Assembly: GCA_007694945.1 (NCBI GenBank)
Contig: REER01000055.1
Span: 1 to 46,643, forward strand
Reading direction: 5' to 3'
Length of the DNA: 46,643 nucleotides
Origin: Paracoccaceae bacterium
GTDB lineage: Bacteria > Pseudomonadota > Alphaproteobacteria > Rhodobacterales > Rhodobacteraceae
Shown: piece after piece, positions 1-46,643 of the stretch
Layout of the letters: the number at the start of each line of letters is the position of its first letter
Position numbering within the stretch: position 1 is the stretch's first letter
The notes under the pieces: model-generated
What the model was told of the DNA's origin: nothing
The model's database searches: none
The model's input: the letters and a program-made list of their open reading frames with translations, nothing else
Position numbers and translations under genes: made by a program

Positions 1-605
1 TCGATCGGGATGATGCCGGGGATGATCTTGCCGGTAATCCCCTCGCGCGCGCAGGTGTCGCGGAAACGCAGGAAGGTCTCAGGCTCGAAGAAGAATTGTG
101 TGATTGCCGAATCCGCTCCAGCGGCGAATTTGCGCTTCAGCCAATGCACATCCGCCAGTGTGTCCGCCGCTTCGGGGTGCGGCTCCGGGTAGGCCCCGAC
201 GCGCAGGGTGAATTTGCCCATAGCGGCCAGCGCCTCGATCAGCTTGATGGAATTCGGAAAGCCCTCGGGGTTGGGCAGGAACTTCCCCTGCCCTTTCGGC
301 GGATCACCTCGGAGCGCCACGATCTCGCGCACACCAGCCGCTGCATAGGCCTCGACGATCTCCATTGTCTCGGCTCGTGTCGCGTCCACACAGGTCAGAT
401 GCGCGGCCACATTCAGACCGAATTGCGCGCCGATGGTGGTCACAGCCTCATGCGTCAGCTTCCGTGTCGTTCCCCCGGCGCCATACGTGACCGAAACAAA
501 TTCGGGCACAAGCGGGGCAAGCATGCGCACCGTATCCCACAGCCGGAAACTGGCCTCCAGCGATTTGGGCGGGAAGAATTCGAACGATACGCGCGGTGTG
601 GTCAT
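1..605 (-). CDS. metF: 5,10-methylenetetrahydrofolate reductase (N-terminal part; runs off the window)
   Basis: Reduces 5,10-methylene-THF to 5-methyl-THF, the methyl donor for methionine synthesis. Reading the minus strand from ATG at 605 gives MTTPRVSFEFFPPKS, the MetF start in which the FEFFPPK segment carries the conserved Glu. Further on come VSVTYGAGG, a REIVALRGDPP motif and AGADSAITQFFFE, all classic MetF TIM-barrel segments. About 201 codons are present and the C-terminus lies beyond base 1. The start is fixed because the next upstream ATG (613) meets a stop at once. The gene is divergent from metR with a MetR box between them, so activation by MetR is likely. Identity is confident from motifs; the missing C-terminus cannot be judged. 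Confidence 0.93.
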   Translation of the reverse strand, partial: MTTPRVSFEFFPPKSLEASFRLWDTVRMLAPLVPEFVSVTYGAGGTTRKLTHEAVTTIGAQFGLNVAAHLTCVDATRAETMEIVEAYAAAGVREIVALRGDPPKGQGKFLPNPEGFPNSIKLIEALAAMGKFTLRVGAYPEPHPEAADTLADVHWLKRKFAAGADSAITQFFFEPETFLRFRDTCAREGITGKIIPGIIPI

Positions 606-652
606 GGGATCATGCTCCTCAGGGTTTCGCTCTTGTGCCACGCGCGCGAATG

Positions 653-665
653 TGAAACCAATTCA
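653..665. promoter_or_regulatory. MetR binding site (TGAA-N5-TTCA)
   Basis: TGAAACCAATTCA is an exact match to the MetR consensus TGAA-N5-TTCA known from enterobacteria. It sits between the divergent metF and metR starts, about 28 bp from the metR ATG and 48 bp from the metF ATG. It is placed to act on both genes; the regulatory direction is inferred from the family. Confidence 0.75.
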
Positions 666-693
666 TTATACTCAACACTATTATGAGCCCGGC

Positions 694-1599
694 ATGCATA
701 TCGAGTTCCGCCACCTGCGCACGATCAAGGCCATTCACGAGGCTGGCGGGCTCGCGCGCGCGGCCGATCTGCTGAACATGACGCAATCGGCGCTCTCGCA
801 TCAGGTCAAGGGGATCGAGGATCAGGCCGGGGTTGAGCTTTTCGTGCGTCGCTCCAAACCCCTCAAGCTTTCGGCGGCGGGGCTGAAGATGCTGCGCGCG
901 GCGGAAGACATCCTGCCCCGGGTGGCTGCGCTCGAGGAGGAATTCAGCGGGCTGCGGCGGGGTTCCTCTGGGCGGCTGCATATCGCCATCGAGTGCCATG
1001 CCTGTTTCGACTGGCTGTTCCCGGTGCTGGAGCAGTTCCGCCACGCCTGGCCCGAGGTCGATGTCGATATCCGCCCCGGCCTCGCCTTCGACGCCCTGCC
1101 CGCTCTGCGCCGCGAAGAGGTCGATCTGGTCGTCTCCTCGGACCCTGAAGCGATTGCAGGCGTCAGATTCCTGCCGCTCTTCGACTATGAGCCTGTGTTT
1201 GTAGCGGCCGCGTCGCACCCGCTGGCCGGGAAACCGTTCATCGAGGCCGAAGATTTCCGCGACCAGACCTTGATCACCTACCCCGTCGAGCGCGCGCGAC
1301 TGGATGTGTTCACCGAGCTTCTGACCCCCGCCAAGGTCGAGCCCCGCGCGGTACGGCAGGTGGAACTGACCGCGGTGATCCTGCTCTTGGTCGCCTCGGG
1401 GCGCGGGGTGTCGGTGCTGCCCGACTGGGTACTGCGCGAGGTGCGCTATCATGCGGATTACGTGACCAAAACGCTGACCGAGACCGGGCTGACCCGCAGG
1501 CTCTATGCAGCCGTGCGCGATGAGGATGCCGCCAAGCCCTTCATGGCGCATGTGCTGCGGCTGGCGCGGACGGAGCCGGTTAAGCTGCAGCGGGTGTGA
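694..1599 (+). CDS. metR: LysR-family transcriptional regulator of methionine genes
   Basis: A 301-residue LysR protein. Residues 1-60 form the winged HTH (FRHLRTIKAIHEAGGLARAA, then TQSALSHQVKGIED). The remainder is the periplasmic-binding-protein-like effector domain that senses homocysteine in MetR. The segment GRLHIAIECHACFDWLFPVL is typical of MetR rather than other LysR proteins. ATG 694 is chosen because it begins exactly at the LysR N-terminus (MHIEFRHLRT); the open frame continues upstream through the operator region but looks non-coding. The gene is divergent from metF and shares a perfect MetR box with it, supporting autoregulation and control of metF. Confidence 0.9.
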   Translation: MHIEFRHLRTIKAIHEAGGLARAADLLNMTQSALSHQVKGIEDQAGVELFVRRSKPLKLSAAGLKMLRAAEDILPRVAALEEEFSGLRRGSSGRLHIAIECHACFDWLFPVLEQFRHAWPEVDVDIRPGLAFDALPALRREEVDLVVSSDPEAIAGVRFLPLFDYEPVFVAAASHPLAGKPFIEAEDFRDQTLITYPVERARLDVFTELLTPAKVEPRAVRQVELTAVILLLVASGRGVSVLPDWVLREVRYHADYVTKTLTETGLTRRLYAAVRDEDAAKPFMAHVLRLARTEPVKLQRV

Positions 1600-1699
1600 A
1601 AGATATTACCCTCGCTACGCCATCACCATGTGCGCCACCCATTGCAACCTGGGGAATGTCGGTCAAAATTTCGCCGCATTGCGAGAGTACCGCAGGCGC

Positions 1700-2974
1700 A
1701 TGTTGATGAACAGCTTCAGGATCAAGGCTGCCGTGGGGCGATGGGCGGCGGAGCGTGGCGCCTTGCGCAGGCTCGCGCAGATCTATCTACAACTGCGCAG
1801 CCCGCTTATCCGGCGCGGGCGGCCTGTCACCGCAGTGCTCTCCTTGGGTGAACACGGCCACGCCTATTCCGCTGCGCGCGCCGTAAAGGCACTTGGCCAT
1901 AGGGTGCTGCTGATCACGGACAGCCCGCAACTGCATGAAATGGTCTATGCCGATGCGCTCCTGTTGCGCAATCCCCTCACCGAGATCGAGACGATCCTCA
2001 ATGAGCTCGAGGGCTTCAAGCTGGAAGCGGTCATGGTCTCGGTCGCGCAGCTTCTGCTGCCGGTACAGGATCGGATCGCAACCCGTTTCGGCCTGATCGC
2101 ATGCGGCGCGCAGAGCGCCGAATTCAGCAATGACAAACTGGCCTGGCGCGATGCGCTCGCCGAGGCGGGCGTCCCCCAGCCACTCTATTCGCAGGACCCG
2201 GCCGAGTTTGACGGAAAAGCCTGTATTCGCAAGGCGCGCAAGGGTAGCGGCAGCACGGGGATCGTCCAACTGGGGCCCGAAGATGACAAGGTCGCCTATG
2301 CTGGTCCGGGGTACTTTTTTGAGTCCATTATCGATGGTGATGAATACGACCTCGAAGGCGTGGTGGAAGACGGTGTCCCGCGCATCCTCGCACGCGTTTA
2401 TGAACGGTTTATCGAGCGCAACGGCACGTTCGTTCCGCATTTCTATCTGTTCAATCCGCCGCTCGATCCTGCACGTCAGGCAGCGCTGGACGCCTGCACG
2501 ACTGCAACCCTTGCTGCGTGCAGGGTCGAGAACGGCGCCTTTCACATCGAGATGTTCATGAATGGCGACCGGGCCGAGCCCGTCGACTTCGCCAACCGGA
2601 TGGGGATTTATGAGCGTTTCGTGAGCTTCGCCTCCGGTGTCGATTTCGCCCAAGAGCATGCCAATCGCTTTCTGCCGCGCAAGCGCACGCTGGCGGCCGG
2701 CACACCGCGCGCTCTGTTGCAGTATTACTGCTGGACACAGGAAGAATTTGACCGCGCCTGCGCGATCCGCGACGCCAATCCCGACCGGGTCTTCGATGCG
2801 AATATGACGCCGCATGATCGGTGCGGCGAGCAATGCCTGGGCATGATCGCGTTTTTCCATGACGATCACGCGGCTCTGCTTGAGATGACCTACGGTCTCC
2901 GGGTCCGTGTGCCGCAGCGGCTTGATACCGATGACGATGGCGCTGTACCTGCGCAAGCGGCGATTACGGCCTAG
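1700..2974 (+). CDS. ATP-grasp domain protein, substrate unknown
   Basis: About 424 residues. An N-terminal Rossmann-like pre-ATP-grasp domain (VTAVLSLGEHGHAYSAARAVKALGHRVLLITD) is followed by an ATP-grasp fold. That fold shows the NDKLAWRDALAEAGVPQP entry, a KARKGSGSTGIV nucleotide-binding loop, the DGDEYDLEGVVEDG strand pair and a metal-binding HIEMF...EPVDFANRMG stretch. Such enzymes join a carboxylate to an amine or thiol through an acyl-phosphate. Arg-Met replaces part of the usual E-x-N-x-R pattern, so the exact ligase subfamily is unclear. The start at 1700 (or the next ATG at 1706) is chosen because upstream translation looks non-coding; ATG 1628 is an alternative. It stands alone, and no neighbour reveals the substrate. 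Confidence 0.7.
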   Translation: MLMNSFRIKAAVGRWAAERGALRRLAQIYLQLRSPLIRRGRPVTAVLSLGEHGHAYSAARAVKALGHRVLLITDSPQLHEMVYADALLLRNPLTEIETILNELEGFKLEAVMVSVAQLLLPVQDRIATRFGLIACGAQSAEFSNDKLAWRDALAEAGVPQPLYSQDPAEFDGKACIRKARKGSGSTGIVQLGPEDDKVAYAGPGYFFESIIDGDEYDLEGVVEDGVPRILARVYERFIERNGTFVPHFYLFNPPLDPARQAALDACTTATLAACRVENGAFHIEMFMNGDRAEPVDFANRMGIYERFVSFASGVDFAQEHANRFLPRKRTLAAGTPRALLQYYCWTQEEFDRACAIRDANPDRVFDANMTPHDRCGEQCLGMIAFFHDDHAALLEMTYGLRVRVPQRLDTDDDGAVPAQAAITA

Positions 2975-3145
2975 GGCCGCAGCTTGCCGCGTGGTGCGGT
3001 TGTGCGGGAGGAAGGTGCGGGCACGTCGATTGTGGCGCTTACTAATTGATTAGAAAGGTTGTCCACGCGACAGCCCTTCCCCAAACGCCAGATTCGCTGC
3101 CACCAACCCCTCTAAAGAGAGCACCATCCGTTCCTGAACGACAAA
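2975..3145. other. Intergenic region between convergent genes; one short palindrome
   Basis: No gene is supported here. It holds a 12-bp palindrome CTAATTGATTAG near 3041-3052. There is no convincing promoter or RNA gene. A short open frame beginning in this stretch (3046-3237) runs over the terminator and the slipin 3' end and is judged spurious. Confidence 0.5.
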
Positions 3146-3164
3146 CGCGGCCCGCAGGGCCGCG
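3146..3164 (-). terminator. Rho-independent-type terminator of the slipin gene
   Basis: CGCGGCCC-GCA-GGGCCGCG forms a perfect 8-bp stem with a 3-nt loop. Read on the minus strand it follows the slipin stop by about 40 bp and is trailed by TTTGT. It may also end rightward transcripts from the ATP-grasp gene. Confidence 0.65.
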
Positions 3165-3205
3165 CTTATTCGTGTGTTGTCAGACCAACCCCGCAGCACC
3201 GCGCG

Positions 3206-3997
3206 TCAGGAGGGCTTGGACTCTTTCCCACCGGTGAGGCTGCCGATGATCTGCTGAAGCTCCATCGGGAAGGGGAACACGATGGTCGAGTTCTTCTCGG
3301 CGCCAATGGTGGTCAGGGTCGAGAGATAGCGCAATTGCATTGCCTCCGAACGCTGGCCGAGTATCTCGGCGGCCTCGAGCAGCTTGGCTGCAGCCTGCTG
3401 CTCCCCCTCGGCATTGATCACCTTGGCGCGGCGCTCGCGTTCGGCCTCGGCCTGACGGGCGATGGCGCGGATCATCGATTCGGCGATATCGACATGCTTG
3501 ATCTCGACATTCGCCACCTTAATGCCCCAGGCCTCGGTCTGGGAGTCGAGGATCTCCTGGATGTCATCGTTCAGCTTGTCGCGCTCGGCCAGGATCTCGT
3601 CCAGTTCGTGCTTGCCCAGCACGGCGCGCATCGTGGTCTGCGCCAACTCGCTGGTGGCGGACATGAAGTCCTCAACCTGGATCGTGGCCTTTTCGGCATC
3701 GACCACCCGGAAATACAGCACCGCAGAGACGTTGACCGACACGTTATCCTTGCTGATGACGTCCTGCTTGGGCACGTCCAGCACGCGCACGCGCAGATCC
3801 ACGCGGACCATCTGCTGGATGAATGGGATGATGATGATCAGACCCGGCCCCTTGACCGAACTGAACCGGCCCAGCGTGAACACCACGCCGCGCTCGTATT
3901 CGCGCAAGATCCTGATGGCCGAACTGAGGAAGGCCAGTAGCAGGACAAGCAGCACCACGTAGAACGCGGCGTCTGCAAAGATGTTGAAGATATCCAT
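3206..3997 (-). CDS. Slipin / stomatin-like SPFH membrane protein
   Basis: 263 residues. An N-terminal hydrophobic anchor (about residues 10-30) precedes an SPFH/Band-7 domain with the typical [36 protein letters not shown] and [10 protein letters not shown] segments. A charged coiled-coil ([19 protein letters not shown]) and a hydrophobic C-terminal helix follow. Slipins form oligomeric membrane scaffolds and are usually encoded with an NfeD protease or OB-fold partner, as here (nfeD lies 70 bp upstream on the same strand). The pair probably acts in membrane-protein quality control or membrane microdomains. ATG 3997 has a purine-rich site (AAGGAGAAGGAAG) just upstream. Confidence 0.9.
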
Positions 3998-4067
3998 GTC
4001 TTCCTTCTCCTTTCAGAGCATTGTCAGCGCGCGCAGGCGCGCGCTGTGTGTTTGGCTGTGGCGCGCG

Positions 4068-5528
4068 TCAGCCCGGCTGTTCGCCGTCAGACGGCGCGAC
4101 CACCAGTGTCAGACCATCCATCGCGCGCACGGTCACCGACTGTCCGGTAGCGATGTCGGCGCCCGGCTCAGCGCGGGCCTGCCAACGCTCGCCATGCACG
4201 AAAACATGGCCGCGCCCGTCGCTCCAATCCTGCACCTCTGCCTTGAGGCCCACCATTTCTTCGGCCCCCGTCGCGACCCTGCGCCGATGTACAACGGCGG
4301 CCAGTCGCGCGACCAGAAGCGAAAAGGCCAGGCTCCCCACAGCGACAGCGGCGAGTGCGGGCCAGTGCACCTCCAGTCCTGGAACATCGCCATCGAAGAG
4401 CAGAACACCGCCCAGTACGATGGCCGCAGTGCCGCCAATACCCAGAATACCGAAGGATGGCGAAAAAGCCTCGGCCACGACCAGCGCCAGCCCCAGCCCG
4501 ATCAGCGCCAGCCCCGCCCAGTTGAACGGCAGGATCGAAAGCGCCATCATGCCAGTGAGAATGCTGATGCCGCCAATCGTGCCCGGAAACAGCGCGCCGG
4601 GGTTGAGTATCTCGAACACGATCCCGTAGAAGCCCACCACCATCAGCAACAGTGCGATATTGGGGTTGGCGATGACCGAGAGGAACTGCGTGCGCCAGTC
4701 AGGCTCGACCTCGACCAGTTCCAGCCCTTCGGTCTCGAGCATGATCTCTGTGCCGTCGATATCGACGGTCAGACCATGCGCAAGGCTCAGAACATTCTCA
4801 GTGCTACGGGCAACAAAATCGATGACCCCTTCGGCCTCTGCAGCGTTGGCGGTCAGCGTGGCCGCATCGCGCACGGCGCTTTCGGCCCAATCGGCATTGC
4901 GCCCACGCAACTCTGCAAGGCCGCGGATCCACGCAACCGCGTCATTGATTGCCTTCGCCTCGCCCGCGCTTCCCGATGCAGGTATGGTGCGGCGCTCGGT
5001 TTCACTCTCGCCGTTCTCACCGTTGCCATCATTCTCACCGTTTTCGCGCGCTGGTTCACGCTCGCGAGGCTGATCATCGCCGCCAAATGGACTACCGCCC
5101 ATTGCGACTGGTGTGGCCGCCCCGATCGAGGTTGCGGGTGCCATGGCCGCGATATGTGCGGAATAGGTTATGAAAGTCCCGGCGCTCGCCGCCCGCGCGC
5201 CCGAGGGCGCGACATGCACCGCCACCGGGACGGGCGAGGCAAGAATGGTATTGACGATATCGCGCGTGGAGGTGACCAGCCCTCCCGGGGTATCCATCCG
5301 GATGATCACCAGTGCCGCGTTCTCGTGATCCGCGCGCTCGATCCCCCGGATCAGATAATCGGCCGTGGCCGGGCTGACCGCATCCTTGAGGGTCAGGACA
5401 ATGGCCTGTCGTGCGCTCGGGTCTTCCTGCGCCAAATGCCCGGCAGCGAGCAGGACCATACCGGCGAAGAAGGTCAAGAGCGCAGCCATGAAGCGCAGGG
5501 CGCTGGGGAAGCTTCGTAGAGGCAGCAT
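4068..5528 (-). CDS. nfeD: NfeD-family membrane-bound serine protease (long form)
   Basis: 486 residues from ATG 5528; a GTG at 5588 in the same frame is an alternative start with no better ribosome site. The order is signal peptide or anchor, ClpP-like protease domain, four to five membrane helices and a C-terminal OB-fold NfeD domain. The protease dyad is visible: Ser in ARAASAGTFI and Lys in GEAKAINDAVAWIRG, followed by the diagnostic LRGRNADWAE. This is the NfeD1b class that cleaves hydrophobic C-termini, including those of its slipin partner, encoded immediately downstream. A low-complexity acidic Glu/Asn/Gly insertion of roughly 30 residues interrupts the protease domain between the serine and the lysine. 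Confidence 0.88.
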   Translation of the reverse strand: MLPLRSFPSALRFMAALLTFFAGMVLLAAGHLAQEDPSARQAIVLTLKDAVSPATADYLIRGIERADHENAALVIIRMDTPGGLVTSTRDIVNTILASPVPVAVHVAPSGARAASAGTFITYSAHIAAMAPATSIGAATPVAMGGSPFGGDDQPREREPARENGENDGNGENGESETERRTIPASGSAGEAKAINDAVAWIRGLAELRGRNADWAESAVRDAATLTANAAEAEGVIDFVARSTENVLSLAHGLTVDIDGTEIMLETEGLELVEVEPDWRTQFLSVIANPNIALLLMVVGFYGIVFEILNPGALFPGTIGGISILTGMMALSILPFNWAGLALIGLGLALVVAEAFSPSFGILGIGGTAAIVLGGVLLFDGDVPGLEVHWPALAAVAVGSLAFSLLVARLAAVVHRRRVATGAEEMVGLKAEVQDWSDGRGHVFVHGERWQARAEPGADIATGQSVTVRAMDGLTLVVAPSDGEQPG

Positions 5529-5921
5529 TTCATTTACCCGTGCAAGACGCCGGTGGCGTGATACCGGCGTTTCCAATGGGCTTGGCACTTGATACCAAGA
5601 TGACCTGAAAAAACTGGCAAATCAAGTTTCATGACGTGGGACGTAGGTGCTCTGTCTGAAAAGTATAGTAAACTCGAAGTGTCATGAGCTTGGCCCCAAG
5701 CGTTTGCGGGCCTCGTGCGCGCTGCCGTTGTGGGTCGCCATTGTTTCTCGGCAGGCCAACGCACTTGCCTAGAAAAGAAAAATCCATTTCTCGGCCTTGG
5801 CCTTGGCCTCGTCGCCCGCGACTGCGACCCTTTGGCTCAGCCTGCGGATCATAACCGCAAGGCAATTGATCCAAGCGATGCCTCGAGACTCCACACGACC
5901 CTGACAAGACCTGCTCCGCGA
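5529..5921. other. Intergenic region upstream of nfeD
   Basis: About 390 bp without a supported gene; the short open frames have no family features. It must contain the nfeD promoter. On the minus strand a TATACT hexamer near 5661-5666 is a possible -10, but no well-spaced -35 was found. No terminator-like hairpin was recognised behind the gene ending at 5922. Confidence 0.4.
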
Positions 5922-8453
5922 TCACTCGGTCGTGTCTCCGAAGACCATCCCACCACGGGCAACCTGCCCGGCAGGGCTGTCAGGGTTGCGGGCATGGGGC
6001 GGAGTCAGCGCCACGAAATCCTGCCAGAGTCGGCCCGCCCGCAAATCATTGCGCGCGCGCATCCCCTGCCACTCGGCATAGAGCGCGCCCGCGCGGGGCA
6101 TGGTGCGTTGCGCATCAGACAGCCGCGCCAGATGCGGATCCTCCTCGGGCGGCAGCGCGTCCAGCAATTCGGCATAGAGCTGGTCTCGCGCGCGCCCTGT
6201 CAGCCATTGCGCCTCGCCTGCAATCACAGCGCGATGGGTGCGCGGGGCGAGGTATTCGATCAGCGGATGATCATCGGTGTTAACGGCGGCATGCGCGAAG
6301 ATGTCCGACGCCGCATTGCCCGCGTAGAATTTCAGCGCCTGGTCGGCGAGCATCTCATCGGGCCTATCCTCGCCCGTCATCGCGCGCCACTGTGCGGCCA
6401 GTGTCGCAGGGTCGAGCGGGGCGAGGTCATTGCGCCCGACAATCGCCATGATCGAGCGTTCCGAATACAGATCACCGCGCCAGAATGTCACCTCGGGGAA
6501 GACCTGTGCCATGGTATTGGCGATGATCTCGAATTCCCGGCGCGAGACCTGATAGAGCGGCATCCATTGCACATAGGCCCCGCCCTCGTTCAGGCGCGAG
6601 GCGGCCAACCGGTAATGCTCGACCGTGTAGACATTGCCCACGCCTGCGCGCCATGGCGTGAACAGATCGGCGATGATCATGTCATATGTTGCAGGCGACC
6701 TGGCAAGGCATTGCCGCCCGTCGTCTCGGTGGATGGTCACCCGTGGATCGGCAAAGAGGTCGTTCACGTAAGCCTGAAACCAGGTTTCGGCGAAATCGAC
6801 GACATCAGGGAGGAGTTCGCAAACCGTCACCCGCTCGGGGTCGGCAAACAGTCCTGCGCCTGCGGAAATCCCGGTGCCAAGGCCCAGAAAGAAGATCTCG
6901 CGCGGGGCGGGTTGGGTTAGCAGCGGGATCATGGTCTGGTTGCGCTCGGGCACCAGCGCGCCGGAGCCACCCAGCGTGTAGAAATTGTTGACGCGGATGA
7001 ATTTTGCCGCGCCCCGCTGGATGACCGAGACGGTGGCAGACGGCCCCTCGCGGAAGGCCAGCATCTCCTCGCCCGGGTTCAGCCGTGTGGCCTCCAGCCC
7101 GGGGCGGCCGGCGAGAAGTACCACCGCGCCCGCCAGCGCGGCGAAGCGCGTGATCCGCGCCGCCCAGCCATCCGAGGGCTGCCACAGCGCCAGCACAAGC
7201 AGACCATAGATGGCGCCCATCAGCCACAGCCCCTTCCACATGCCGACCCATGGCAGCAGGATGAAGCCCCCCGCCAGCGCGCCGAGGATCGCGCCGGTGG
7301 TGTTGACCGCGATCAGACGGCCCAGCAAGCTACCTGCCAAGCCCCCGCCCTCCATCAGCCGCAGGAGATAGGGCAGCACTGCGCCCAGGATCGTGCCGGG
7401 GATCAGCATGGTCAGAGCGGCCACGCGCCCGACCTCAAGCACGTAGCCCGCGAAATCGGCCCGCCCGCCGAGATATCCCATCCCCCCGGTGAAATGGTGG
7501 AACAGATGCGGCGTGGCGGCGATGACGGCGGCGCTGGCCAGCAGCAGGCCGGTCAGCACCACCTCAGGGCGCGCGCTCAGCCGGTTGAGCGCATTGGCGA
7601 GCGCCGCCCCCAGTGACAGCGCGGCCAGAAACACGGTCAACACCAGCGCATAGGTATAGACCGAGTTCTGCAACACCTGCGCGAAAGCACGGGTCCAGAT
7701 CACCTCGACCGCCAGCGTGGCAAAGCCCGAGGCGAAAGCAATGACCCAGAGCCGCGCTGGGATCGGCGCACGGACAGGTCGCGCCTCGGGCGCCAATGGC
7801 AGCGCGCGGCGCGCGATAACGATGGCCGACAGCCCTACAAACAGATCAAACCCGACCGAGAGCAGATAGGCCCCCGAAAAGCCCAGCCAAATGGGCAGAA
7901 AGAACCCTGCCGCCAGCGCGCCCATCGCCCCGCCTGCCGTGTTCAGCGCGTAAAGCGCCGAGCCCATCCGGCCGAGACTGTCGCGCGCGCGGATCACATG
8001 CTGCCCCATCAGGGGCAGCGTGCCGCCCATCAGTATGGCCGACGGTAAGAGGATCGTCGCCGCGACACCCGCCTTGAGCGCGGTTTCCAGCACCGCGTTG
8101 CCGCCGACCAGCGCAAAGAGCGCCGGATAGAGCGTGAAATACGCATCTGCTACCAGAAAATGCCCCAGAGCGGTGGCCGCGACCCCGATCTCGACCAGCC
8201 CGAAGGCGCGCAGGGGTCGGGCGAGCCGCGCCGCCAACCGGCCAAAGAGCCAGCCCCCCAGTGCAATGCCGGTGAAGAAGATGGCAATGGTCAGGGCAGC
8301 TGCCTGCGCGGTGGAGCCGAACAACAGCCCCAACTCGCGCACCCAGAGCACCTGATAGATCAGCGCCGCCGCCCCCGAGAGGGTGAAGAGCGCGCCCAGA
8401 GCGGGGATTTCATAGCGCTGGGGCTCGGTGGTCTGATCAATGGTGAGTGTCAT
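5922..8453 (-). CDS. Membrane-fused spermidine-synthase-like protein
   Basis: 843 residues. The N-terminal part (to about residue 470) has roughly 12-14 hydrophobic helices resembling a transporter (IYQVLWVRELGLLFGSTAQAA, then GGTLPLMGQHV). The C-terminal part is a Rossmann methyltransferase/aminopropyltransferase fold with FFLGLGTGISAGAG as the SAM loop, VCELLPDVVDFAE and HRDDGRQCL. The usual spermidine-synthase catalytic D-x-x-D-P segment is replaced by IIADLFTPWRAG, so true aminopropyl transfer to putrescine is doubtful. ATG 8453 is preferred over GTG 8477 because a GTTA-N5-TAAC dyad lies exactly 10 nt upstream, mirroring the spacing at 11162. It is the last gene of a metal-related cluster; its substrate is unknown. 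Confidence 0.75.
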   Translation of the reverse strand: MTLTIDQTTEPQRYEIPALGALFTLSGAAALIYQVLWVRELGLLFGSTAQAAALTIAIFFTGIALGGWLFGRLAARLARPLRAFGLVEIGVAATALGHFLVADAYFTLYPALFALVGGNAVLETALKAGVAATILLPSAILMGGTLPLMGQHVIRARDSLGRMGSALYALNTAGGAMGALAAGFFLPIWLGFSGAYLLSVGFDLFVGLSAIVIARRALPLAPEARPVRAPIPARLWVIAFASGFATLAVEVIWTRAFAQVLQNSVYTYALVLTVFLAALSLGAALANALNRLSARPEVVLTGLLLASAAVIAATPHLFHHFTGGMGYLGGRADFAGYVLEVGRVAALTMLIPGTILGAVLPYLLRLMEGGGLAGSLLGRLIAVNTTGAILGALAGGFILLPWVGMWKGLWLMGAIYGLLVLALWQPSDGWAARITRFAALAGAVVLLAGRPGLEATRLNPGEEMLAFREGPSATVSVIQRGAAKFIRVNNFYTLGGSGALVPERNQTMIPLLTQPAPREIFFLGLGTGISAGAGLFADPERVTVCELLPDVVDFAETWFQAYVNDLFADPRVTIHRDDGRQCLARSPATYDMIIADLFTPWRAGVGNVYTVEHYRLAASRLNEGGAYVQWMPLYQVSRREFEIIANTMAQVFPEVTFWRGDLYSERSIMAIVGRNDLAPLDPATLAAQWRAMTGEDRPDEMLADQALKFYAGNAASDIFAHAAVNTDDHPLIEYLAPRTHRAVIAGEAQWLTGRARDQLYAELLDALPPEEDPHLARLSDAQRTMPRAGALYAEWQGMRARNDLRAGRLWQDFVALTPPHARNPDSPAGQVARGGMVFGDTTE

Positions 8454-8462
8454 GCGCTCAGC

Positions 8463-8475
8463 GTTATCTTGTAAC
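8463..8475. promoter_or_regulatory. Zur-like dyad GTTA-N5-TAAC upstream of the spermidine-synthase-like gene
   Basis: GTTATCTTGTAAC has perfect half-sites. Its 15-base minus-strand context GTTACAAGATAACGC recurs with one change at 11170-11184, each time 10 nt before an ATG. It also matches the half-sites of the perfect palindrome at 13058-13074. Assignment to Zur is inference. Confidence 0.55.
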
Positions 8476-8477
8476 AC

Positions 8478-9995
8478 TTATGGCAGCAAGCTGATCTCGC
8501 CACCGATCAACTCCTTGCGGAAATCGGTAATGAGAATATCAGCGACAATGTCCCAGCTCTCCGCCTGCGGCAGATGAATTGCTCCGGCAGTCCATATCCC
8601 GTCCTCGCCCATCTCGGCACGGGCTTCGAGGCGCTTCAGCCCGGCCTCGGGCATTGAGAAAAACAGCGTGACCTCAATTGGCCTAAAGGTCCGGAAATCC
8701 CTGTACAGTGTCACGATCTCGACCGTATTCTGCCCGGGCCTGCCGGGGATCAGCACAATATCGGCCATGGTTTCGCGACCGTGCAGATGGACCTCGGCGC
8801 GGGCCTCGGCGATCTCGGCCATGGCGCGCGGGGGCGGGGTCAGTCGAAACCCGGCGGTCAGCGCCAGGATCAGCACCATCAGCCCCGGTTCCAGCCACAG
8901 CGAGCGGTTGAACCGCATCCGCGCCAGCGCGCCATCGCTTGCCAGCAGGGGCGTCAGGCGCAGTTTGTGATAACCGGCGAGTGCCAGGACGCATGGGATC
9001 AGCCCCATCTTGCCGAAATAGATCCAGCCATAGGTAGTGCTGGTCAGCGCGCTGACAGCCTCGATCTGCCGCCATTCCAAGACGCCGCCCAAGACGACAA
9101 GCGCCGCAACCATCGGCAGAGCGATCCGCGAGAAACGCAGCATCAGCGCCTCGGCATCCGGGCGGCGCAGCGCCAATAGCAGCCGCGGCAATGCCCCCGC
9201 CCAGAAGATGAGGGCCATGGCATGGACAAAAACCAGCGGCACCATCGGTTCTGCCCGCGCCGCATGTCCGGCTGACGCGAAGGCGAGCGCCGCGAGGCCC
9301 CATGCCAGAAGCACGGGCCATTTGCGCTTGCTGAGCGCAAGCAGGCTCACGCCGACAGCAAAGACGGCAGCAGGCCCGACCGGGCTGCCCAGCACCATGG
9401 CCCAGGCCTCGCCCGAGAGAAGCGGCGCAGGGCCAGCACCGGTCATATCCATGGCGTGGGTCGCGTTCAGGGCGATTGTCGTAGGCACGATTGCCCAAAG
9501 CGCAGCAGCCGTGACGCGCGGTGCGGGCGTTTCCGAGAGCACGGCCCAGACCATGTCCCCCACGCCCATCACCAACGTCACGGTCAAGAGCCCGCGCGCC
9601 ACCGCTGCGGACCGCGGCACAGGCTCGGGCCGGCCTCTGGCGCGCCAGTCTCGAAGCCGATGGGAAAAGACATGCGTGCTGCCAACCGGATGGCCGTCAT
9701 CCGACATGACCCGCCAGGACAGCGCGTGCGTCACTTCTGACAACCCATCGGGCATAGGCACGATCAGGCGCGGGCCTTCGGCGCGGGCCTCCATCTCTAC
9801 GGCGCTGCCATCCGGGCGGAAAAGCCTTGCCTGAAGCGCGCCGATGGACTCGTTGAATGTCAGCACGACCTCTGCCGGGGCGCTGTCAAGAATCGACCCG
9901 GCTACCGGTTCCGCATTGCGCAACTGCGCATGGGCCTGCACTTCTATCGGCGGGATCAAGACTGCAAGAAAAGTGACAAGCGCGCGTCGCATCAT
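8478..9995 (-). CDS. CopC-CopD fusion with C-terminal YtkA/FixH-like domain; copper handling
   Basis: 505 residues. The signal peptide should end ...IEVQA, leaving mature HAQLRNAEP with an N-terminal His. It begins a CopC domain whose second copper motif is visible as SDDGHPVGSTHVFS. Eight or so membrane helices of the CopD type follow, and after the last one an extracytoplasmic beta domain (AEVHLHGRETMADIVLIPGRPG). CopC binds Cu(II) in the periplasm and CopD passes it across the inner membrane. Start codons at 9995 and 9992 (ATGATG) are equivalent. It follows the ycnI gene by 140 bp and ends 24 bp before the next gene on the same strand. Family assignment is firm; metal specificity is inferred. 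Confidence 0.85.
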   Translation of the reverse strand: MMRRALVTFLAVLIPPIEVQAHAQLRNAEPVAGSILDSAPAEVVLTFNESIGALQARLFRPDGSAVEMEARAEGPRLIVPMPDGLSEVTHALSWRVMSDDGHPVGSTHVFSHRLRDWRARGRPEPVPRSAAVARGLLTVTLVMGVGDMVWAVLSETPAPRVTAAALWAIVPTTIALNATHAMDMTGAGPAPLLSGEAWAMVLGSPVGPAAVFAVGVSLLALSKRKWPVLLAWGLAALAFASAGHAARAEPMVPLVFVHAMALIFWAGALPRLLLALRRPDAEALMLRFSRIALPMVAALVVLGGVLEWRQIEAVSALTSTTYGWIYFGKMGLIPCVLALAGYHKLRLTPLLASDGALARMRFNRSLWLEPGLMVLILALTAGFRLTPPPRAMAEIAEARAEVHLHGRETMADIVLIPGRPGQNTVEIVTLYRDFRTFRPIEVTLFFSMPEAGLKRLEARAEMGEDGIWTAGAIHLPQAESWDIVADILITDFRKELIGGEISLLP

Positions 9996-10135
9996 GTAAA
10001 CTCGAAAAGTCCGCTGGACCGGGAGACCACACGCGACGGGACGTGATGCGCAATGAACGGGAACTGACCAATGCGCGACTAATGGCAGGCCAAGGGGAGG
10101 GACGCCTCCACAAAACTTGCACCTGCCGCTATGCC

Positions 10136-10729
10136 TCAATCGCCGTGGCTGTGCCCATGGTCATGTGAATGATCATGCGAATGGCTGTGTGAATGCCCCT
10201 GATCATGCCCGTGATCGGCAGCAGGCCGCACCATCACAGCCGGGGCCGGATAGGCGAGATCTTGCGTGGACTGCCCCTCGGCCGGGATCTCGATCCAGCG
10301 CGCGGCACCATCGGCGCATTCCTGCACGATCGGAATATAGACCAGCTCGCCTGCGGGCAGGGCTTCGGTGAAGCGGGCGCGGAAGACGAATTCATCGTAG
10401 AATGCATCCGGAAGGTTGCCTTCCCAGATGATCTCGCGCACGCGCTCGGTGATCTCGGCGCCATGGCAATGATAGGGCTCGACCAGCGGGCCGGTGACCA
10501 AGCTCAGTTCCCAGCCTGCTTTGACCATGGGCTGCACCGAATTGATGCCATCGGGGATGGCCACCCGCACCCGCAACATGTCCTGCCCGCCTGCGCAGCC
10601 ATGCGGGATTCGCACAACCATGCGCTCGCGCGCGTTCTGGGTGACTTCGCGCTGCTCGAATACGGCATGGGCAAAGGCTGCGGGCGCAGCCAGAGTTGCG
10701 GCGACAGTCGCAAGTATTTTGGATCGCAT
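10136..10729 (-). CDS. YcnI-family (DUF1775) copper-binding protein with His-rich tail
   Basis: 197 residues from ATG 10729, with ATG 10747 as an alternative; an AAGAGAAA stretch before 10729 supports the shorter form. A signal peptide ending at ...AFA leaves mature HAVFEQREVT, whose first residue is the copper-binding His of YcnI proteins. The DUF1775 beta-sandwich follows (MVVRIPHGC, MLRVRVAIPDG, WEGNLPDAFYDEFVFRARF, YIPIVQEC). The last 25 or so residues are almost only His, Asp, Ser and Gly (repeated HSHSHDHSHDH), a metal-buffering tail. YcnI and CopCD are commonly neighbours, as here. Together with the nearby Zur-like dyads this suggests binding or buffering of Cu or Zn in the periplasm. 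Confidence 0.85.
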   Translation of the reverse strand: MRSKILATVAATLAAPAAFAHAVFEQREVTQNARERMVVRIPHGCAGGQDMLRVRVAIPDGINSVQPMVKAGWELSLVTGPLVEPYHCHGAEITERVREIIWEGNLPDAFYDEFVFRARFTEALPAGELVYIPIVQECADGAARWIEIPAEGQSTQDLAYPAPAVMVRPAADHGHDQGHSHSHSHDHSHDHGHSHGD

Positions 10730-10790
10730 GAGGATTTTCTCTTGCATGAAGCTGTAAGGTCCGACCGCAGGCGCGACCGGGTTTCAGGTG

Positions 10791-11162
10791 TCAGACAAGA
10801 GCAAAGGCCGGGCCACGGGCCGGGAGTGCGCGCTTGGGATGACGTTCAGCCAGCAAATTACCTGCCTTTGGCAGGTCGCGCATGACGATGCGAAAGCCAA
10901 TTCCTGCCTGTGACCCAATCGTCGCCAATGCCATGCCATTTGCCAACGTGCAGACGGGACAATCTGGCGGCTCCTCATCATCGGGGACATTGTGCTCGTA
11001 AAGGCAAAGATCATGCAGTGATCCACCTTGTTCAAGATAAGCGGTCAGCAACGGGTCGGCAGGCGCGCCGGGCACGTGTTGATGACCAGACCCCAGACCC
11101 GTCAGCGCCAGCGCAAGCAGCGCGGAGGTCAGACGGATCGATAGGGTTTTGAGCAAGATCAT
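10791..11162 (-). CDS. Small exported protein with CPxC motif (DUF2946-like)
   Basis: 123 residues. An N-terminal signal peptide or anchor (MILLKTLSIRLTSALLALALTG) is followed by a short polar segment with His (SGHQHVP). An acidic stretch (DDEEPPDCPVCTLANGMAL) carries a CPVC pair. Such proteins are often found beside copper and zinc genes in proteobacteria, and DUF2946 is my closest match. The CPVC and His residues could bind metal. It is the first gene of the ycnI-copCD run, with a GTAATCTTGTAAC dyad 10 nt before its ATG. No enzymatic function is suggested. Confidence 0.6.
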   Translation of the reverse strand: MILLKTLSIRLTSALLALALTGLGSGHQHVPGAPADPLLTAYLEQGGSLHDLCLYEHNVPDDEEPPDCPVCTLANGMALATIGSQAGIGFRIVMRDLPKAGNLLAERHPKRALPARGPAFALV

Positions 11163-11171
11163 GTCGATTGC

Positions 11172-11184
11172 GTAATCTTGTAAC
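11172..11184. promoter_or_regulatory. Zur-like dyad (GTAA-N5-TAAC) ahead of the CPxC-ycnI-copCD run
   Basis: GTAATCTTGTAAC lies 10 nt upstream of ATG 11162. It has one mismatch to GTTA-N5-TAAC and shares 14 of 15 bases of context with the dyad at 8463-8475. It lies between the DUF1826 stop and the CPxC gene, as expected for a promoter operator. Confidence 0.5.
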
Positions 11185-11212
11185 GAGTTCGGATCAAGCG
11201 CCAGTGAGCGCC

Positions 11213-11833
11213 CTAAACCTCATCCTCCGGATCGAGGATCGGGTCGAGCACCAGCAGCAGCCGCGTCTCGCCCGTACCCTCGACAGGGGGCGAGCGGTGC
11301 TTGAGCAGAGAAGGCGGTGTCGTGGGCCAGCGCATCCCGCGCAGCAGGATGGGCTGGCCTGCGGGCACCGTGTGGATCACCTCTGGCTCTGCACCGCGCT
11401 CGGCCAGCCCGTATTCCGTGCCAGTGCCGCGATAGGTGCAAACGAGCCGGGCCGTGACATTGTCGACATGGAACTTGCGGCAGGCATTGCCGGTCACCAC
11501 CTCCAGCCGAAGCCGCAGCCACGGCGCGCGTGTGACGCGCGCGAAGCTTTCGGCCAGGGTCGCGATACTCTCGACCAGCAGGAACCGCTCCGGCGCATCG
11601 GGGAGCCCCGCGCAGATGTCGTGAAGCACGTTCAGAAGCGCGTCTGGCCTCAGGATCTGGCGGGTCTGTGGCAGGCGATCCACTGGCAGCGCTGTGAGCC
11701 ATTCGGTCAGGGTCACGCGATCGGGTCGCGCCCAGATCACGGCGGCGCAATCAGGCGCGTGGATGGCGTCCAGCCCGTCAACGCTCTCGGTGATGCAAAC
11801 GCCATTGAGGGGCGCAGTCGGAAAATCCTTCAT
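11213..11833 (-). CDS. DUF1826 family protein, zinc-regulon partner of the COG0523 GTPase
   Basis: 206 residues, cytoplasmic. The conserved core CRKFHVDNVTARLVCTYRGTGTEY followed by PILLRGMRWP and LLKHRSPPVEGTGETRLLLVLD is characteristic of DUF1826. The HxD pair (FHVD), the later His in KHRSP and the Arg in ETRLLLV resemble the metal triad and 2-oxoglutarate-binding Arg of Fe(II)/2OG dioxygenase folds; that reading is my inference. DUF1826 genes often accompany COG0523 GTPases. Here it lies 80 bp downstream of one on the same strand and is probably co-transcribed from the Zur-controlled promoter at 13058. Confidence 0.75.
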   Translation of the reverse strand: MKDFPTAPLNGVCITESVDGLDAIHAPDCAAVIWARPDRVTLTEWLTALPVDRLPQTRQILRPDALLNVLHDICAGLPDAPERFLLVESIATLAESFARVTRAPWLRLRLEVVTGNACRKFHVDNVTARLVCTYRGTGTEYGLAERGAEPEVIHTVPAGQPILLRGMRWPTTPPSLLKHRSPPVEGTGETRLLLVLDPILDPEDEV

Positions 11834-11912
11834 CTTGTCACTCTGTCTGAGGCTCTATGATGCGTGGCAGGGCGGCACGAAGCAGCGTGCAATACATGCT
11901 CGCGCACGGTCA

Positions 11913-13019
11913 TCAGAAAGGCTGCTCCAGCGTATGGACCATCATCCCCTGCGCCTGCGCTTGCGCCTCTGGCGTGCGGCGCAGCAGCGAGAGGCTTTCC
12001 TCCAGGTCATTCTGCGGCATGTCGCGCGCGATGATCACCACTCGGCTGGTTGTATCCGAGCCGTCCCAATCTGCGAGCGGCACTGGCGGCTCGAAGATAT
12101 GCTGCACACCGTGAAAGACGAAAGGATGGTCCGCGCCCTTGATATGGGCGATGCCTTTGAGTCGCAGGATATGCGCGCCACGCAGGGCGACCAGCGTGTC
12201 GAGCCAGAAATCGAAGGTCTCGGGCGGGATCGGCTCTGTCAGCGTGATCGAGGCCGTGGCGATGCGGTCATCCGAGGCGTGGTGCGAAGGCCCGATCTCC
12301 ACGGGCGTTCGCGCCTTGAGTGGAGACAGGCCAGACACCCCCTCCAATGGGTCGTTGGCAGGCGCGGCCAGCCAGTCCATTGCATGGGCCTGCGTCATGG
12401 CGCGGCGCAAGGCCCCAACCCCGAACAGTGCGCCAGACGGCACTGCCCCCTTCTCGGCGATGATGCGCCGCGCGCCCGGGTTCAGCCGGTCCAGCCGCGT
12501 CCGAAGTGCCCCCGAGCCGGCGGCATCCGCGAGGTCGATCTTGCTCAGCACAAGACGGTCGGCCATGGCAACCTGCGCCTGTGCCTCGCCATGCTGGTCC
12601 AGCGTGGCAGCCCCGAGCACGCTGTCCACAACGGTCACGATCCCGTCGAGGGCATAATTCGGCGCCAGTACTGGGTCGACCAGGAGCGTATGGTGGATGG
12701 GGCCGGGATCGGCCAGCCCGGTCGTCTCGATCACGACGCGGTCGAAGGGCAGTTCACCACGCGCGCGGCGCGCCAGCAGGGAAATGAGCGTCTTTGACAA
12801 GTCCCCCCTTATCGTGCAGCACAGACAGCCCGCAGGCATCAGCACGACATCTTCGGCGGCCTTTTCGATCAGGTCATGGTCCAGCCCCGCCTCGCCGAAT
12901 TCATTCACAACCACGGCCACACGCCCAGCACTCGGGTCATGCAACAGCCGGTTCAGAAGCGTGGTCTTGCCCGCTCCGAGAAAGCCAGTGAGCAAGGTAA
13001 CGGGTATGGGATCGGACAT
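11913..13019 (-). CDS. COG0523 (CobW/ZigA-type) metallochaperone GTPase
   Basis: 368 residues from ATG 13019. The N-terminal GTPase domain shows Walker [13 protein letters not shown], the diagnostic [11 protein letters not shown] (CxCC metal site), the Walker B region [11 protein letters not shown] and the SKIDLAD guanine-specificity motif. The CobW C-terminal domain follows. A perfect Zur-type palindrome lies between its start and the divergent hisI paralog. This is the arrangement of zinc-starvation COG0523 proteins that deliver zinc to essential enzymes. The start is fixed by the family N-terminus [17 protein letters not shown]; the longer upstream frame runs through the operator. Confidence 0.9.
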
Positions 13020-13057
13020 GGTCGGGGTTCCGGGTTGCAGGGCCTCAGTGATTATGG

Positions 13058-13074
13058 TTGTTATAGTATAACAA
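13058..13074. promoter_or_regulatory. Zur operator, perfect 17-bp palindrome
   Basis: TTGTTATAGTATAACAA is a perfect dyad centred on one base. It resembles the alphaproteobacterial Zur motif (GTTATA-N-TATAAC). It is placed between a COG0523 GTPase (start 13019) and a hisI paralog (start 13101), both typical Zur targets, and is expected to repress both when zinc is sufficient. Confidence 0.8.
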
Positions 13075-13100
13075 AAAGCCAGACAAGAGTACCAAGACAG

Positions 13101-13568
13101 ATGATTGAATTTCACCCCCGCCGAACGGTCGAACAGGTCGAGGAAGGCGCCGAGCTTGCGCCGAAATTCGACGACGACGGCCTGATCCTCTGCATCACGA
13201 CCGATACAAGCAGCGGCGAAGTCCTGATGCTGGGCTGGATGGATGCCGAGGCGCTGCGTCTGACGCTCGCGACTGGCGAAGCGCATTATTTCAGCCGCGC
13301 GAGACAGACCCTGTGGCGCAAGGGCGCGACATCGGGCCTTGTGCAGCGCGTGATCGAGGCGCGCATCGACGATGATCAGGACGCGATCTGGCTACGCGTC
13401 GAGGTGGCCGGAAATGGCGCCTCCTGCCATGTCGGCTACCGATCCTGCTTCTATCGCGCTGTGCCGATCGGGCCGGAGGCAGGTGGCGCCTTGGTCTTTG
13501 CCGAAACGACACGCGTCTTTGACCCGGTCGCGGTGTATGGCGATGCACCGAACCCGACGCGGCTATGA
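13101..13568 (+). CDS. hisI: Phosphoribosyl-AMP cyclohydrolase (HisI), probable zinc-starvation paralog
   Basis: 155 residues. HisI signatures are present: [28 protein letters not shown], then [15 protein letters not shown] and [12 protein letters not shown]. The last holds two of the three zinc-ligand cysteines of the enzyme. HisI opens the purine ring of PRAMP in histidine synthesis and needs Zn. No other his biosynthesis gene is near. The gene is divergent from a COG0523 GTPase across a Zur palindrome, the pattern of duplicated HisI copies expressed under zinc limitation. Whether another hisI exists elsewhere in the genome cannot be seen here. The gene following overlaps its stop by 4 bases (ATGA). 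Confidence 0.85.
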
Positions 13569-13834
13569 GCCTTGCTCTGGATATCCGCCAGAAAAGCGCT
13601 GATCTGTGGCATATGCAGCGGGTTAAGCGACTGGTGCGTCATTGTTTTACGCTTGGCCCGCATGTCTTGATCCGTGTCGCCGACCTGCCCTGCATGGACG
13701 AAAACTGCCCCGAGCCAGTGACCCAGATTTCGGTCACGGGGCTGGACCTGACGCACCAGGTGATCGTCGTCCATCGTCCTCTGGCGGAAGTGAGTGCGGC
13801 AGACATTGCTGATGCGGCGCAAGTCAGGCCTTGA
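13565..13834 (+). CDS. Small hypothetical protein translationally coupled to hisI
   Basis: 89 residues; its ATG overlaps the hisI stop (ATGA). The fold is likely mixed alpha/beta: two N-terminal helices, then [25 protein letters not shown] and a [13 protein letters not shown] strand. The C-x4-C spacing (CMDENC) suggests metal or redox chemistry. I do not recognise the family with confidence. Its coupling to a Zur-controlled gene suggests a role in zinc limitation, possibly as a helper of the GTPase/HisI module. Confidence 0.6.
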
Positions 13835-13974
13835 CTATCCCGATTGTTTTTGTCAACATTCCGTCATCGCCTAGCCATGACCCTGTCGCAGCCCGGCATC
13901 CCTGCTTCATTTTCGGGACTGTCTGAGATGCATGAAACTGTTTTTCTTCCGTACCAATACCGGGTTCCGTGCTG

Positions 13975-14139
13975 ATGGCAGAGCGGAAACACTACACGGA
14001 GTTCTCCTGCCCGCCGCCTATCCCGCTGCATCACGCGCGCAGCCTGACGGCTCAAGGCAATGTCGCACAGATCGATCTCGACGGGCAGATCTACACACTT
14101 CGGATCACGCGTGCGGGAAAATTGATCCTGACCAAGTAA
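13975..14139 (+). CDS. hemP: HemP-family hemin uptake protein (54 aa)
   Basis: A short gene of 54 residues starting MAERKHYTEFSC. Its C-terminal half, VAQIDLDGQIYTLRITRAGKLILTK, is the HemP signature (HDGxxYxLRxTRxGKLILTK type). HemP is an iron-regulated activator or partner of heme uptake in alpha- and betaproteobacteria. No heme transporter genes follow; a DUF1289 gene begins 50 bp downstream. The start is the only ATG in frame after the upstream stop at 13933; a GTG at 13969 is possible. The ribosome site is weak. The 140 bp upstream were searched for a Fur or Irr dyad and none was convincing. Confidence 0.8.
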   Translation: MAERKHYTEFSCPPPIPLHHARSLTAQGNVAQIDLDGQIYTLRITRAGKLILTK

Positions 14140-14188
14140 CCGAGCCAAGTGCCCTGATCCTGTCCATGGGCACCGTCAGGATGACGCG

Positions 14189-14428
14189 ATGAATAAACTA
14201 CCCTCCCCCTGCATCGGTGTGTGCAAATTCAAGCGCGAAGGCCATTGCATCGGCTGTTCGATGACCCAGGACCAGAAATCCCTGTTCAAGAAGTTGAAAC
14301 GCGAGAAGCACCAGCGGGCCTTCATCGACATGCTGGTGCATCAACAGGGAGACCTCGGTAAATACAGCCATTGGCGCAAGGCCTACGCGCGGCGCTGCGC
14401 GAAGAAAGGTGTCGGCTGTCCGATTTGA
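14189..14428 (+). CDS. DUF1289 family small cysteine-rich protein
   Basis: 79 residues. It begins with the DUF1289 motif SPCIGVCKFKREGHCIGCSMT (C-x3-C-x6-C-x2-C spacing), likely a metal or Fe-S knuckle, followed by a basic helix-rich tail ending in CAKKGVGCPI. An AGGA ribosome site lies 7-8 nt before the ATG. The molecular function of the family is unknown. Position between hemP and dps places it in an iron-related neighbourhood. Confidence 0.8.
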   Translation: MNKLPSPCIGVCKFKREGHCIGCSMTQDQKSLFKKLKREKHQRAFIDMLVHQQGDLGKYSHWRKAYARRCAKKGVGCPI

Positions 14429-14434
14429 CCCGCT

Positions 14435-14905
14435 TCAGCCGAGATGGGCGCGCAAGAGCCAAGCGAATTTCTCATGTACCTGCCCGCGTGCGATGGCCAG
14501 GTCCTGCGTGAGAAGATCCCCATGTTCCTCCGCCACAGCCGCTGTTCCGGCCAATGTCGCAGCCAGTGTCTCCTGCGCTTTGGCCAAGGAATCAATCATG
14601 ACTTCCGCATTTGCGTGACCATCATGTTCGGCCACTTTTGAGCGTTTGAGCATTCCGGCCAGTTGTCCGTCGGCATGGCCCCCGATTGCCTTGATCCGCT
14701 CGGCAAGTTCATCCTGTGCAGTGAAATGGTCCTCGTAAATCTGCTGAAACAGCGCATGCAGCGGGCCAAAGGCCATACCGGTAACGTTCCAGTGGAAATT
14801 CTGCGCCAGCATCGTTGTGACAGCGGTCTCAGCGACGCTTTGGTTTAGTGCGTCGCAGATCGCTTCCTTGGCAGTAACAGTCAATTGTGCCGCAGTCTGG
14901 GTCAT
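14435..14905 (-). CDS. dps: Dps-family DNA-binding ferritin
   Basis: 156 residues from ATG 14905, preceded by a strong AAAGGGGGCGGG ribosome site. It is a four-helix ferritin-like fold with the Dps ferroxidase pattern: AQNFHWNVTG (ligand His), LHALFQQIYEDHFTAQDELAERIKAIGG (ligand Asp and Glu) and HEKFAWLLRAHLG at the C-terminus. Dps stores iron and protects DNA from peroxide. An Irr-type box about 120 bp upstream suggests iron- or heme-dependent control. The opening residues TQTAAQLTVTAKEAI lack the Lys-rich tail used by some Dps proteins for DNA binding. Confidence 0.92.
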   Translation of the reverse strand: MTQTAAQLTVTAKEAICDALNQSVAETAVTTMLAQNFHWNVTGMAFGPLHALFQQIYEDHFTAQDELAERIKAIGGHADGQLAGMLKRSKVAEHDGHANAEVMIDSLAKAQETLAATLAGTAAVAEEHGDLLTQDLAIARGQVHEKFAWLLRAHLG

Positions 14906-15021
14906 TAACCCGCCCCCTTTCAAGTTGTGTCATGGAAAGCGAAAAACGGGACTGGCTGGCGACTGGCTGGCTATCCACGAAGACAACAGATAGCGCAGCG
15001 ACTGGCATTCCGCAAGAAGTT

Positions 15022-15038
15022 TTTAGAAAGATTCTAAG
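15022..15038. promoter_or_regulatory. Irr box (ICE motif) upstream of dps
   Basis: TTTAGAAAGATTCTAAG matches the ICE consensus TTTAGAA-N3-TTCTAAA at all half-site positions but the last. It lies 117-133 bp before the dps ATG and overlaps the stop codon of the next gene. Irr is the heme-responsive iron regulator of Rhizobiales and Rhodobacterales. Confidence 0.7.
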
Positions 15039-15471
15039 ATCGAGTGCTTTGCTCAGCCTCAGTTTCCATGCGCAGGACAAGCTCAGAAGCCAGCCAACCA
15101 ACAGGTCGGCGTAGCTGGAGCGGCATCCGCGCGCGAAGAAGAAACGTCGCACTGGCATGGTCGTTGCGACTGAGCGCTGCAAACAATGCGAGCAGCCAGT
15201 TTTCGTCAAACGACCGCTCGGGCGCATGAATATGGTGAATGACAGGGCCATTCGGCAGCGCTTGCGACAGAATTCCTAGCAGCGCATCGGCGTAATCCTG
15301 TGCGCTGTCGCGCGGGTCGGTGAGCAACAGGCGGCAGGTCTCGAATACCTCGACCCGCGCTTTCGCCCTACATTTGCGCATCAATAGTCGCAGAAATGAC
15401 ACTGCGCGATCCGAAGTTTCTTCGATATCGGGTGCAGGTTGCAACTTCGCGGCAAATGCAGGTTGAGACAT
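15034..15471 (-). CDS. Hypothetical protein of 145 residues
   Basis: Starts MSQPAFAAKLQPAP with a GGACGGA ribosome site; an in-frame upstream start at 15504 is less likely. It appears soluble and helical, with no signal peptide or membrane segment. It contains RAVSFLRLLMRKCRAKARVEVFETCRLLL, a segment IHHIHAPERSFDENWLLALFAALSRNDHASATFLL and a C-terminal LVLRMETEAEQSTRS. I do not recognise the family. A perfect 8-bp inverted repeat lies 41 bp upstream, so the gene is probably regulated. It is 128 bp upstream of dps on the same strand. Confidence 0.6.
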   Translation of the reverse strand: MSQPAFAAKLQPAPDIEETSDRAVSFLRLLMRKCRAKARVEVFETCRLLLTDPRDSAQDYADALLGILSQALPNGPVIHHIHAPERSFDENWLLALFAALSRNDHASATFLLRARMPLQLRRPVGWLASELVLRMETEAEQSTRS

Positions 15472-15511
15472 CTTCCGTCCTACGCTGATACGTCTTGAGT
15501 ACATGCTTTAT

Positions 15512-15534
15512 GGAAAATAAGCCAGCTATTTTCC
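15512..15534. promoter_or_regulatory. Operator-like inverted repeat GGAAAATA-N7-TATTTTCC
   Basis: Perfect 8-bp arms separated by AGCCAGC, lying 41-63 bp upstream of ATG 15471 in the expected promoter region of the 145-residue protein gene. No known regulator motif is recognised. Confidence 0.5.
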
Positions 15535-15704
15535 GACCATTTTTATCGGGCTCTACCGCTAGCACCTTTGAAGGGCCTTTTTCGGCCCGCCTGACCGACA
15601 TGCGAGCGGCGAAGCGCGTGTCAAGCTTACCTACGCTTCTGCGTGGGGTGTCCTCGGCCTCGGTTACAGCCCGACGCCACGCAATCGCGCCTCCGATTCC
15701 CTGA
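15535..15704. other. Intergenic sequence without a recognised gene
   Basis: Contains a weak hairpin GGGCC-TTTTTC-GGCCC near 15573-15588. I see no coding frame or RNA gene with support. Confidence 0.35.
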
Positions 15705-15766
15705 CATTTTCTTGCTCGAAATACTCCGGGGGAATTGGCCGCAGGCCAAGGGGGCAGCGCCCCCTA
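15705..15766. repeat. Extragenic double stem-loop element (Rhodobacteraceae REP-like)
   Basis: ATTTTCTTGCTCGAAATACTCCGGGGG is followed by two perfect hairpins: TTGGCC-GCA-GGCCAA (15735-15749) and GGGGGC-AGC-GCCCCC (15750-15764). From memory this layout, with a GAAATA-x-CCGGGGG head and a GGGGGCAGCGCCCCC tail, recurs between genes in many Rhodobacteraceae genomes, often as a transcript end. Only one copy lies in this window. Confidence 0.55.
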
Positions 15767-15897
15767 CCCTGCGCGGAATGGAGCCAATATCCTCACATCG
15801 AAGAATCCGCCCCCCCCAATCACGAGAGGTTTAGCGGAAGGAAGCGTGTCGCGTGGGAAACAGTGAGAGCCTCGAGTTAAAGCGGCTGCAAGAAATT

Positions 15898-15909
15898 TAA
15901 AGCGCTTTA
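15898..15909. promoter_or_regulatory. LacI-family operator TAAAGCGCTTTA
   Basis: A perfect 12-bp palindrome with the CG-centred AAAGCGCTTT core used by many LacI regulators, 30 bp before the ATG of the decayed lacI-type gene. Probably its autoregulatory site. Confidence 0.6.
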
Positions 15910-15939
15910 TATACGCGTATCGGGAGGAAATCCGACGTC

Positions 15940-16975
15940 ATGAGCAAGGCGCACTCGCTTTCCGATCTGTCGCGACATCTGGGCCTGTCCCCGGCAACCG
16001 TTTCGCGGGCCTTGGCGCAGCATGAGGCCATCGCCCTGAAGACTCTCAAACGTGTCGCCAAGGCGGCACAGGACCTCGGCTATGTTCCCAACCGCGCCGC
16101 GCAGGCTCTTGCATCGGGACGGTCTGGTTATGCAGGCTTTTTGCTGCCGCTGCGGGGTCGCGGGCTGGCGGATCCCTTTCTTGGCGAATTCGTCAGCGGT
16201 CTGACTGAAGGCTTCACTGCAAAAGGTGTCGAGTTGTTGCTATCCGCAGTGCCCCCGAGAGGGCTCCGAACTGCACCAATTGGAGAGCCTTGTAACATCG
16301 GGGCGCGTCGATGGCATCGTGCTCAGCCGGATCGAACAGGATGATCCCCGCGTGGCCCGACTGCAAGCGCGCGGGTTCCCCTTCGTCGCGCATGGCAGAA
16401 ACGGCACGGATGACACCAGCTATTGCTGGCTGGATACGGACGGGCGCGCGGCCTTTGCCGATGCGTTTGAACTGCTCTACGGCCTCGGCCATCGTCGTTT
16501 CGGCCTGCTGAGCATCGATGATCCACTGACATTCCGGATTCTGCGCGAGGACGGGATGCGCAATGCGTTTGATGGCAAGGGCGACCCCGGCTTGTCGCTG
16601 TGCCATGTATCTTGCGCACGTTATGATCCTGAAGGACGCCCGCGGACAATCTCGACACTGCTGGACGGTCCGGACCGACCAACCGCCGTGCTGGCCGTTG
16701 CTGACGGTCTCGCGATCGAACTCATGGCTGCGGCCCAGGCGCGCGGACTGTCAATACCCGAGGATCTGTCGGTCATCGGCTTCGACAATATCCCTGCAGC
16801 CGCGCATGTCACGCCCGGCCTGACCACATTTGATGCCCGCATTGCAGATTGTGCTTCTGAACTGGCTGCAATGCTGCTGGCGCGGATTGCCGCGCCCGAC
16901 CAGCCGCATGTTTCGCGGCTTCTGACGCCGCAACTGGTCTTGCGGCACTCGCACGGGCCCGCGCCGCGGGCGTAG
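15940..16975 (+). pseudogene. LacI-family regulator, frameshifted
   Basis: The N-terminal frame (from 15940, GGGAGG ribosome site) encodes the LacI HTH (LSDLSRHLGLSPATVSRALAQHEAI, YVPNRAAQALASGRSG) and the start of the sugar-binding core. Near 16250-16254 a run of five C shifts the frame. Removing one C joins ...LLLSAVP to REGSELHQLESLVTSGRVDGIVLSR. The second frame then continues to LSVIGFDNIPAAAHVTPGLTTF and the stop at 16975. So a full-length regulator (about 345 residues) is broken by a +1 shift. Three neighbours downstream are also damaged, which argues for true decay rather than a read error. Confidence 0.8.
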
Positions 16976-17007
16976 CCTACAAGACTTCATAACGGGAGGA
17001 AGACCAC

Positions 17008-17510
17008 ATTAAATCCAAACTGAAACCTGCCTTTCTTGCGAGTGCAAGCGCTTTAATCTCGACATCACTTGCTGCCGAAACCCTGTTCTGGCCCACTCAG
17101 GCGCGCCCCATCGAAGAAAACTCAGGCGATGCGCGAACAGGTGCTCGCAGGCTTTGACGGGGACGTGACATTCGAGCCCTCGGACGAAGGGCCGTGGCAG
17201 ACGCGGCTCGAGGCCGAGATGCAGGCCGGTTCGGGGCGGATCGGGGTCTTGGGCGCGCTCCATGGCAATTTCAGCCCGCCGGTCGATGGGCTGGCGGATC
17301 TGTCCGAGATTGACGTGAGCGCGGTCGCGCCGGGCTTTGTCGAGCTGGGGCGGCTCGAGACGGATGAGCAGAAATACATCCCCTGGATGCAGGCGAGTTT
17401 CGTGATGGCCGCGCATCGCGATGCGTTGGAATACCTGCCCGAGGGGGCGGATCTGATGGCGCTGAACTATGACGAGCAGATCGCATGGGGGGCCAATATC
17501 CACGAAGCGA
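17008..17510 (+). pseudogene. Sugar ABC transporter substrate-binding protein remnant
   Basis: A GGGAGGA ribosome site at 16994-17000 is followed by ATT instead of ATG at 17008. It then encodes KSKLKPAFLASASALISTSLAAETLF, a plausible signal peptide. The frame is lost in an AAAA run at 17117-17120; removing one A gives PIEETQAMREQVLAGFDGDVTFEP. The second frame continues ([35 protein letters not shown]) up to about 17510. There it runs directly into the middle of an ATPase gene. About two thirds of the protein is missing. Family: extracellular solute-binding protein type 1 (COG1653). It is clearly non-functional. Confidence 0.75.
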
Positions 17511-18357
17511 CCGGCGGGTGGATCACCTGCCCCCGCGCGAGCGCGGGATTGCCATGGTGTTCCAGAATTACGCTGTGTTCCCGCATCTCACGGTCTTCGA
17601 GAATATCGCCTTTGGCCTGCGCATGGCGAAGCCGCCGCAGGCCGAGGTCACGCGGCGGGTCACGCGCACTGCCGAGTTGATGCATATCTAACAGTTGCTC
17701 AAGCGCTACTCGGGCGAGCTTTCAGGCGGACAGCGCCAGCGGGTTGCTGTGGCGCGGGCGCTGGCGATGGAGCCGGACGTGATCCTGATGGATGAGCCGC
17801 TCTCGAACCTGGATGCGCTCTTGCGGCTGGAGATGCGGGCCGAGTTGAAGGGCGTGCTGGCAGAGTCCAAGACCACTACCAATTACGTCACCCATGATCA
17901 GGTCGAGACGAGGTCGCTCGCCGACCGTATCAGAGTGATGAACGGCGGTTATATCGTGCAGGCCGACCGGCCCACGCAGGTCTATCGCAACCCCGCCGCG
18001 CGGTTTGTGGGCAGCTTCATCGGCAACCCGCCGATGGATTTACTGCCCGCGAAGCGCAGCGAGAACGGGCGCTGGCATGTCGCCGGGCAGGATTTCGATG
18101 GCCCGGACACCGCCGCCGCCGAATTTGCCATCCGCCCATAGGACATACACCCGGCCGAGGCCGGGCTGGAGGCCGAGGTGCGCGTGGTCGAACCGCTAGG
18201 GCCCCATACGCTGATCACCGCGGAGGTGGCGGGCAAGCCCTTCCGCGCGGTGCTGGAAAGCGACCGTGCCATCGCGCCGGGTGAGGTCATCACCCTAGCC
18301 CCGATCCCCGACCGCATCCGCTGGTTCGATCCTGAAACTCAAAAGGCCATCGCATGA
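17511..18357 (+). pseudogene. UgpC/MalK-type ABC ATPase remnant
   Basis: The reading frame enters at [26 protein letters not shown], so Walker A and about 70 N-terminal residues are gone. The signature [15 protein letters not shown], Walker [14 protein letters not shown] and the H-loop YVTHDQVE remain. Two in-frame stops interrupt it (TAA 17689-17691 and TAG 18139-18141). The C-terminal TOBE region (VRVVEPLGPHTLITAEVAGKPF) runs to TGA 18355-18357. The fusion to the binding-protein remnant implies a deletion that removed the rest of that gene, the two permeases and the ATPase N-terminus. The final stop overlaps the next ATG. Confidence 0.8.
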
Positions 18358-19240
18358 GTGACGCGTTACATTCTGCTGCCATCGAGATCCTGAAGATCAA
18401 TGATCGCGGCAGTTATACTGTGCCCACCAAGGGGCTCTACCCCTTCCAGTGGAACTGGGATTCCTGCCTGACCGCGCTCGGCCAGCGCCATTTCCACCCG
18501 GGTCGCGCGCTGACCGAGATCAAAACGCTGTTCGCGCATCAATGGCCCTGCGGCATGGTCCCGCATATCATCTTTCACGCGCTCGATGAGGGCTATTTTT
18601 TTCCGGTCCCGATATCTGGGATTGCCGCCGCCCCATGCCCACCAGCGGCATCACGCAATCGCCGATGGCTGGATTTGCGCTGAAACGTCTGCTGGACAGC
18701 GCGCCGGACCTGCGCGCCAAGGCGCGGCCGTTGCTGGCGCAGATCACCGCTTGGCATCGCTGGTTTCACGCGACCCGTGATCCGCAGGGTACAGGGCTGG
18801 TCGCGATCATTCATCCGTGGGAATCCGGGCGCGACAATTCGGTGGATTGGGATAGGCCCTTCGAGCGCGTGCCGACCGAGGGCATCACCCCCTATACGCG
18901 GCGCGACGCGCAGCATGCCGACCCTGCCCGCCGCCCGACCAAAGAGCAATACGGCCGGTATATCTGGCTTGTGGAGCGTTTTCGGGACCTTGGCTGGCAG
19001 ACCGAGAAGTTGCACGACGCCTCACCCTTTCAGGTGATTGATCCCGGCTTCAATGCGATCCCGATCCGCTCTTGTCTGGACTTGGCCGATCTGGCGGATG
19101 CGCTTGTAGAGCCAGAACTGGCACAGGAAAGCCGCAACATGGCCGAAAGGGGGCTGGCGGCGCTCTCCAGCCTGTGGTCGGAGGGCCGTGGCCAGTATCT
19201 CTGCCTTGACCGTGTGACGGGGGAGGTAGTGGGAGGATAG
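18354..19240 (+). pseudogene. GH63-like glycosidase (mannosyl/glucosylglycerate hydrolase type), frameshifted and truncated
   Basis: ATG 18354 opens MSDALHSAAIEILKINDRG followed by YTVPTKGLYPFQWNWDSCLTALG and WPCGMVPHIIFH. This is the N-terminal part of the (alpha/alpha)6 catalytic domain of GH63-like hydrolases of compatible-solute glycosides. A run of seven T at 18596-18602 breaks the frame. In the next frame GPDIWDCRRPMPTSGITQSP and WESGRDNSVDWDRPFE continue the family pattern, then YIWLVERF...FQVIDPGFNAIPI up to TAG 19238-19240. The C-terminal part is absent. With the LacI, binding protein and ATPase remnants it records a lost osmolyte-glycoside utilisation operon. Confidence 0.75.
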
Positions 19241-19621
19241 GCGAAGCGTTCATCACCCCCGAGGCGTATCACCTGATCCGCAGTCCTTGCATTACGAAGA
19301 CGCGGCTCAGGAGCCAAACCCGTCGCAGCCCGTCATGCCATTTCGCGCGATTTCGCATCATTAAACTTCAGAAATCCAATATTTTAGCGCGGCTTGCCCT
19401 ACCCTGTCATTTCCATCGTGGCTGGGCTGCCAGACAAAAGATATGCGCACGGGCACCGAGAAGCTCCAGGCGTTACGCTTGCTAACGCCAGCCCGTCACC
19501 GCCACGGCTGCATTCGAGATTAAGGCCGCAGCAACTCCAGCGTCGCCTTGGCGCGCATCGATCTGGACTGACGCGCCACATCACCTTGACTCGGCTCTGA
19601 CGGTCGGCTCAAGCTTTGCAT
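19241..19621. other. Intergenic region between the decayed operon and rpoN
   Basis: About 380 bp. The first 50 bases probably still belong to the decayed glycosidase (GEAFITPEAYHLIRSP in one frame). The rest shows no supported gene. An inverted GCTTG/CAAGC-type match near 19478 is weak. The rpoN promoter must lie here but no clear -35/-10 pair was found. Confidence 0.35.
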
Positions 19622-20968
19622 ATGCAAGCGACCACGCGACAGCATCTGGAAATGCACCCGACGCGACGCCTTGCCATGACCGGGGCGTTACGTCAGGCCA
19701 TCGATTTTCTCAAGATCGACAATCTCGCCCTCAGCCGTCGACTCAGGACCATGGCGCAGACGAACCCCGCGCTTGTCCTGAACACGTTACCGCCACCAGC
19801 CCCCAATGATCCCGTGCCTGCCCAGCCTGCAACGGCGCCACCTGCTGGAACCGACCTGACGCAGACGCGCCTCGCGGCACCTGATGCGAGCCTGCGTGCG
19901 CATGTGGCGACCGAGATCGGACTTGCCTTTCGCAGCACCGAGGAAACCCGTATCGCCAGCATCATTGCGGAAGCGCTGGAGCCAACCGGCTGGCTGGGCG
20001 AGTCACTTGGTGTATTGGCGGCGCGTGCAGAATGCTCCCTTACCGAAGCCGAGCGTATTCTGGCGCGGCTGCAACAGATCGAACCCGCCGGGATTTTCGC
20101 GCGCGATCTGGCCGAATGCCTCCGGCTTCAGGCGCACGAGCGCGGGATACTCAGCCCGGCCATGGATATGCTGCTGGCCCATCTCGACCTGATCGCACGT
20201 GGCAAGATCGACACTCTGGCAGAGCTTTGCGCCACAAGCTCAACTGAGATTCTTGCGTTGATCAGCAGGATCCGCAGCCTCGACCCGAAGCCCGGGCTTG
20301 TCTTTGCCCCCGACGACGCGCCGATCCGCCCGCCAGACGTGATCATCGAACGCACCGGAGAGAATGGCTGGCGGATCGAACTGAACAAGTCTACCGCCCC
20401 AGAGATCACCCTGCGCACGGGTACTGAAGGCATTGGCAGCGAGGCCGCATTCGAGGCCGCGCGCGATGAGGCGCGCTGGATTATGCGCGCGGTATCACGG
20501 CGCAATGCCACTGTGCTGAAAGTGGTTGGCGCAGTAATCGCGCTGCAATCGGAGTATCTGGAGAAGGGTGTCGCGGGGCTGCGACCATTGACCCGCGCAC
20601 AGGCCGCAGACAAGGCAGGCTTGCATGAAACCACTGTCGGACGAGTGGCCAATGCGATCCTCGTGCAGACGCCTAAAGGCACTGTGCCGCTCGCGCGGTT
20701 CTTCAGCGCTGCTCTGAAAGGCGCTGGAGATGCCGAGGAGGTGTCTGCAGAACGTGTCCGCCTGCGCCTGCGTGAACTGATCGAAGCCGAAAATCCTGAG
20801 GCGCCTCTCAACGACGCGGCGCTGGCAGAAAACCTCGGCACCGAGGGCATCCAGGTTGCCCGGCGCACAATCGCCAAATATCGCGACGCCATGGGCCTTG
20901 CATCGTCGCGCGCCCGCCGCGTCAGATACCGGACAACCCGACAGATGCAGCGCGCAGACAATGAGTGA
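19622..20968 (+). CDS. rpoN: RNA polymerase sigma-54 factor (paralog)
   Basis: 448 residues from ATG 19622. Region I is recognisable (HPTRRLAMTGALRQAIDFLKIDNLALSRRL). Region II is short and Pro/Ala-rich. The core-binding domain (IIAEALEPTGWLGESL, RLQQIEPAGIFARDLAECLRLQ) is followed by the DNA-binding HTH (HETTVGRVANAILVQTPKGTVPL) and the RpoN box ARRTIAKYRDAMGLASSRARR. Sigma-54 opens -24/-12 promoters only with an AAA+ activator. Such a promoter lies 130 bp downstream and a second at 29034, and an activator is encoded at 27898. It is somewhat shorter than most RpoN proteins. Location away from usual housekeeping neighbours suggests a second, dedicated copy. Confidence 0.92.
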   Translation: MQATTRQHLEMHPTRRLAMTGALRQAIDFLKIDNLALSRRLRTMAQTNPALVLNTLPPPAPNDPVPAQPATAPPAGTDLTQTRLAAPDASLRAHVATEIGLAFRSTEETRIASIIAEALEPTGWLGESLGVLAARAECSLTEAERILARLQQIEPAGIFARDLAECLRLQAHERGILSPAMDMLLAHLDLIARGKIDTLAELCATSSTEILALISRIRSLDPKPGLVFAPDDAPIRPPDVIIERTGENGWRIELNKSTAPEITLRTGTEGIGSEAAFEAARDEARWIMRAVSRRNATVLKVVGAVIALQSEYLEKGVAGLRPLTRAQAADKAGLHETTVGRVANAILVQTPKGTVPLARFFSAALKGAGDAEEVSAERVRLRLRELIEAENPEAPLNDAALAENLGTEGIQVARRTIAKYRDAMGLASSRARRVRYRTTRQMQRADNE

Positions 20969-20981
20969 AAATCCACGCCGC

Positions 20982-20996
20982 CGCGTGTAACACGCG
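20982..20996. promoter_or_regulatory. Candidate activator site (UAS), palindrome CGCGTGTAACACGCG
   Basis: A perfect 15-bp dyad 14 bp after the rpoN stop, with its centre 121 bp upstream of the -12 element of the sigma-54 promoter at 21096. That is a normal distance for an enhancer site of a sigma-54 activator. A related dyad (GCGTG-N3-CAC) occurs ahead of the second sigma-54 promoter. Confidence 0.55.
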
Positions 20997-21095
20997 CAAT
21001 GCGGCAATATCTCGATGGTTTCGAATTACCGGCGCTCTATCGACAAAGTTCTGTTTTTGTTTGTGAATTTTTCTTCGACACCCGCGCCGAATTTT

Positions 21096-21111
21096 TGGCA
21101 TGAATGCTGCA
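21096..21111 (+). promoter_or_regulatory. Sigma-54 (-24/-12) promoter of the peptide-transport operon
   Basis: TGGCATGAATGCTGCA matches TGGCACG-N4-TTGCA with the essential GG and GC in exact spacing; only two non-essential positions differ. Transcription should start near 21122, giving a leader of about 77 nt before ATG 21199. Confidence 0.8.
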
Positions 21112-21121
21112 AGAGATTGGT

Positions 21122-21142
21122 GCAGGTGTTCCACGCACCTGC
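21122..21142 (+). other. 5'-leader hairpin of the transporter mRNA
   Basis: GCAGGTG-TTCCACG-CACCTGC forms a perfect 7-bp stem beginning at the predicted transcription start. It may protect the 5' end of the transcript. Role inferred. Confidence 0.4.
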
Positions 21143-21198
21143 CGTTCAACCCGGTCGGCCACTATGGTCGGCAGGAGCAACAGGGAGACCTCGGAAAT

Positions 21199-22734
21199 AT
21201 GAAAGTCATACACCGAACTATTGTCGCTTCGGCCATTGCACTCTGTATGGCCCCGGCCGTCCAGGCACAGGAGCTGGTTGTCGGTTTTACCCGCGATGCA
21301 GACACGCTGGACCCGGCCAACCATCGGAACCGTGAGACGGAAACGATCATCCGCAACATCTATGACGGCATCCTGACCCGCGCTTCGGATATGCAGATTC
21401 ACCCCGAAATCGCGGAGAGCTACACGCAAGTCTCGCCGACCGTCTATGATTTCACCATCCGCTCGGGCATCACCTTCCATGACGGCTCCAGCCTGACCGT
21501 GGAAGATGTGAAATTCACGCTCGACCGGGTGATCCTCGAAGGCGGGATGGGCGATGGTCAGACCAGCCCGCGCGGCAGTCTGCTGGGGCCTGTCGAGTCG
21601 GTCGAGATTGTCGATGACAGCACCATTCGCATAACACTGAGCGAGCCGTGGCCTCTGCTGCCCGCGATGCTGCCGCATCAGCAGATCGTCTCGCAAGCTC
21701 ATGTCGAGGAAGTTGGCTCGGCTGGGATGGCCACGCAGGCGATGGGCGCGGGCCCCTTCCGTCTGGCGGACTGGCGACGTGGCGACTCGGTCATTCTCGA
21801 AAGATTTGACGACTATTACGGTGGCGCCACTGGCATTCCCGAAGCTGGCCCTGCCTGTGTCGAGCGTGTGATCTTCCAGGTCATCCCGGAATCGGCCTCG
21901 CGCGTGGCCGCGCTGCTCTCGGGCGATGTGCATATCATCAACGAGTTGCCGCCGCATTCAATGAATCAGGTCGAGAACAGCCCCAATGCGCAGGTCATGA
22001 CCGTCAATGGCACGCGCAGCTTCTTCCTTGCGATGAACAATGAAGGCGACATCTTCGATGATGTCCGTGTGCGTCAGGCCGTGGCCCATGCGATTGACCG
22101 TGATCTCATCATCGACCGAATCCTCGGCGGCACGGCGACCAAGATCGACGGCATCATGAGCCCCGATGCCTTCGGCAAGAACCCCGATCTGCCCGAGTAT
22201 GAATTCAACCCGGAACGGTCGCGCGAGCTTCTGGCCGAGGCGGGCTACCCAGACGGAATCTCGGTCACGCTCGACACCGAGGGTGCGCTGCGCGACACGG
22301 CCGAGGCGATTGCCTCGCTCATGACCAATGCCGGGATCACGACACGGGTGCAAGTGGGCGAAGGCACGCTTCTGACCCAGAAATGGCGCACACAGGGCGG
22401 CGAGAAGGAGGGCGACATGTATCTGACCTCCTGGGGCAACTCGACGCTCGATCCGTTCGACATCTTCGTGCCGACGCACCGTACCAATGATCGCGGCAAT
22501 TCGGCCGGCTATTCCAACCCCGAACTCGATGCGCTTCTCGACGAGGCCGGGGCCGAGCTGGACCGCGAGCGCCGTGGGGAACTCTACCAGCAGGCAGAAG
22601 CCCTCGTGAATGCCGAAGTGCCCTATGTCTATCTCTGGGTGCCACAGGATATCTACGGCGTCTCGACCCGGCTGAGCAACTGGTCGCCCAGCCCTGACAG
22701 CCGCATCAATCTGCATCGGGCCTGCCTCGACTGA
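21199..22734 (+). CDS. Peptide/opine-type ABC transporter substrate-binding protein (SBP_bac_5)
   Basis: 511 residues. A signal peptide (MKVIHRTIVASAIALCMAPAVQAQ) precedes a family-5 binding protein: LVVGFTRDADTLDPANHRNRETETIIRNIYDGIL, then the conserved ITFHDGSSLTVEDVKFTLDRV, and later VRQAVAHAIDRDLII. This family binds di- and oligopeptides, and also opines, nickel chelates and other small ligands. It is the first gene of the operon behind a sigma-54 promoter, followed by two permeases and two ATPases. A strong hairpin follows the stop, as is common after binding-protein genes that need higher expression. Ligand unknown. Confidence 0.88.
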   Translation: MKVIHRTIVASAIALCMAPAVQAQELVVGFTRDADTLDPANHRNRETETIIRNIYDGILTRASDMQIHPEIAESYTQVSPTVYDFTIRSGITFHDGSSLTVEDVKFTLDRVILEGGMGDGQTSPRGSLLGPVESVEIVDDSTIRITLSEPWPLLPAMLPHQQIVSQAHVEEVGSAGMATQAMGAGPFRLADWRRGDSVILERFDDYYGGATGIPEAGPACVERVIFQVIPESASRVAALLSGDVHIINELPPHSMNQVENSPNAQVMTVNGTRSFFLAMNNEGDIFDDVRVRQAVAHAIDRDLIIDRILGGTATKIDGIMSPDAFGKNPDLPEYEFNPERSRELLAEAGYPDGISVTLDTEGALRDTAEAIASLMTNAGITTRVQVGEGTLLTQKWRTQGGEKEGDMYLTSWGNSTLDPFDIFVPTHRTNDRGNSAGYSNPELDALLDEAGAELDRERRGELYQQAEALVNAEVPYVYLWVPQDIYGVSTRLSNWSPSPDSRINLHRACLD

Positions 22735-22745
22735 CCCGATATCAT

Positions 22746-22775
22746 CGCCGCGGGGCAAGAGATTGCCCTGCGGCG
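22746..22775 (+). other. Intercistronic stem-loop after the binding-protein gene
   Basis: CGCCGC-G-GGGCAA-GAGA-TTGCCC-T-GCGGCG gives a 12-pair stem with one G/T position and a GAGA loop, without a T tract. This is typical of mRNA-stabilising hairpins that raise binding-protein levels relative to the downstream permeases. Confidence 0.5.
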
Positions 22776-22873
22776 CGCATTGCCGCACTGTGCACCTTCG
22801 CTGTAGACCGGGATCTGTCAAAGACAGGCGCGGTCGCGCGTCGCCGCTTGCTCTTGCCCCCCCGGAGACCGGC

Positions 22874-23887
22874 ATGACCTTTACCAGATTTCTCGAACGC
22901 CTCCTGCAATTGATCCCAGTGCTGCTGGGGGTGAGCGTGATCGTCTTTGTGATGATGGCTCTGACCCCGGGCGACCCTGTCCAGATCATGATCGGCGACC
23001 AGATCGTGACACCCGAGCAGGAAGCCCAGATGCGCCGCGATCTCGGCCTCGACAGGCCGGTGGTTGAGCGTTTCTTTGTCTTTCTGGGCAATGCCTTGCA
23101 ATTCGACTTCGGTCAGAGCTTCTACCATCGCCGCCCGGTTGCCGAGGTAATCCTCGAGCGCCTGCCTGCAACCATCGAACTCACTGTCGTCGCCATGCTG
23201 ATCGCGCTGTTCACGGCGATCCCGCTGGGCGTGTTGGCCGCTGTGCGCAAGAATTCGATTTTCGACCGGATCGCGACAGTCGGCGGGCTCCTCGGCGTTT
23301 CGCTGCCGGGCTTCTGGTTCGGCATCCTGCTGTTGATGCTCTTTGCAGTGCATCTCAACCTCTTGCCGGTGGCCGGCCGGATCAATTATGGCATCAGCCA
23401 GGGCATAACCCCCTATACGCATTTCCTGCTGATCGACACGCTGCTCAATGGCCGGTTTGACGCCTTCCGCAACGCGCTCGCCCATATCATCCTGCCCGCC
23501 ATCACCCTGGGCCTGCCGATGACGGCGATCCTGATGCGGGTGACGCGCACGGCCATGCTCGAAGTGCTACGCGCAGATTATGTGACCTTCGCGCAGGCCA
23601 AGGGTCTGAGCCGGCAGCGCATCCTCTGGCGCCATGCGCTCAAGAACGCGCTGATCCCGACCGTATCGGTTGCCGCCATTGAAACCGGCAGCCTGCTGGG
23701 CGGGAACATGATCATCGAGACGGTCTTCGGTTGGCCCGGTCTGGGGCGGCTCGTGGTCGAGAGCATCTTCGTGCGCAACTACCCGCTCGTGCAGGCCGCG
23801 GTGCTGCTCTACGCGGTCATCTATGTGATGCTGAATTTCTTCGCCGATATTCTCTACACAATTCTCAACCCACGGGTGAAGCTGTGA
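22874..23887 (+). CDS. ABC transporter permease, DppB type
   Basis: 337 residues with six or so membrane helices. The DppB/OppB pattern is clear: LIPVLLGVSVIVFVMMALTPGDP at the N-terminus, FGQSFYHRRPVAEVILERLPATIEL in the first loop and the EAA-type loop YVTFAQAKGLSRQRILWRHALKNALIP. ATG 22874 has a GGAGA ribosome site, whereas the longer upstream frame crosses the intercistronic hairpin. It overlaps the next gene by 4 bases (GTGA), so the two permeases are translationally coupled. Confidence 0.92.
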   Translation: MTFTRFLERLLQLIPVLLGVSVIVFVMMALTPGDPVQIMIGDQIVTPEQEAQMRRDLGLDRPVVERFFVFLGNALQFDFGQSFYHRRPVAEVILERLPATIELTVVAMLIALFTAIPLGVLAAVRKNSIFDRIATVGGLLGVSLPGFWFGILLLMLFAVHLNLLPVAGRINYGISQGITPYTHFLLIDTLLNGRFDAFRNALAHIILPAITLGLPMTAILMRVTRTAMLEVLRADYVTFAQAKGLSRQRILWRHALKNALIPTVSVAAIETGSLLGGNMIIETVFGWPGLGRLVVESIFVRNYPLVQAAVLLYAVIYVMLNFFADILYTILNPRVKL

Positions 23888-24777
23888 GCGTCAGCGAACA
23901 ATCCGCACCAGTCGCTGCAGAGTCCCTATTCCGGCGCAACATGGCGGCCTTTGTCGAGAACCGCCTTGCTTTCGGGTCGGCGATCGTGGTGGTGCTCTTC
24001 GTGCTCATGGCGATCTTTGCACCATGGATCGCGCCGAATGATCCCTATGCCACAAACCTATTCTTCCGGCTGCAACCCCCTGTCTGGATGGAGGGCGGCG
24101 AGTGGGCCTATCCGCTCGGGGCCGATGCGCTGGGCCGCTGTATCCTGTCTCGCATCATCTATGGCGCTCGGATCTCGATCTTCATCGGTGCGGCAGTGAT
24201 CCTTGTTGCCACCACCATCGGCATTCTTGCCGGGCTCGCTGCGGGCTATCTGCGCGGCTGGGTTGATGTGGTGATCTCGCGGCTGGTCGATATCCTGCTG
24301 GGCTTTCCCTATCTGATCTTCGCCATCGGCCTGATGGCCATGATGGGGCCGGGGCTGGGGAACATCATCCTCGCGCTGGCCTACAAGGAGTGGGTCATCC
24401 CCTGCCGAGTGGTGCGCGGCGAAACGCTGGTCACGCGCGAGTTGGAATATGTCGAAGCCGCCCGCGCGCTCGGGGCCTCGGGGCGCCATATCATGCTGCG
24501 CGAGATCCTGCCCAATATCCTGTCGCCGGTGATCGTGGTCGCCACGATCCGCATGGCGCATGTGATCATTCTCGAAGCCTCGCTCTCGTTCCTTGGCCTT
24601 GGCGTGCAGCCGCCAACAGCCTCCTGGGGAGCGATGGTCGCTGATGGCCGCGCCTTCATTCTGGAAAGCTGGTGGGTTTCCACCTTCCCCGGCCTTGCGA
24701 TCCTGCTGCTGGTGCTGGCGATCAACGTGGCCAGCCAGGGCCTTCGCGACGCCTTTGACCCGAGGTTCACCGAATGA
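23884..24777 (+). CDS. ABC transporter permease, DppC type
   Basis: 297 residues starting at GTG 23884, which overlaps the dppB-type stop. It has an N-terminal OppC region (FRRNMAAFVENRLAFGSAIVVVLFVLMAIFAPWIAP) and the ADALGRCILSRIIYGARISIFIG segment characteristic of DppC. The EAA loop is EYVEAARALGASGRHIMLREILPNI. About six membrane helices. Its stop overlaps the next start (ATGA). Confidence 0.92.
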   Translation: MSVSEQSAPVAAESLFRRNMAAFVENRLAFGSAIVVVLFVLMAIFAPWIAPNDPYATNLFFRLQPPVWMEGGEWAYPLGADALGRCILSRIIYGARISIFIGAAVILVATTIGILAGLAAGYLRGWVDVVISRLVDILLGFPYLIFAIGLMAMMGPGLGNIILALAYKEWVIPCRVVRGETLVTRELEYVEAARALGASGRHIMLREILPNILSPVIVVATIRMAHVIILEASLSFLGLGVQPPTASWGAMVADGRAFILESWWVSTFPGLAILLLVLAINVASQGLRDAFDPRFTE

Positions 24778-25781
24778 GCGATGACATCCTTCTTGAAGTG
24801 CGCGGATTGCGCACAGTGTTCGACACCCGCTCGGGACAGGTCTGTGCCGTGGACGGCGTGGACGTGACCGTGACGCGGGGGGAATGCCTTGGTATTGTGG
24901 GCGAATCCGGCTCCGGAAAGTCGGTCACATTTGCCTCGGTAATGGGGCTGGTGCGCTCGCCGGGCCGGATCGAGGCGGGCGAGATCGTATTTGACGGGAC
25001 AGATCTGCGCAAGCTCTCGCCCCGGAAGATGCAGGCGCTGCGCGGGCGTGACATCGCGATGACGATGCAAGACGCGCTCACGGCCCTGAACCCGGCGCTT
25101 ACCGTGGGCGAACAGCTTGCCGAGATGCTCGAGGCCCATGACGATGATCTGCCGCGCCGCCGCGGTGCGCGGCGTGCGGCCATTCAGGCCCGCTCGGTCG
25201 AAATGTTGACACTGGTCGGCATCCCCTCGGCCGGGGATCGGCTGCGCCAGTATCCGCATGAATTCTCGGGCGGAATGCGACAGCGGATCATGATCGCCAT
25301 CGCGCTCGCCTCCAAGCCGCGCCTGCTGATCGCGGATGAACCTACCACGGCGCTGGATGTCACGATTCAGGCGCAGGTTCTGGAACTCATCTCGAAGCTG
25401 CGCGCAGAGCTTGGCATGAGCGTGGTGCTCATCACACATGATCTGGGCGTCGTGGCCGAGCATTGCGACCGCGTGATGGTCATGTATGCCGGTCAGGTGG
25501 TTGAGGAAGGCCCGACAGCACGGGTCATCCGCGACCCGCGCCATCCCTACACGCGCGGACTTCTGGCCTCGATCCCCCGCCCGGCTTTGCGCGGCCAGCC
25601 GATCCGCCCTATCGATGGGCAGGTGCCCGATCTTGTCGATCTGCCACCACAATGCCGCTTCCTTGATCGCTGCCCGGAGGCCGGCGAGGCGTGCCGCCAT
25701 CTGATCGACATGCATCCGGCAGGCCCTGCGCGCCGCGCGCGCTGCATCCGTATCGCCGTTCCAGAGACAGAAAAGGCCTGA
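24774..25781 (+). CDS. ABC transporter ATPase, DppD type
   Basis: 335 residues. Walker [10 protein letters not shown], signature [17 protein letters not shown] and Walker [19 protein letters not shown] are all present. The C-terminal oligopeptide-ATPase extension carries the Cys motif [14 protein letters not shown]. It pairs with the DppF-type ATPase encoded 3 bp downstream to form the asymmetric motor of a peptide-type importer. Confidence 0.93.
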
Positions 25782-25784
25782 GCC

Positions 25785-26800
<1,016 letters not shown>

Positions 26801-26804
<4 letters not shown>

Positions 26805-27901
26805 GGTTGGCGCGGGCATCCCTTCTGCAGGCGCCTGTCCTGTCCGGCGACGCCCATACGCGCGGGCGGCTGCAAGCCGAGGGCGCCGATGCGGCGCTAC
26901 TCGCAAAGGTCCGGAACGCGACAATTGCGCGGGTCGAGGCCCTGCACCGACAGGGCAAGCTCACTGCGGATCAGCGCGCCTATCTCGCCGCGCAATATCA
27001 CTTCCACCGCGAGCATGATCCCGATGGGATGGCCGAGTTGAAAGGGATTGCCAAAGGCTTCGGGCTGCCGGAGCATGCGCTTTTTGAGCATCTGCATCTT
27101 GGCACCTTGCGCGACCTCGCCAGCGGGGCGATTCTGACCGGCGATGGGTGCAGCGCCTTTGCGGTTGGCGACAGTCCCGATGGTCCCTTTGTCGCCAAGA
27201 ACCGCGACTTCAGCGGCACGCATCTGGGCGTTCAGCGGCTCTTCTGGCATCAGGGCCCGGATATCCACACAGGCGGGATGCTCTGCCTTGGCAGCCTTGG
27301 CAGCCCCGGCGCCTATTCGAGCGGCATGAATGCAGCCGGCCTTGCACTGGTCGATACCCAGATCGGCGCGCGCCATCACGCTGTTGGCTGGCTGCGCTAT
27401 CTGGCCATGACGCGGATCATCGCAAGCTGCAAGACTGTGGCCGAAGCGCTCGACTGGCTGCGCGTGCGTCCGCATGCGGGCGGCGGTGCGCTCATCCTAG
27501 CGGATGCCACGGGTGCCACAGCCGCTATTGAGTTGGGCGCGCGGGGGCCTGTGATCCGGAAGGGCGCGCGAAGCTGGAATACCAACCATTTCCGCGCACC
27601 CGAACTTGCGCAAGAGACACTTCTGCAAGACAGCACTGTCATCGACAACAATTCCGCCCTGCGCCTTGATGCCTTGACCGCCCGACTCTCTGGTCCTCCA
27701 CCTGATCTTGCCGAAGCTGCGGGGATTCTCTCGCTGCACCGCGATGGGCCTGAGACCGGACCAATCTGCCAGCACCCGAGCACGGCAGATGATACGAGCA
27801 CCCTGTCCTCGGTCATCTACGCGATTGCGCAAAAGCGCGTGTACTTCCATGATTCAAACCCTTGCGCGGGAAACTGGCATCGGTTTGACTTGCCGCAATG
27901 A
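26801..27901 (+). CDS. C45-family autoproteolytic acyltransferase/hydrolase (AAT-like, Ntn fold)
   Basis: 366 residues, no signal peptide, GGAGG ribosome site. The family pattern is visible: an N-terminal helical pro-part (LKGIAKGFGLPEHALFEHLHL), then the autocleavage motif ILTGDGCSAFAV, in which the Cys (about residue 117) becomes the N-terminal nucleophile. PFVAKNRDF, GMNAAGLALVDTQIG and the late SWNTNHF follow. Relatives include acyl-CoA:6-aminopenicillanate acyltransferase and various N-acyl amino acid amidases. Encoded in the peptide-importer operon, it probably deacylates or cleaves an imported amide in the cytoplasm. Substrate unknown. The stop overlaps the start of the activator gene. 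Confidence 0.85.
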
Positions 27902-28902
27902 CCGGGCGGCAAGATGACGGAGCGCAGATGGCCGATTATGGCGGCGAGCTTGTTGGCACAGACCCCAAGATTGAGACCCTGCGCCAGCTTGCCCGCCGTG
28001 TCGCCCGCTCTGCTGCGCGCACGGTCCTGATCTACGGCGAGACCGGCACCGGCAAGGGGCTGCTCGCGCGCATGATCCACCAGAATTCACGCCGGGCTGA
28101 CAAGCCTTTTCTGGATATCAACTGCGCGGCCATCCCTGCCGGGCTGATGGAATCCGAATTCTTCGGCCATGAGAAAGGCGCCTTCACCGGCGCGAGCGAA
28201 CGCAAGATCGGGCTGGTGGAGGCCGCCAATCATGGCAGCGTCTTTCTTGACGAGATCCGCGAGATGGATCCGCACCTGCAAGCCAAGCTGCTCAGCCTGC
28301 TCGACACCCACCAATTCCGGCGCGTGGGGGCCGTCAAGGCAACGCATGTCGATCTGCGATTCATCGCCGCGACCAACAAGGTTCTGCTCTCTGAGGTCAT
28401 GAGCGGGAATTTCCGCGAAGACCTCTACTACCGACTTCAGGTGGTCGCCCTCAACATCCCTGCACTGCGCGAACGCGGCGATGACGTCCTGGTCCTCGCC
28501 GAACACTTCATACAGCGCTTCAACATGGCTTTCGGCCGGGAAATCGGTGGGCTCGCGCCGGAAACCGCGGAGATCATGCGCAAATATCCGTGGCCGGGCA
28601 ATGTGCGCGAACTGGAGAACCTGCTTGAGCGGATCTTCATCCTAGAGGATGACGACATGGTGCTGCCGCGCCATCTGCCCGACCGGATTCTGCGCACTGT
28701 GCGCTCGGGCGCAAAAGTGATCCCGCCGGCAGGTGAGACCCCTGTCGCGGATCAGGGATTTCACGCCGCGACGGCCGATTTCCAGCGCGAATTGGTGCAG
28801 CGCGCGCTCTTGCAGAGCGGCGGCAACCAGCAGGCGGCCGCAGGCCTCTTGAAGCTGACACGCCACGCCCTGCGCCACCAGATGCAGAAACTGGGGCTCT
28901 GA
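27898..28902 (+). CDS. Sigma-54-dependent activator without a sensor domain
   Basis: 334 residues from ATG 27898 (coupled ATGA start; ATG 27928 with a GGAGCGC site is an alternative). Only about 20 residues precede the AAA+ domain, so no PAS, GAF or receiver domain is present. Walker A GETGTGKG, the sigma-54 contact loop GAFTGA (in HEKGAFTGASERKIG), Walker B GSVFLDEI, the sensor-1 region and R-fingers (FREDLYYRL) are intact. The C-terminus carries a Fis-type HTH (NQQAAAGLLKLTRHALRHQMQKLGL). It is therefore a competent enhancer-binding protein, PspF-like in layout, and must be controlled by an outside partner or by its own level. It should activate both -24/-12 promoters in this island. Confidence 0.92.
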   Translation: MTGRQDDGAQMADYGGELVGTDPKIETLRQLARRVARSAARTVLIYGETGTGKGLLARMIHQNSRRADKPFLDINCAAIPAGLMESEFFGHEKGAFTGASERKIGLVEAANHGSVFLDEIREMDPHLQAKLLSLLDTHQFRRVGAVKATHVDLRFIAATNKVLLSEVMSGNFREDLYYRLQVVALNIPALRERGDDVLVLAEHFIQRFNMAFGREIGGLAPETAEIMRKYPWPGNVRELENLLERIFILEDDDMVLPRHLPDRILRTVRSGAKVIPPAGETPVADQGFHAATADFQRELVQRALLQSGGNQQAAAGLLKLTRHALRHQMQKLGL

Positions 28903-28925
28903 ACCACCTTGTGTTTCAACGCCTT

Positions 28926-28938
28926 GCGTGCAACACCC
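28926..28938. promoter_or_regulatory. Second candidate activator site, GCGTGCAACACCC
   Basis: Differs at two positions from GCGTGTAACACGC at 20983-20995 and sits 116 bp upstream of the -12 element of the sigma-54 promoter at 29034, nearly the same distance as the first site. It overlaps a possible terminator stem. Confidence 0.45.
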
Positions 28939-28955
28939 GCGAGTGCGGGACTTTT
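28936..28955 (+). terminator. Possible terminator of the activator gene
   Basis: CCCGC-GAGT-GCGGG followed by ACTTTT, about 35 bp after the activator stop. The stem has only 5 pairs, so it is weak. Confidence 0.4.
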
Positions 28956-29033
28956 GCGCATAATGCATCGGGAAGTAGTGGATACAATTCCAGTATTTTT
29001 AGCAATTACAGTAACATATGAGAAAATACTCTC

Positions 29034-29049
29034 TGGCACAAAAGCTGCA
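29034..29049 (+). promoter_or_regulatory. Sigma-54 (-24/-12) promoter of the DUF1446/DUF4387 operon
   Basis: TGGCACAAAAGCTGCA has the complete TGGCAC -24 element and a CTGCA -12 element with exact GG/GC spacing. It lies 34 bp upstream of ATG 29083. The surrounding stretch is markedly AT-rich compared with its neighbours. Confidence 0.85.
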
Positions 29050-29082
29050 TTTGTTAAGGCAGGAATTAGCAACGAGGCAGAC

Positions 29083-30456
29083 ATGTCATCCATGAAGGTC
29101 ATCAGCCCAAACGGGCATCTGGGCTTCGCGCCCCTCAAGAACGGCAGTTTCCAGATCGGTGTTGCAGCCGGGCCGGATATCATTGCCGCAGATTCGGGCA
29201 GCGATGACATTGGCCCCGGACCTCTGGGCGCCGATACCTGCGCCAGCCCCCGCGCCTGGCAGGAGCACGATCTGGAATTGATGCTGCTCGCTGCACGCGA
29301 GAAAAATGTACCGATGATCATCGGCTCCGCCGGCGATACCGGCAGCAACAGCCGCGTGGACATGTATGTGCAGATCATTCGTGATCTGGCGAGCAAGCAC
29401 AAGCTCGCGCCCTTCCGTTTGGGCTGGTTCTATTCCGAGGTGGACCCCGAGCGCGTGCGCGCGAGCATCCGCGACGGCGAACCCGTCACCGGGCTGGATG
29501 CCCGTGCCGAGCTGACCGAGGAAGAGCTTGACGCAACCGACCGCATCGTCGCGATGGCAGGCGTGCATCCTTACCTCAAGCTGCTGGAGGACGGTTGCGA
29601 TGTCATCATCGGCGGGCGCTCTTCAGACAGTGCCGTTTTCGCGGCCCCAGCCCTGCATCGCGGTTACCCCGAAGCGCAGGCTTATTATCTGGGCAAGGTG
29701 CTGGAATGCGCGAGCTTCTGCGCCGAACCTTATGGCGCGAAGGAAACCGTCTTGGGTGAAATCACCCCTGACTGGGTTGATGTGACCGCCATGGCGCCCG
29801 AACAACGCTGCACCATTGCCTCGGTTGCAGGACATGCGATGTACGAACGTTCCAACCCGTTCCACGAATTTGTCGCGGGTGGCATGCTCGACATGACCGA
29901 TTGCCATTATGACCAGATCGCTGACAAGACCACACGCGTAACGGGCATGAAATTCGTCCCTGCGCAGGAGGTTCGGGTCAAGCTCGAAGGCTCGGGCAAG
30001 ATCGGCGAGCGGTTCGTGGGCATGGCCGGGATCCGTGATCCCTATACTATCGCAAATGTCGATGCGGTCATCGAATGGGCGCGCCAGCAAACCCGCGAAC
30101 GCTTTGGCGAGAGCGGCTGGGAGCTGCATTACAATGTCTTCGGCCGTAACGGAGTCATGGGCGATATGGAGCCGCTCAAGGACAAGCCCGGCCATGAGTT
30201 GTGTGTAGTGGTGCAGGGCGTGGCGCCCACTGTCGAGATGGCCGAAGAGGTCGCGATGACCGGAACACGGCAGCTCTTTTACGCGCGCCTACCTGATGTG
30301 AAAGGAACTGCCGGTGGGGTGTCATTCATCCTTGACGAAGTGATGCAGGCGAGCCCCGCCTATCGCTGGACGCTGAATCACACCATGGCCGTGCGTGACC
30401 CGCTCGAGCTGTTCCCGACCCATAGCGAAATCGTCACCATAGGAGCCGCGGCATGA
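29083..30456 (+). CDS. AtuA-like DUF1446 protein
   Basis: 457 residues from ATG 29083 (GAGG ribosome site, MSSMKVISPNGHLGF). The frame is open further upstream but there covers the promoter, so it is not coding. DUF1446 segments are evident: DIIAADSGSDDIGPGPLG, PMIIGSAGDTGSNSRVDM, GCDVIIGGRSSDSAVFAAPALHRG and AKETVLGEITPDWVDV. AtuA belongs to an acyclic terpene utilisation cluster, and the family is otherwise biochemically obscure. It overlaps the DUF4387 gene by 4 bases; the two families usually occur together, probably as one complex. It is the first gene behind the second sigma-54 promoter. Confidence 0.85.
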   Translation: MSSMKVISPNGHLGFAPLKNGSFQIGVAAGPDIIAADSGSDDIGPGPLGADTCASPRAWQEHDLELMLLAAREKNVPMIIGSAGDTGSNSRVDMYVQIIRDLASKHKLAPFRLGWFYSEVDPERVRASIRDGEPVTGLDARAELTEEELDATDRIVAMAGVHPYLKLLEDGCDVIIGGRSSDSAVFAAPALHRGYPEAQAYYLGKVLECASFCAEPYGAKETVLGEITPDWVDVTAMAPEQRCTIASVAGHAMYERSNPFHEFVAGGMLDMTDCHYDQIADKTTRVTGMKFVPAQEVRVKLEGSGKIGERFVGMAGIRDPYTIANVDAVIEWARQQTRERFGESGWELHYNVFGRNGVMGDMEPLKDKPGHELCVVVQGVAPTVEMAEEVAMTGTRQLFYARLPDVKGTAGGVSFILDEVMQASPAYRWTLNHTMAVRDPLELFPTHSEIVTIGAAA

Positions 30457-30785
30457 ACACGCCCACAACACTTGCGAGCCTTGCCAAGACCATCCGCAGC
30501 AAGAATGCCGGGACCGACAAGATCACCTTCGACATCATCTTCCGCGAACGCGAAACCTATGATCTGGTCCGGCGCTCGGGCGCGCTCACACGTGAAAGCG
30601 TGTGCAAGGTGCTCAATATCGATGCTGCGCGCCTGACCGATTTCGTCGAATATGACCCCGGTCTCGCGATCAAATTTACCATTCTGCGGCCGCATCCCTC
30701 GGGCAGTGCCGGCGATGGAGATATCTTCGGCGCCCAGCAATATGCGCCTTTCCTCGATCTCGAGGTCGATCTCTCAGCGGCCTGA
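30453..30785 (+). CDS. DUF4387 family protein
   Basis: 110 residues. The typical start LASLAKTIRSKNAGTDKITFDIIFRERETYDLVRRSG and the end FDxxxLRPxxSGSxGDGDIFGAQQYAPFLDLEV match DUF4387. This small domain is found either fused to or next to DUF1446 proteins. It has no signal peptide or membrane segment. It is translationally coupled to the DUF1446 gene (ATGA). Function unknown; a structural subunit is likely. Confidence 0.82.
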   Translation: MNTPTTLASLAKTIRSKNAGTDKITFDIIFRERETYDLVRRSGALTRESVCKVLNIDAARLTDFVEYDPGLAIKFTILRPHPSGSAGDGDIFGAQQYAPFLDLEVDLSAA

Positions 30786-30956
30786 CCCTTGGTCGCTGTC
30801 GAGCTCGACCTTATCTCCCAGTCGCTCAGGGTCTGCGGGATGCAGCCGGTCTTCGGCGCGTTCGCGAAATGCGAGTTCGCGGCCGCGCTCATGTCCATCA
30901 ACCCTACCCAAGTGTTGGAGCCTCCGGCCAAGCCAGCACGCGTATGGATACCCCCC

Positions 30957-31979
30957 TCAGTTTTCAGTGGAAAAACAATCTGGCGCCGGTGCAAGCGACA
31001 GGATAATCTTGGCTGAAGAGACAACGCCTGCATCCAGATCGGCGAAGGCCTTCGGGCCTCCGTCAAGTGGGCGCGTGCTGACCCAGCCAAGCTTGCCCAG
31101 ATGCCCTTTGTCGAGTGCATCGAGTGCTGCCGCAAAATCCGCGGGCGTATAGCAATAGCTGCCAGTGATGGTGATTTCCTGCAGCGTGATGCGGCGGATG
31201 TCATATCCTTCATGCCCGGGCAGAAGCCCGACGTGCACGATCACACCGCCGGGCCGGACCAGCCGCGAGGCGGCCTGACGCGTCGCTGCGGCGCCGACGG
31301 CGTCGATAATCAGGTCATAAGCACTCTCGCCCGGATCATTGGCACTCGGGTCGAACCCCGTGATCCCAGGCTCAGCCTCCAGCAGCGCGCGGCGTCCGGG
31401 GTGAGGCTCGGCGACGTCGATGATCTCGGCCCCCATATGCCGCGCGACCAGCGCCGCGCCCAGCCCAATGGCCCCGCCGCCCTGCACCAGCACGCGCGGG
31501 CGCGGCGCGCCCAGCCGCTCCAGTCCGATGCGCATTGCGTGCCATGACACCGCAACCGGCTCGCTCAGCGCGGCGTCGCGCAGCCGCATGCCCTCGGGCA
31601 CGGGCAGCAGGTTGCGCTCGGGGATAGTGACATATTCGGCGAAAGCACCGGGGCGCGGGGGCATCGAGATGATCGCGCGCGTGGGCGAAAGATGCGGTCG
31701 CCCTGCGAGGGCTACAGGGCAGTCCGGGTCCACCACCAGCGGGTTGATCGCCACGCGCTCGCCCTCGCGCGGGCCGGAGGCAACGAAACCGGCCGCCTCA
31801 TGGCCCAGCACGAGGGGCGGTGGGCGGCGGTCGTCATGTCCATGATAGGCGTGCATGTCGGACCCGCAAATGCCGACATCCGAGACGCGCACCAGAACCT
31901 CACCCGCTGCAGGCACTGGCACGGGTTGCTCGCGCAACACCATCTGATTGGGGCCAGTATAGACAAGCGCGCGCATCAT
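30957..31979 (-). CDS. Zinc-type (MDR) alcohol dehydrogenase lacking the structural-zinc cysteines
   Basis: 340 residues (ATGATG at 31979/31976). The catalytic zinc ligands are kept: Cys in VGICGSDMHAYHG and His-Glu in VLGHEAAGFV. The NAD-binding motif VLVQGGGAIGLGAALVA is present. Where relatives carry four lobe cysteines, this protein reads VVDPDCPVALAGRPHLSPTR, with only one Cys left. It presumably oxidises a polyol or similar alcohol. It is the last gene of the LacI-controlled operon and follows the SDR gene by 6 bp. In sulfopropanediol clusters an MDR and an SDR enzyme accompany HpsN, which fits this layout but does not prove the substrate. Confidence 0.85.
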   Translation of the reverse strand: MMRALVYTGPNQMVLREQPVPVPAAGEVLVRVSDVGICGSDMHAYHGHDDRRPPPLVLGHEAAGFVASGPREGERVAINPLVVDPDCPVALAGRPHLSPTRAIISMPPRPGAFAEYVTIPERNLLPVPEGMRLRDAALSEPVAVSWHAMRIGLERLGAPRPRVLVQGGGAIGLGAALVARHMGAEIIDVAEPHPGRRALLEAEPGITGFDPSANDPGESAYDLIIDAVGAAATRQAASRLVRPGGVIVHVGLLPGHEGYDIRRITLQEITITGSYCYTPADFAAALDALDKGHLGKLGWVSTRPLDGGPKAFADLDAGVVSSAKIILSLAPAPDCFSTEN

Positions 31980-31985
31980 CCCCCC

Positions 31986-32762
31986 TTATTTCGCCGTGAA
32001 GCCGCCATCGACATGCAATGTCTGGCCAGTGATATAGGCAGAGGCATCCGAACACAGAAAGATCGTGGCCCCATGGAGATCCTCTAGCGCCCCGTTGCGC
32101 CCTATGGCCGTGCGCGCGGCATTGGCGGCGGCCAGTTCGGCATCGGCGAAAACGGGCGCGGTGAGCGGTGTCGGGAAGAAGCCGGGCGCGATGGCGTTGC
32201 AGGTGATGCCCTGCCCCGAGAATTCCTGCGCCATCGCGCGGGTCAGTTGCACGATGCCGCCCTTGGCCGCACCATAGGGCGCGGAATTGGGGAAGGCGCG
32301 GCTCGATTGCAGCGAGGCGAGGTTCAGAACCCGCCCCCAGCCGCGCGCCGCCATGCCGGGTGCCAGATGCTGCAGCAGAAGGAATGGCGCGCGCAAATGG
32401 AGCGCCATATGCAGATCAAAGGCTTCGGGCGTCACGTCCAGATAGGGCTGGCGCAGGTTCACGCCTGCGGCATTGACGAGGATATCCACCTCGCCAACCG
32501 CGTCGGCCAAGGCCCGCAAGGCCTCCGGGTCGGTCAGATCGGTCGGGTGCAATGTGGCGTCGAGCCCCTCACTGGCCAGCGCAGTGCGCGCCTCTTGCAG
32601 GCGCGCAATGTCGCGCGCGGCCAGATGCAGGCGCGCGCCCTGCAGACCCAAGGCCCGCGCCATGGCTAGCCCGATGCCCGAATTGCCGCCCGTCACAAGC
32701 GCGCGGCGACCGCTCAGATCGAAGAGGGCATCAAGCCTTGGCACACCGCACCTTTTCGTCAT
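31986..32762 (-). CDS. Short-chain dehydrogenase/reductase
   Basis: 258 residues from ATG 32762; a GTG at 32744 in the same frame is an alternative. Classical SDR motifs are present: nucleotide loop [11 protein letters not shown], the NAAG motif (ILVNAAGVN), the catalytic Ser in [22 protein letters not shown] with the YxxxK pair, and a C-terminal [15 protein letters not shown](P)-dependent oxidation or reduction of a hydroxy group. Its 5' end overlaps the end of the DegT-type gene by about 30 bases. Position with the HisD-like and MDR enzymes suggests conversion of one stereoisomer of the imported substrate. Confidence 0.88.
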
Positions 32763-33942
32763 CGGTCGCCTCGGCAGCCTGGATCAGCGCATCGGCGATC
32801 AACTCGCAGTCCTGCGCGCTCAGCTCCAGCGGCAGGCGTATGTCGCAGAGGGTGGTCTGGATCGCGCAGGCGCGGGGCACCTCGGTTGCCTGGGCGCCAG
32901 GCCATTGACCAGGGTTGGAGCTATAGCCCTCTGGTGAGGCGCTGCCGAACCATTTGACCCAGACGCCCCGCGCGCGGGCCGCGTCAATGAATGAAGCCAT
33001 TGCGGTTTTGTCTCGCGCGGGCAAACGAAATTGCAGCGAAGACTGCGCATAGGCTTCTGCCTGTGGTCTGTGTGGCAGCACGAAGCCGGTGGCAGCCTGC
33101 AAGCGTTGCGCGATCCGATCGTGGCTCGCGTTCCAATCGGCCACGCGCTTGGGCAGGAGCGGCAGTTGCGGCAGCGCCAGCGCGGCCACAAGCGCCGACA
33201 TCCGCAGCGAATAATTGCCGCAGCGGTCAAACCAGTCGACCATGACCTGCTCGGGAGGGCATGTACCGTTCTGCCGATAGAGCCGATAGCTGCCCGCGTG
33301 CAGGATCGCCTGTGCGGCGACATCATCATCGTCGGTGATCAGTATGCCGCCTTCGCCGGTATTCACATGCTTGCCCGACTGAAAGCTGAAGCACCCGGCA
33401 AGCCCGAAATTTCCCGCCTGCCATCCGGCCCAAGTGGCGCCCAGCGTATGGGCACAATCCTCGATCAGGGTGATCCCCTCTTCCCGGCACAGCTCCGCCA
33501 GCGCACCGAGGTCGCAAAGATGCCCGCGCATATGCGACAGGAGCAGCACCCGCGCGCCCGAGGCGCGCGCCTTGGCGCGCAGATCATCAAAATCAATGAC
33601 CAGATCCTCGGTGATCTCGACCAGCACCGGGCGCGCCCCCACATGCTGCACCGCACCGGGAACGGGCCCAAGCGTGAAAGCGTTGAGCAGCACCTTGTCG
33701 CCCGGCACCACCCCTGCGGTCTTGAGCGCCAGAAACAGCGCCGATCCGCAGGAATTGAGCGCGACGGCATAGCGCCTGCCCATCATCCGCGCGAAGTCGC
33801 GTTCCAGCGCGGCTACGAGCCCACCATCGCCCCCAGATTCGGAGTAGCGATGCAGACGCCCGGTCTCTACCAGCGCCATGGCCATGGCGAGGGCCTTGGG
33901 CGGAATATCGGGCGGGCGGCCCAGATCGGGCGGGGAACGCAT
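32731..33942 (-). CDS. DegT/DnrJ/EryC1-type PLP-dependent aminotransferase
   Basis: 403 residues. Fold-type I PLP enzyme with [16 protein letters not shown] at the cofactor phosphate site, the Asp of [11 protein letters not shown], and the Schiff-base Lys in [16 protein letters not shown]. The enzymes usually aminate keto-sugars, or act on keto compounds bound as PLP or PMP. Such a gene in a small-molecule catabolic operon is unusual. It may move an amino group onto or off the imported compound. It lies 3 bp after the HisD-like gene. Confidence 0.85.
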
Positions 33943-33945
33943 GGC

Positions 33946-36371
<2,426 letters not shown>

Positions 36372-36404
36372 GGGTTGGTCCTCCTTGTTGTGGTTGGTCG
36401 TTTC

Positions 36405-37202
36405 TCAGGCGTGCTGCGCCGCCTTTTCCTCGCGCAGGCTGCGCCAGATATGGGTGCGAAGATGGACGAAACTCTCCAGGTCCATCACATCCTCGATCTT
36501 CTCATGGCTGTCCCAGTCCTCGGCATTGCGGATCGAGGCGACATCCAGCACTTCCTTGATGCGTCCGGGCGCGCGGGTCATGATCGCGACGCGGTCCGCC
36601 AGATAGACGGCTTCTTCCACCGCATGGGTAATGAATAGCACGGTGCGCGGGTTCTTGCGCGCCAGCCGCACGAGTTCTTCCTGCATCACGACGCGGGTCT
36701 GCGCGTCGAGCGCGCCGAAGGGCTCGTCCATCAAGAGCACATCGGGGTCGAGGACATAGGCCCGCGCAATCGCCACGCGCTGCTGCATCCCGCCCGACAG
36801 CTGGTGCGGGAAGTGCTTGGCGTATTGCGTCAGGTTCATCAGGTTCAGGATCGCCTCTATGCGATTCGCGCGTTCGGACCCGCTGACATTGAGGTTGCGC
36901 AATCCGAGATCGATGTTGTCGTAAACGGTTTTCCACGGAAACAGCGCGAATTGCTGGAACACCACGGCGCGGTCAGGGCCTGGGCGTTTGATCGGCGTGC
37001 CATCGACCGAGACCACACCATCAGTCGCATTCTCGAAGCCCGCGACCATGCGCAGGCAGGTGGTCTTACCGCAGCCCGATGGGCCGACAATGGCGACGAA
37101 TTCCTTGTCGCGAATCTCCAGGTCAATGTCTTTCAGCGCCACGAACCCCGAGTCGCGTGACCCGAAGATCTTGCCGACATTCTGAAACTGGATGACACCC
37201 AT
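36405..37202 (-). CDS. ABC transporter ATPase, SsuB/TauB type
   Basis: 265 residues. Walker A IVGPSGCGKTTCLR, the Q-loop in VVFQQFALFPWKTVYDNI, signature LSGGMQQRVAIARAYV, Walker B VLLMDEPFGALDAQTR and H-loop FITHAVEEAVYLADRV. The family-specific AIMTRAPGRIKEVLDV tail is also present. It energises the two permeases encoded just upstream. Confidence 0.92.
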   Translation of the reverse strand: MGVIQFQNVGKIFGSRDSGFVALKDIDLEIRDKEFVAIVGPSGCGKTTCLRMVAGFENATDGVVSVDGTPIKRPGPDRAVVFQQFALFPWKTVYDNIDLGLRNLNVSGSERANRIEAILNLMNLTQYAKHFPHQLSGGMQQRVAIARAYVLDPDVLLMDEPFGALDAQTRVVMQEELVRLARKNPRTVLFITHAVEEAVYLADRVAIMTRAPGRIKEVLDVASIRNAEDWDSHEKIEDVMDLESFVHLRTHIWRSLREEKAAQHA

Positions 37203-37223
37203 GTTTGTTCCTCCCCCTCTGCC

Positions 37224-38009
37224 TCAGTGGTCCAGCCCGCGGCGCTTTTGAATGTAGCGCTCGAGCCCGCGCAGCGCGCTGTCGAGCGCGAGCCCGACCA
37301 GCCCGATGGCGACCATGCCGGCCATGACTGTATGCGTCTGGATGTTCGCCTGCCCCTGAACCATCATGTAGCCAACACCTGCCGAGGCCACGATCAGTTC
37401 GGCCCCCACCAATGACTGCCAACCCAGGCCTGCCGAAACCCGGAGTCCCGAGATGATCGAGGGCACGGAGGAGGGCAGCAACACTTCCATGATGACCCGC
37501 CGTGAGGGTGTGCCGAGCATATTGGCAGCCTCGATCAGGCGCGGATCGACGAATTTCGCACCGCGATAGGCATTGATCACGCAAGGCGGAAAGGCACCCG
37601 CAAAGATGATCATGATCGGCCCGCCGATGCCAGTGCCGAACCACAGCGCGGCAAAGGGTACCCATGCGATGGGCGCAACGAAGCGCAGCGCGTCAAAGAG
37701 CGGTGAGACGATCTCGTCCAGAAGCTGATACCAGCCCATCAGCAACCCAAGCGGAATGCCGATAGCGGCGGCAAGCAGGAACCCATAGGCAAAACGCTGG
37801 AAACTTGCTGCAAGATGGCCCGGCAAGGTGGCGCCAGCAAAACGGCGATCGAGCAGCGCCATGAAACGCTCATAAACCTCAACTGGCGAGGGCAGGAAGA
37901 TGTCCGAGACTAGCCCGCTCATCGCCATACCTTGCCAGAACCCCAGGAAGCAGGCGAGACCGAGGAAGCCGAGCAGGATGGATTGGGTGAAGCTGATCTG
38001 GCGGTTCAT
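37224..38009 (-). CDS. ABC transporter permease, SsuC/TauC type (second)
   Basis: 261 residues from ATG 38009 (GGGTGAT ribosome site). About six membrane helices, with the family pattern FLPSPVEVYERFMALL, FAYGFLLAAAIGIPLGLLMGW and the EAA-type loop DPRLIEAANMLGTPSRRVIMEVLLPSSVPSI. It starts 4 bp after the other permease gene ends; two different permeases imply a heterodimeric channel. Confidence 0.9.
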   Translation of the reverse strand: MNRQISFTQSILLGFLGLACFLGFWQGMAMSGLVSDIFLPSPVEVYERFMALLDRRFAGATLPGHLAASFQRFAYGFLLAAAIGIPLGLLMGWYQLLDEIVSPLFDALRFVAPIAWVPFAALWFGTGIGGPIMIIFAGAFPPCVINAYRGAKFVDPRLIEAANMLGTPSRRVIMEVLLPSSVPSIISGLRVSAGLGWQSLVGAELIVASAGVGYMMVQGQANIQTHTVMAGMVAIGLVGLALDSALRGLERYIQKRRGLDH

Positions 38010-38013
38010 CGTA

Positions 38014-38796
38014 TCACCCTTTCGCAGCCAGTGCGGCGGTATTCCAGCGCAGCGCGCGTGCCTCGGCCACGCCCAGAACTCGTGTTGTCCCCCAGCCAAG
38101 AATCGCTACTGCGATCATACCGACGAGGATCATGCCGGGATAAAGGTCCTGTTGCGCGACGCTCAGCACCCGGCCAATGCCATAGAACGCCCCCACCAGT
38201 TCGGCCGCGACCAGCGTTGTCCAGGATGCCTGCAGCGACAGCCGCAGCCCCGTGAAAATCATCGGGCTGGCACCGGGGATGAGCACCTCTGAGACGAAGC
38301 GGATTTTCGGCATACCGAGCATGTAGGCAGCTTCCAGCACCGGGCGGTCGATATTGCGCACGCCCGCGAAGGTGTTGATGACCGAGGGCACGAACGCCGA
38401 AAACCAGATCACCATGATCTTTGCGGCATCGCCCAGACCGAGCCAGAGGATGGCCAGCGGGATCCAGGCGAGCGGCGGAATCGGGCGGATGATCAGGAAA
38501 ATCGGGTTGATAAAGGCCTCGGCCTTGCGGCTCCAACCCATCAACAGACCAAGTGGCACGCCGGTTGCAATGGCAAACAGGAAGCCCATGACCACGAGGC
38601 GCAGCGAATTATAGACGTGCATCGTGAGTTCGCCGCCGGCATAGCCTCGCACAGAGACATGAACCAGCGCGGACCATGTCTCTGCCGGTGAGGGGAAGCG
38701 GCCCGGGGGGATGATGCCGAAAAACGCCGTTGCGGCATACCAAAGTGCGCAGACGATCAGAATCGTAGCCAACCCTATCGAGACTCTACGTGGCAC
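38014..38796 (-). CDS. ABC transporter permease, SsuC/TauC type (first)
   Basis: 260 residues from GTG 38796 (GAGAGGG ribosome site). Same family as its neighbour: FPSPAETWSALVHVS, FAIATGVPLGLLMGWSRKAEAF and the EAA-type loop VLEAAYMLGMPKIRFVSEVLIPGASPMI. It is the promoter-proximal gene of an eight-gene operon. The LacI-type operator at 38826 lies 30 bp upstream. Confidence 0.9.
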   Translation of the reverse strand: MPRRVSIGLATILIVCALWYAATAFFGIIPPGRFPSPAETWSALVHVSVRGYAGGELTMHVYNSLRLVVMGFLFAIATGVPLGLLMGWSRKAEAFINPIFLIIRPIPPLAWIPLAILWLGLGDAAKIMVIWFSAFVPSVINTFAGVRNIDRPVLEAAYMLGMPKIRFVSEVLIPGASPMIFTGLRLSLQASWTTLVAAELVGAFYGIGRVLSVAQQDLYPGMILVGMIAVAILGWGTTRVLGVAEARALRWNTAALAAKG

Positions 38797-38825
38797 GCAC
38801 CCTCTCCCCCCCCAGTGAAACCGTC

Positions 38826-38845
38826 ATATGTAAACGCTTTCATAT
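38826..38845. promoter_or_regulatory. LacI-family operator between the transport operon and its regulator
   Basis: ATATGTAAACGCTTTCATAT is a 20-bp dyad with 8 of 10 base pairs matched and a central CG, the usual LacI-family form. It sits 30 bp upstream of the first permease start. Confidence 0.7.
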
Positions 38846-38923
38846 TCTCGCATCGACTGTCAAGAAAAGATTCGTGTCCGTTGAAATTTTCCAATATTCG
38901 TGTAATTTATTGTCAGAATTGGA

Positions 38924-38937
38924 ATGAAAATTTTCAT
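38924..38937. promoter_or_regulatory. Perfect palindrome ATGAAAATTTTCAT before the lacI-type gene
   Basis: 14-bp perfect dyad 13 bp upstream of GTG 38950. It lacks the central CG of LacI operators, so it may serve another regulator, or be a second weak site. Confidence 0.45.
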
Positions 38938-38949
38938 GAAAGGATACGA

Positions 38950-39969
38950 GTGCCGCGCCATCGCAAGCCCACGCTGAATGACATTGCCCGCGAATCCGGC
39001 AGTTCGATTGCGACCGTTTCGCGCGCCATGTCGCAGCCCGAACTGCTGCAACCGCAGACGCTGGAACGCATCCGCGAGGTTGCGGCGCGGCTTGGCTACG
39101 TCCCGAATCGGCGCGCGCGGGCGCTGGCTTCGGGAAACTCTGAGACAATCGGCGTCGTTGTCCCGACGCTCAATTCACCGATCTTTTCCTCGACCTTGCA
39201 AGAGATGCAGCGAAGCTTTGCTGCGAACGGATTTCAGCTTCTGATCGCCTCGCATGAGTATGATCCGGCCAGCGAAACCGCCGCACTTGCACAACTCATT
39301 TCGCATGGCGTGGACGGGCTAGTCGTCGTCGGCGCGCAAAGACCGCAATCCTCTTGGGCGCTGCTGGAGGCCGCGCAGGTGCCGCTCATCCAGATCTGGG
39401 AGGGGCGCTCGGAGCATGATCGGATCACCGTTGACAATTATCAGGCGGGATATCTGGTAGCGCGCTATCTGATCGATATCGGGCATCGCAAATTCGGTGT
39501 CATCTGCGGCCATCTGCTGAACAATGACCGCCAGTCCGCGCGCGTCGAGGGTATCCGCGCGGCCCTTGAGAAAGAGGATCTGAGACTCGCGCGCACTCAG
39601 ATCAGCGAACAGCCGCTGACGATCAGCGCAGGCCGGGCCGGGTGCATGACCCTGCTCGAAATGCTGCCGCGCCCGACAGCGATCATCGGTACAGCCGATC
39701 TTCTGGCCATCGGCGCGATGTTCGAGGCGCAGGGGCGCGGGATCGTCGTACCGGATGCCCTGTCGATTGCCGGTATCGACAATGTCGATGTCGCGGCACA
39801 CCTGTCGCCCTCGCTGACCACGGTTGATATTCCGGCCGCCAATATCGGAGCCGAAGCGGCGGCCCTGATGCTGCGTCGCGTTCGGCAGGGCGATACGAAA
39901 CCGGGCACCAGCATTTCGCTCCCGGTGACACTGGTTGTCCGACACTCGACCGCGCGCCCATCGGACTAA
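38950..39969 (+). CDS. LacI-family transcriptional regulator of the divergent ABC/dehydrogenase operon
   Basis: 339 residues from GTG 38950, with an AAAGGA ribosome site. The HTH is intact (TLNDIARESGSSIATVSRAMSQPELL, YVPNRRARALASG). The ligand domain follows (IGVVVPTLNSPIFSSTLQEMQRSF to LSIAGIDNVDVAAHLSPSLTTVDIP). GTG is chosen because the longer upstream frame would cover the operator region. Divergence from the eight-gene operon with a LacI dyad between them makes local control likely, with the imported compound or a metabolite as inducer. Confidence 0.9.
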   Translation: MPRHRKPTLNDIARESGSSIATVSRAMSQPELLQPQTLERIREVAARLGYVPNRRARALASGNSETIGVVVPTLNSPIFSSTLQEMQRSFAANGFQLLIASHEYDPASETAALAQLISHGVDGLVVVGAQRPQSSWALLEAAQVPLIQIWEGRSEHDRITVDNYQAGYLVARYLIDIGHRKFGVICGHLLNNDRQSARVEGIRAALEKEDLRLARTQISEQPLTISAGRAGCMTLLEMLPRPTAIIGTADLLAIGAMFEAQGRGIVVPDALSIAGIDNVDVAAHLSPSLTTVDIPAANIGAEAAALMLRRVRQGDTKPGTSISLPVTLVVRHSTARPSD

Positions 39970-40006
39970 ATGCTCGGCCCCGGCATCTGGTGGGTCATAT
40001 TGACGC

Positions 40007-40396
40007 TTAACCTGTCTGGCCCGGAAGTCCAGAATTTGCAGCGAAGACATCGGGCTGCAGGTTCTGGTAGAAGGCCTGGCGCAGCATCTCCTCATCAAAA
40101 CGAATGCTGTTGAACCCGGTCCAGATCGCGGGCGACCAGCGATCGATCAGCGCACTGATCTCTTGGGTGAGCTCAAATAGAGTTGGCAAGCTGGGATCGG
40201 TCAGCTGCGCTGGGCGCAGACCGGTTACTGCCAGCGCCCAAGGAGACGGGATGATGTGGGGTGCGATCCGGCAACGCAGATTGACCCGCTCGATCTCCCT
40301 GAATTCAGCATCCGTCAGAATGGCCGCGAATTGCAGGGGCTGATCGAAGGCGGGTGAGATGCCGGTGGTCTCAATGTCGTAGAATGCGAAATTCAT
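40007..40396 (-). pseudogene. Exonuclease I (SbcB-like), N-terminal fragment
   Basis: 129 residues (ATG 40396 or 40402). MNFAFYDIETTGISPAFDQPLQFAAILTD is the ExoI DEDD-nuclease start with the catalytic DIE. WTGFNSIRFDEEMLRQAFYQNLQPDVF follows, then only AANSGLPGQTG and a stop. Intact ExoI is about 470 residues, so the SH3-like and C-terminal domains and the later DEDD acids are missing. The break lies at the edge of the LacI/ABC operon, suggesting that an insertion or deletion severed the gene. The fragment is unlikely to be active. Confidence 0.75.
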
Positions 40397-40506
40397 GAGC
40401 ATAGCGTAGTGGAACAAGCGCTAACAGTCATCTGAGAAAGCCCGGTTCAATACAATATGAGTGTGACGCCCGAAGCTGATCGCTATTTGCACATCGGATC
40501 AATGCC

Positions 40507-41352
40507 TCAAAGCTGTCCGATCTGTTCATTAAGTCGCTCTATCCGTGCCAATTGATCTCGACCAGCACGCCCCGCTTGCACGGTCGTAGCGACCATCAAC
40601 CGATGGCAAAGGGCGAGTACAGCGGCGTGATTGAACTGAGGCGTGCTGGTCGCCGTCACGCAGTGAAAATGCCAGTTTGCATCTTTCCGGGTCGGGGCAC
40701 TCTCATCGGTGATGTAGCATAGCTTCGCACCCGTTCCCGAGATCGCATCCAACATGGAATCCATGCCCGCCACGCGCCGCCGCAAACCAAAGACTATCAC
40801 GCAATCACGCGCATCCATAACCGCGATATGCTCGCCCATGGTTTCGCCGCCACGTGGTACCACCACAACATCGGGCAGCACTTTCAGCAGCTGCCAGTAA
40901 AGGTAAGTCGCGAAAGACTGTGATATACGGAACCCGACCAGCCAGACACGGCGTGCGGTCAGCAATTCTGAAGCCACGGCAGAAATCTGATCAGCTTCTA
41001 TCTGGCTGAAGCTGCGCTCCAGATTGTCAATCTCTTCAGCAATGCCGGGATGGGCAGACCCGGCAATCTGATCGGGATGCGCCAGAAACAACCGAGAGCC
41101 GGTCCGGCTTTCATCGCGCGCCATGCGCCGCGCTTCCTCATAGCTTTCGAAACCAAGGCGTCTTACGAAGCGCGACACTGTTGCTTTCGACACATCCGCA
41201 AGCCGCGCAAGCTCCTGTGCGTTATAGCTGGCGATCTCGCCGGGAAACTGTGTCAGGAATTCCCCAAGCTTGCGCTCGGCAGGATGCAGGTCGGGCAAGG
41301 ACTGGCGGACCCGCTCCAGAAAGGAACGTTCAGGTTCGTCGGGACCCATCAT
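40507..41352 (-). CDS. RpiR-family regulator (HTH + SIS domain)
   Basis: 281 residues. The N-terminal HTH_6 domain (LHPAERKLGEFLTQFPGEIASYNAQELARLADVSKATVSRFVRRLGF) precedes a SIS sugar-phosphate-type domain (RRVWLVGFRISQSFATYLYWQL, DCVIVFGLRRRVAGMD). Transcribed divergently from a tricarboxylate-type transporter operon with two perfect GAAA-N6-TTTC inverted repeats between them. RpiR proteins usually repress until a phosphorylated sugar or related ligand binds the SIS domain; here control of the transporter operon is likely. Confidence 0.88.
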   Translation of the reverse strand: MMGPDEPERSFLERVRQSLPDLHPAERKLGEFLTQFPGEIASYNAQELARLADVSKATVSRFVRRLGFESYEEARRMARDESRTGSRLFLAHPDQIAGSAHPGIAEEIDNLERSFSQIEADQISAVASELLTARRVWLVGFRISQSFATYLYWQLLKVLPDVVVVPRGGETMGEHIAVMDARDCVIVFGLRRRVAGMDSMLDAISGTGAKLCYITDESAPTRKDANWHFHCVTATSTPQFNHAAVLALCHRLMVATTVQAGRAGRDQLARIERLNEQIGQL

Positions 41353-41450
41353 TGCGGAACTCCAGTTTCACAGCTGCTTAATTAAACATCAATGATCAGC
41401 GATATGGAGCGGGATACAAGCAGAATTTGCACGGTTTTCGCAGTTTTGGG

Positions 41451-41468
41451 AAGAAACTGAGATTTCTT
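41451..41468. promoter_or_regulatory. RpiR operator 1, AAGAAA-N6-TTTCTT
   Basis: Perfect 6-bp inverted repeat with a 6-nt spacer (CTGAGA). The same design recurs exactly 50 bp downstream. A weaker third copy (GGAA-N6-TTTC) lies at 41356-41369 beside the RpiR start. Confidence 0.65.
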
Positions 41469-41500
41469 GTTGCGCGGAAACAGTGATTCGTGCGCTCTTT

Positions 41501-41518
41501 GTGAAACCAAGATTTCAC
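41501..41518. promoter_or_regulatory. RpiR operator 2, GTGAAA-N6-TTTCAC
   Basis: Perfect 6-bp inverted repeat with spacer CCAAGA, 18 bp before the tctC start. The GAAA-N6-TTTC core matches operator 1, and the 50-bp offset (about five turns) places both sites on one DNA face. Confidence 0.68.
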
Positions 41519-41536
41519 AGACAACTGGAGCCCGCC

Positions 41537-42496
41537 ATGACACTACGCCGCACTCTTCTGATCTGTTCTGCCGCTGCACTCGCGGCCTCTGCCCTGCCTG
41601 CTGTTGCTCAGGACTGGCCGGAGCGCCCGGTTCGCATTCTCGTCTCTTTTCCGCCCGGCGGGTCGAGCGATCTTGTCGCGCGCCTGCTGGCAGAGCATCT
41701 TGGCGAGCGCCTTGGCCAACCTTTCATCGTTGAAAACCGCCCGGGCGCGGGCGGAACAGTTGCGGCGCTTGCCCTGAAAGACGCTGCTGCAGATGGCCAT
41801 ACCTTCATGCTGTCGAACCTGACACCATTCGGGATCGCACCGACCCTGTTTCCGGATGCCGGATACGACCCAGTCGAAGATTTCACGCATGTTTCCTATA
41901 TCGGCGGTGTTCACCTTGGGCTGTTCGCAGGGGCCGAACTGGAGATCGACACATTGGACGCGCTGATCGCGCGCGCGCAGGCCGAGCCGGGCATGCTCGA
42001 TTATGGCACGTCCGGCGTGGGGTCCTGGGGGCATATCGTCAGCGCCCGCTTCGGGGCACTGTCAGGAACAGAGATGGAGCATATCCCCTATCAGGGCTCT
42101 GGGCCGATGAGGCTGGACCTGCAAGCCGGTGTGATCGGGTTGGCATTCGATGCGGTTCCGCAAAACCTGCCGCTTGTGGCAGAAGGTGTCGCCATCCCGC
42201 TGGCCGTGAGCGCGCCTCAGCGGCTTGATACCCTGCCCGATGTTCCGACATTCCGCGAAGCAGGCCTCGATCTGATCGCAGAAAACTGGCTGGGGTTCTC
42301 TGCACCTGCCGGACTGGACCCGGCCATTGCAGCACAGCTTGACGAAACCCTGACCGACATCATGACAGCGTCGGAAATAACAGCCCAGTTCGACAACTGG
42401 GGCATCGTGCGCGTGCCAATGGATGGAGCGGCCTTTGCAGCATTCGTGGCAGACCAGTATTCTGCATGGGCCCCTATGGTCGAAGCGGCACGATAA
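41537..42496 (+). CDS. Tripartite tricarboxylate transporter substrate-binding protein (TctC type)
   Basis: 319 residues from ATG 41537 (GGAG ribosome site). The signal peptide ends ...PAVAQ. The Bug/TctC pattern is clear: DWPERPVRILVSFPPGGSSDLVARLLAEHLGERLGQPFIVENRPGAGG, then MLSNLTPFGIAPTLF, and MEHIPYQGSGPMRLDLQAGVI. It captures a carboxylate-type substrate in the periplasm for the TctAB membrane part encoded two genes downstream. Confidence 0.9.
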   Translation: MTLRRTLLICSAAALAASALPAVAQDWPERPVRILVSFPPGGSSDLVARLLAEHLGERLGQPFIVENRPGAGGTVAALALKDAAADGHTFMLSNLTPFGIAPTLFPDAGYDPVEDFTHVSYIGGVHLGLFAGAELEIDTLDALIARAQAEPGMLDYGTSGVGSWGHIVSARFGALSGTEMEHIPYQGSGPMRLDLQAGVIGLAFDAVPQNLPLVAEGVAIPLAVSAPQRLDTLPDVPTFREAGLDLIAENWLGFSAPAGLDPAIAAQLDETLTDIMTASEITAQFDNWGIVRVPMDGAAFAAFVADQYSAWAPMVEAAR

Positions 42497-42506
42497 GGAG
42501 CAGAAT

Positions 42507-43448
42507 ATGCGGATTGCTGTTTTCTTCGTCGGTGAGGTGGAGGACCGTGGTTTCAATGCAAGTGCCCTTGGCGGCGTGGAGCGCGCACGCGATGAAGGCC
42601 TGGCAGACATCTCTGTCGTACGCGGGATTCCCTACGATCAGACCGTGATCCGCGACGCTTTGCGTGAAACCCTGTCCAGCGTGGAAGGTCTGGTCTTCGT
42701 CGGTGGACAGGGGAACCTTGCGGTGCCTGAAGCTGCCGCCGAGTACCGGGATCATCGCTTCGCCATCGTGCAGGGCGCGCATCTTGGCGACAACTTGGCC
42801 AGCTATGACGTGCGACAGGAGGATTCTGCCTTTCTGGCAGGTGTGCTCGCAGCGCGGATCAGCAAGACCGGCACTGTCGCACATCTTTCAGGGCATCGGG
42901 TGAAACCGGGACTGAAAGGACGCGCAGCCTTCGTCGGCGGCGTGCGCCATGTTGCGCCTGACATGCCAGTCTTGACCGGCTTTTGCGGCACGCAAGACAA
43001 CAGCACTGTGACGCACCAATGGGCCAGCGCGCAGGCAGATGCAGGCGCGGATGTGTTGTTTACTATGCTGAACGGTGCACGGGATGGGGCCATCGCAGCA
43101 TGCCGCGACAAGAATATACGCCAGATCGGCAACGCCCTTGATTGGGTAGAGATGATGCCCGATGTCTTCTGTGCCTCTGCCTTGGCGCGGATTGACAGGG
43201 CAGTGTCCCGGGCGATCACCGACATGATCGCGGGCCATGTGCCACGGCATATTGTTGAGATGGGGCTTGCGCAGGGGGACAATTCTGTAGGTCTGTCTCT
43301 GCATCCCGATCTGGAAACAGACCATCGCGACGCGATCTCGGCTATTGCAGACGGGATAGCATCGCGCGCGATCACAGTCCCGGTGGCGTATGATGGACCT
43401 GAATTTACCTTGCAGACAGGAGAGGCTAGTTGGACAGAGCACGCCTGA
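42507..43448 (+). CDS. BMP-family (basic membrane protein / PnrA-like) domain protein without signal peptide
   Basis: 313 residues from ATG 42507 (AAGGAG ribosome site, 10 bp after tctC). Typical BMP segments: IAVFFVGEVEDRGFNASALGGVERA, VEGLVFVGGQGNLAVPEAAAEY, FAIVQGAHLGDNLASYDVRQEDSAFLAGVLAA and VAHLSGHRVKPGLKGRAAFVGGV. BMP proteins normally bind nucleosides as lipoproteins of ABC importers. Here no signal peptide or lipobox Cys exists and no ABC genes are near, so it should be cytoplasmic. It overlaps tctB by 19 bases. A ligand-binding or enzymatic role linked to the transported substrate is inferred; function unknown. Confidence 0.75.
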   Translation: MRIAVFFVGEVEDRGFNASALGGVERARDEGLADISVVRGIPYDQTVIRDALRETLSSVEGLVFVGGQGNLAVPEAAAEYRDHRFAIVQGAHLGDNLASYDVRQEDSAFLAGVLAARISKTGTVAHLSGHRVKPGLKGRAAFVGGVRHVAPDMPVLTGFCGTQDNSTVTHQWASAQADAGADVLFTMLNGARDGAIAACRDKNIRQIGNALDWVEMMPDVFCASALARIDRAVSRAITDMIAGHVPRHIVEMGLAQGDNSVGLSLHPDLETDHRDAISAIADGIASRAITVPVAYDGPEFTLQTGEASWTEHA

Positions 43449-43879
43449 CAGATGCTCTTGGCCCGATTGCACTGATGGCGATCGGCATAGCCTTCGCGGC
43501 AGGGTCGTGGTTGCATCTTGATCTTGGAACCTTGCGCAGACTTGGCCCCGGCGCACTGCCGCTGGGTCTGGGAGTTATCCTGACGATCCTTGGGGCCATC
43601 GCCTTGGTACAGGGGTTTTTACAGCGTGCAGAACAGATTCCACGCCCCGACCTGCATGCGCTTGCAGCGGTTGGTGTGGCCATCACCACCTTCGCGGTCC
43701 TGACTGAACGGCTGGGCTTGCTACCGGCAGTCTTCGGGACAGTGCTGGCAATGACGACGGTGATCGGTGATCTGCCGTGGCTCGGCCGCCTTGCCCTGGC
43801 GCTGGGTGTCGCCGTGGGTGTCTGGGCCATTTTCCTTCTGGGCCTGCGATTGCCCATTCGCGCCTTTGGAGCCGGATGA
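43430..43879 (+). CDS. Tripartite tricarboxylate transporter small membrane subunit (TctB type)
   Basis: 149 residues starting at TTG 43430 with an AGGAG ribosome site, overlapping the BMP gene end. Four hydrophobic helices and the TctB motif LGPGALPLGLGVILTILGAI. Its stop overlaps the tctA start (ATGA). Pairs with TctA in the inner membrane. Confidence 0.85.
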   Translation: MDRARLTDALGPIALMAIGIAFAAGSWLHLDLGTLRRLGPGALPLGLGVILTILGAIALVQGFLQRAEQIPRPDLHALAAVGVAITTFAVLTERLGLLPAVFGTVLAMTTVIGDLPWLGRLALALGVAVGVWAIFLLGLRLPIRAFGAG

Positions 43880-45381
43880 TGGAGCTACTCGGAAACCTCG
43901 CGCTGGGCTTTGCCGCGGCCACCACGCTTGAAATGCTGACGGTCTGTTTTGTCGGGGTGTTGCTTGGAACCTTTGTTGGTGTTCTGCCAGGCATCGGGCC
44001 ACTGGCCGCTGTGGCTATGCTTTTGCCAGTGTCGTTCCACCTGCCAGCAGAAGCGGCGCTGATCCTGCTGGCTGGCGTCTATTACGGTGCGGAATATGGT
44101 GGATCCACCGCGTCCATCTTGCTGAACATTCCGGGCACGCCCTCTGCCTCCGTGACAGCATTGGACGGATTTCCCATGGCACAGAAAGGTCGGGCGGGTG
44201 TCGCGCTGGTGCTGACCGCGATTGCCTCTTTTGTCGGCGGCATTGTGGGCGTGATCGTGATGGCGCTGCTCTCCCCTGCCCTCGCAGGATTTGCATTGCA
44301 ATTCGGACCCGCCGAGTATTTCGCCGTCATGGTGCTGGGGCTTGTTGCCGCCACCGTGGTCGGGGGACGTGGCATTGTGAGGGGACTTGCGATGGTCTGC
44401 CTGGGCCTGTTGCTGGGCACGATCGGCGTGGATGTGAATTCGGGCGCGACGCGCTTCACAGGTGGCATTGCGGACTTGCGCGACGGAATTGGACTTGTCG
44501 TGGTCGCGATGGGCCTGTTTGGAGTATCCGAGGTCATTGCCTCTATTCGCGGAGGCACCCGACAAAAAGTATCACAACCGTTGAATTGGCGCAGCCTGAT
44601 GCCCAACCGGGATGATTGGACGCGCGTCCCCGGTCCTGCCCTGCGCGGCAGCGCAGTGGGATCGTTCTTCGGCACCTTGCCGGGAGCCGGGCAAACAGTG
44701 GCATCTTTCGTCGGTTACGCCGTCGAAAAACGCATATCGCGCAACAAAGACAAATTTGGACATGGCGCAGTCGAAGGGGTCGTGGTGCCGGAAGCGGCCA
44801 ACAATGCAGCCGCTCAGACTGCTTTCATCCCAACCCTCACCCTGGGGATTCCCGGCAGCACCACCATGGCGCTGATGCTCGGCGCCCTGATGATCCATGG
44901 GATCACGCCAGGACCACGACTGATCGCCGATCACCCTTCGCTGTTCTGGGGTCTGGTCGCAAGTTTCTTGATCGGCAATCTGATGTTGTTGGTCCTGAAC
45001 ATTCCACTTGTCGGGCTGTGGGCGCGGCTGTTGCGCGTGCCCCATGCCATGCTCTACCCGATCGTTGCGGTCCTGATCTGCATTGGTGTCTACAGCCTTC
45101 GGCTGAACCTCTTCGACGTATGGCTGACCCTTGGTTTTGGACTGCTAGGCTACGCTATGCGGCTATGGCGCTTTGAACCGGCGCCCCTGCTGATAGGCTT
45201 TGTTCTGGGACCAATGATTGAAGAATATTTCCGCCGCGCGATGCTCTTGTCGCGGGGTGATCCGATGGTGTTCTTGGAGCGCACAGGTAGCGCCACGCTA
45301 CTCGCGATCGCAGTCGCTTTACTTATTGTGGCGGGCCTACAGCCTAGGAAACTCATTCAACGCGTATTCAAATGGTCATGA
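43876..45381 (+). CDS. Tripartite tricarboxylate transporter large membrane subunit (TctA type)
   Basis: 501 residues, about 11-12 membrane helices. The TctA signatures are present: VGVLLGTFVGVLPGIGPLAAVAMLLP near the N-terminus, YGAEYGGSTASILLNIPGTPSASVTALDG and the second half repeat GSFFGTLPGAGQTVASFVGY with PEAANNAAAQTAFIPTLTLGIPGS. Proton- or sodium-coupled carboxylate uptake. Last gene of the RpiR-controlled operon. Confidence 0.92.
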   Translation: MMELLGNLALGFAAATTLEMLTVCFVGVLLGTFVGVLPGIGPLAAVAMLLPVSFHLPAEAALILLAGVYYGAEYGGSTASILLNIPGTPSASVTALDGFPMAQKGRAGVALVLTAIASFVGGIVGVIVMALLSPALAGFALQFGPAEYFAVMVLGLVAATVVGGRGIVRGLAMVCLGLLLGTIGVDVNSGATRFTGGIADLRDGIGLVVVAMGLFGVSEVIASIRGGTRQKVSQPLNWRSLMPNRDDWTRVPGPALRGSAVGSFFGTLPGAGQTVASFVGYAVEKRISRNKDKFGHGAVEGVVVPEAANNAAAQTAFIPTLTLGIPGSTTMALMLGALMIHGITPGPRLIADHPSLFWGLVASFLIGNLMLLVLNIPLVGLWARLLRVPHAMLYPIVAVLICIGVYSLRLNLFDVWLTLGFGLLGYAMRLWRFEPAPLLIGFVLGPMIEEYFRRAMLLSRGDPMVFLERTGSATLLAIAVALLIVAGLQPRKLIQRVFKWS

Positions 45382-45562
45382 GTCCACGTCCGCGAATGCC
45401 GCCGAATGCAAGCCGGTGCGGGCGACTGCACGCGAATGCTGTTTTTCTGGTGTGGTGTTGATGTGGCGTTGATGTAAACTGCAAAAAGGCCTGTGGCATT
45501 AATATACCTCATTCTATGTGTTTGATATTGCTGTAATATTTGGTTGCGGGGGTAGGATTTGA
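45382..45562. other. Intergenic region between tctA and the IS21 fragment
   Basis: No gene. Three GAATGC words occur near 45392-45440. The sequence shifts to AT-rich from 45480. No clear terminator or IS21 terminal repeat was found. It may include a truncated IS end. Confidence 0.35.
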
Positions 45563-46486
45563 ATGTTGGCCTATTCGGTGCCGCCTGGCTACCGGCGGGA
45601 CAAGCCGATCAGGCGGCCGAAGCTTGACGGGTTCACCGAGTTCATTGACGCCTGGCTTGAGGCCGACAAGGCCGTGCATCGCAAGCAGCGTCATACGGCC
45701 AAGCGGATATGGGAACGGCTTCAGGCCGAGCATGGCTTCACCGGCGGCTATACGATCGTCAAGGATTACGTGCGTGATCGTGAGCGGCGAACCCGGGAGA
45801 TGTTCGTACCGCTGGCCCATCCGCCAGGCCATGCGCAGGCAGACTTTGGCGAAGCCATTGTCGTCATCGGCGGTGTCGAGCAGAAGGCGTATTTCTTCGT
45901 CATGGATCTGCCCCACAGCGATGCCTATTTCGTGCGGACCTATCCGGCGGCGACGGCGGAGGCCCGGATAGACGGGCATGTCCGTGCCTTTGCCTTCTTC
46001 GGCGGGGTGCCGCAGCCGGTGCTCTACGACAATGACCGCTGTCTGGTCTCGAAGATCCAGCCAGATGGCACGCGCATCCGCGCCGCGCTGTTCAGCGGCT
46101 TGCAGTCGCATTACCTGTTTCGGGATCGCTATGGTCGGCCCGGGAAGGGGAACGACAAGGGCGCTGTCGAGGGGATGGTCGGCTACGCCCGCCGCAACCA
46201 CATGGTGCCGATCCCCCACTTTACGAGCTGGGACGATTTTATGGCCGACCTTGAAGGGCAGTGCCGCGCGCGCCTGACGCGCATTCTTCGGGGTCATAAG
46301 GAGACGATCGGTGAGAGGTTGCAGCGCGATCTGGCCGCGATGCGCCCCCTGCCTGCCGCCCCGTTCGAAGCCTGCGACCAAGCCGTTCGCTGCATCTGCG
46401 CAAAGACCGTTCGCGGTTGCAGCATCAGCGACGTGCTGGGCGGACAGTGGACTGTGACTTTGCAGCAATGCATGCGCGGTAAATGA
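45563..46486 (+). mobile_element. istA: IS21-family transposase IstA, truncated at both ends
   Basis: 307 residues. The rve-type catalytic domain is recognisable with its acidic residues: Asp in GHAQADFGEAIVVIGG, Asp in QPVLYDND and Glu in GRPGKGNDKGAVEGMVGYARRN. Intact IstA is about 500 residues. The N-terminal HTH (about 65 residues) is missing and the protein starts in the linker (PPGYRRDKPIRRPKLDGF). After PAAPFEACDQA near 46380 the family sequence stops and an unrelated tail follows. No istB is visible before the window end. It is a dead fragment unless supplied in trans. Confidence 0.82.
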
Positions 46487-46643
46487 CAAAAGCTGCCGGT
46501 CGCGACGCCTGCCGTGATAGGCAGTAGTTGGCAGAAAGCGGAGATTGCAAAGTTGCGGGTCATGGACGCGGTGCTCGGCGTGCCCGGCCCATACCGGACG
46601 GTCGAGCTGACCCAAGCTGCCGCGTACTTCGCCAAGGCCGCCT
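46487..46643 (+). other. Window end: unidentified open frame downstream of the IS fragment
   Basis: In the frame of the IstA fragment and past its TGA, the sequence stays open (QKLPVATPAVIGSSWQKAE, then VMDAVLGVPGPYRTVELTQ) to the window edge. It may be part of a gene disrupted by the IS21 element. I do not recognise it. Confidence 0.3.

What the first reader, a model, noticed from the sequence alone, without database searches (positions are those of the whole stretch)
19622..30785. Self-contained sigma-54 island: dedicated RpoN, activator, importer, acyltransferase and DUF1446/DUF4387
Seen: an rpoN gene, a -24/-12 promoter at 21096 before a five-gene oligopeptide importer, a C45 Ntn-type enzyme translationally coupled to the last ATPase, a coupled sigma-54 activator, and a second -24/-12 promoter at 29034 before DUF1446/DUF4387. 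Known: sigma-54 promoters need an AAA+ activator, and the GAFTGA loop here is intact. Inference: one regulon in which a private sigma factor and activator control uptake and breakdown of an amide- or peptide-like compound, with DUF1446/DUF4387 as a new catabolic step.
Basis: partly seen in the sequence, partly recalled or inferred. Interest (0 to 1): 0.82.

Follow-up and report, generated by a model that had tools for sequence, protein, structure and literature searches.

The report
Catabolic island carrying its own sigma-54
A ten-gene bacterial island for taking up and breaking down a still unknown, probably amide-linked nutrient carries its own copy of the transcription factor sigma-54, together with a matching activator, two promoters and enhancer sites, so it appears able to run on its own transcription system in bacteria that often lack any other sigma-54.

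Summary
The window's rpoN is the only sigma-54 gene found in its 95%-complete genome, and its neighbour is the only one of five activator-domain proteins there with GAFTGA. The ten-gene order is complete at 15 further loci. -24/-12 sites precede the importer (18 of 18 islands) and DUF1446 (17 of 17). I add a conserved enhancer, GCGYG-N5-CRCGC, usually about 108 nt upstream. Relatives test the idea: loci that keep the activator but lack rpoN, mostly with the same operon and promoters, lie in genomes with sigma-54 elsewhere (21 of 21 checked); four variant genomes without rpoN have no activator in the locus or carry GSFAGA, and no promoter was seen before the genes examined. Island RpoNs form one lineage (with four unlinked RpoNs inside), evolve fast under purifying selection, and mostly face a GCAT -12 element (this window's P1, GCAA, is an exception). 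DUF1446/DUF4387 match a solved complex named citramalate lyase CmlA/CmlB; C45 has the isopenicillin-N acyltransferase fold. Substrate and activating signal remain unknown. New variant of a known kind (specialised RpoN-activator pairs of Cereibacter).

The parts
19622..20968 (+). rpoN (sigma-54), ATG start preferred over TTG 19616; activator-interacting, core-binding and DNA-binding domains and RpoN box present
   Evidence: only Sigma54_DBD match in the genome
20983..20997 (+). Predicted enhancer (EBP site) GCGYG-N5-CRCGC, exact match, 113 nt upstream of the -24 element
   Evidence: inferred from conservation, not bound experimentally
21096..21111 (+). Predicted sigma-54 promoter P1 (-24/-12), TGGCATGAATGCTGCA, before the importer operon
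21199..22734 (+). Periplasmic substrate-binding protein, SBP family 5 (Dpp/Opp type)
22868..23887 (+). ABC permease (DppB/OppB type)
23881..24777 (+). ABC permease (DppC/OppC type)
24774..25781 (+). ABC ATPase (DppD/OppD type)
25785..26804 (+). ABC ATPase (DppF/OppF type)
26807..27901 (+). C45 autoproteolytic Ntn acyltransferase/hydrolase; predicted nucleophile Cys115 in an invariant DGCS motif
27898..28902 (+). Sigma-54 activator (bEBP): AAA+ with GAFTGA and Fis-type HTH, no N-terminal sensor domain
28926..28940 (+). Predicted enhancer for P2, one mismatch to the consensus, 108 nt upstream of -24
29034..29049 (+). Predicted sigma-54 promoter P2 (-24/-12), TGGCACAAAAGCTGCA
29083..30456 (+). 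DUF1446/AtuA-family protein, homologue of citramalate lyase subunit A (PDB 9erq chain A)
30453..30785 (+). DUF4387 protein, homologue of citramalate lyase subunit B (PDB 9erq chain B)

Best explanation
This is a self-sufficient sigma-54 catabolic island. Its RpoN, kept in hosts that often lack another sigma-54, directs RNA polymerase to two promoters, P1 (importer-C45-EBP) and P2 (DUF1446-DUF4387). The co-encoded activator, bound at palindromic enhancers typically about 108 nt (in other islands also about 54-88 or 128 nt) upstream of -24, opens both; because the activator gene lies in the P1 operon, the circuit should reinforce itself. The Dpp-type importer would bring in an amide- or peptide-linked compound, the C45 Ntn enzyme would cut the amide bond in the cytoplasm, and the CmlAB-like pair would cleave the released acid at a C-C bond. 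Shown by sequence comparison: gene order, promoter and enhancer sites, intact GAFTGA, no other sigma-54 gene found in this assembly, one RpoN lineage, purifying selection. Inferred: actual transcription, exclusivity of the pair, the amide-then-lyase pathway, the inducing signal.
For: Sole Sigma54_DBD gene in G000 and in 12 of 18 genomes carrying an rpoN island (10 of 14; G150 and G314 of the 4 rpoN-island genomes). Only GAFTGA activator among 5 NtrC-like ones in G000. Complete collinear island at 15 loci besides the window. -24/-12 before SBP in 18 of 18 and before DUF1446 in 17 of 17. In the named set with an EBP in the locus, 46 of 47 SBP and 67 of 70 DUF1446, against 2 of 9 DUF1446 and 0 of 1 SBP without one. 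Enhancer dyad exact in 27 of 28 SBP and 18 of 28 DUF1446 upstream regions of rpoN islands; about 1% in shuffles. Sigma-54 elsewhere in 21 of 21 checked genomes whose locus has the EBP but no island rpoN. Loss together: G218 (no rpoN, EBP GSFAGA), G050, G451 and G453 (no rpoN, no EBP in the locus); none has a site before the SBP or DUF1446 genes examined. In G110, G188 and G388 the pattern TGGCAYR-N5-TGCAT occurs exactly twice per genome, both in the island. GCAT at -12 in 27 named rpoN-bearing loci: A 51 of 53 and T 53 of 53, against A 19 of 52 and T 29 of 52 in 35 loci without own rpoN. RpoN dN/dS 0.25, below 1.
Against: No transcript or binding data. The genome is 95.4% complete, so a second rpoN could be missing. 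Six of 18 rpoN-island genomes have a further rpoN, as do four of six further named ones, and two of the ten genomes whose activators were partly examined have another GAFTGA/GSFTGA activator (G110, G350), so privacy is not absolute everywhere. A -24/-12 pattern alone also occurs 0-10 times in genus genomes with no RpoN match. Counts at -11/-10 are not phylogenetically independent, and the window's own P1 (GCAA, not among the 53) breaks the GCAT rule. The enhancer of P2 in this window has one mismatch. In Aquamicrobium (L185) the island RpoN is very divergent, its sites have T at -11, and no enhancer with 0-1 mismatch was found. Haematobacter (L172) has P2 without a detected EBP or rpoN within the 10 kb upstream or 4 kb downstream held. 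The EBP has no sensor domain, so the signal is unexplained. The substrate is not identified, and Achromobacter-type loci keep only EBP and DUF1446-DUF4387.
Confidence: 0.82

Rival explanations
1. The rpoN is the organism's ordinary housekeeping sigma-54 that happens to sit beside a sigma-54-dependent operon.
For: It is the only copy found. In Paenochrobactrum (L155) the sole rpoN found in the genome lies next to the island in divergent orientation, showing that such adjacency can occur.
Against: 26 of 37 genus genomes gave no RpoN match (17 of 24 among those at least 90% complete and at most 5% contaminated). The other four NtrC-like proteins of G000 lack GAFTGA. Island RpoNs group together apart from 18 canonical RpoNs of other hosts. 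Linkage is conserved in many genera.
Confidence: 0.07
2. The module was once private but is decaying: RpoN and perhaps C45 are under relaxed selection and the operon is now read from another promoter.
For: rpoN dN/dS is 0.25 against 0.015-0.09 for the other genes except C45, 0.18. RpoN identity between islands is low: mean 44% against 72% for EBP. G218 shows that decay of the sigma-54 control has happened in a relative.
Against: dN/dS stays below 1, the frame is open, the RpoN box and domains are intact, and promoters and enhancers are conserved.
Confidence: 0.06
3. The catabolic role is different: the C45 protein acts as an acyltransferase, or quenches N-acyl signals, and DUF1446/DUF4387 have a function unrelated to C-C lysis.
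For: C45 members include acyltransferases; the closest fold is isopenicillin N acyltransferase. DUF1446/DUF4387 also occur without a C45 or importer match nearby (L187, L192, L209).
Against: Linkage with a solute importer and with the pair named citramalate lyase; a DUF1446-DUF4387 locus elsewhere (L218) has an Amidohydro_3 protein and a DAO-family oxidoreductase downstream, suggesting pairing with amide hydrolysis.
Confidence: 0.3

Closest known systems
Specialised RpoN paralogues of Cereibacter (Rhodobacter) sphaeroides: RpoN1-NifA, RpoN2-FleQ, RpoN3-AprX-xrpA (PMC11999139)
   Same: A sigma-54 copy paired with one cognate activator for a subset of genes in the same bacterial order; position -11 of the promoter contributes to specificity there
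   Different: There four RpoN paralogues live in one genome and AprX has a REC domain; here sigma factor, activator, promoters and catabolic genes form one collinear island, often with the only sigma-54 found in the genome, and the activator has no sensor domain
PspF-type activators without N-terminal regulatory domain (type recalled)
   Same: AAA+ plus Fis-type HTH only
   Different: No PspA-like partner among the island genes; PspF models score far below their cut-offs
Citramalate lyase CmlA/CmlB (PDB 9erq, 9evf)
   Same: Both subunits homologous (E 1.3e-74 and 5.1e-21)
   Different: Substrate not shown; no paper on the enzyme was found in the library
Isopenicillin N acyltransferase / C45 Ntn hydrolases (PDB 2x1c, acid ceramidase, NAAA)
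   Same: Fold, TM-score 0.74 to 2x1c_A; invariant nucleophile Cys after DG
   Different: About 17% identity; substrate unknown
Dpp/Opp-type oligopeptide ABC importers
   Same: Five-gene A-B-C-D-F layout and the expected domains
   Different: Each of the five proteins falls below the cut-offs of the best NCBIfam models shown, so the substrate class is open

Membership tests
Sigma-54 (RpoN) | Activator-interacting, core-binding and DNA-binding domains | tested here: met
   PF00309 29.6, PF04963 141.8, PF04552 155.4 bits, each over cut-off; TIGR02395 over cut-off
Sigma-54 (RpoN) | RpoN box (ARRTVAKYR; motif name recalled) | tested here: met
   ARRTIAKYR in the window; RRT..KYR in 14 of 14 aligned rows
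Sigma-54 (RpoN) | Transcribes only with an ATP-using activator | not testable with these tools
   needs in vitro transcription
Bacterial enhancer-binding protein | AAA+ Sigma54_activat domain with GAFTGA loop and C-terminal HTH | tested here: met
   G[AS]FTGA in 12 of 12 aligned island EBPs
Bacterial enhancer-binding protein | N-terminal regulatory domain (common, not universal) | tested here: not met
   only 17 residues precede the AAA+ match; same layout in the alignment
Dedicated RpoN-activator pair (as in C. sphaeroides) | Sigma copy and activator serve the same set of promoters | tested here: inconclusive
   linkage, sole copies and two sites per genome in G110, G188 and G388; genetics not done
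Dedicated RpoN-activator pair (as in C. sphaeroides) | Not interchangeable with other RpoNs | not testable with these tools
   GCAT enrichment at -12 is suggestive only, and the window's P1 departs from it
Dpp/Opp ABC importer | SBP_bac_5, two BPD permeases, two ATPases with oligo_HPY | tested here: met
Dpp/Opp ABC importer | Peptide substrate | not testable with these tools
   SBP is below the cut-offs of all 11 NCBIfam models it matched
C45 Ntn acyltransferase/hydrolase | Family model over cut-off and conserved nucleophile Cys | tested here: met
   NF040521 142 against 85 bits; D113 G114 C115 S116 invariant in 12 of 12; fold 2x1c_A E 1.3e-16
C45 Ntn acyltransferase/hydrolase | Autoproteolysis and amide activity | not testable with these tools
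   needs protein
Citramalate lyase CmlAB | Homology of both subunits | tested here: met
Citramalate lyase CmlAB | Cleavage of citramalate | not testable with these tools
   active-site residues not known to me; no paper available

The most novel reading that the evidence does not exclude
A portable catabolic island that brings its own sigma-54, so that sigma-54 control works in lineages that have lost it. The RpoN serves essentially two promoters in the whole genome and has co-diverged with their -12 element (mostly GCAT), giving a near-orthogonal natural sigma-54/activator/promoter set that can be replaced by the host's RpoN when one exists.
Probability: 0.6. Interest if true: 0.75.

Novelty: new variant of a known kind. 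Interest (0 to 1): 0.64.

Why it matters
Sigma-54 is usually treated as a global factor shared by many activators. Here comparison points to a sigma-54 that serves about two promoters and travels with its regulon. This gives a clean natural series (own sigma, host sigma, sigma lost together with the activator or its loop) for studying how sigma factors specialise, how promoter and sigma co-diverge, and why some lineages keep sigma-54 at all. It also offers a compact, possibly orthogonal expression set, and a regulon-based handle on the unknown substrate of these DUF1446/DUF4387 (CmlAB-like) enzymes.

Tried and rejected
Housekeeping rpoN: rejected, see rivals. A third strict -24/-12 site at 38554: inside the coding sequence 38014-38796, not among the hits of sister genome G022, taken as chance. 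A sigma-54 site before rpoN itself: in 18 upstream regions scanned the best score was 12.4 (L071) and 12.2 in the window, at scattered positions, so rpoN is probably read by another sigma. Island as a compositional oddity: GC 0.62 inside and 0.62-0.63 outside, no tRNA in the window. Using -24/-12 counts alone as proof of a regulon: weakened because genus genomes with no RpoN match also have 0-10 hits. A literature account of this island: not found in searches of open-licence PMC papers; subscription papers, including earlier Rhodobacter RpoN papers cited there, were not seen. PMC12316311 (passages) and PMC4843759 (outline and passages; it concerns RpoH) added nothing on this island. Neighbour genes of Achromobacter and plasmid loci gave housekeeping or unrelated transport genes and no substrate clue.

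Known weaknesses: records overlap with genomes behind G handles, so the two sets are not independent. The promoter score is hand-made. Shuffles were 20-nt block shuffles, and the enhancer consensus was derived from regions on which it was then counted. One search read 30 of the 109 activator-domain matches, and one of the 30 (L120) could not be read. In G000 the weak match on contig C5 was not read. The RpoN tree has 67 rows; seven further loci (one island, L141, and six others) were dropped because no usable RpoN frame was found. In one search nine loci (contigs cut before the rpoN position, or loci without an EBP) were left out of the 'no island rpoN' group; one search did not leave them out. 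In G218 only 173 nt upstream of the first gene (C45) are held, so a promoter there could be missed. In L218 only 1.3 kb upstream of DUF1446 is held. Absence of an EBP was judged in the loci held, not in whole genomes.
Full report
What is there. The window is contig C117 of a 3.18-Mb assembly, 95.4% complete. Its nearest named records by DUF1446 are a Rhodobacteraceae MAG (L140) and a Roseinatronobacter MAG (L141). Between 19622 and 30785 the island genes run on the + strand: rpoN, a Dpp/Opp-type SBP, two permeases, two ATPases, a C45 Ntn protein, a sigma-54 activator whose ATG overlaps the C45 stop, DUF1446 and DUF4387. -24/-12 sites lie at 21096, 103 nt before the SBP start, and at 29034, 49 nt before the DUF1446 start.

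One sigma, one activator. A Pfam search of the genome gives one Sigma54_DBD match. PF00158 gives nine matches: five NtrC-like proteins (one matched twice), two Clp-like proteins and one weak match that I did not read. Of the five, only the window's protein has GAFTGA; the others lack it. I call them NtrX-, NtrC- and DctD-like from recall of their layout. In ten further genomes the ten island activators read have GAFTGA or GSFTGA; of 19 other activators that could be read, 13 lack the loop, four have GAFPGA, one has GAFTGA (G110) and one GSFTGA (G350) (30 of 109 matches read, one unreadable).

Distribution. In the genus, 11 of 37 genomes have an RpoN match and 26 have none (7 of 24 have one among genomes at least 90% complete and at most 5% contaminated). 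In the family sample 130 of 394 have one. DUF1446 at 70% identity or more occurs in 18 of 394, the next match being 52%. In 16 of these 18 the rpoN is linked (G165 split over two contigs); G076 and G218 are the exceptions. Of 40 RpoN neighbourhoods fetched, 11 carry the island, one of them cut by a contig end. The complete ten-gene order was seen at 15 loci besides the window: L023, L054, L055, L059, L061, L065, L067, L069, L071, L077, L081, L094-L097. The island RpoN is the only Sigma54_DBD gene in 10 of 14 genomes, and in G150 and G314 but not G289 and G334 among the four rpoN-island genomes: 12 of 18 in all. Of six further named genomes (L143, L147, L150, L156, L157, L182; the island rpoN itself is beyond the contig in L150), two have a single rpoN.

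Natural experiments. A genome-contig scan gave 80 named loci, partly the same records as before. In Stappia, Neorhizobium, Ciceribacter, Microvirga, Chelatococcus, Caenispirillum, Saccharospirillum and others the order SBP-B-C-D-F-C45-EBP-DUF1446-DUF4387 is kept without an rpoN in the locus; Achromobacter and Bordetella keep only DUF1446-DUF4387 with the EBP on the opposite strand. For 27 of the 80 genomes I counted rpoN. All 21 with an EBP but no island rpoN have sigma-54 elsewhere (17 one copy, four two copies), with DBD scores of 197-241 bits against 128-188 for island copies. Of the other six, Paenochrobactrum has its sole rpoN beside the island, divergent; Aquamicrobium and a Hoeflea MAG have a host and an island copy; Marinobacter (L187) has one rpoN but no EBP in the locus; Paenalcaligenes (L175) and Marinosulfonomonas (L218) have no rpoN, no EBP in the locus and no site before DUF1446. 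G218 and G050 also have no rpoN. G218 keeps the genes in another order, but its EBP reads GSFAGA, and no -24/-12 precedes SBP or DUF1446 and no exact enhancer is in the stretch (only 173 nt upstream of its first gene are held). G050 keeps importer, C45 and DUF pair without EBP or such sites. One search lists a few weaker -24/-12-like hits (12.9-13.4) elsewhere in these loci, as expected from the background. G076, with one rpoN elsewhere, keeps an EBP with GAFTGA, two exact enhancers 20 nt apart and a perfect -24/-12 before one DUF1446 copy.

Promoters and enhancers. In rpoN islands the best site scores 12.7-14.9 of 14.9 before SBP in 18 of 18 (79-104 nt) and 13.1-14.9 before DUF1446 in 17 of 17 (47-57 nt). 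In the named set, with an EBP in the locus: 46 of 47 and 67 of 70 (misses L216; L213, L214, L219); without one: DUF1446 2 of 9 (L172, and L209 at 12.5 and 108 nt), SBP 0 of 1; one locus was cut too short. Control genes: 0 of 49, 2 of 52, 2 of 53, 0 of 55, 0 of 80. A dyad search upstream of -24 found GCGYG-N5-CRCGC. It is exact in 27 of 28 SBP and 18 of 28 DUF1446 regions of rpoN islands, and in 7 of 19 and 28 of 40 regions of the others, against about 1% in shuffles; common distances are near 64, 77, 87, 108 and 128 nt, with pairs often about 20 nt (two helical turns) apart. At -11/-10, the 27 named rpoN-bearing loci have A in 51 of 53 and T in 53 of 53 sites; 35 others have A in 19 of 52 and T in 29 of 52 (Fisher 1.3e-11 and 4e-9; sites are related by descent). 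The two non-A sites are those of Aquamicrobium, and the window's own P1, not among the 53, reads GCAA. PMC11999139 (abstract, passages and Discussion read) says that -11 recognition contributes to RpoN1/RpoN2 specificity in C. sphaeroides. In G110, G188 and G388 the pattern TGGCAYR-N5-TGCAT occurs exactly twice per genome, both in the island; G150 has 3, G022 5, G000 1; the reversed control gives 0, 3, 1, 0, 0, 0. Against over-reading: a similar pattern gives 0-10 hits in genus genomes with no RpoN match. That search also shows G032 C98 with two sites about 7.9 kb apart beside a partial rpoN, so the island probably occurs in at least four of 37 genus genomes (G000, G022, G013, G032).

RpoN evolution. 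In a 67-row tree 28 island RpoNs form one side of a branch (97/95) together with four unlinked Rhodobacteraceae RpoNs; 18 canonical host RpoNs form one group (100/100). The Aquamicrobium copy is a long branch. Between 16 islands, RpoN is 44% identical on average against 72% for EBP and 75% for SBP; the RpoN/EBP log-distance ratio is 2.56, against 1.47 for host RpoNs of 13 loci. Against sister species G022, rpoN dN/dS is 0.25, C45 0.18, the others 0.015-0.09. So the private sigma is faster evolving but constrained.

Chemistry. DUF1446 and DUF4387 match PDB 9erq chains A and B, named citramalate lyase CmlA and CmlB (E 1.3e-74 and 5.1e-21). No paper on it was found. PMC4682846 (one passage read) only notes DUF1446 of unknown function downstream of methylaspartate ammonia-lyase. 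The C45 model (pLDDT 84.5) matches isopenicillin N acyltransferase, then acid ceramidase, NAAA and penicillin V acylase. Elsewhere a DUF1446-DUF4387 pair is followed by an Amidohydro_3 protein and a DAO oxidoreductase (L218) or a GLUCM-like protein (L188). I infer import, amide cleavage, then C-C cleavage; the substrate is open, and my confidence in this order is about 0.5.

Signal. The EBP has no sensor domain in 12 of 12 aligned. Because it lies in its own P1 operon, a positive loop is likely; what starts it (another sigma, ligand on the AAA+ domain, or a partner protein) is unknown.

Verdict. It is a new variant of the known specialised RpoN-activator pairs.

Noticed in passing
window 16226-19240: Broken remnants of a sugar ABC operon (LacI-type regulator, SBP and UgpC-type ATPase fragments, glycosidase-like fragments; names from recall of the translations) just upstream of rpoN; matching sequence for the ATPase and glycosidase-like fragments is present in L023.
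   Followed up: partly
window 30957-38796: Minus-strand cluster: NMT1-type ABC importer, histidinol-dehydrogenase-like protein, DegT aminotransferase, SDR and zinc alcohol dehydrogenase, with a LacI regulator at 38815.
   Followed up: no
window 38554: Strict -24/-12-like sequence inside the 38014-38796 coding sequence; not among the hits of sister genome G022, probably chance.
   Followed up: partly
L172 10001: Haematobacter DUF1446-DUF4387 with a good P2-like site (14.4) but no EBP or rpoN in the locus; the single rpoN found in that genome lies elsewhere without island genes.
   Followed up: partly
L078, L079, L080, L082: Four RpoNs without the island nest inside the island RpoN lineage, perhaps reused for other targets.
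   Followed up: partly
L123, L124, L125, L130: Activator-domain proteins with GAFPGA instead of GAFTGA in island-bearing genomes, possibly no longer sigma-54 dependent.
   Followed up: no
L155 about 397: In Paenochrobactrum the only rpoN found in the genome sits divergently beside the island and is a long branch among host RpoNs.
   Followed up: partly
L185: Aquamicrobium island with rearranged order (DUF pair first), a very divergent island RpoN, T at -11 and no enhancer with 0-1 mismatch.
   Followed up: partly
L101 4241-16506: G076 carries two C45 genes and two DUF1446-DUF4387 pairs around one importer, only the first pair with exact enhancers and a -24/-12 site.
   Followed up: partly
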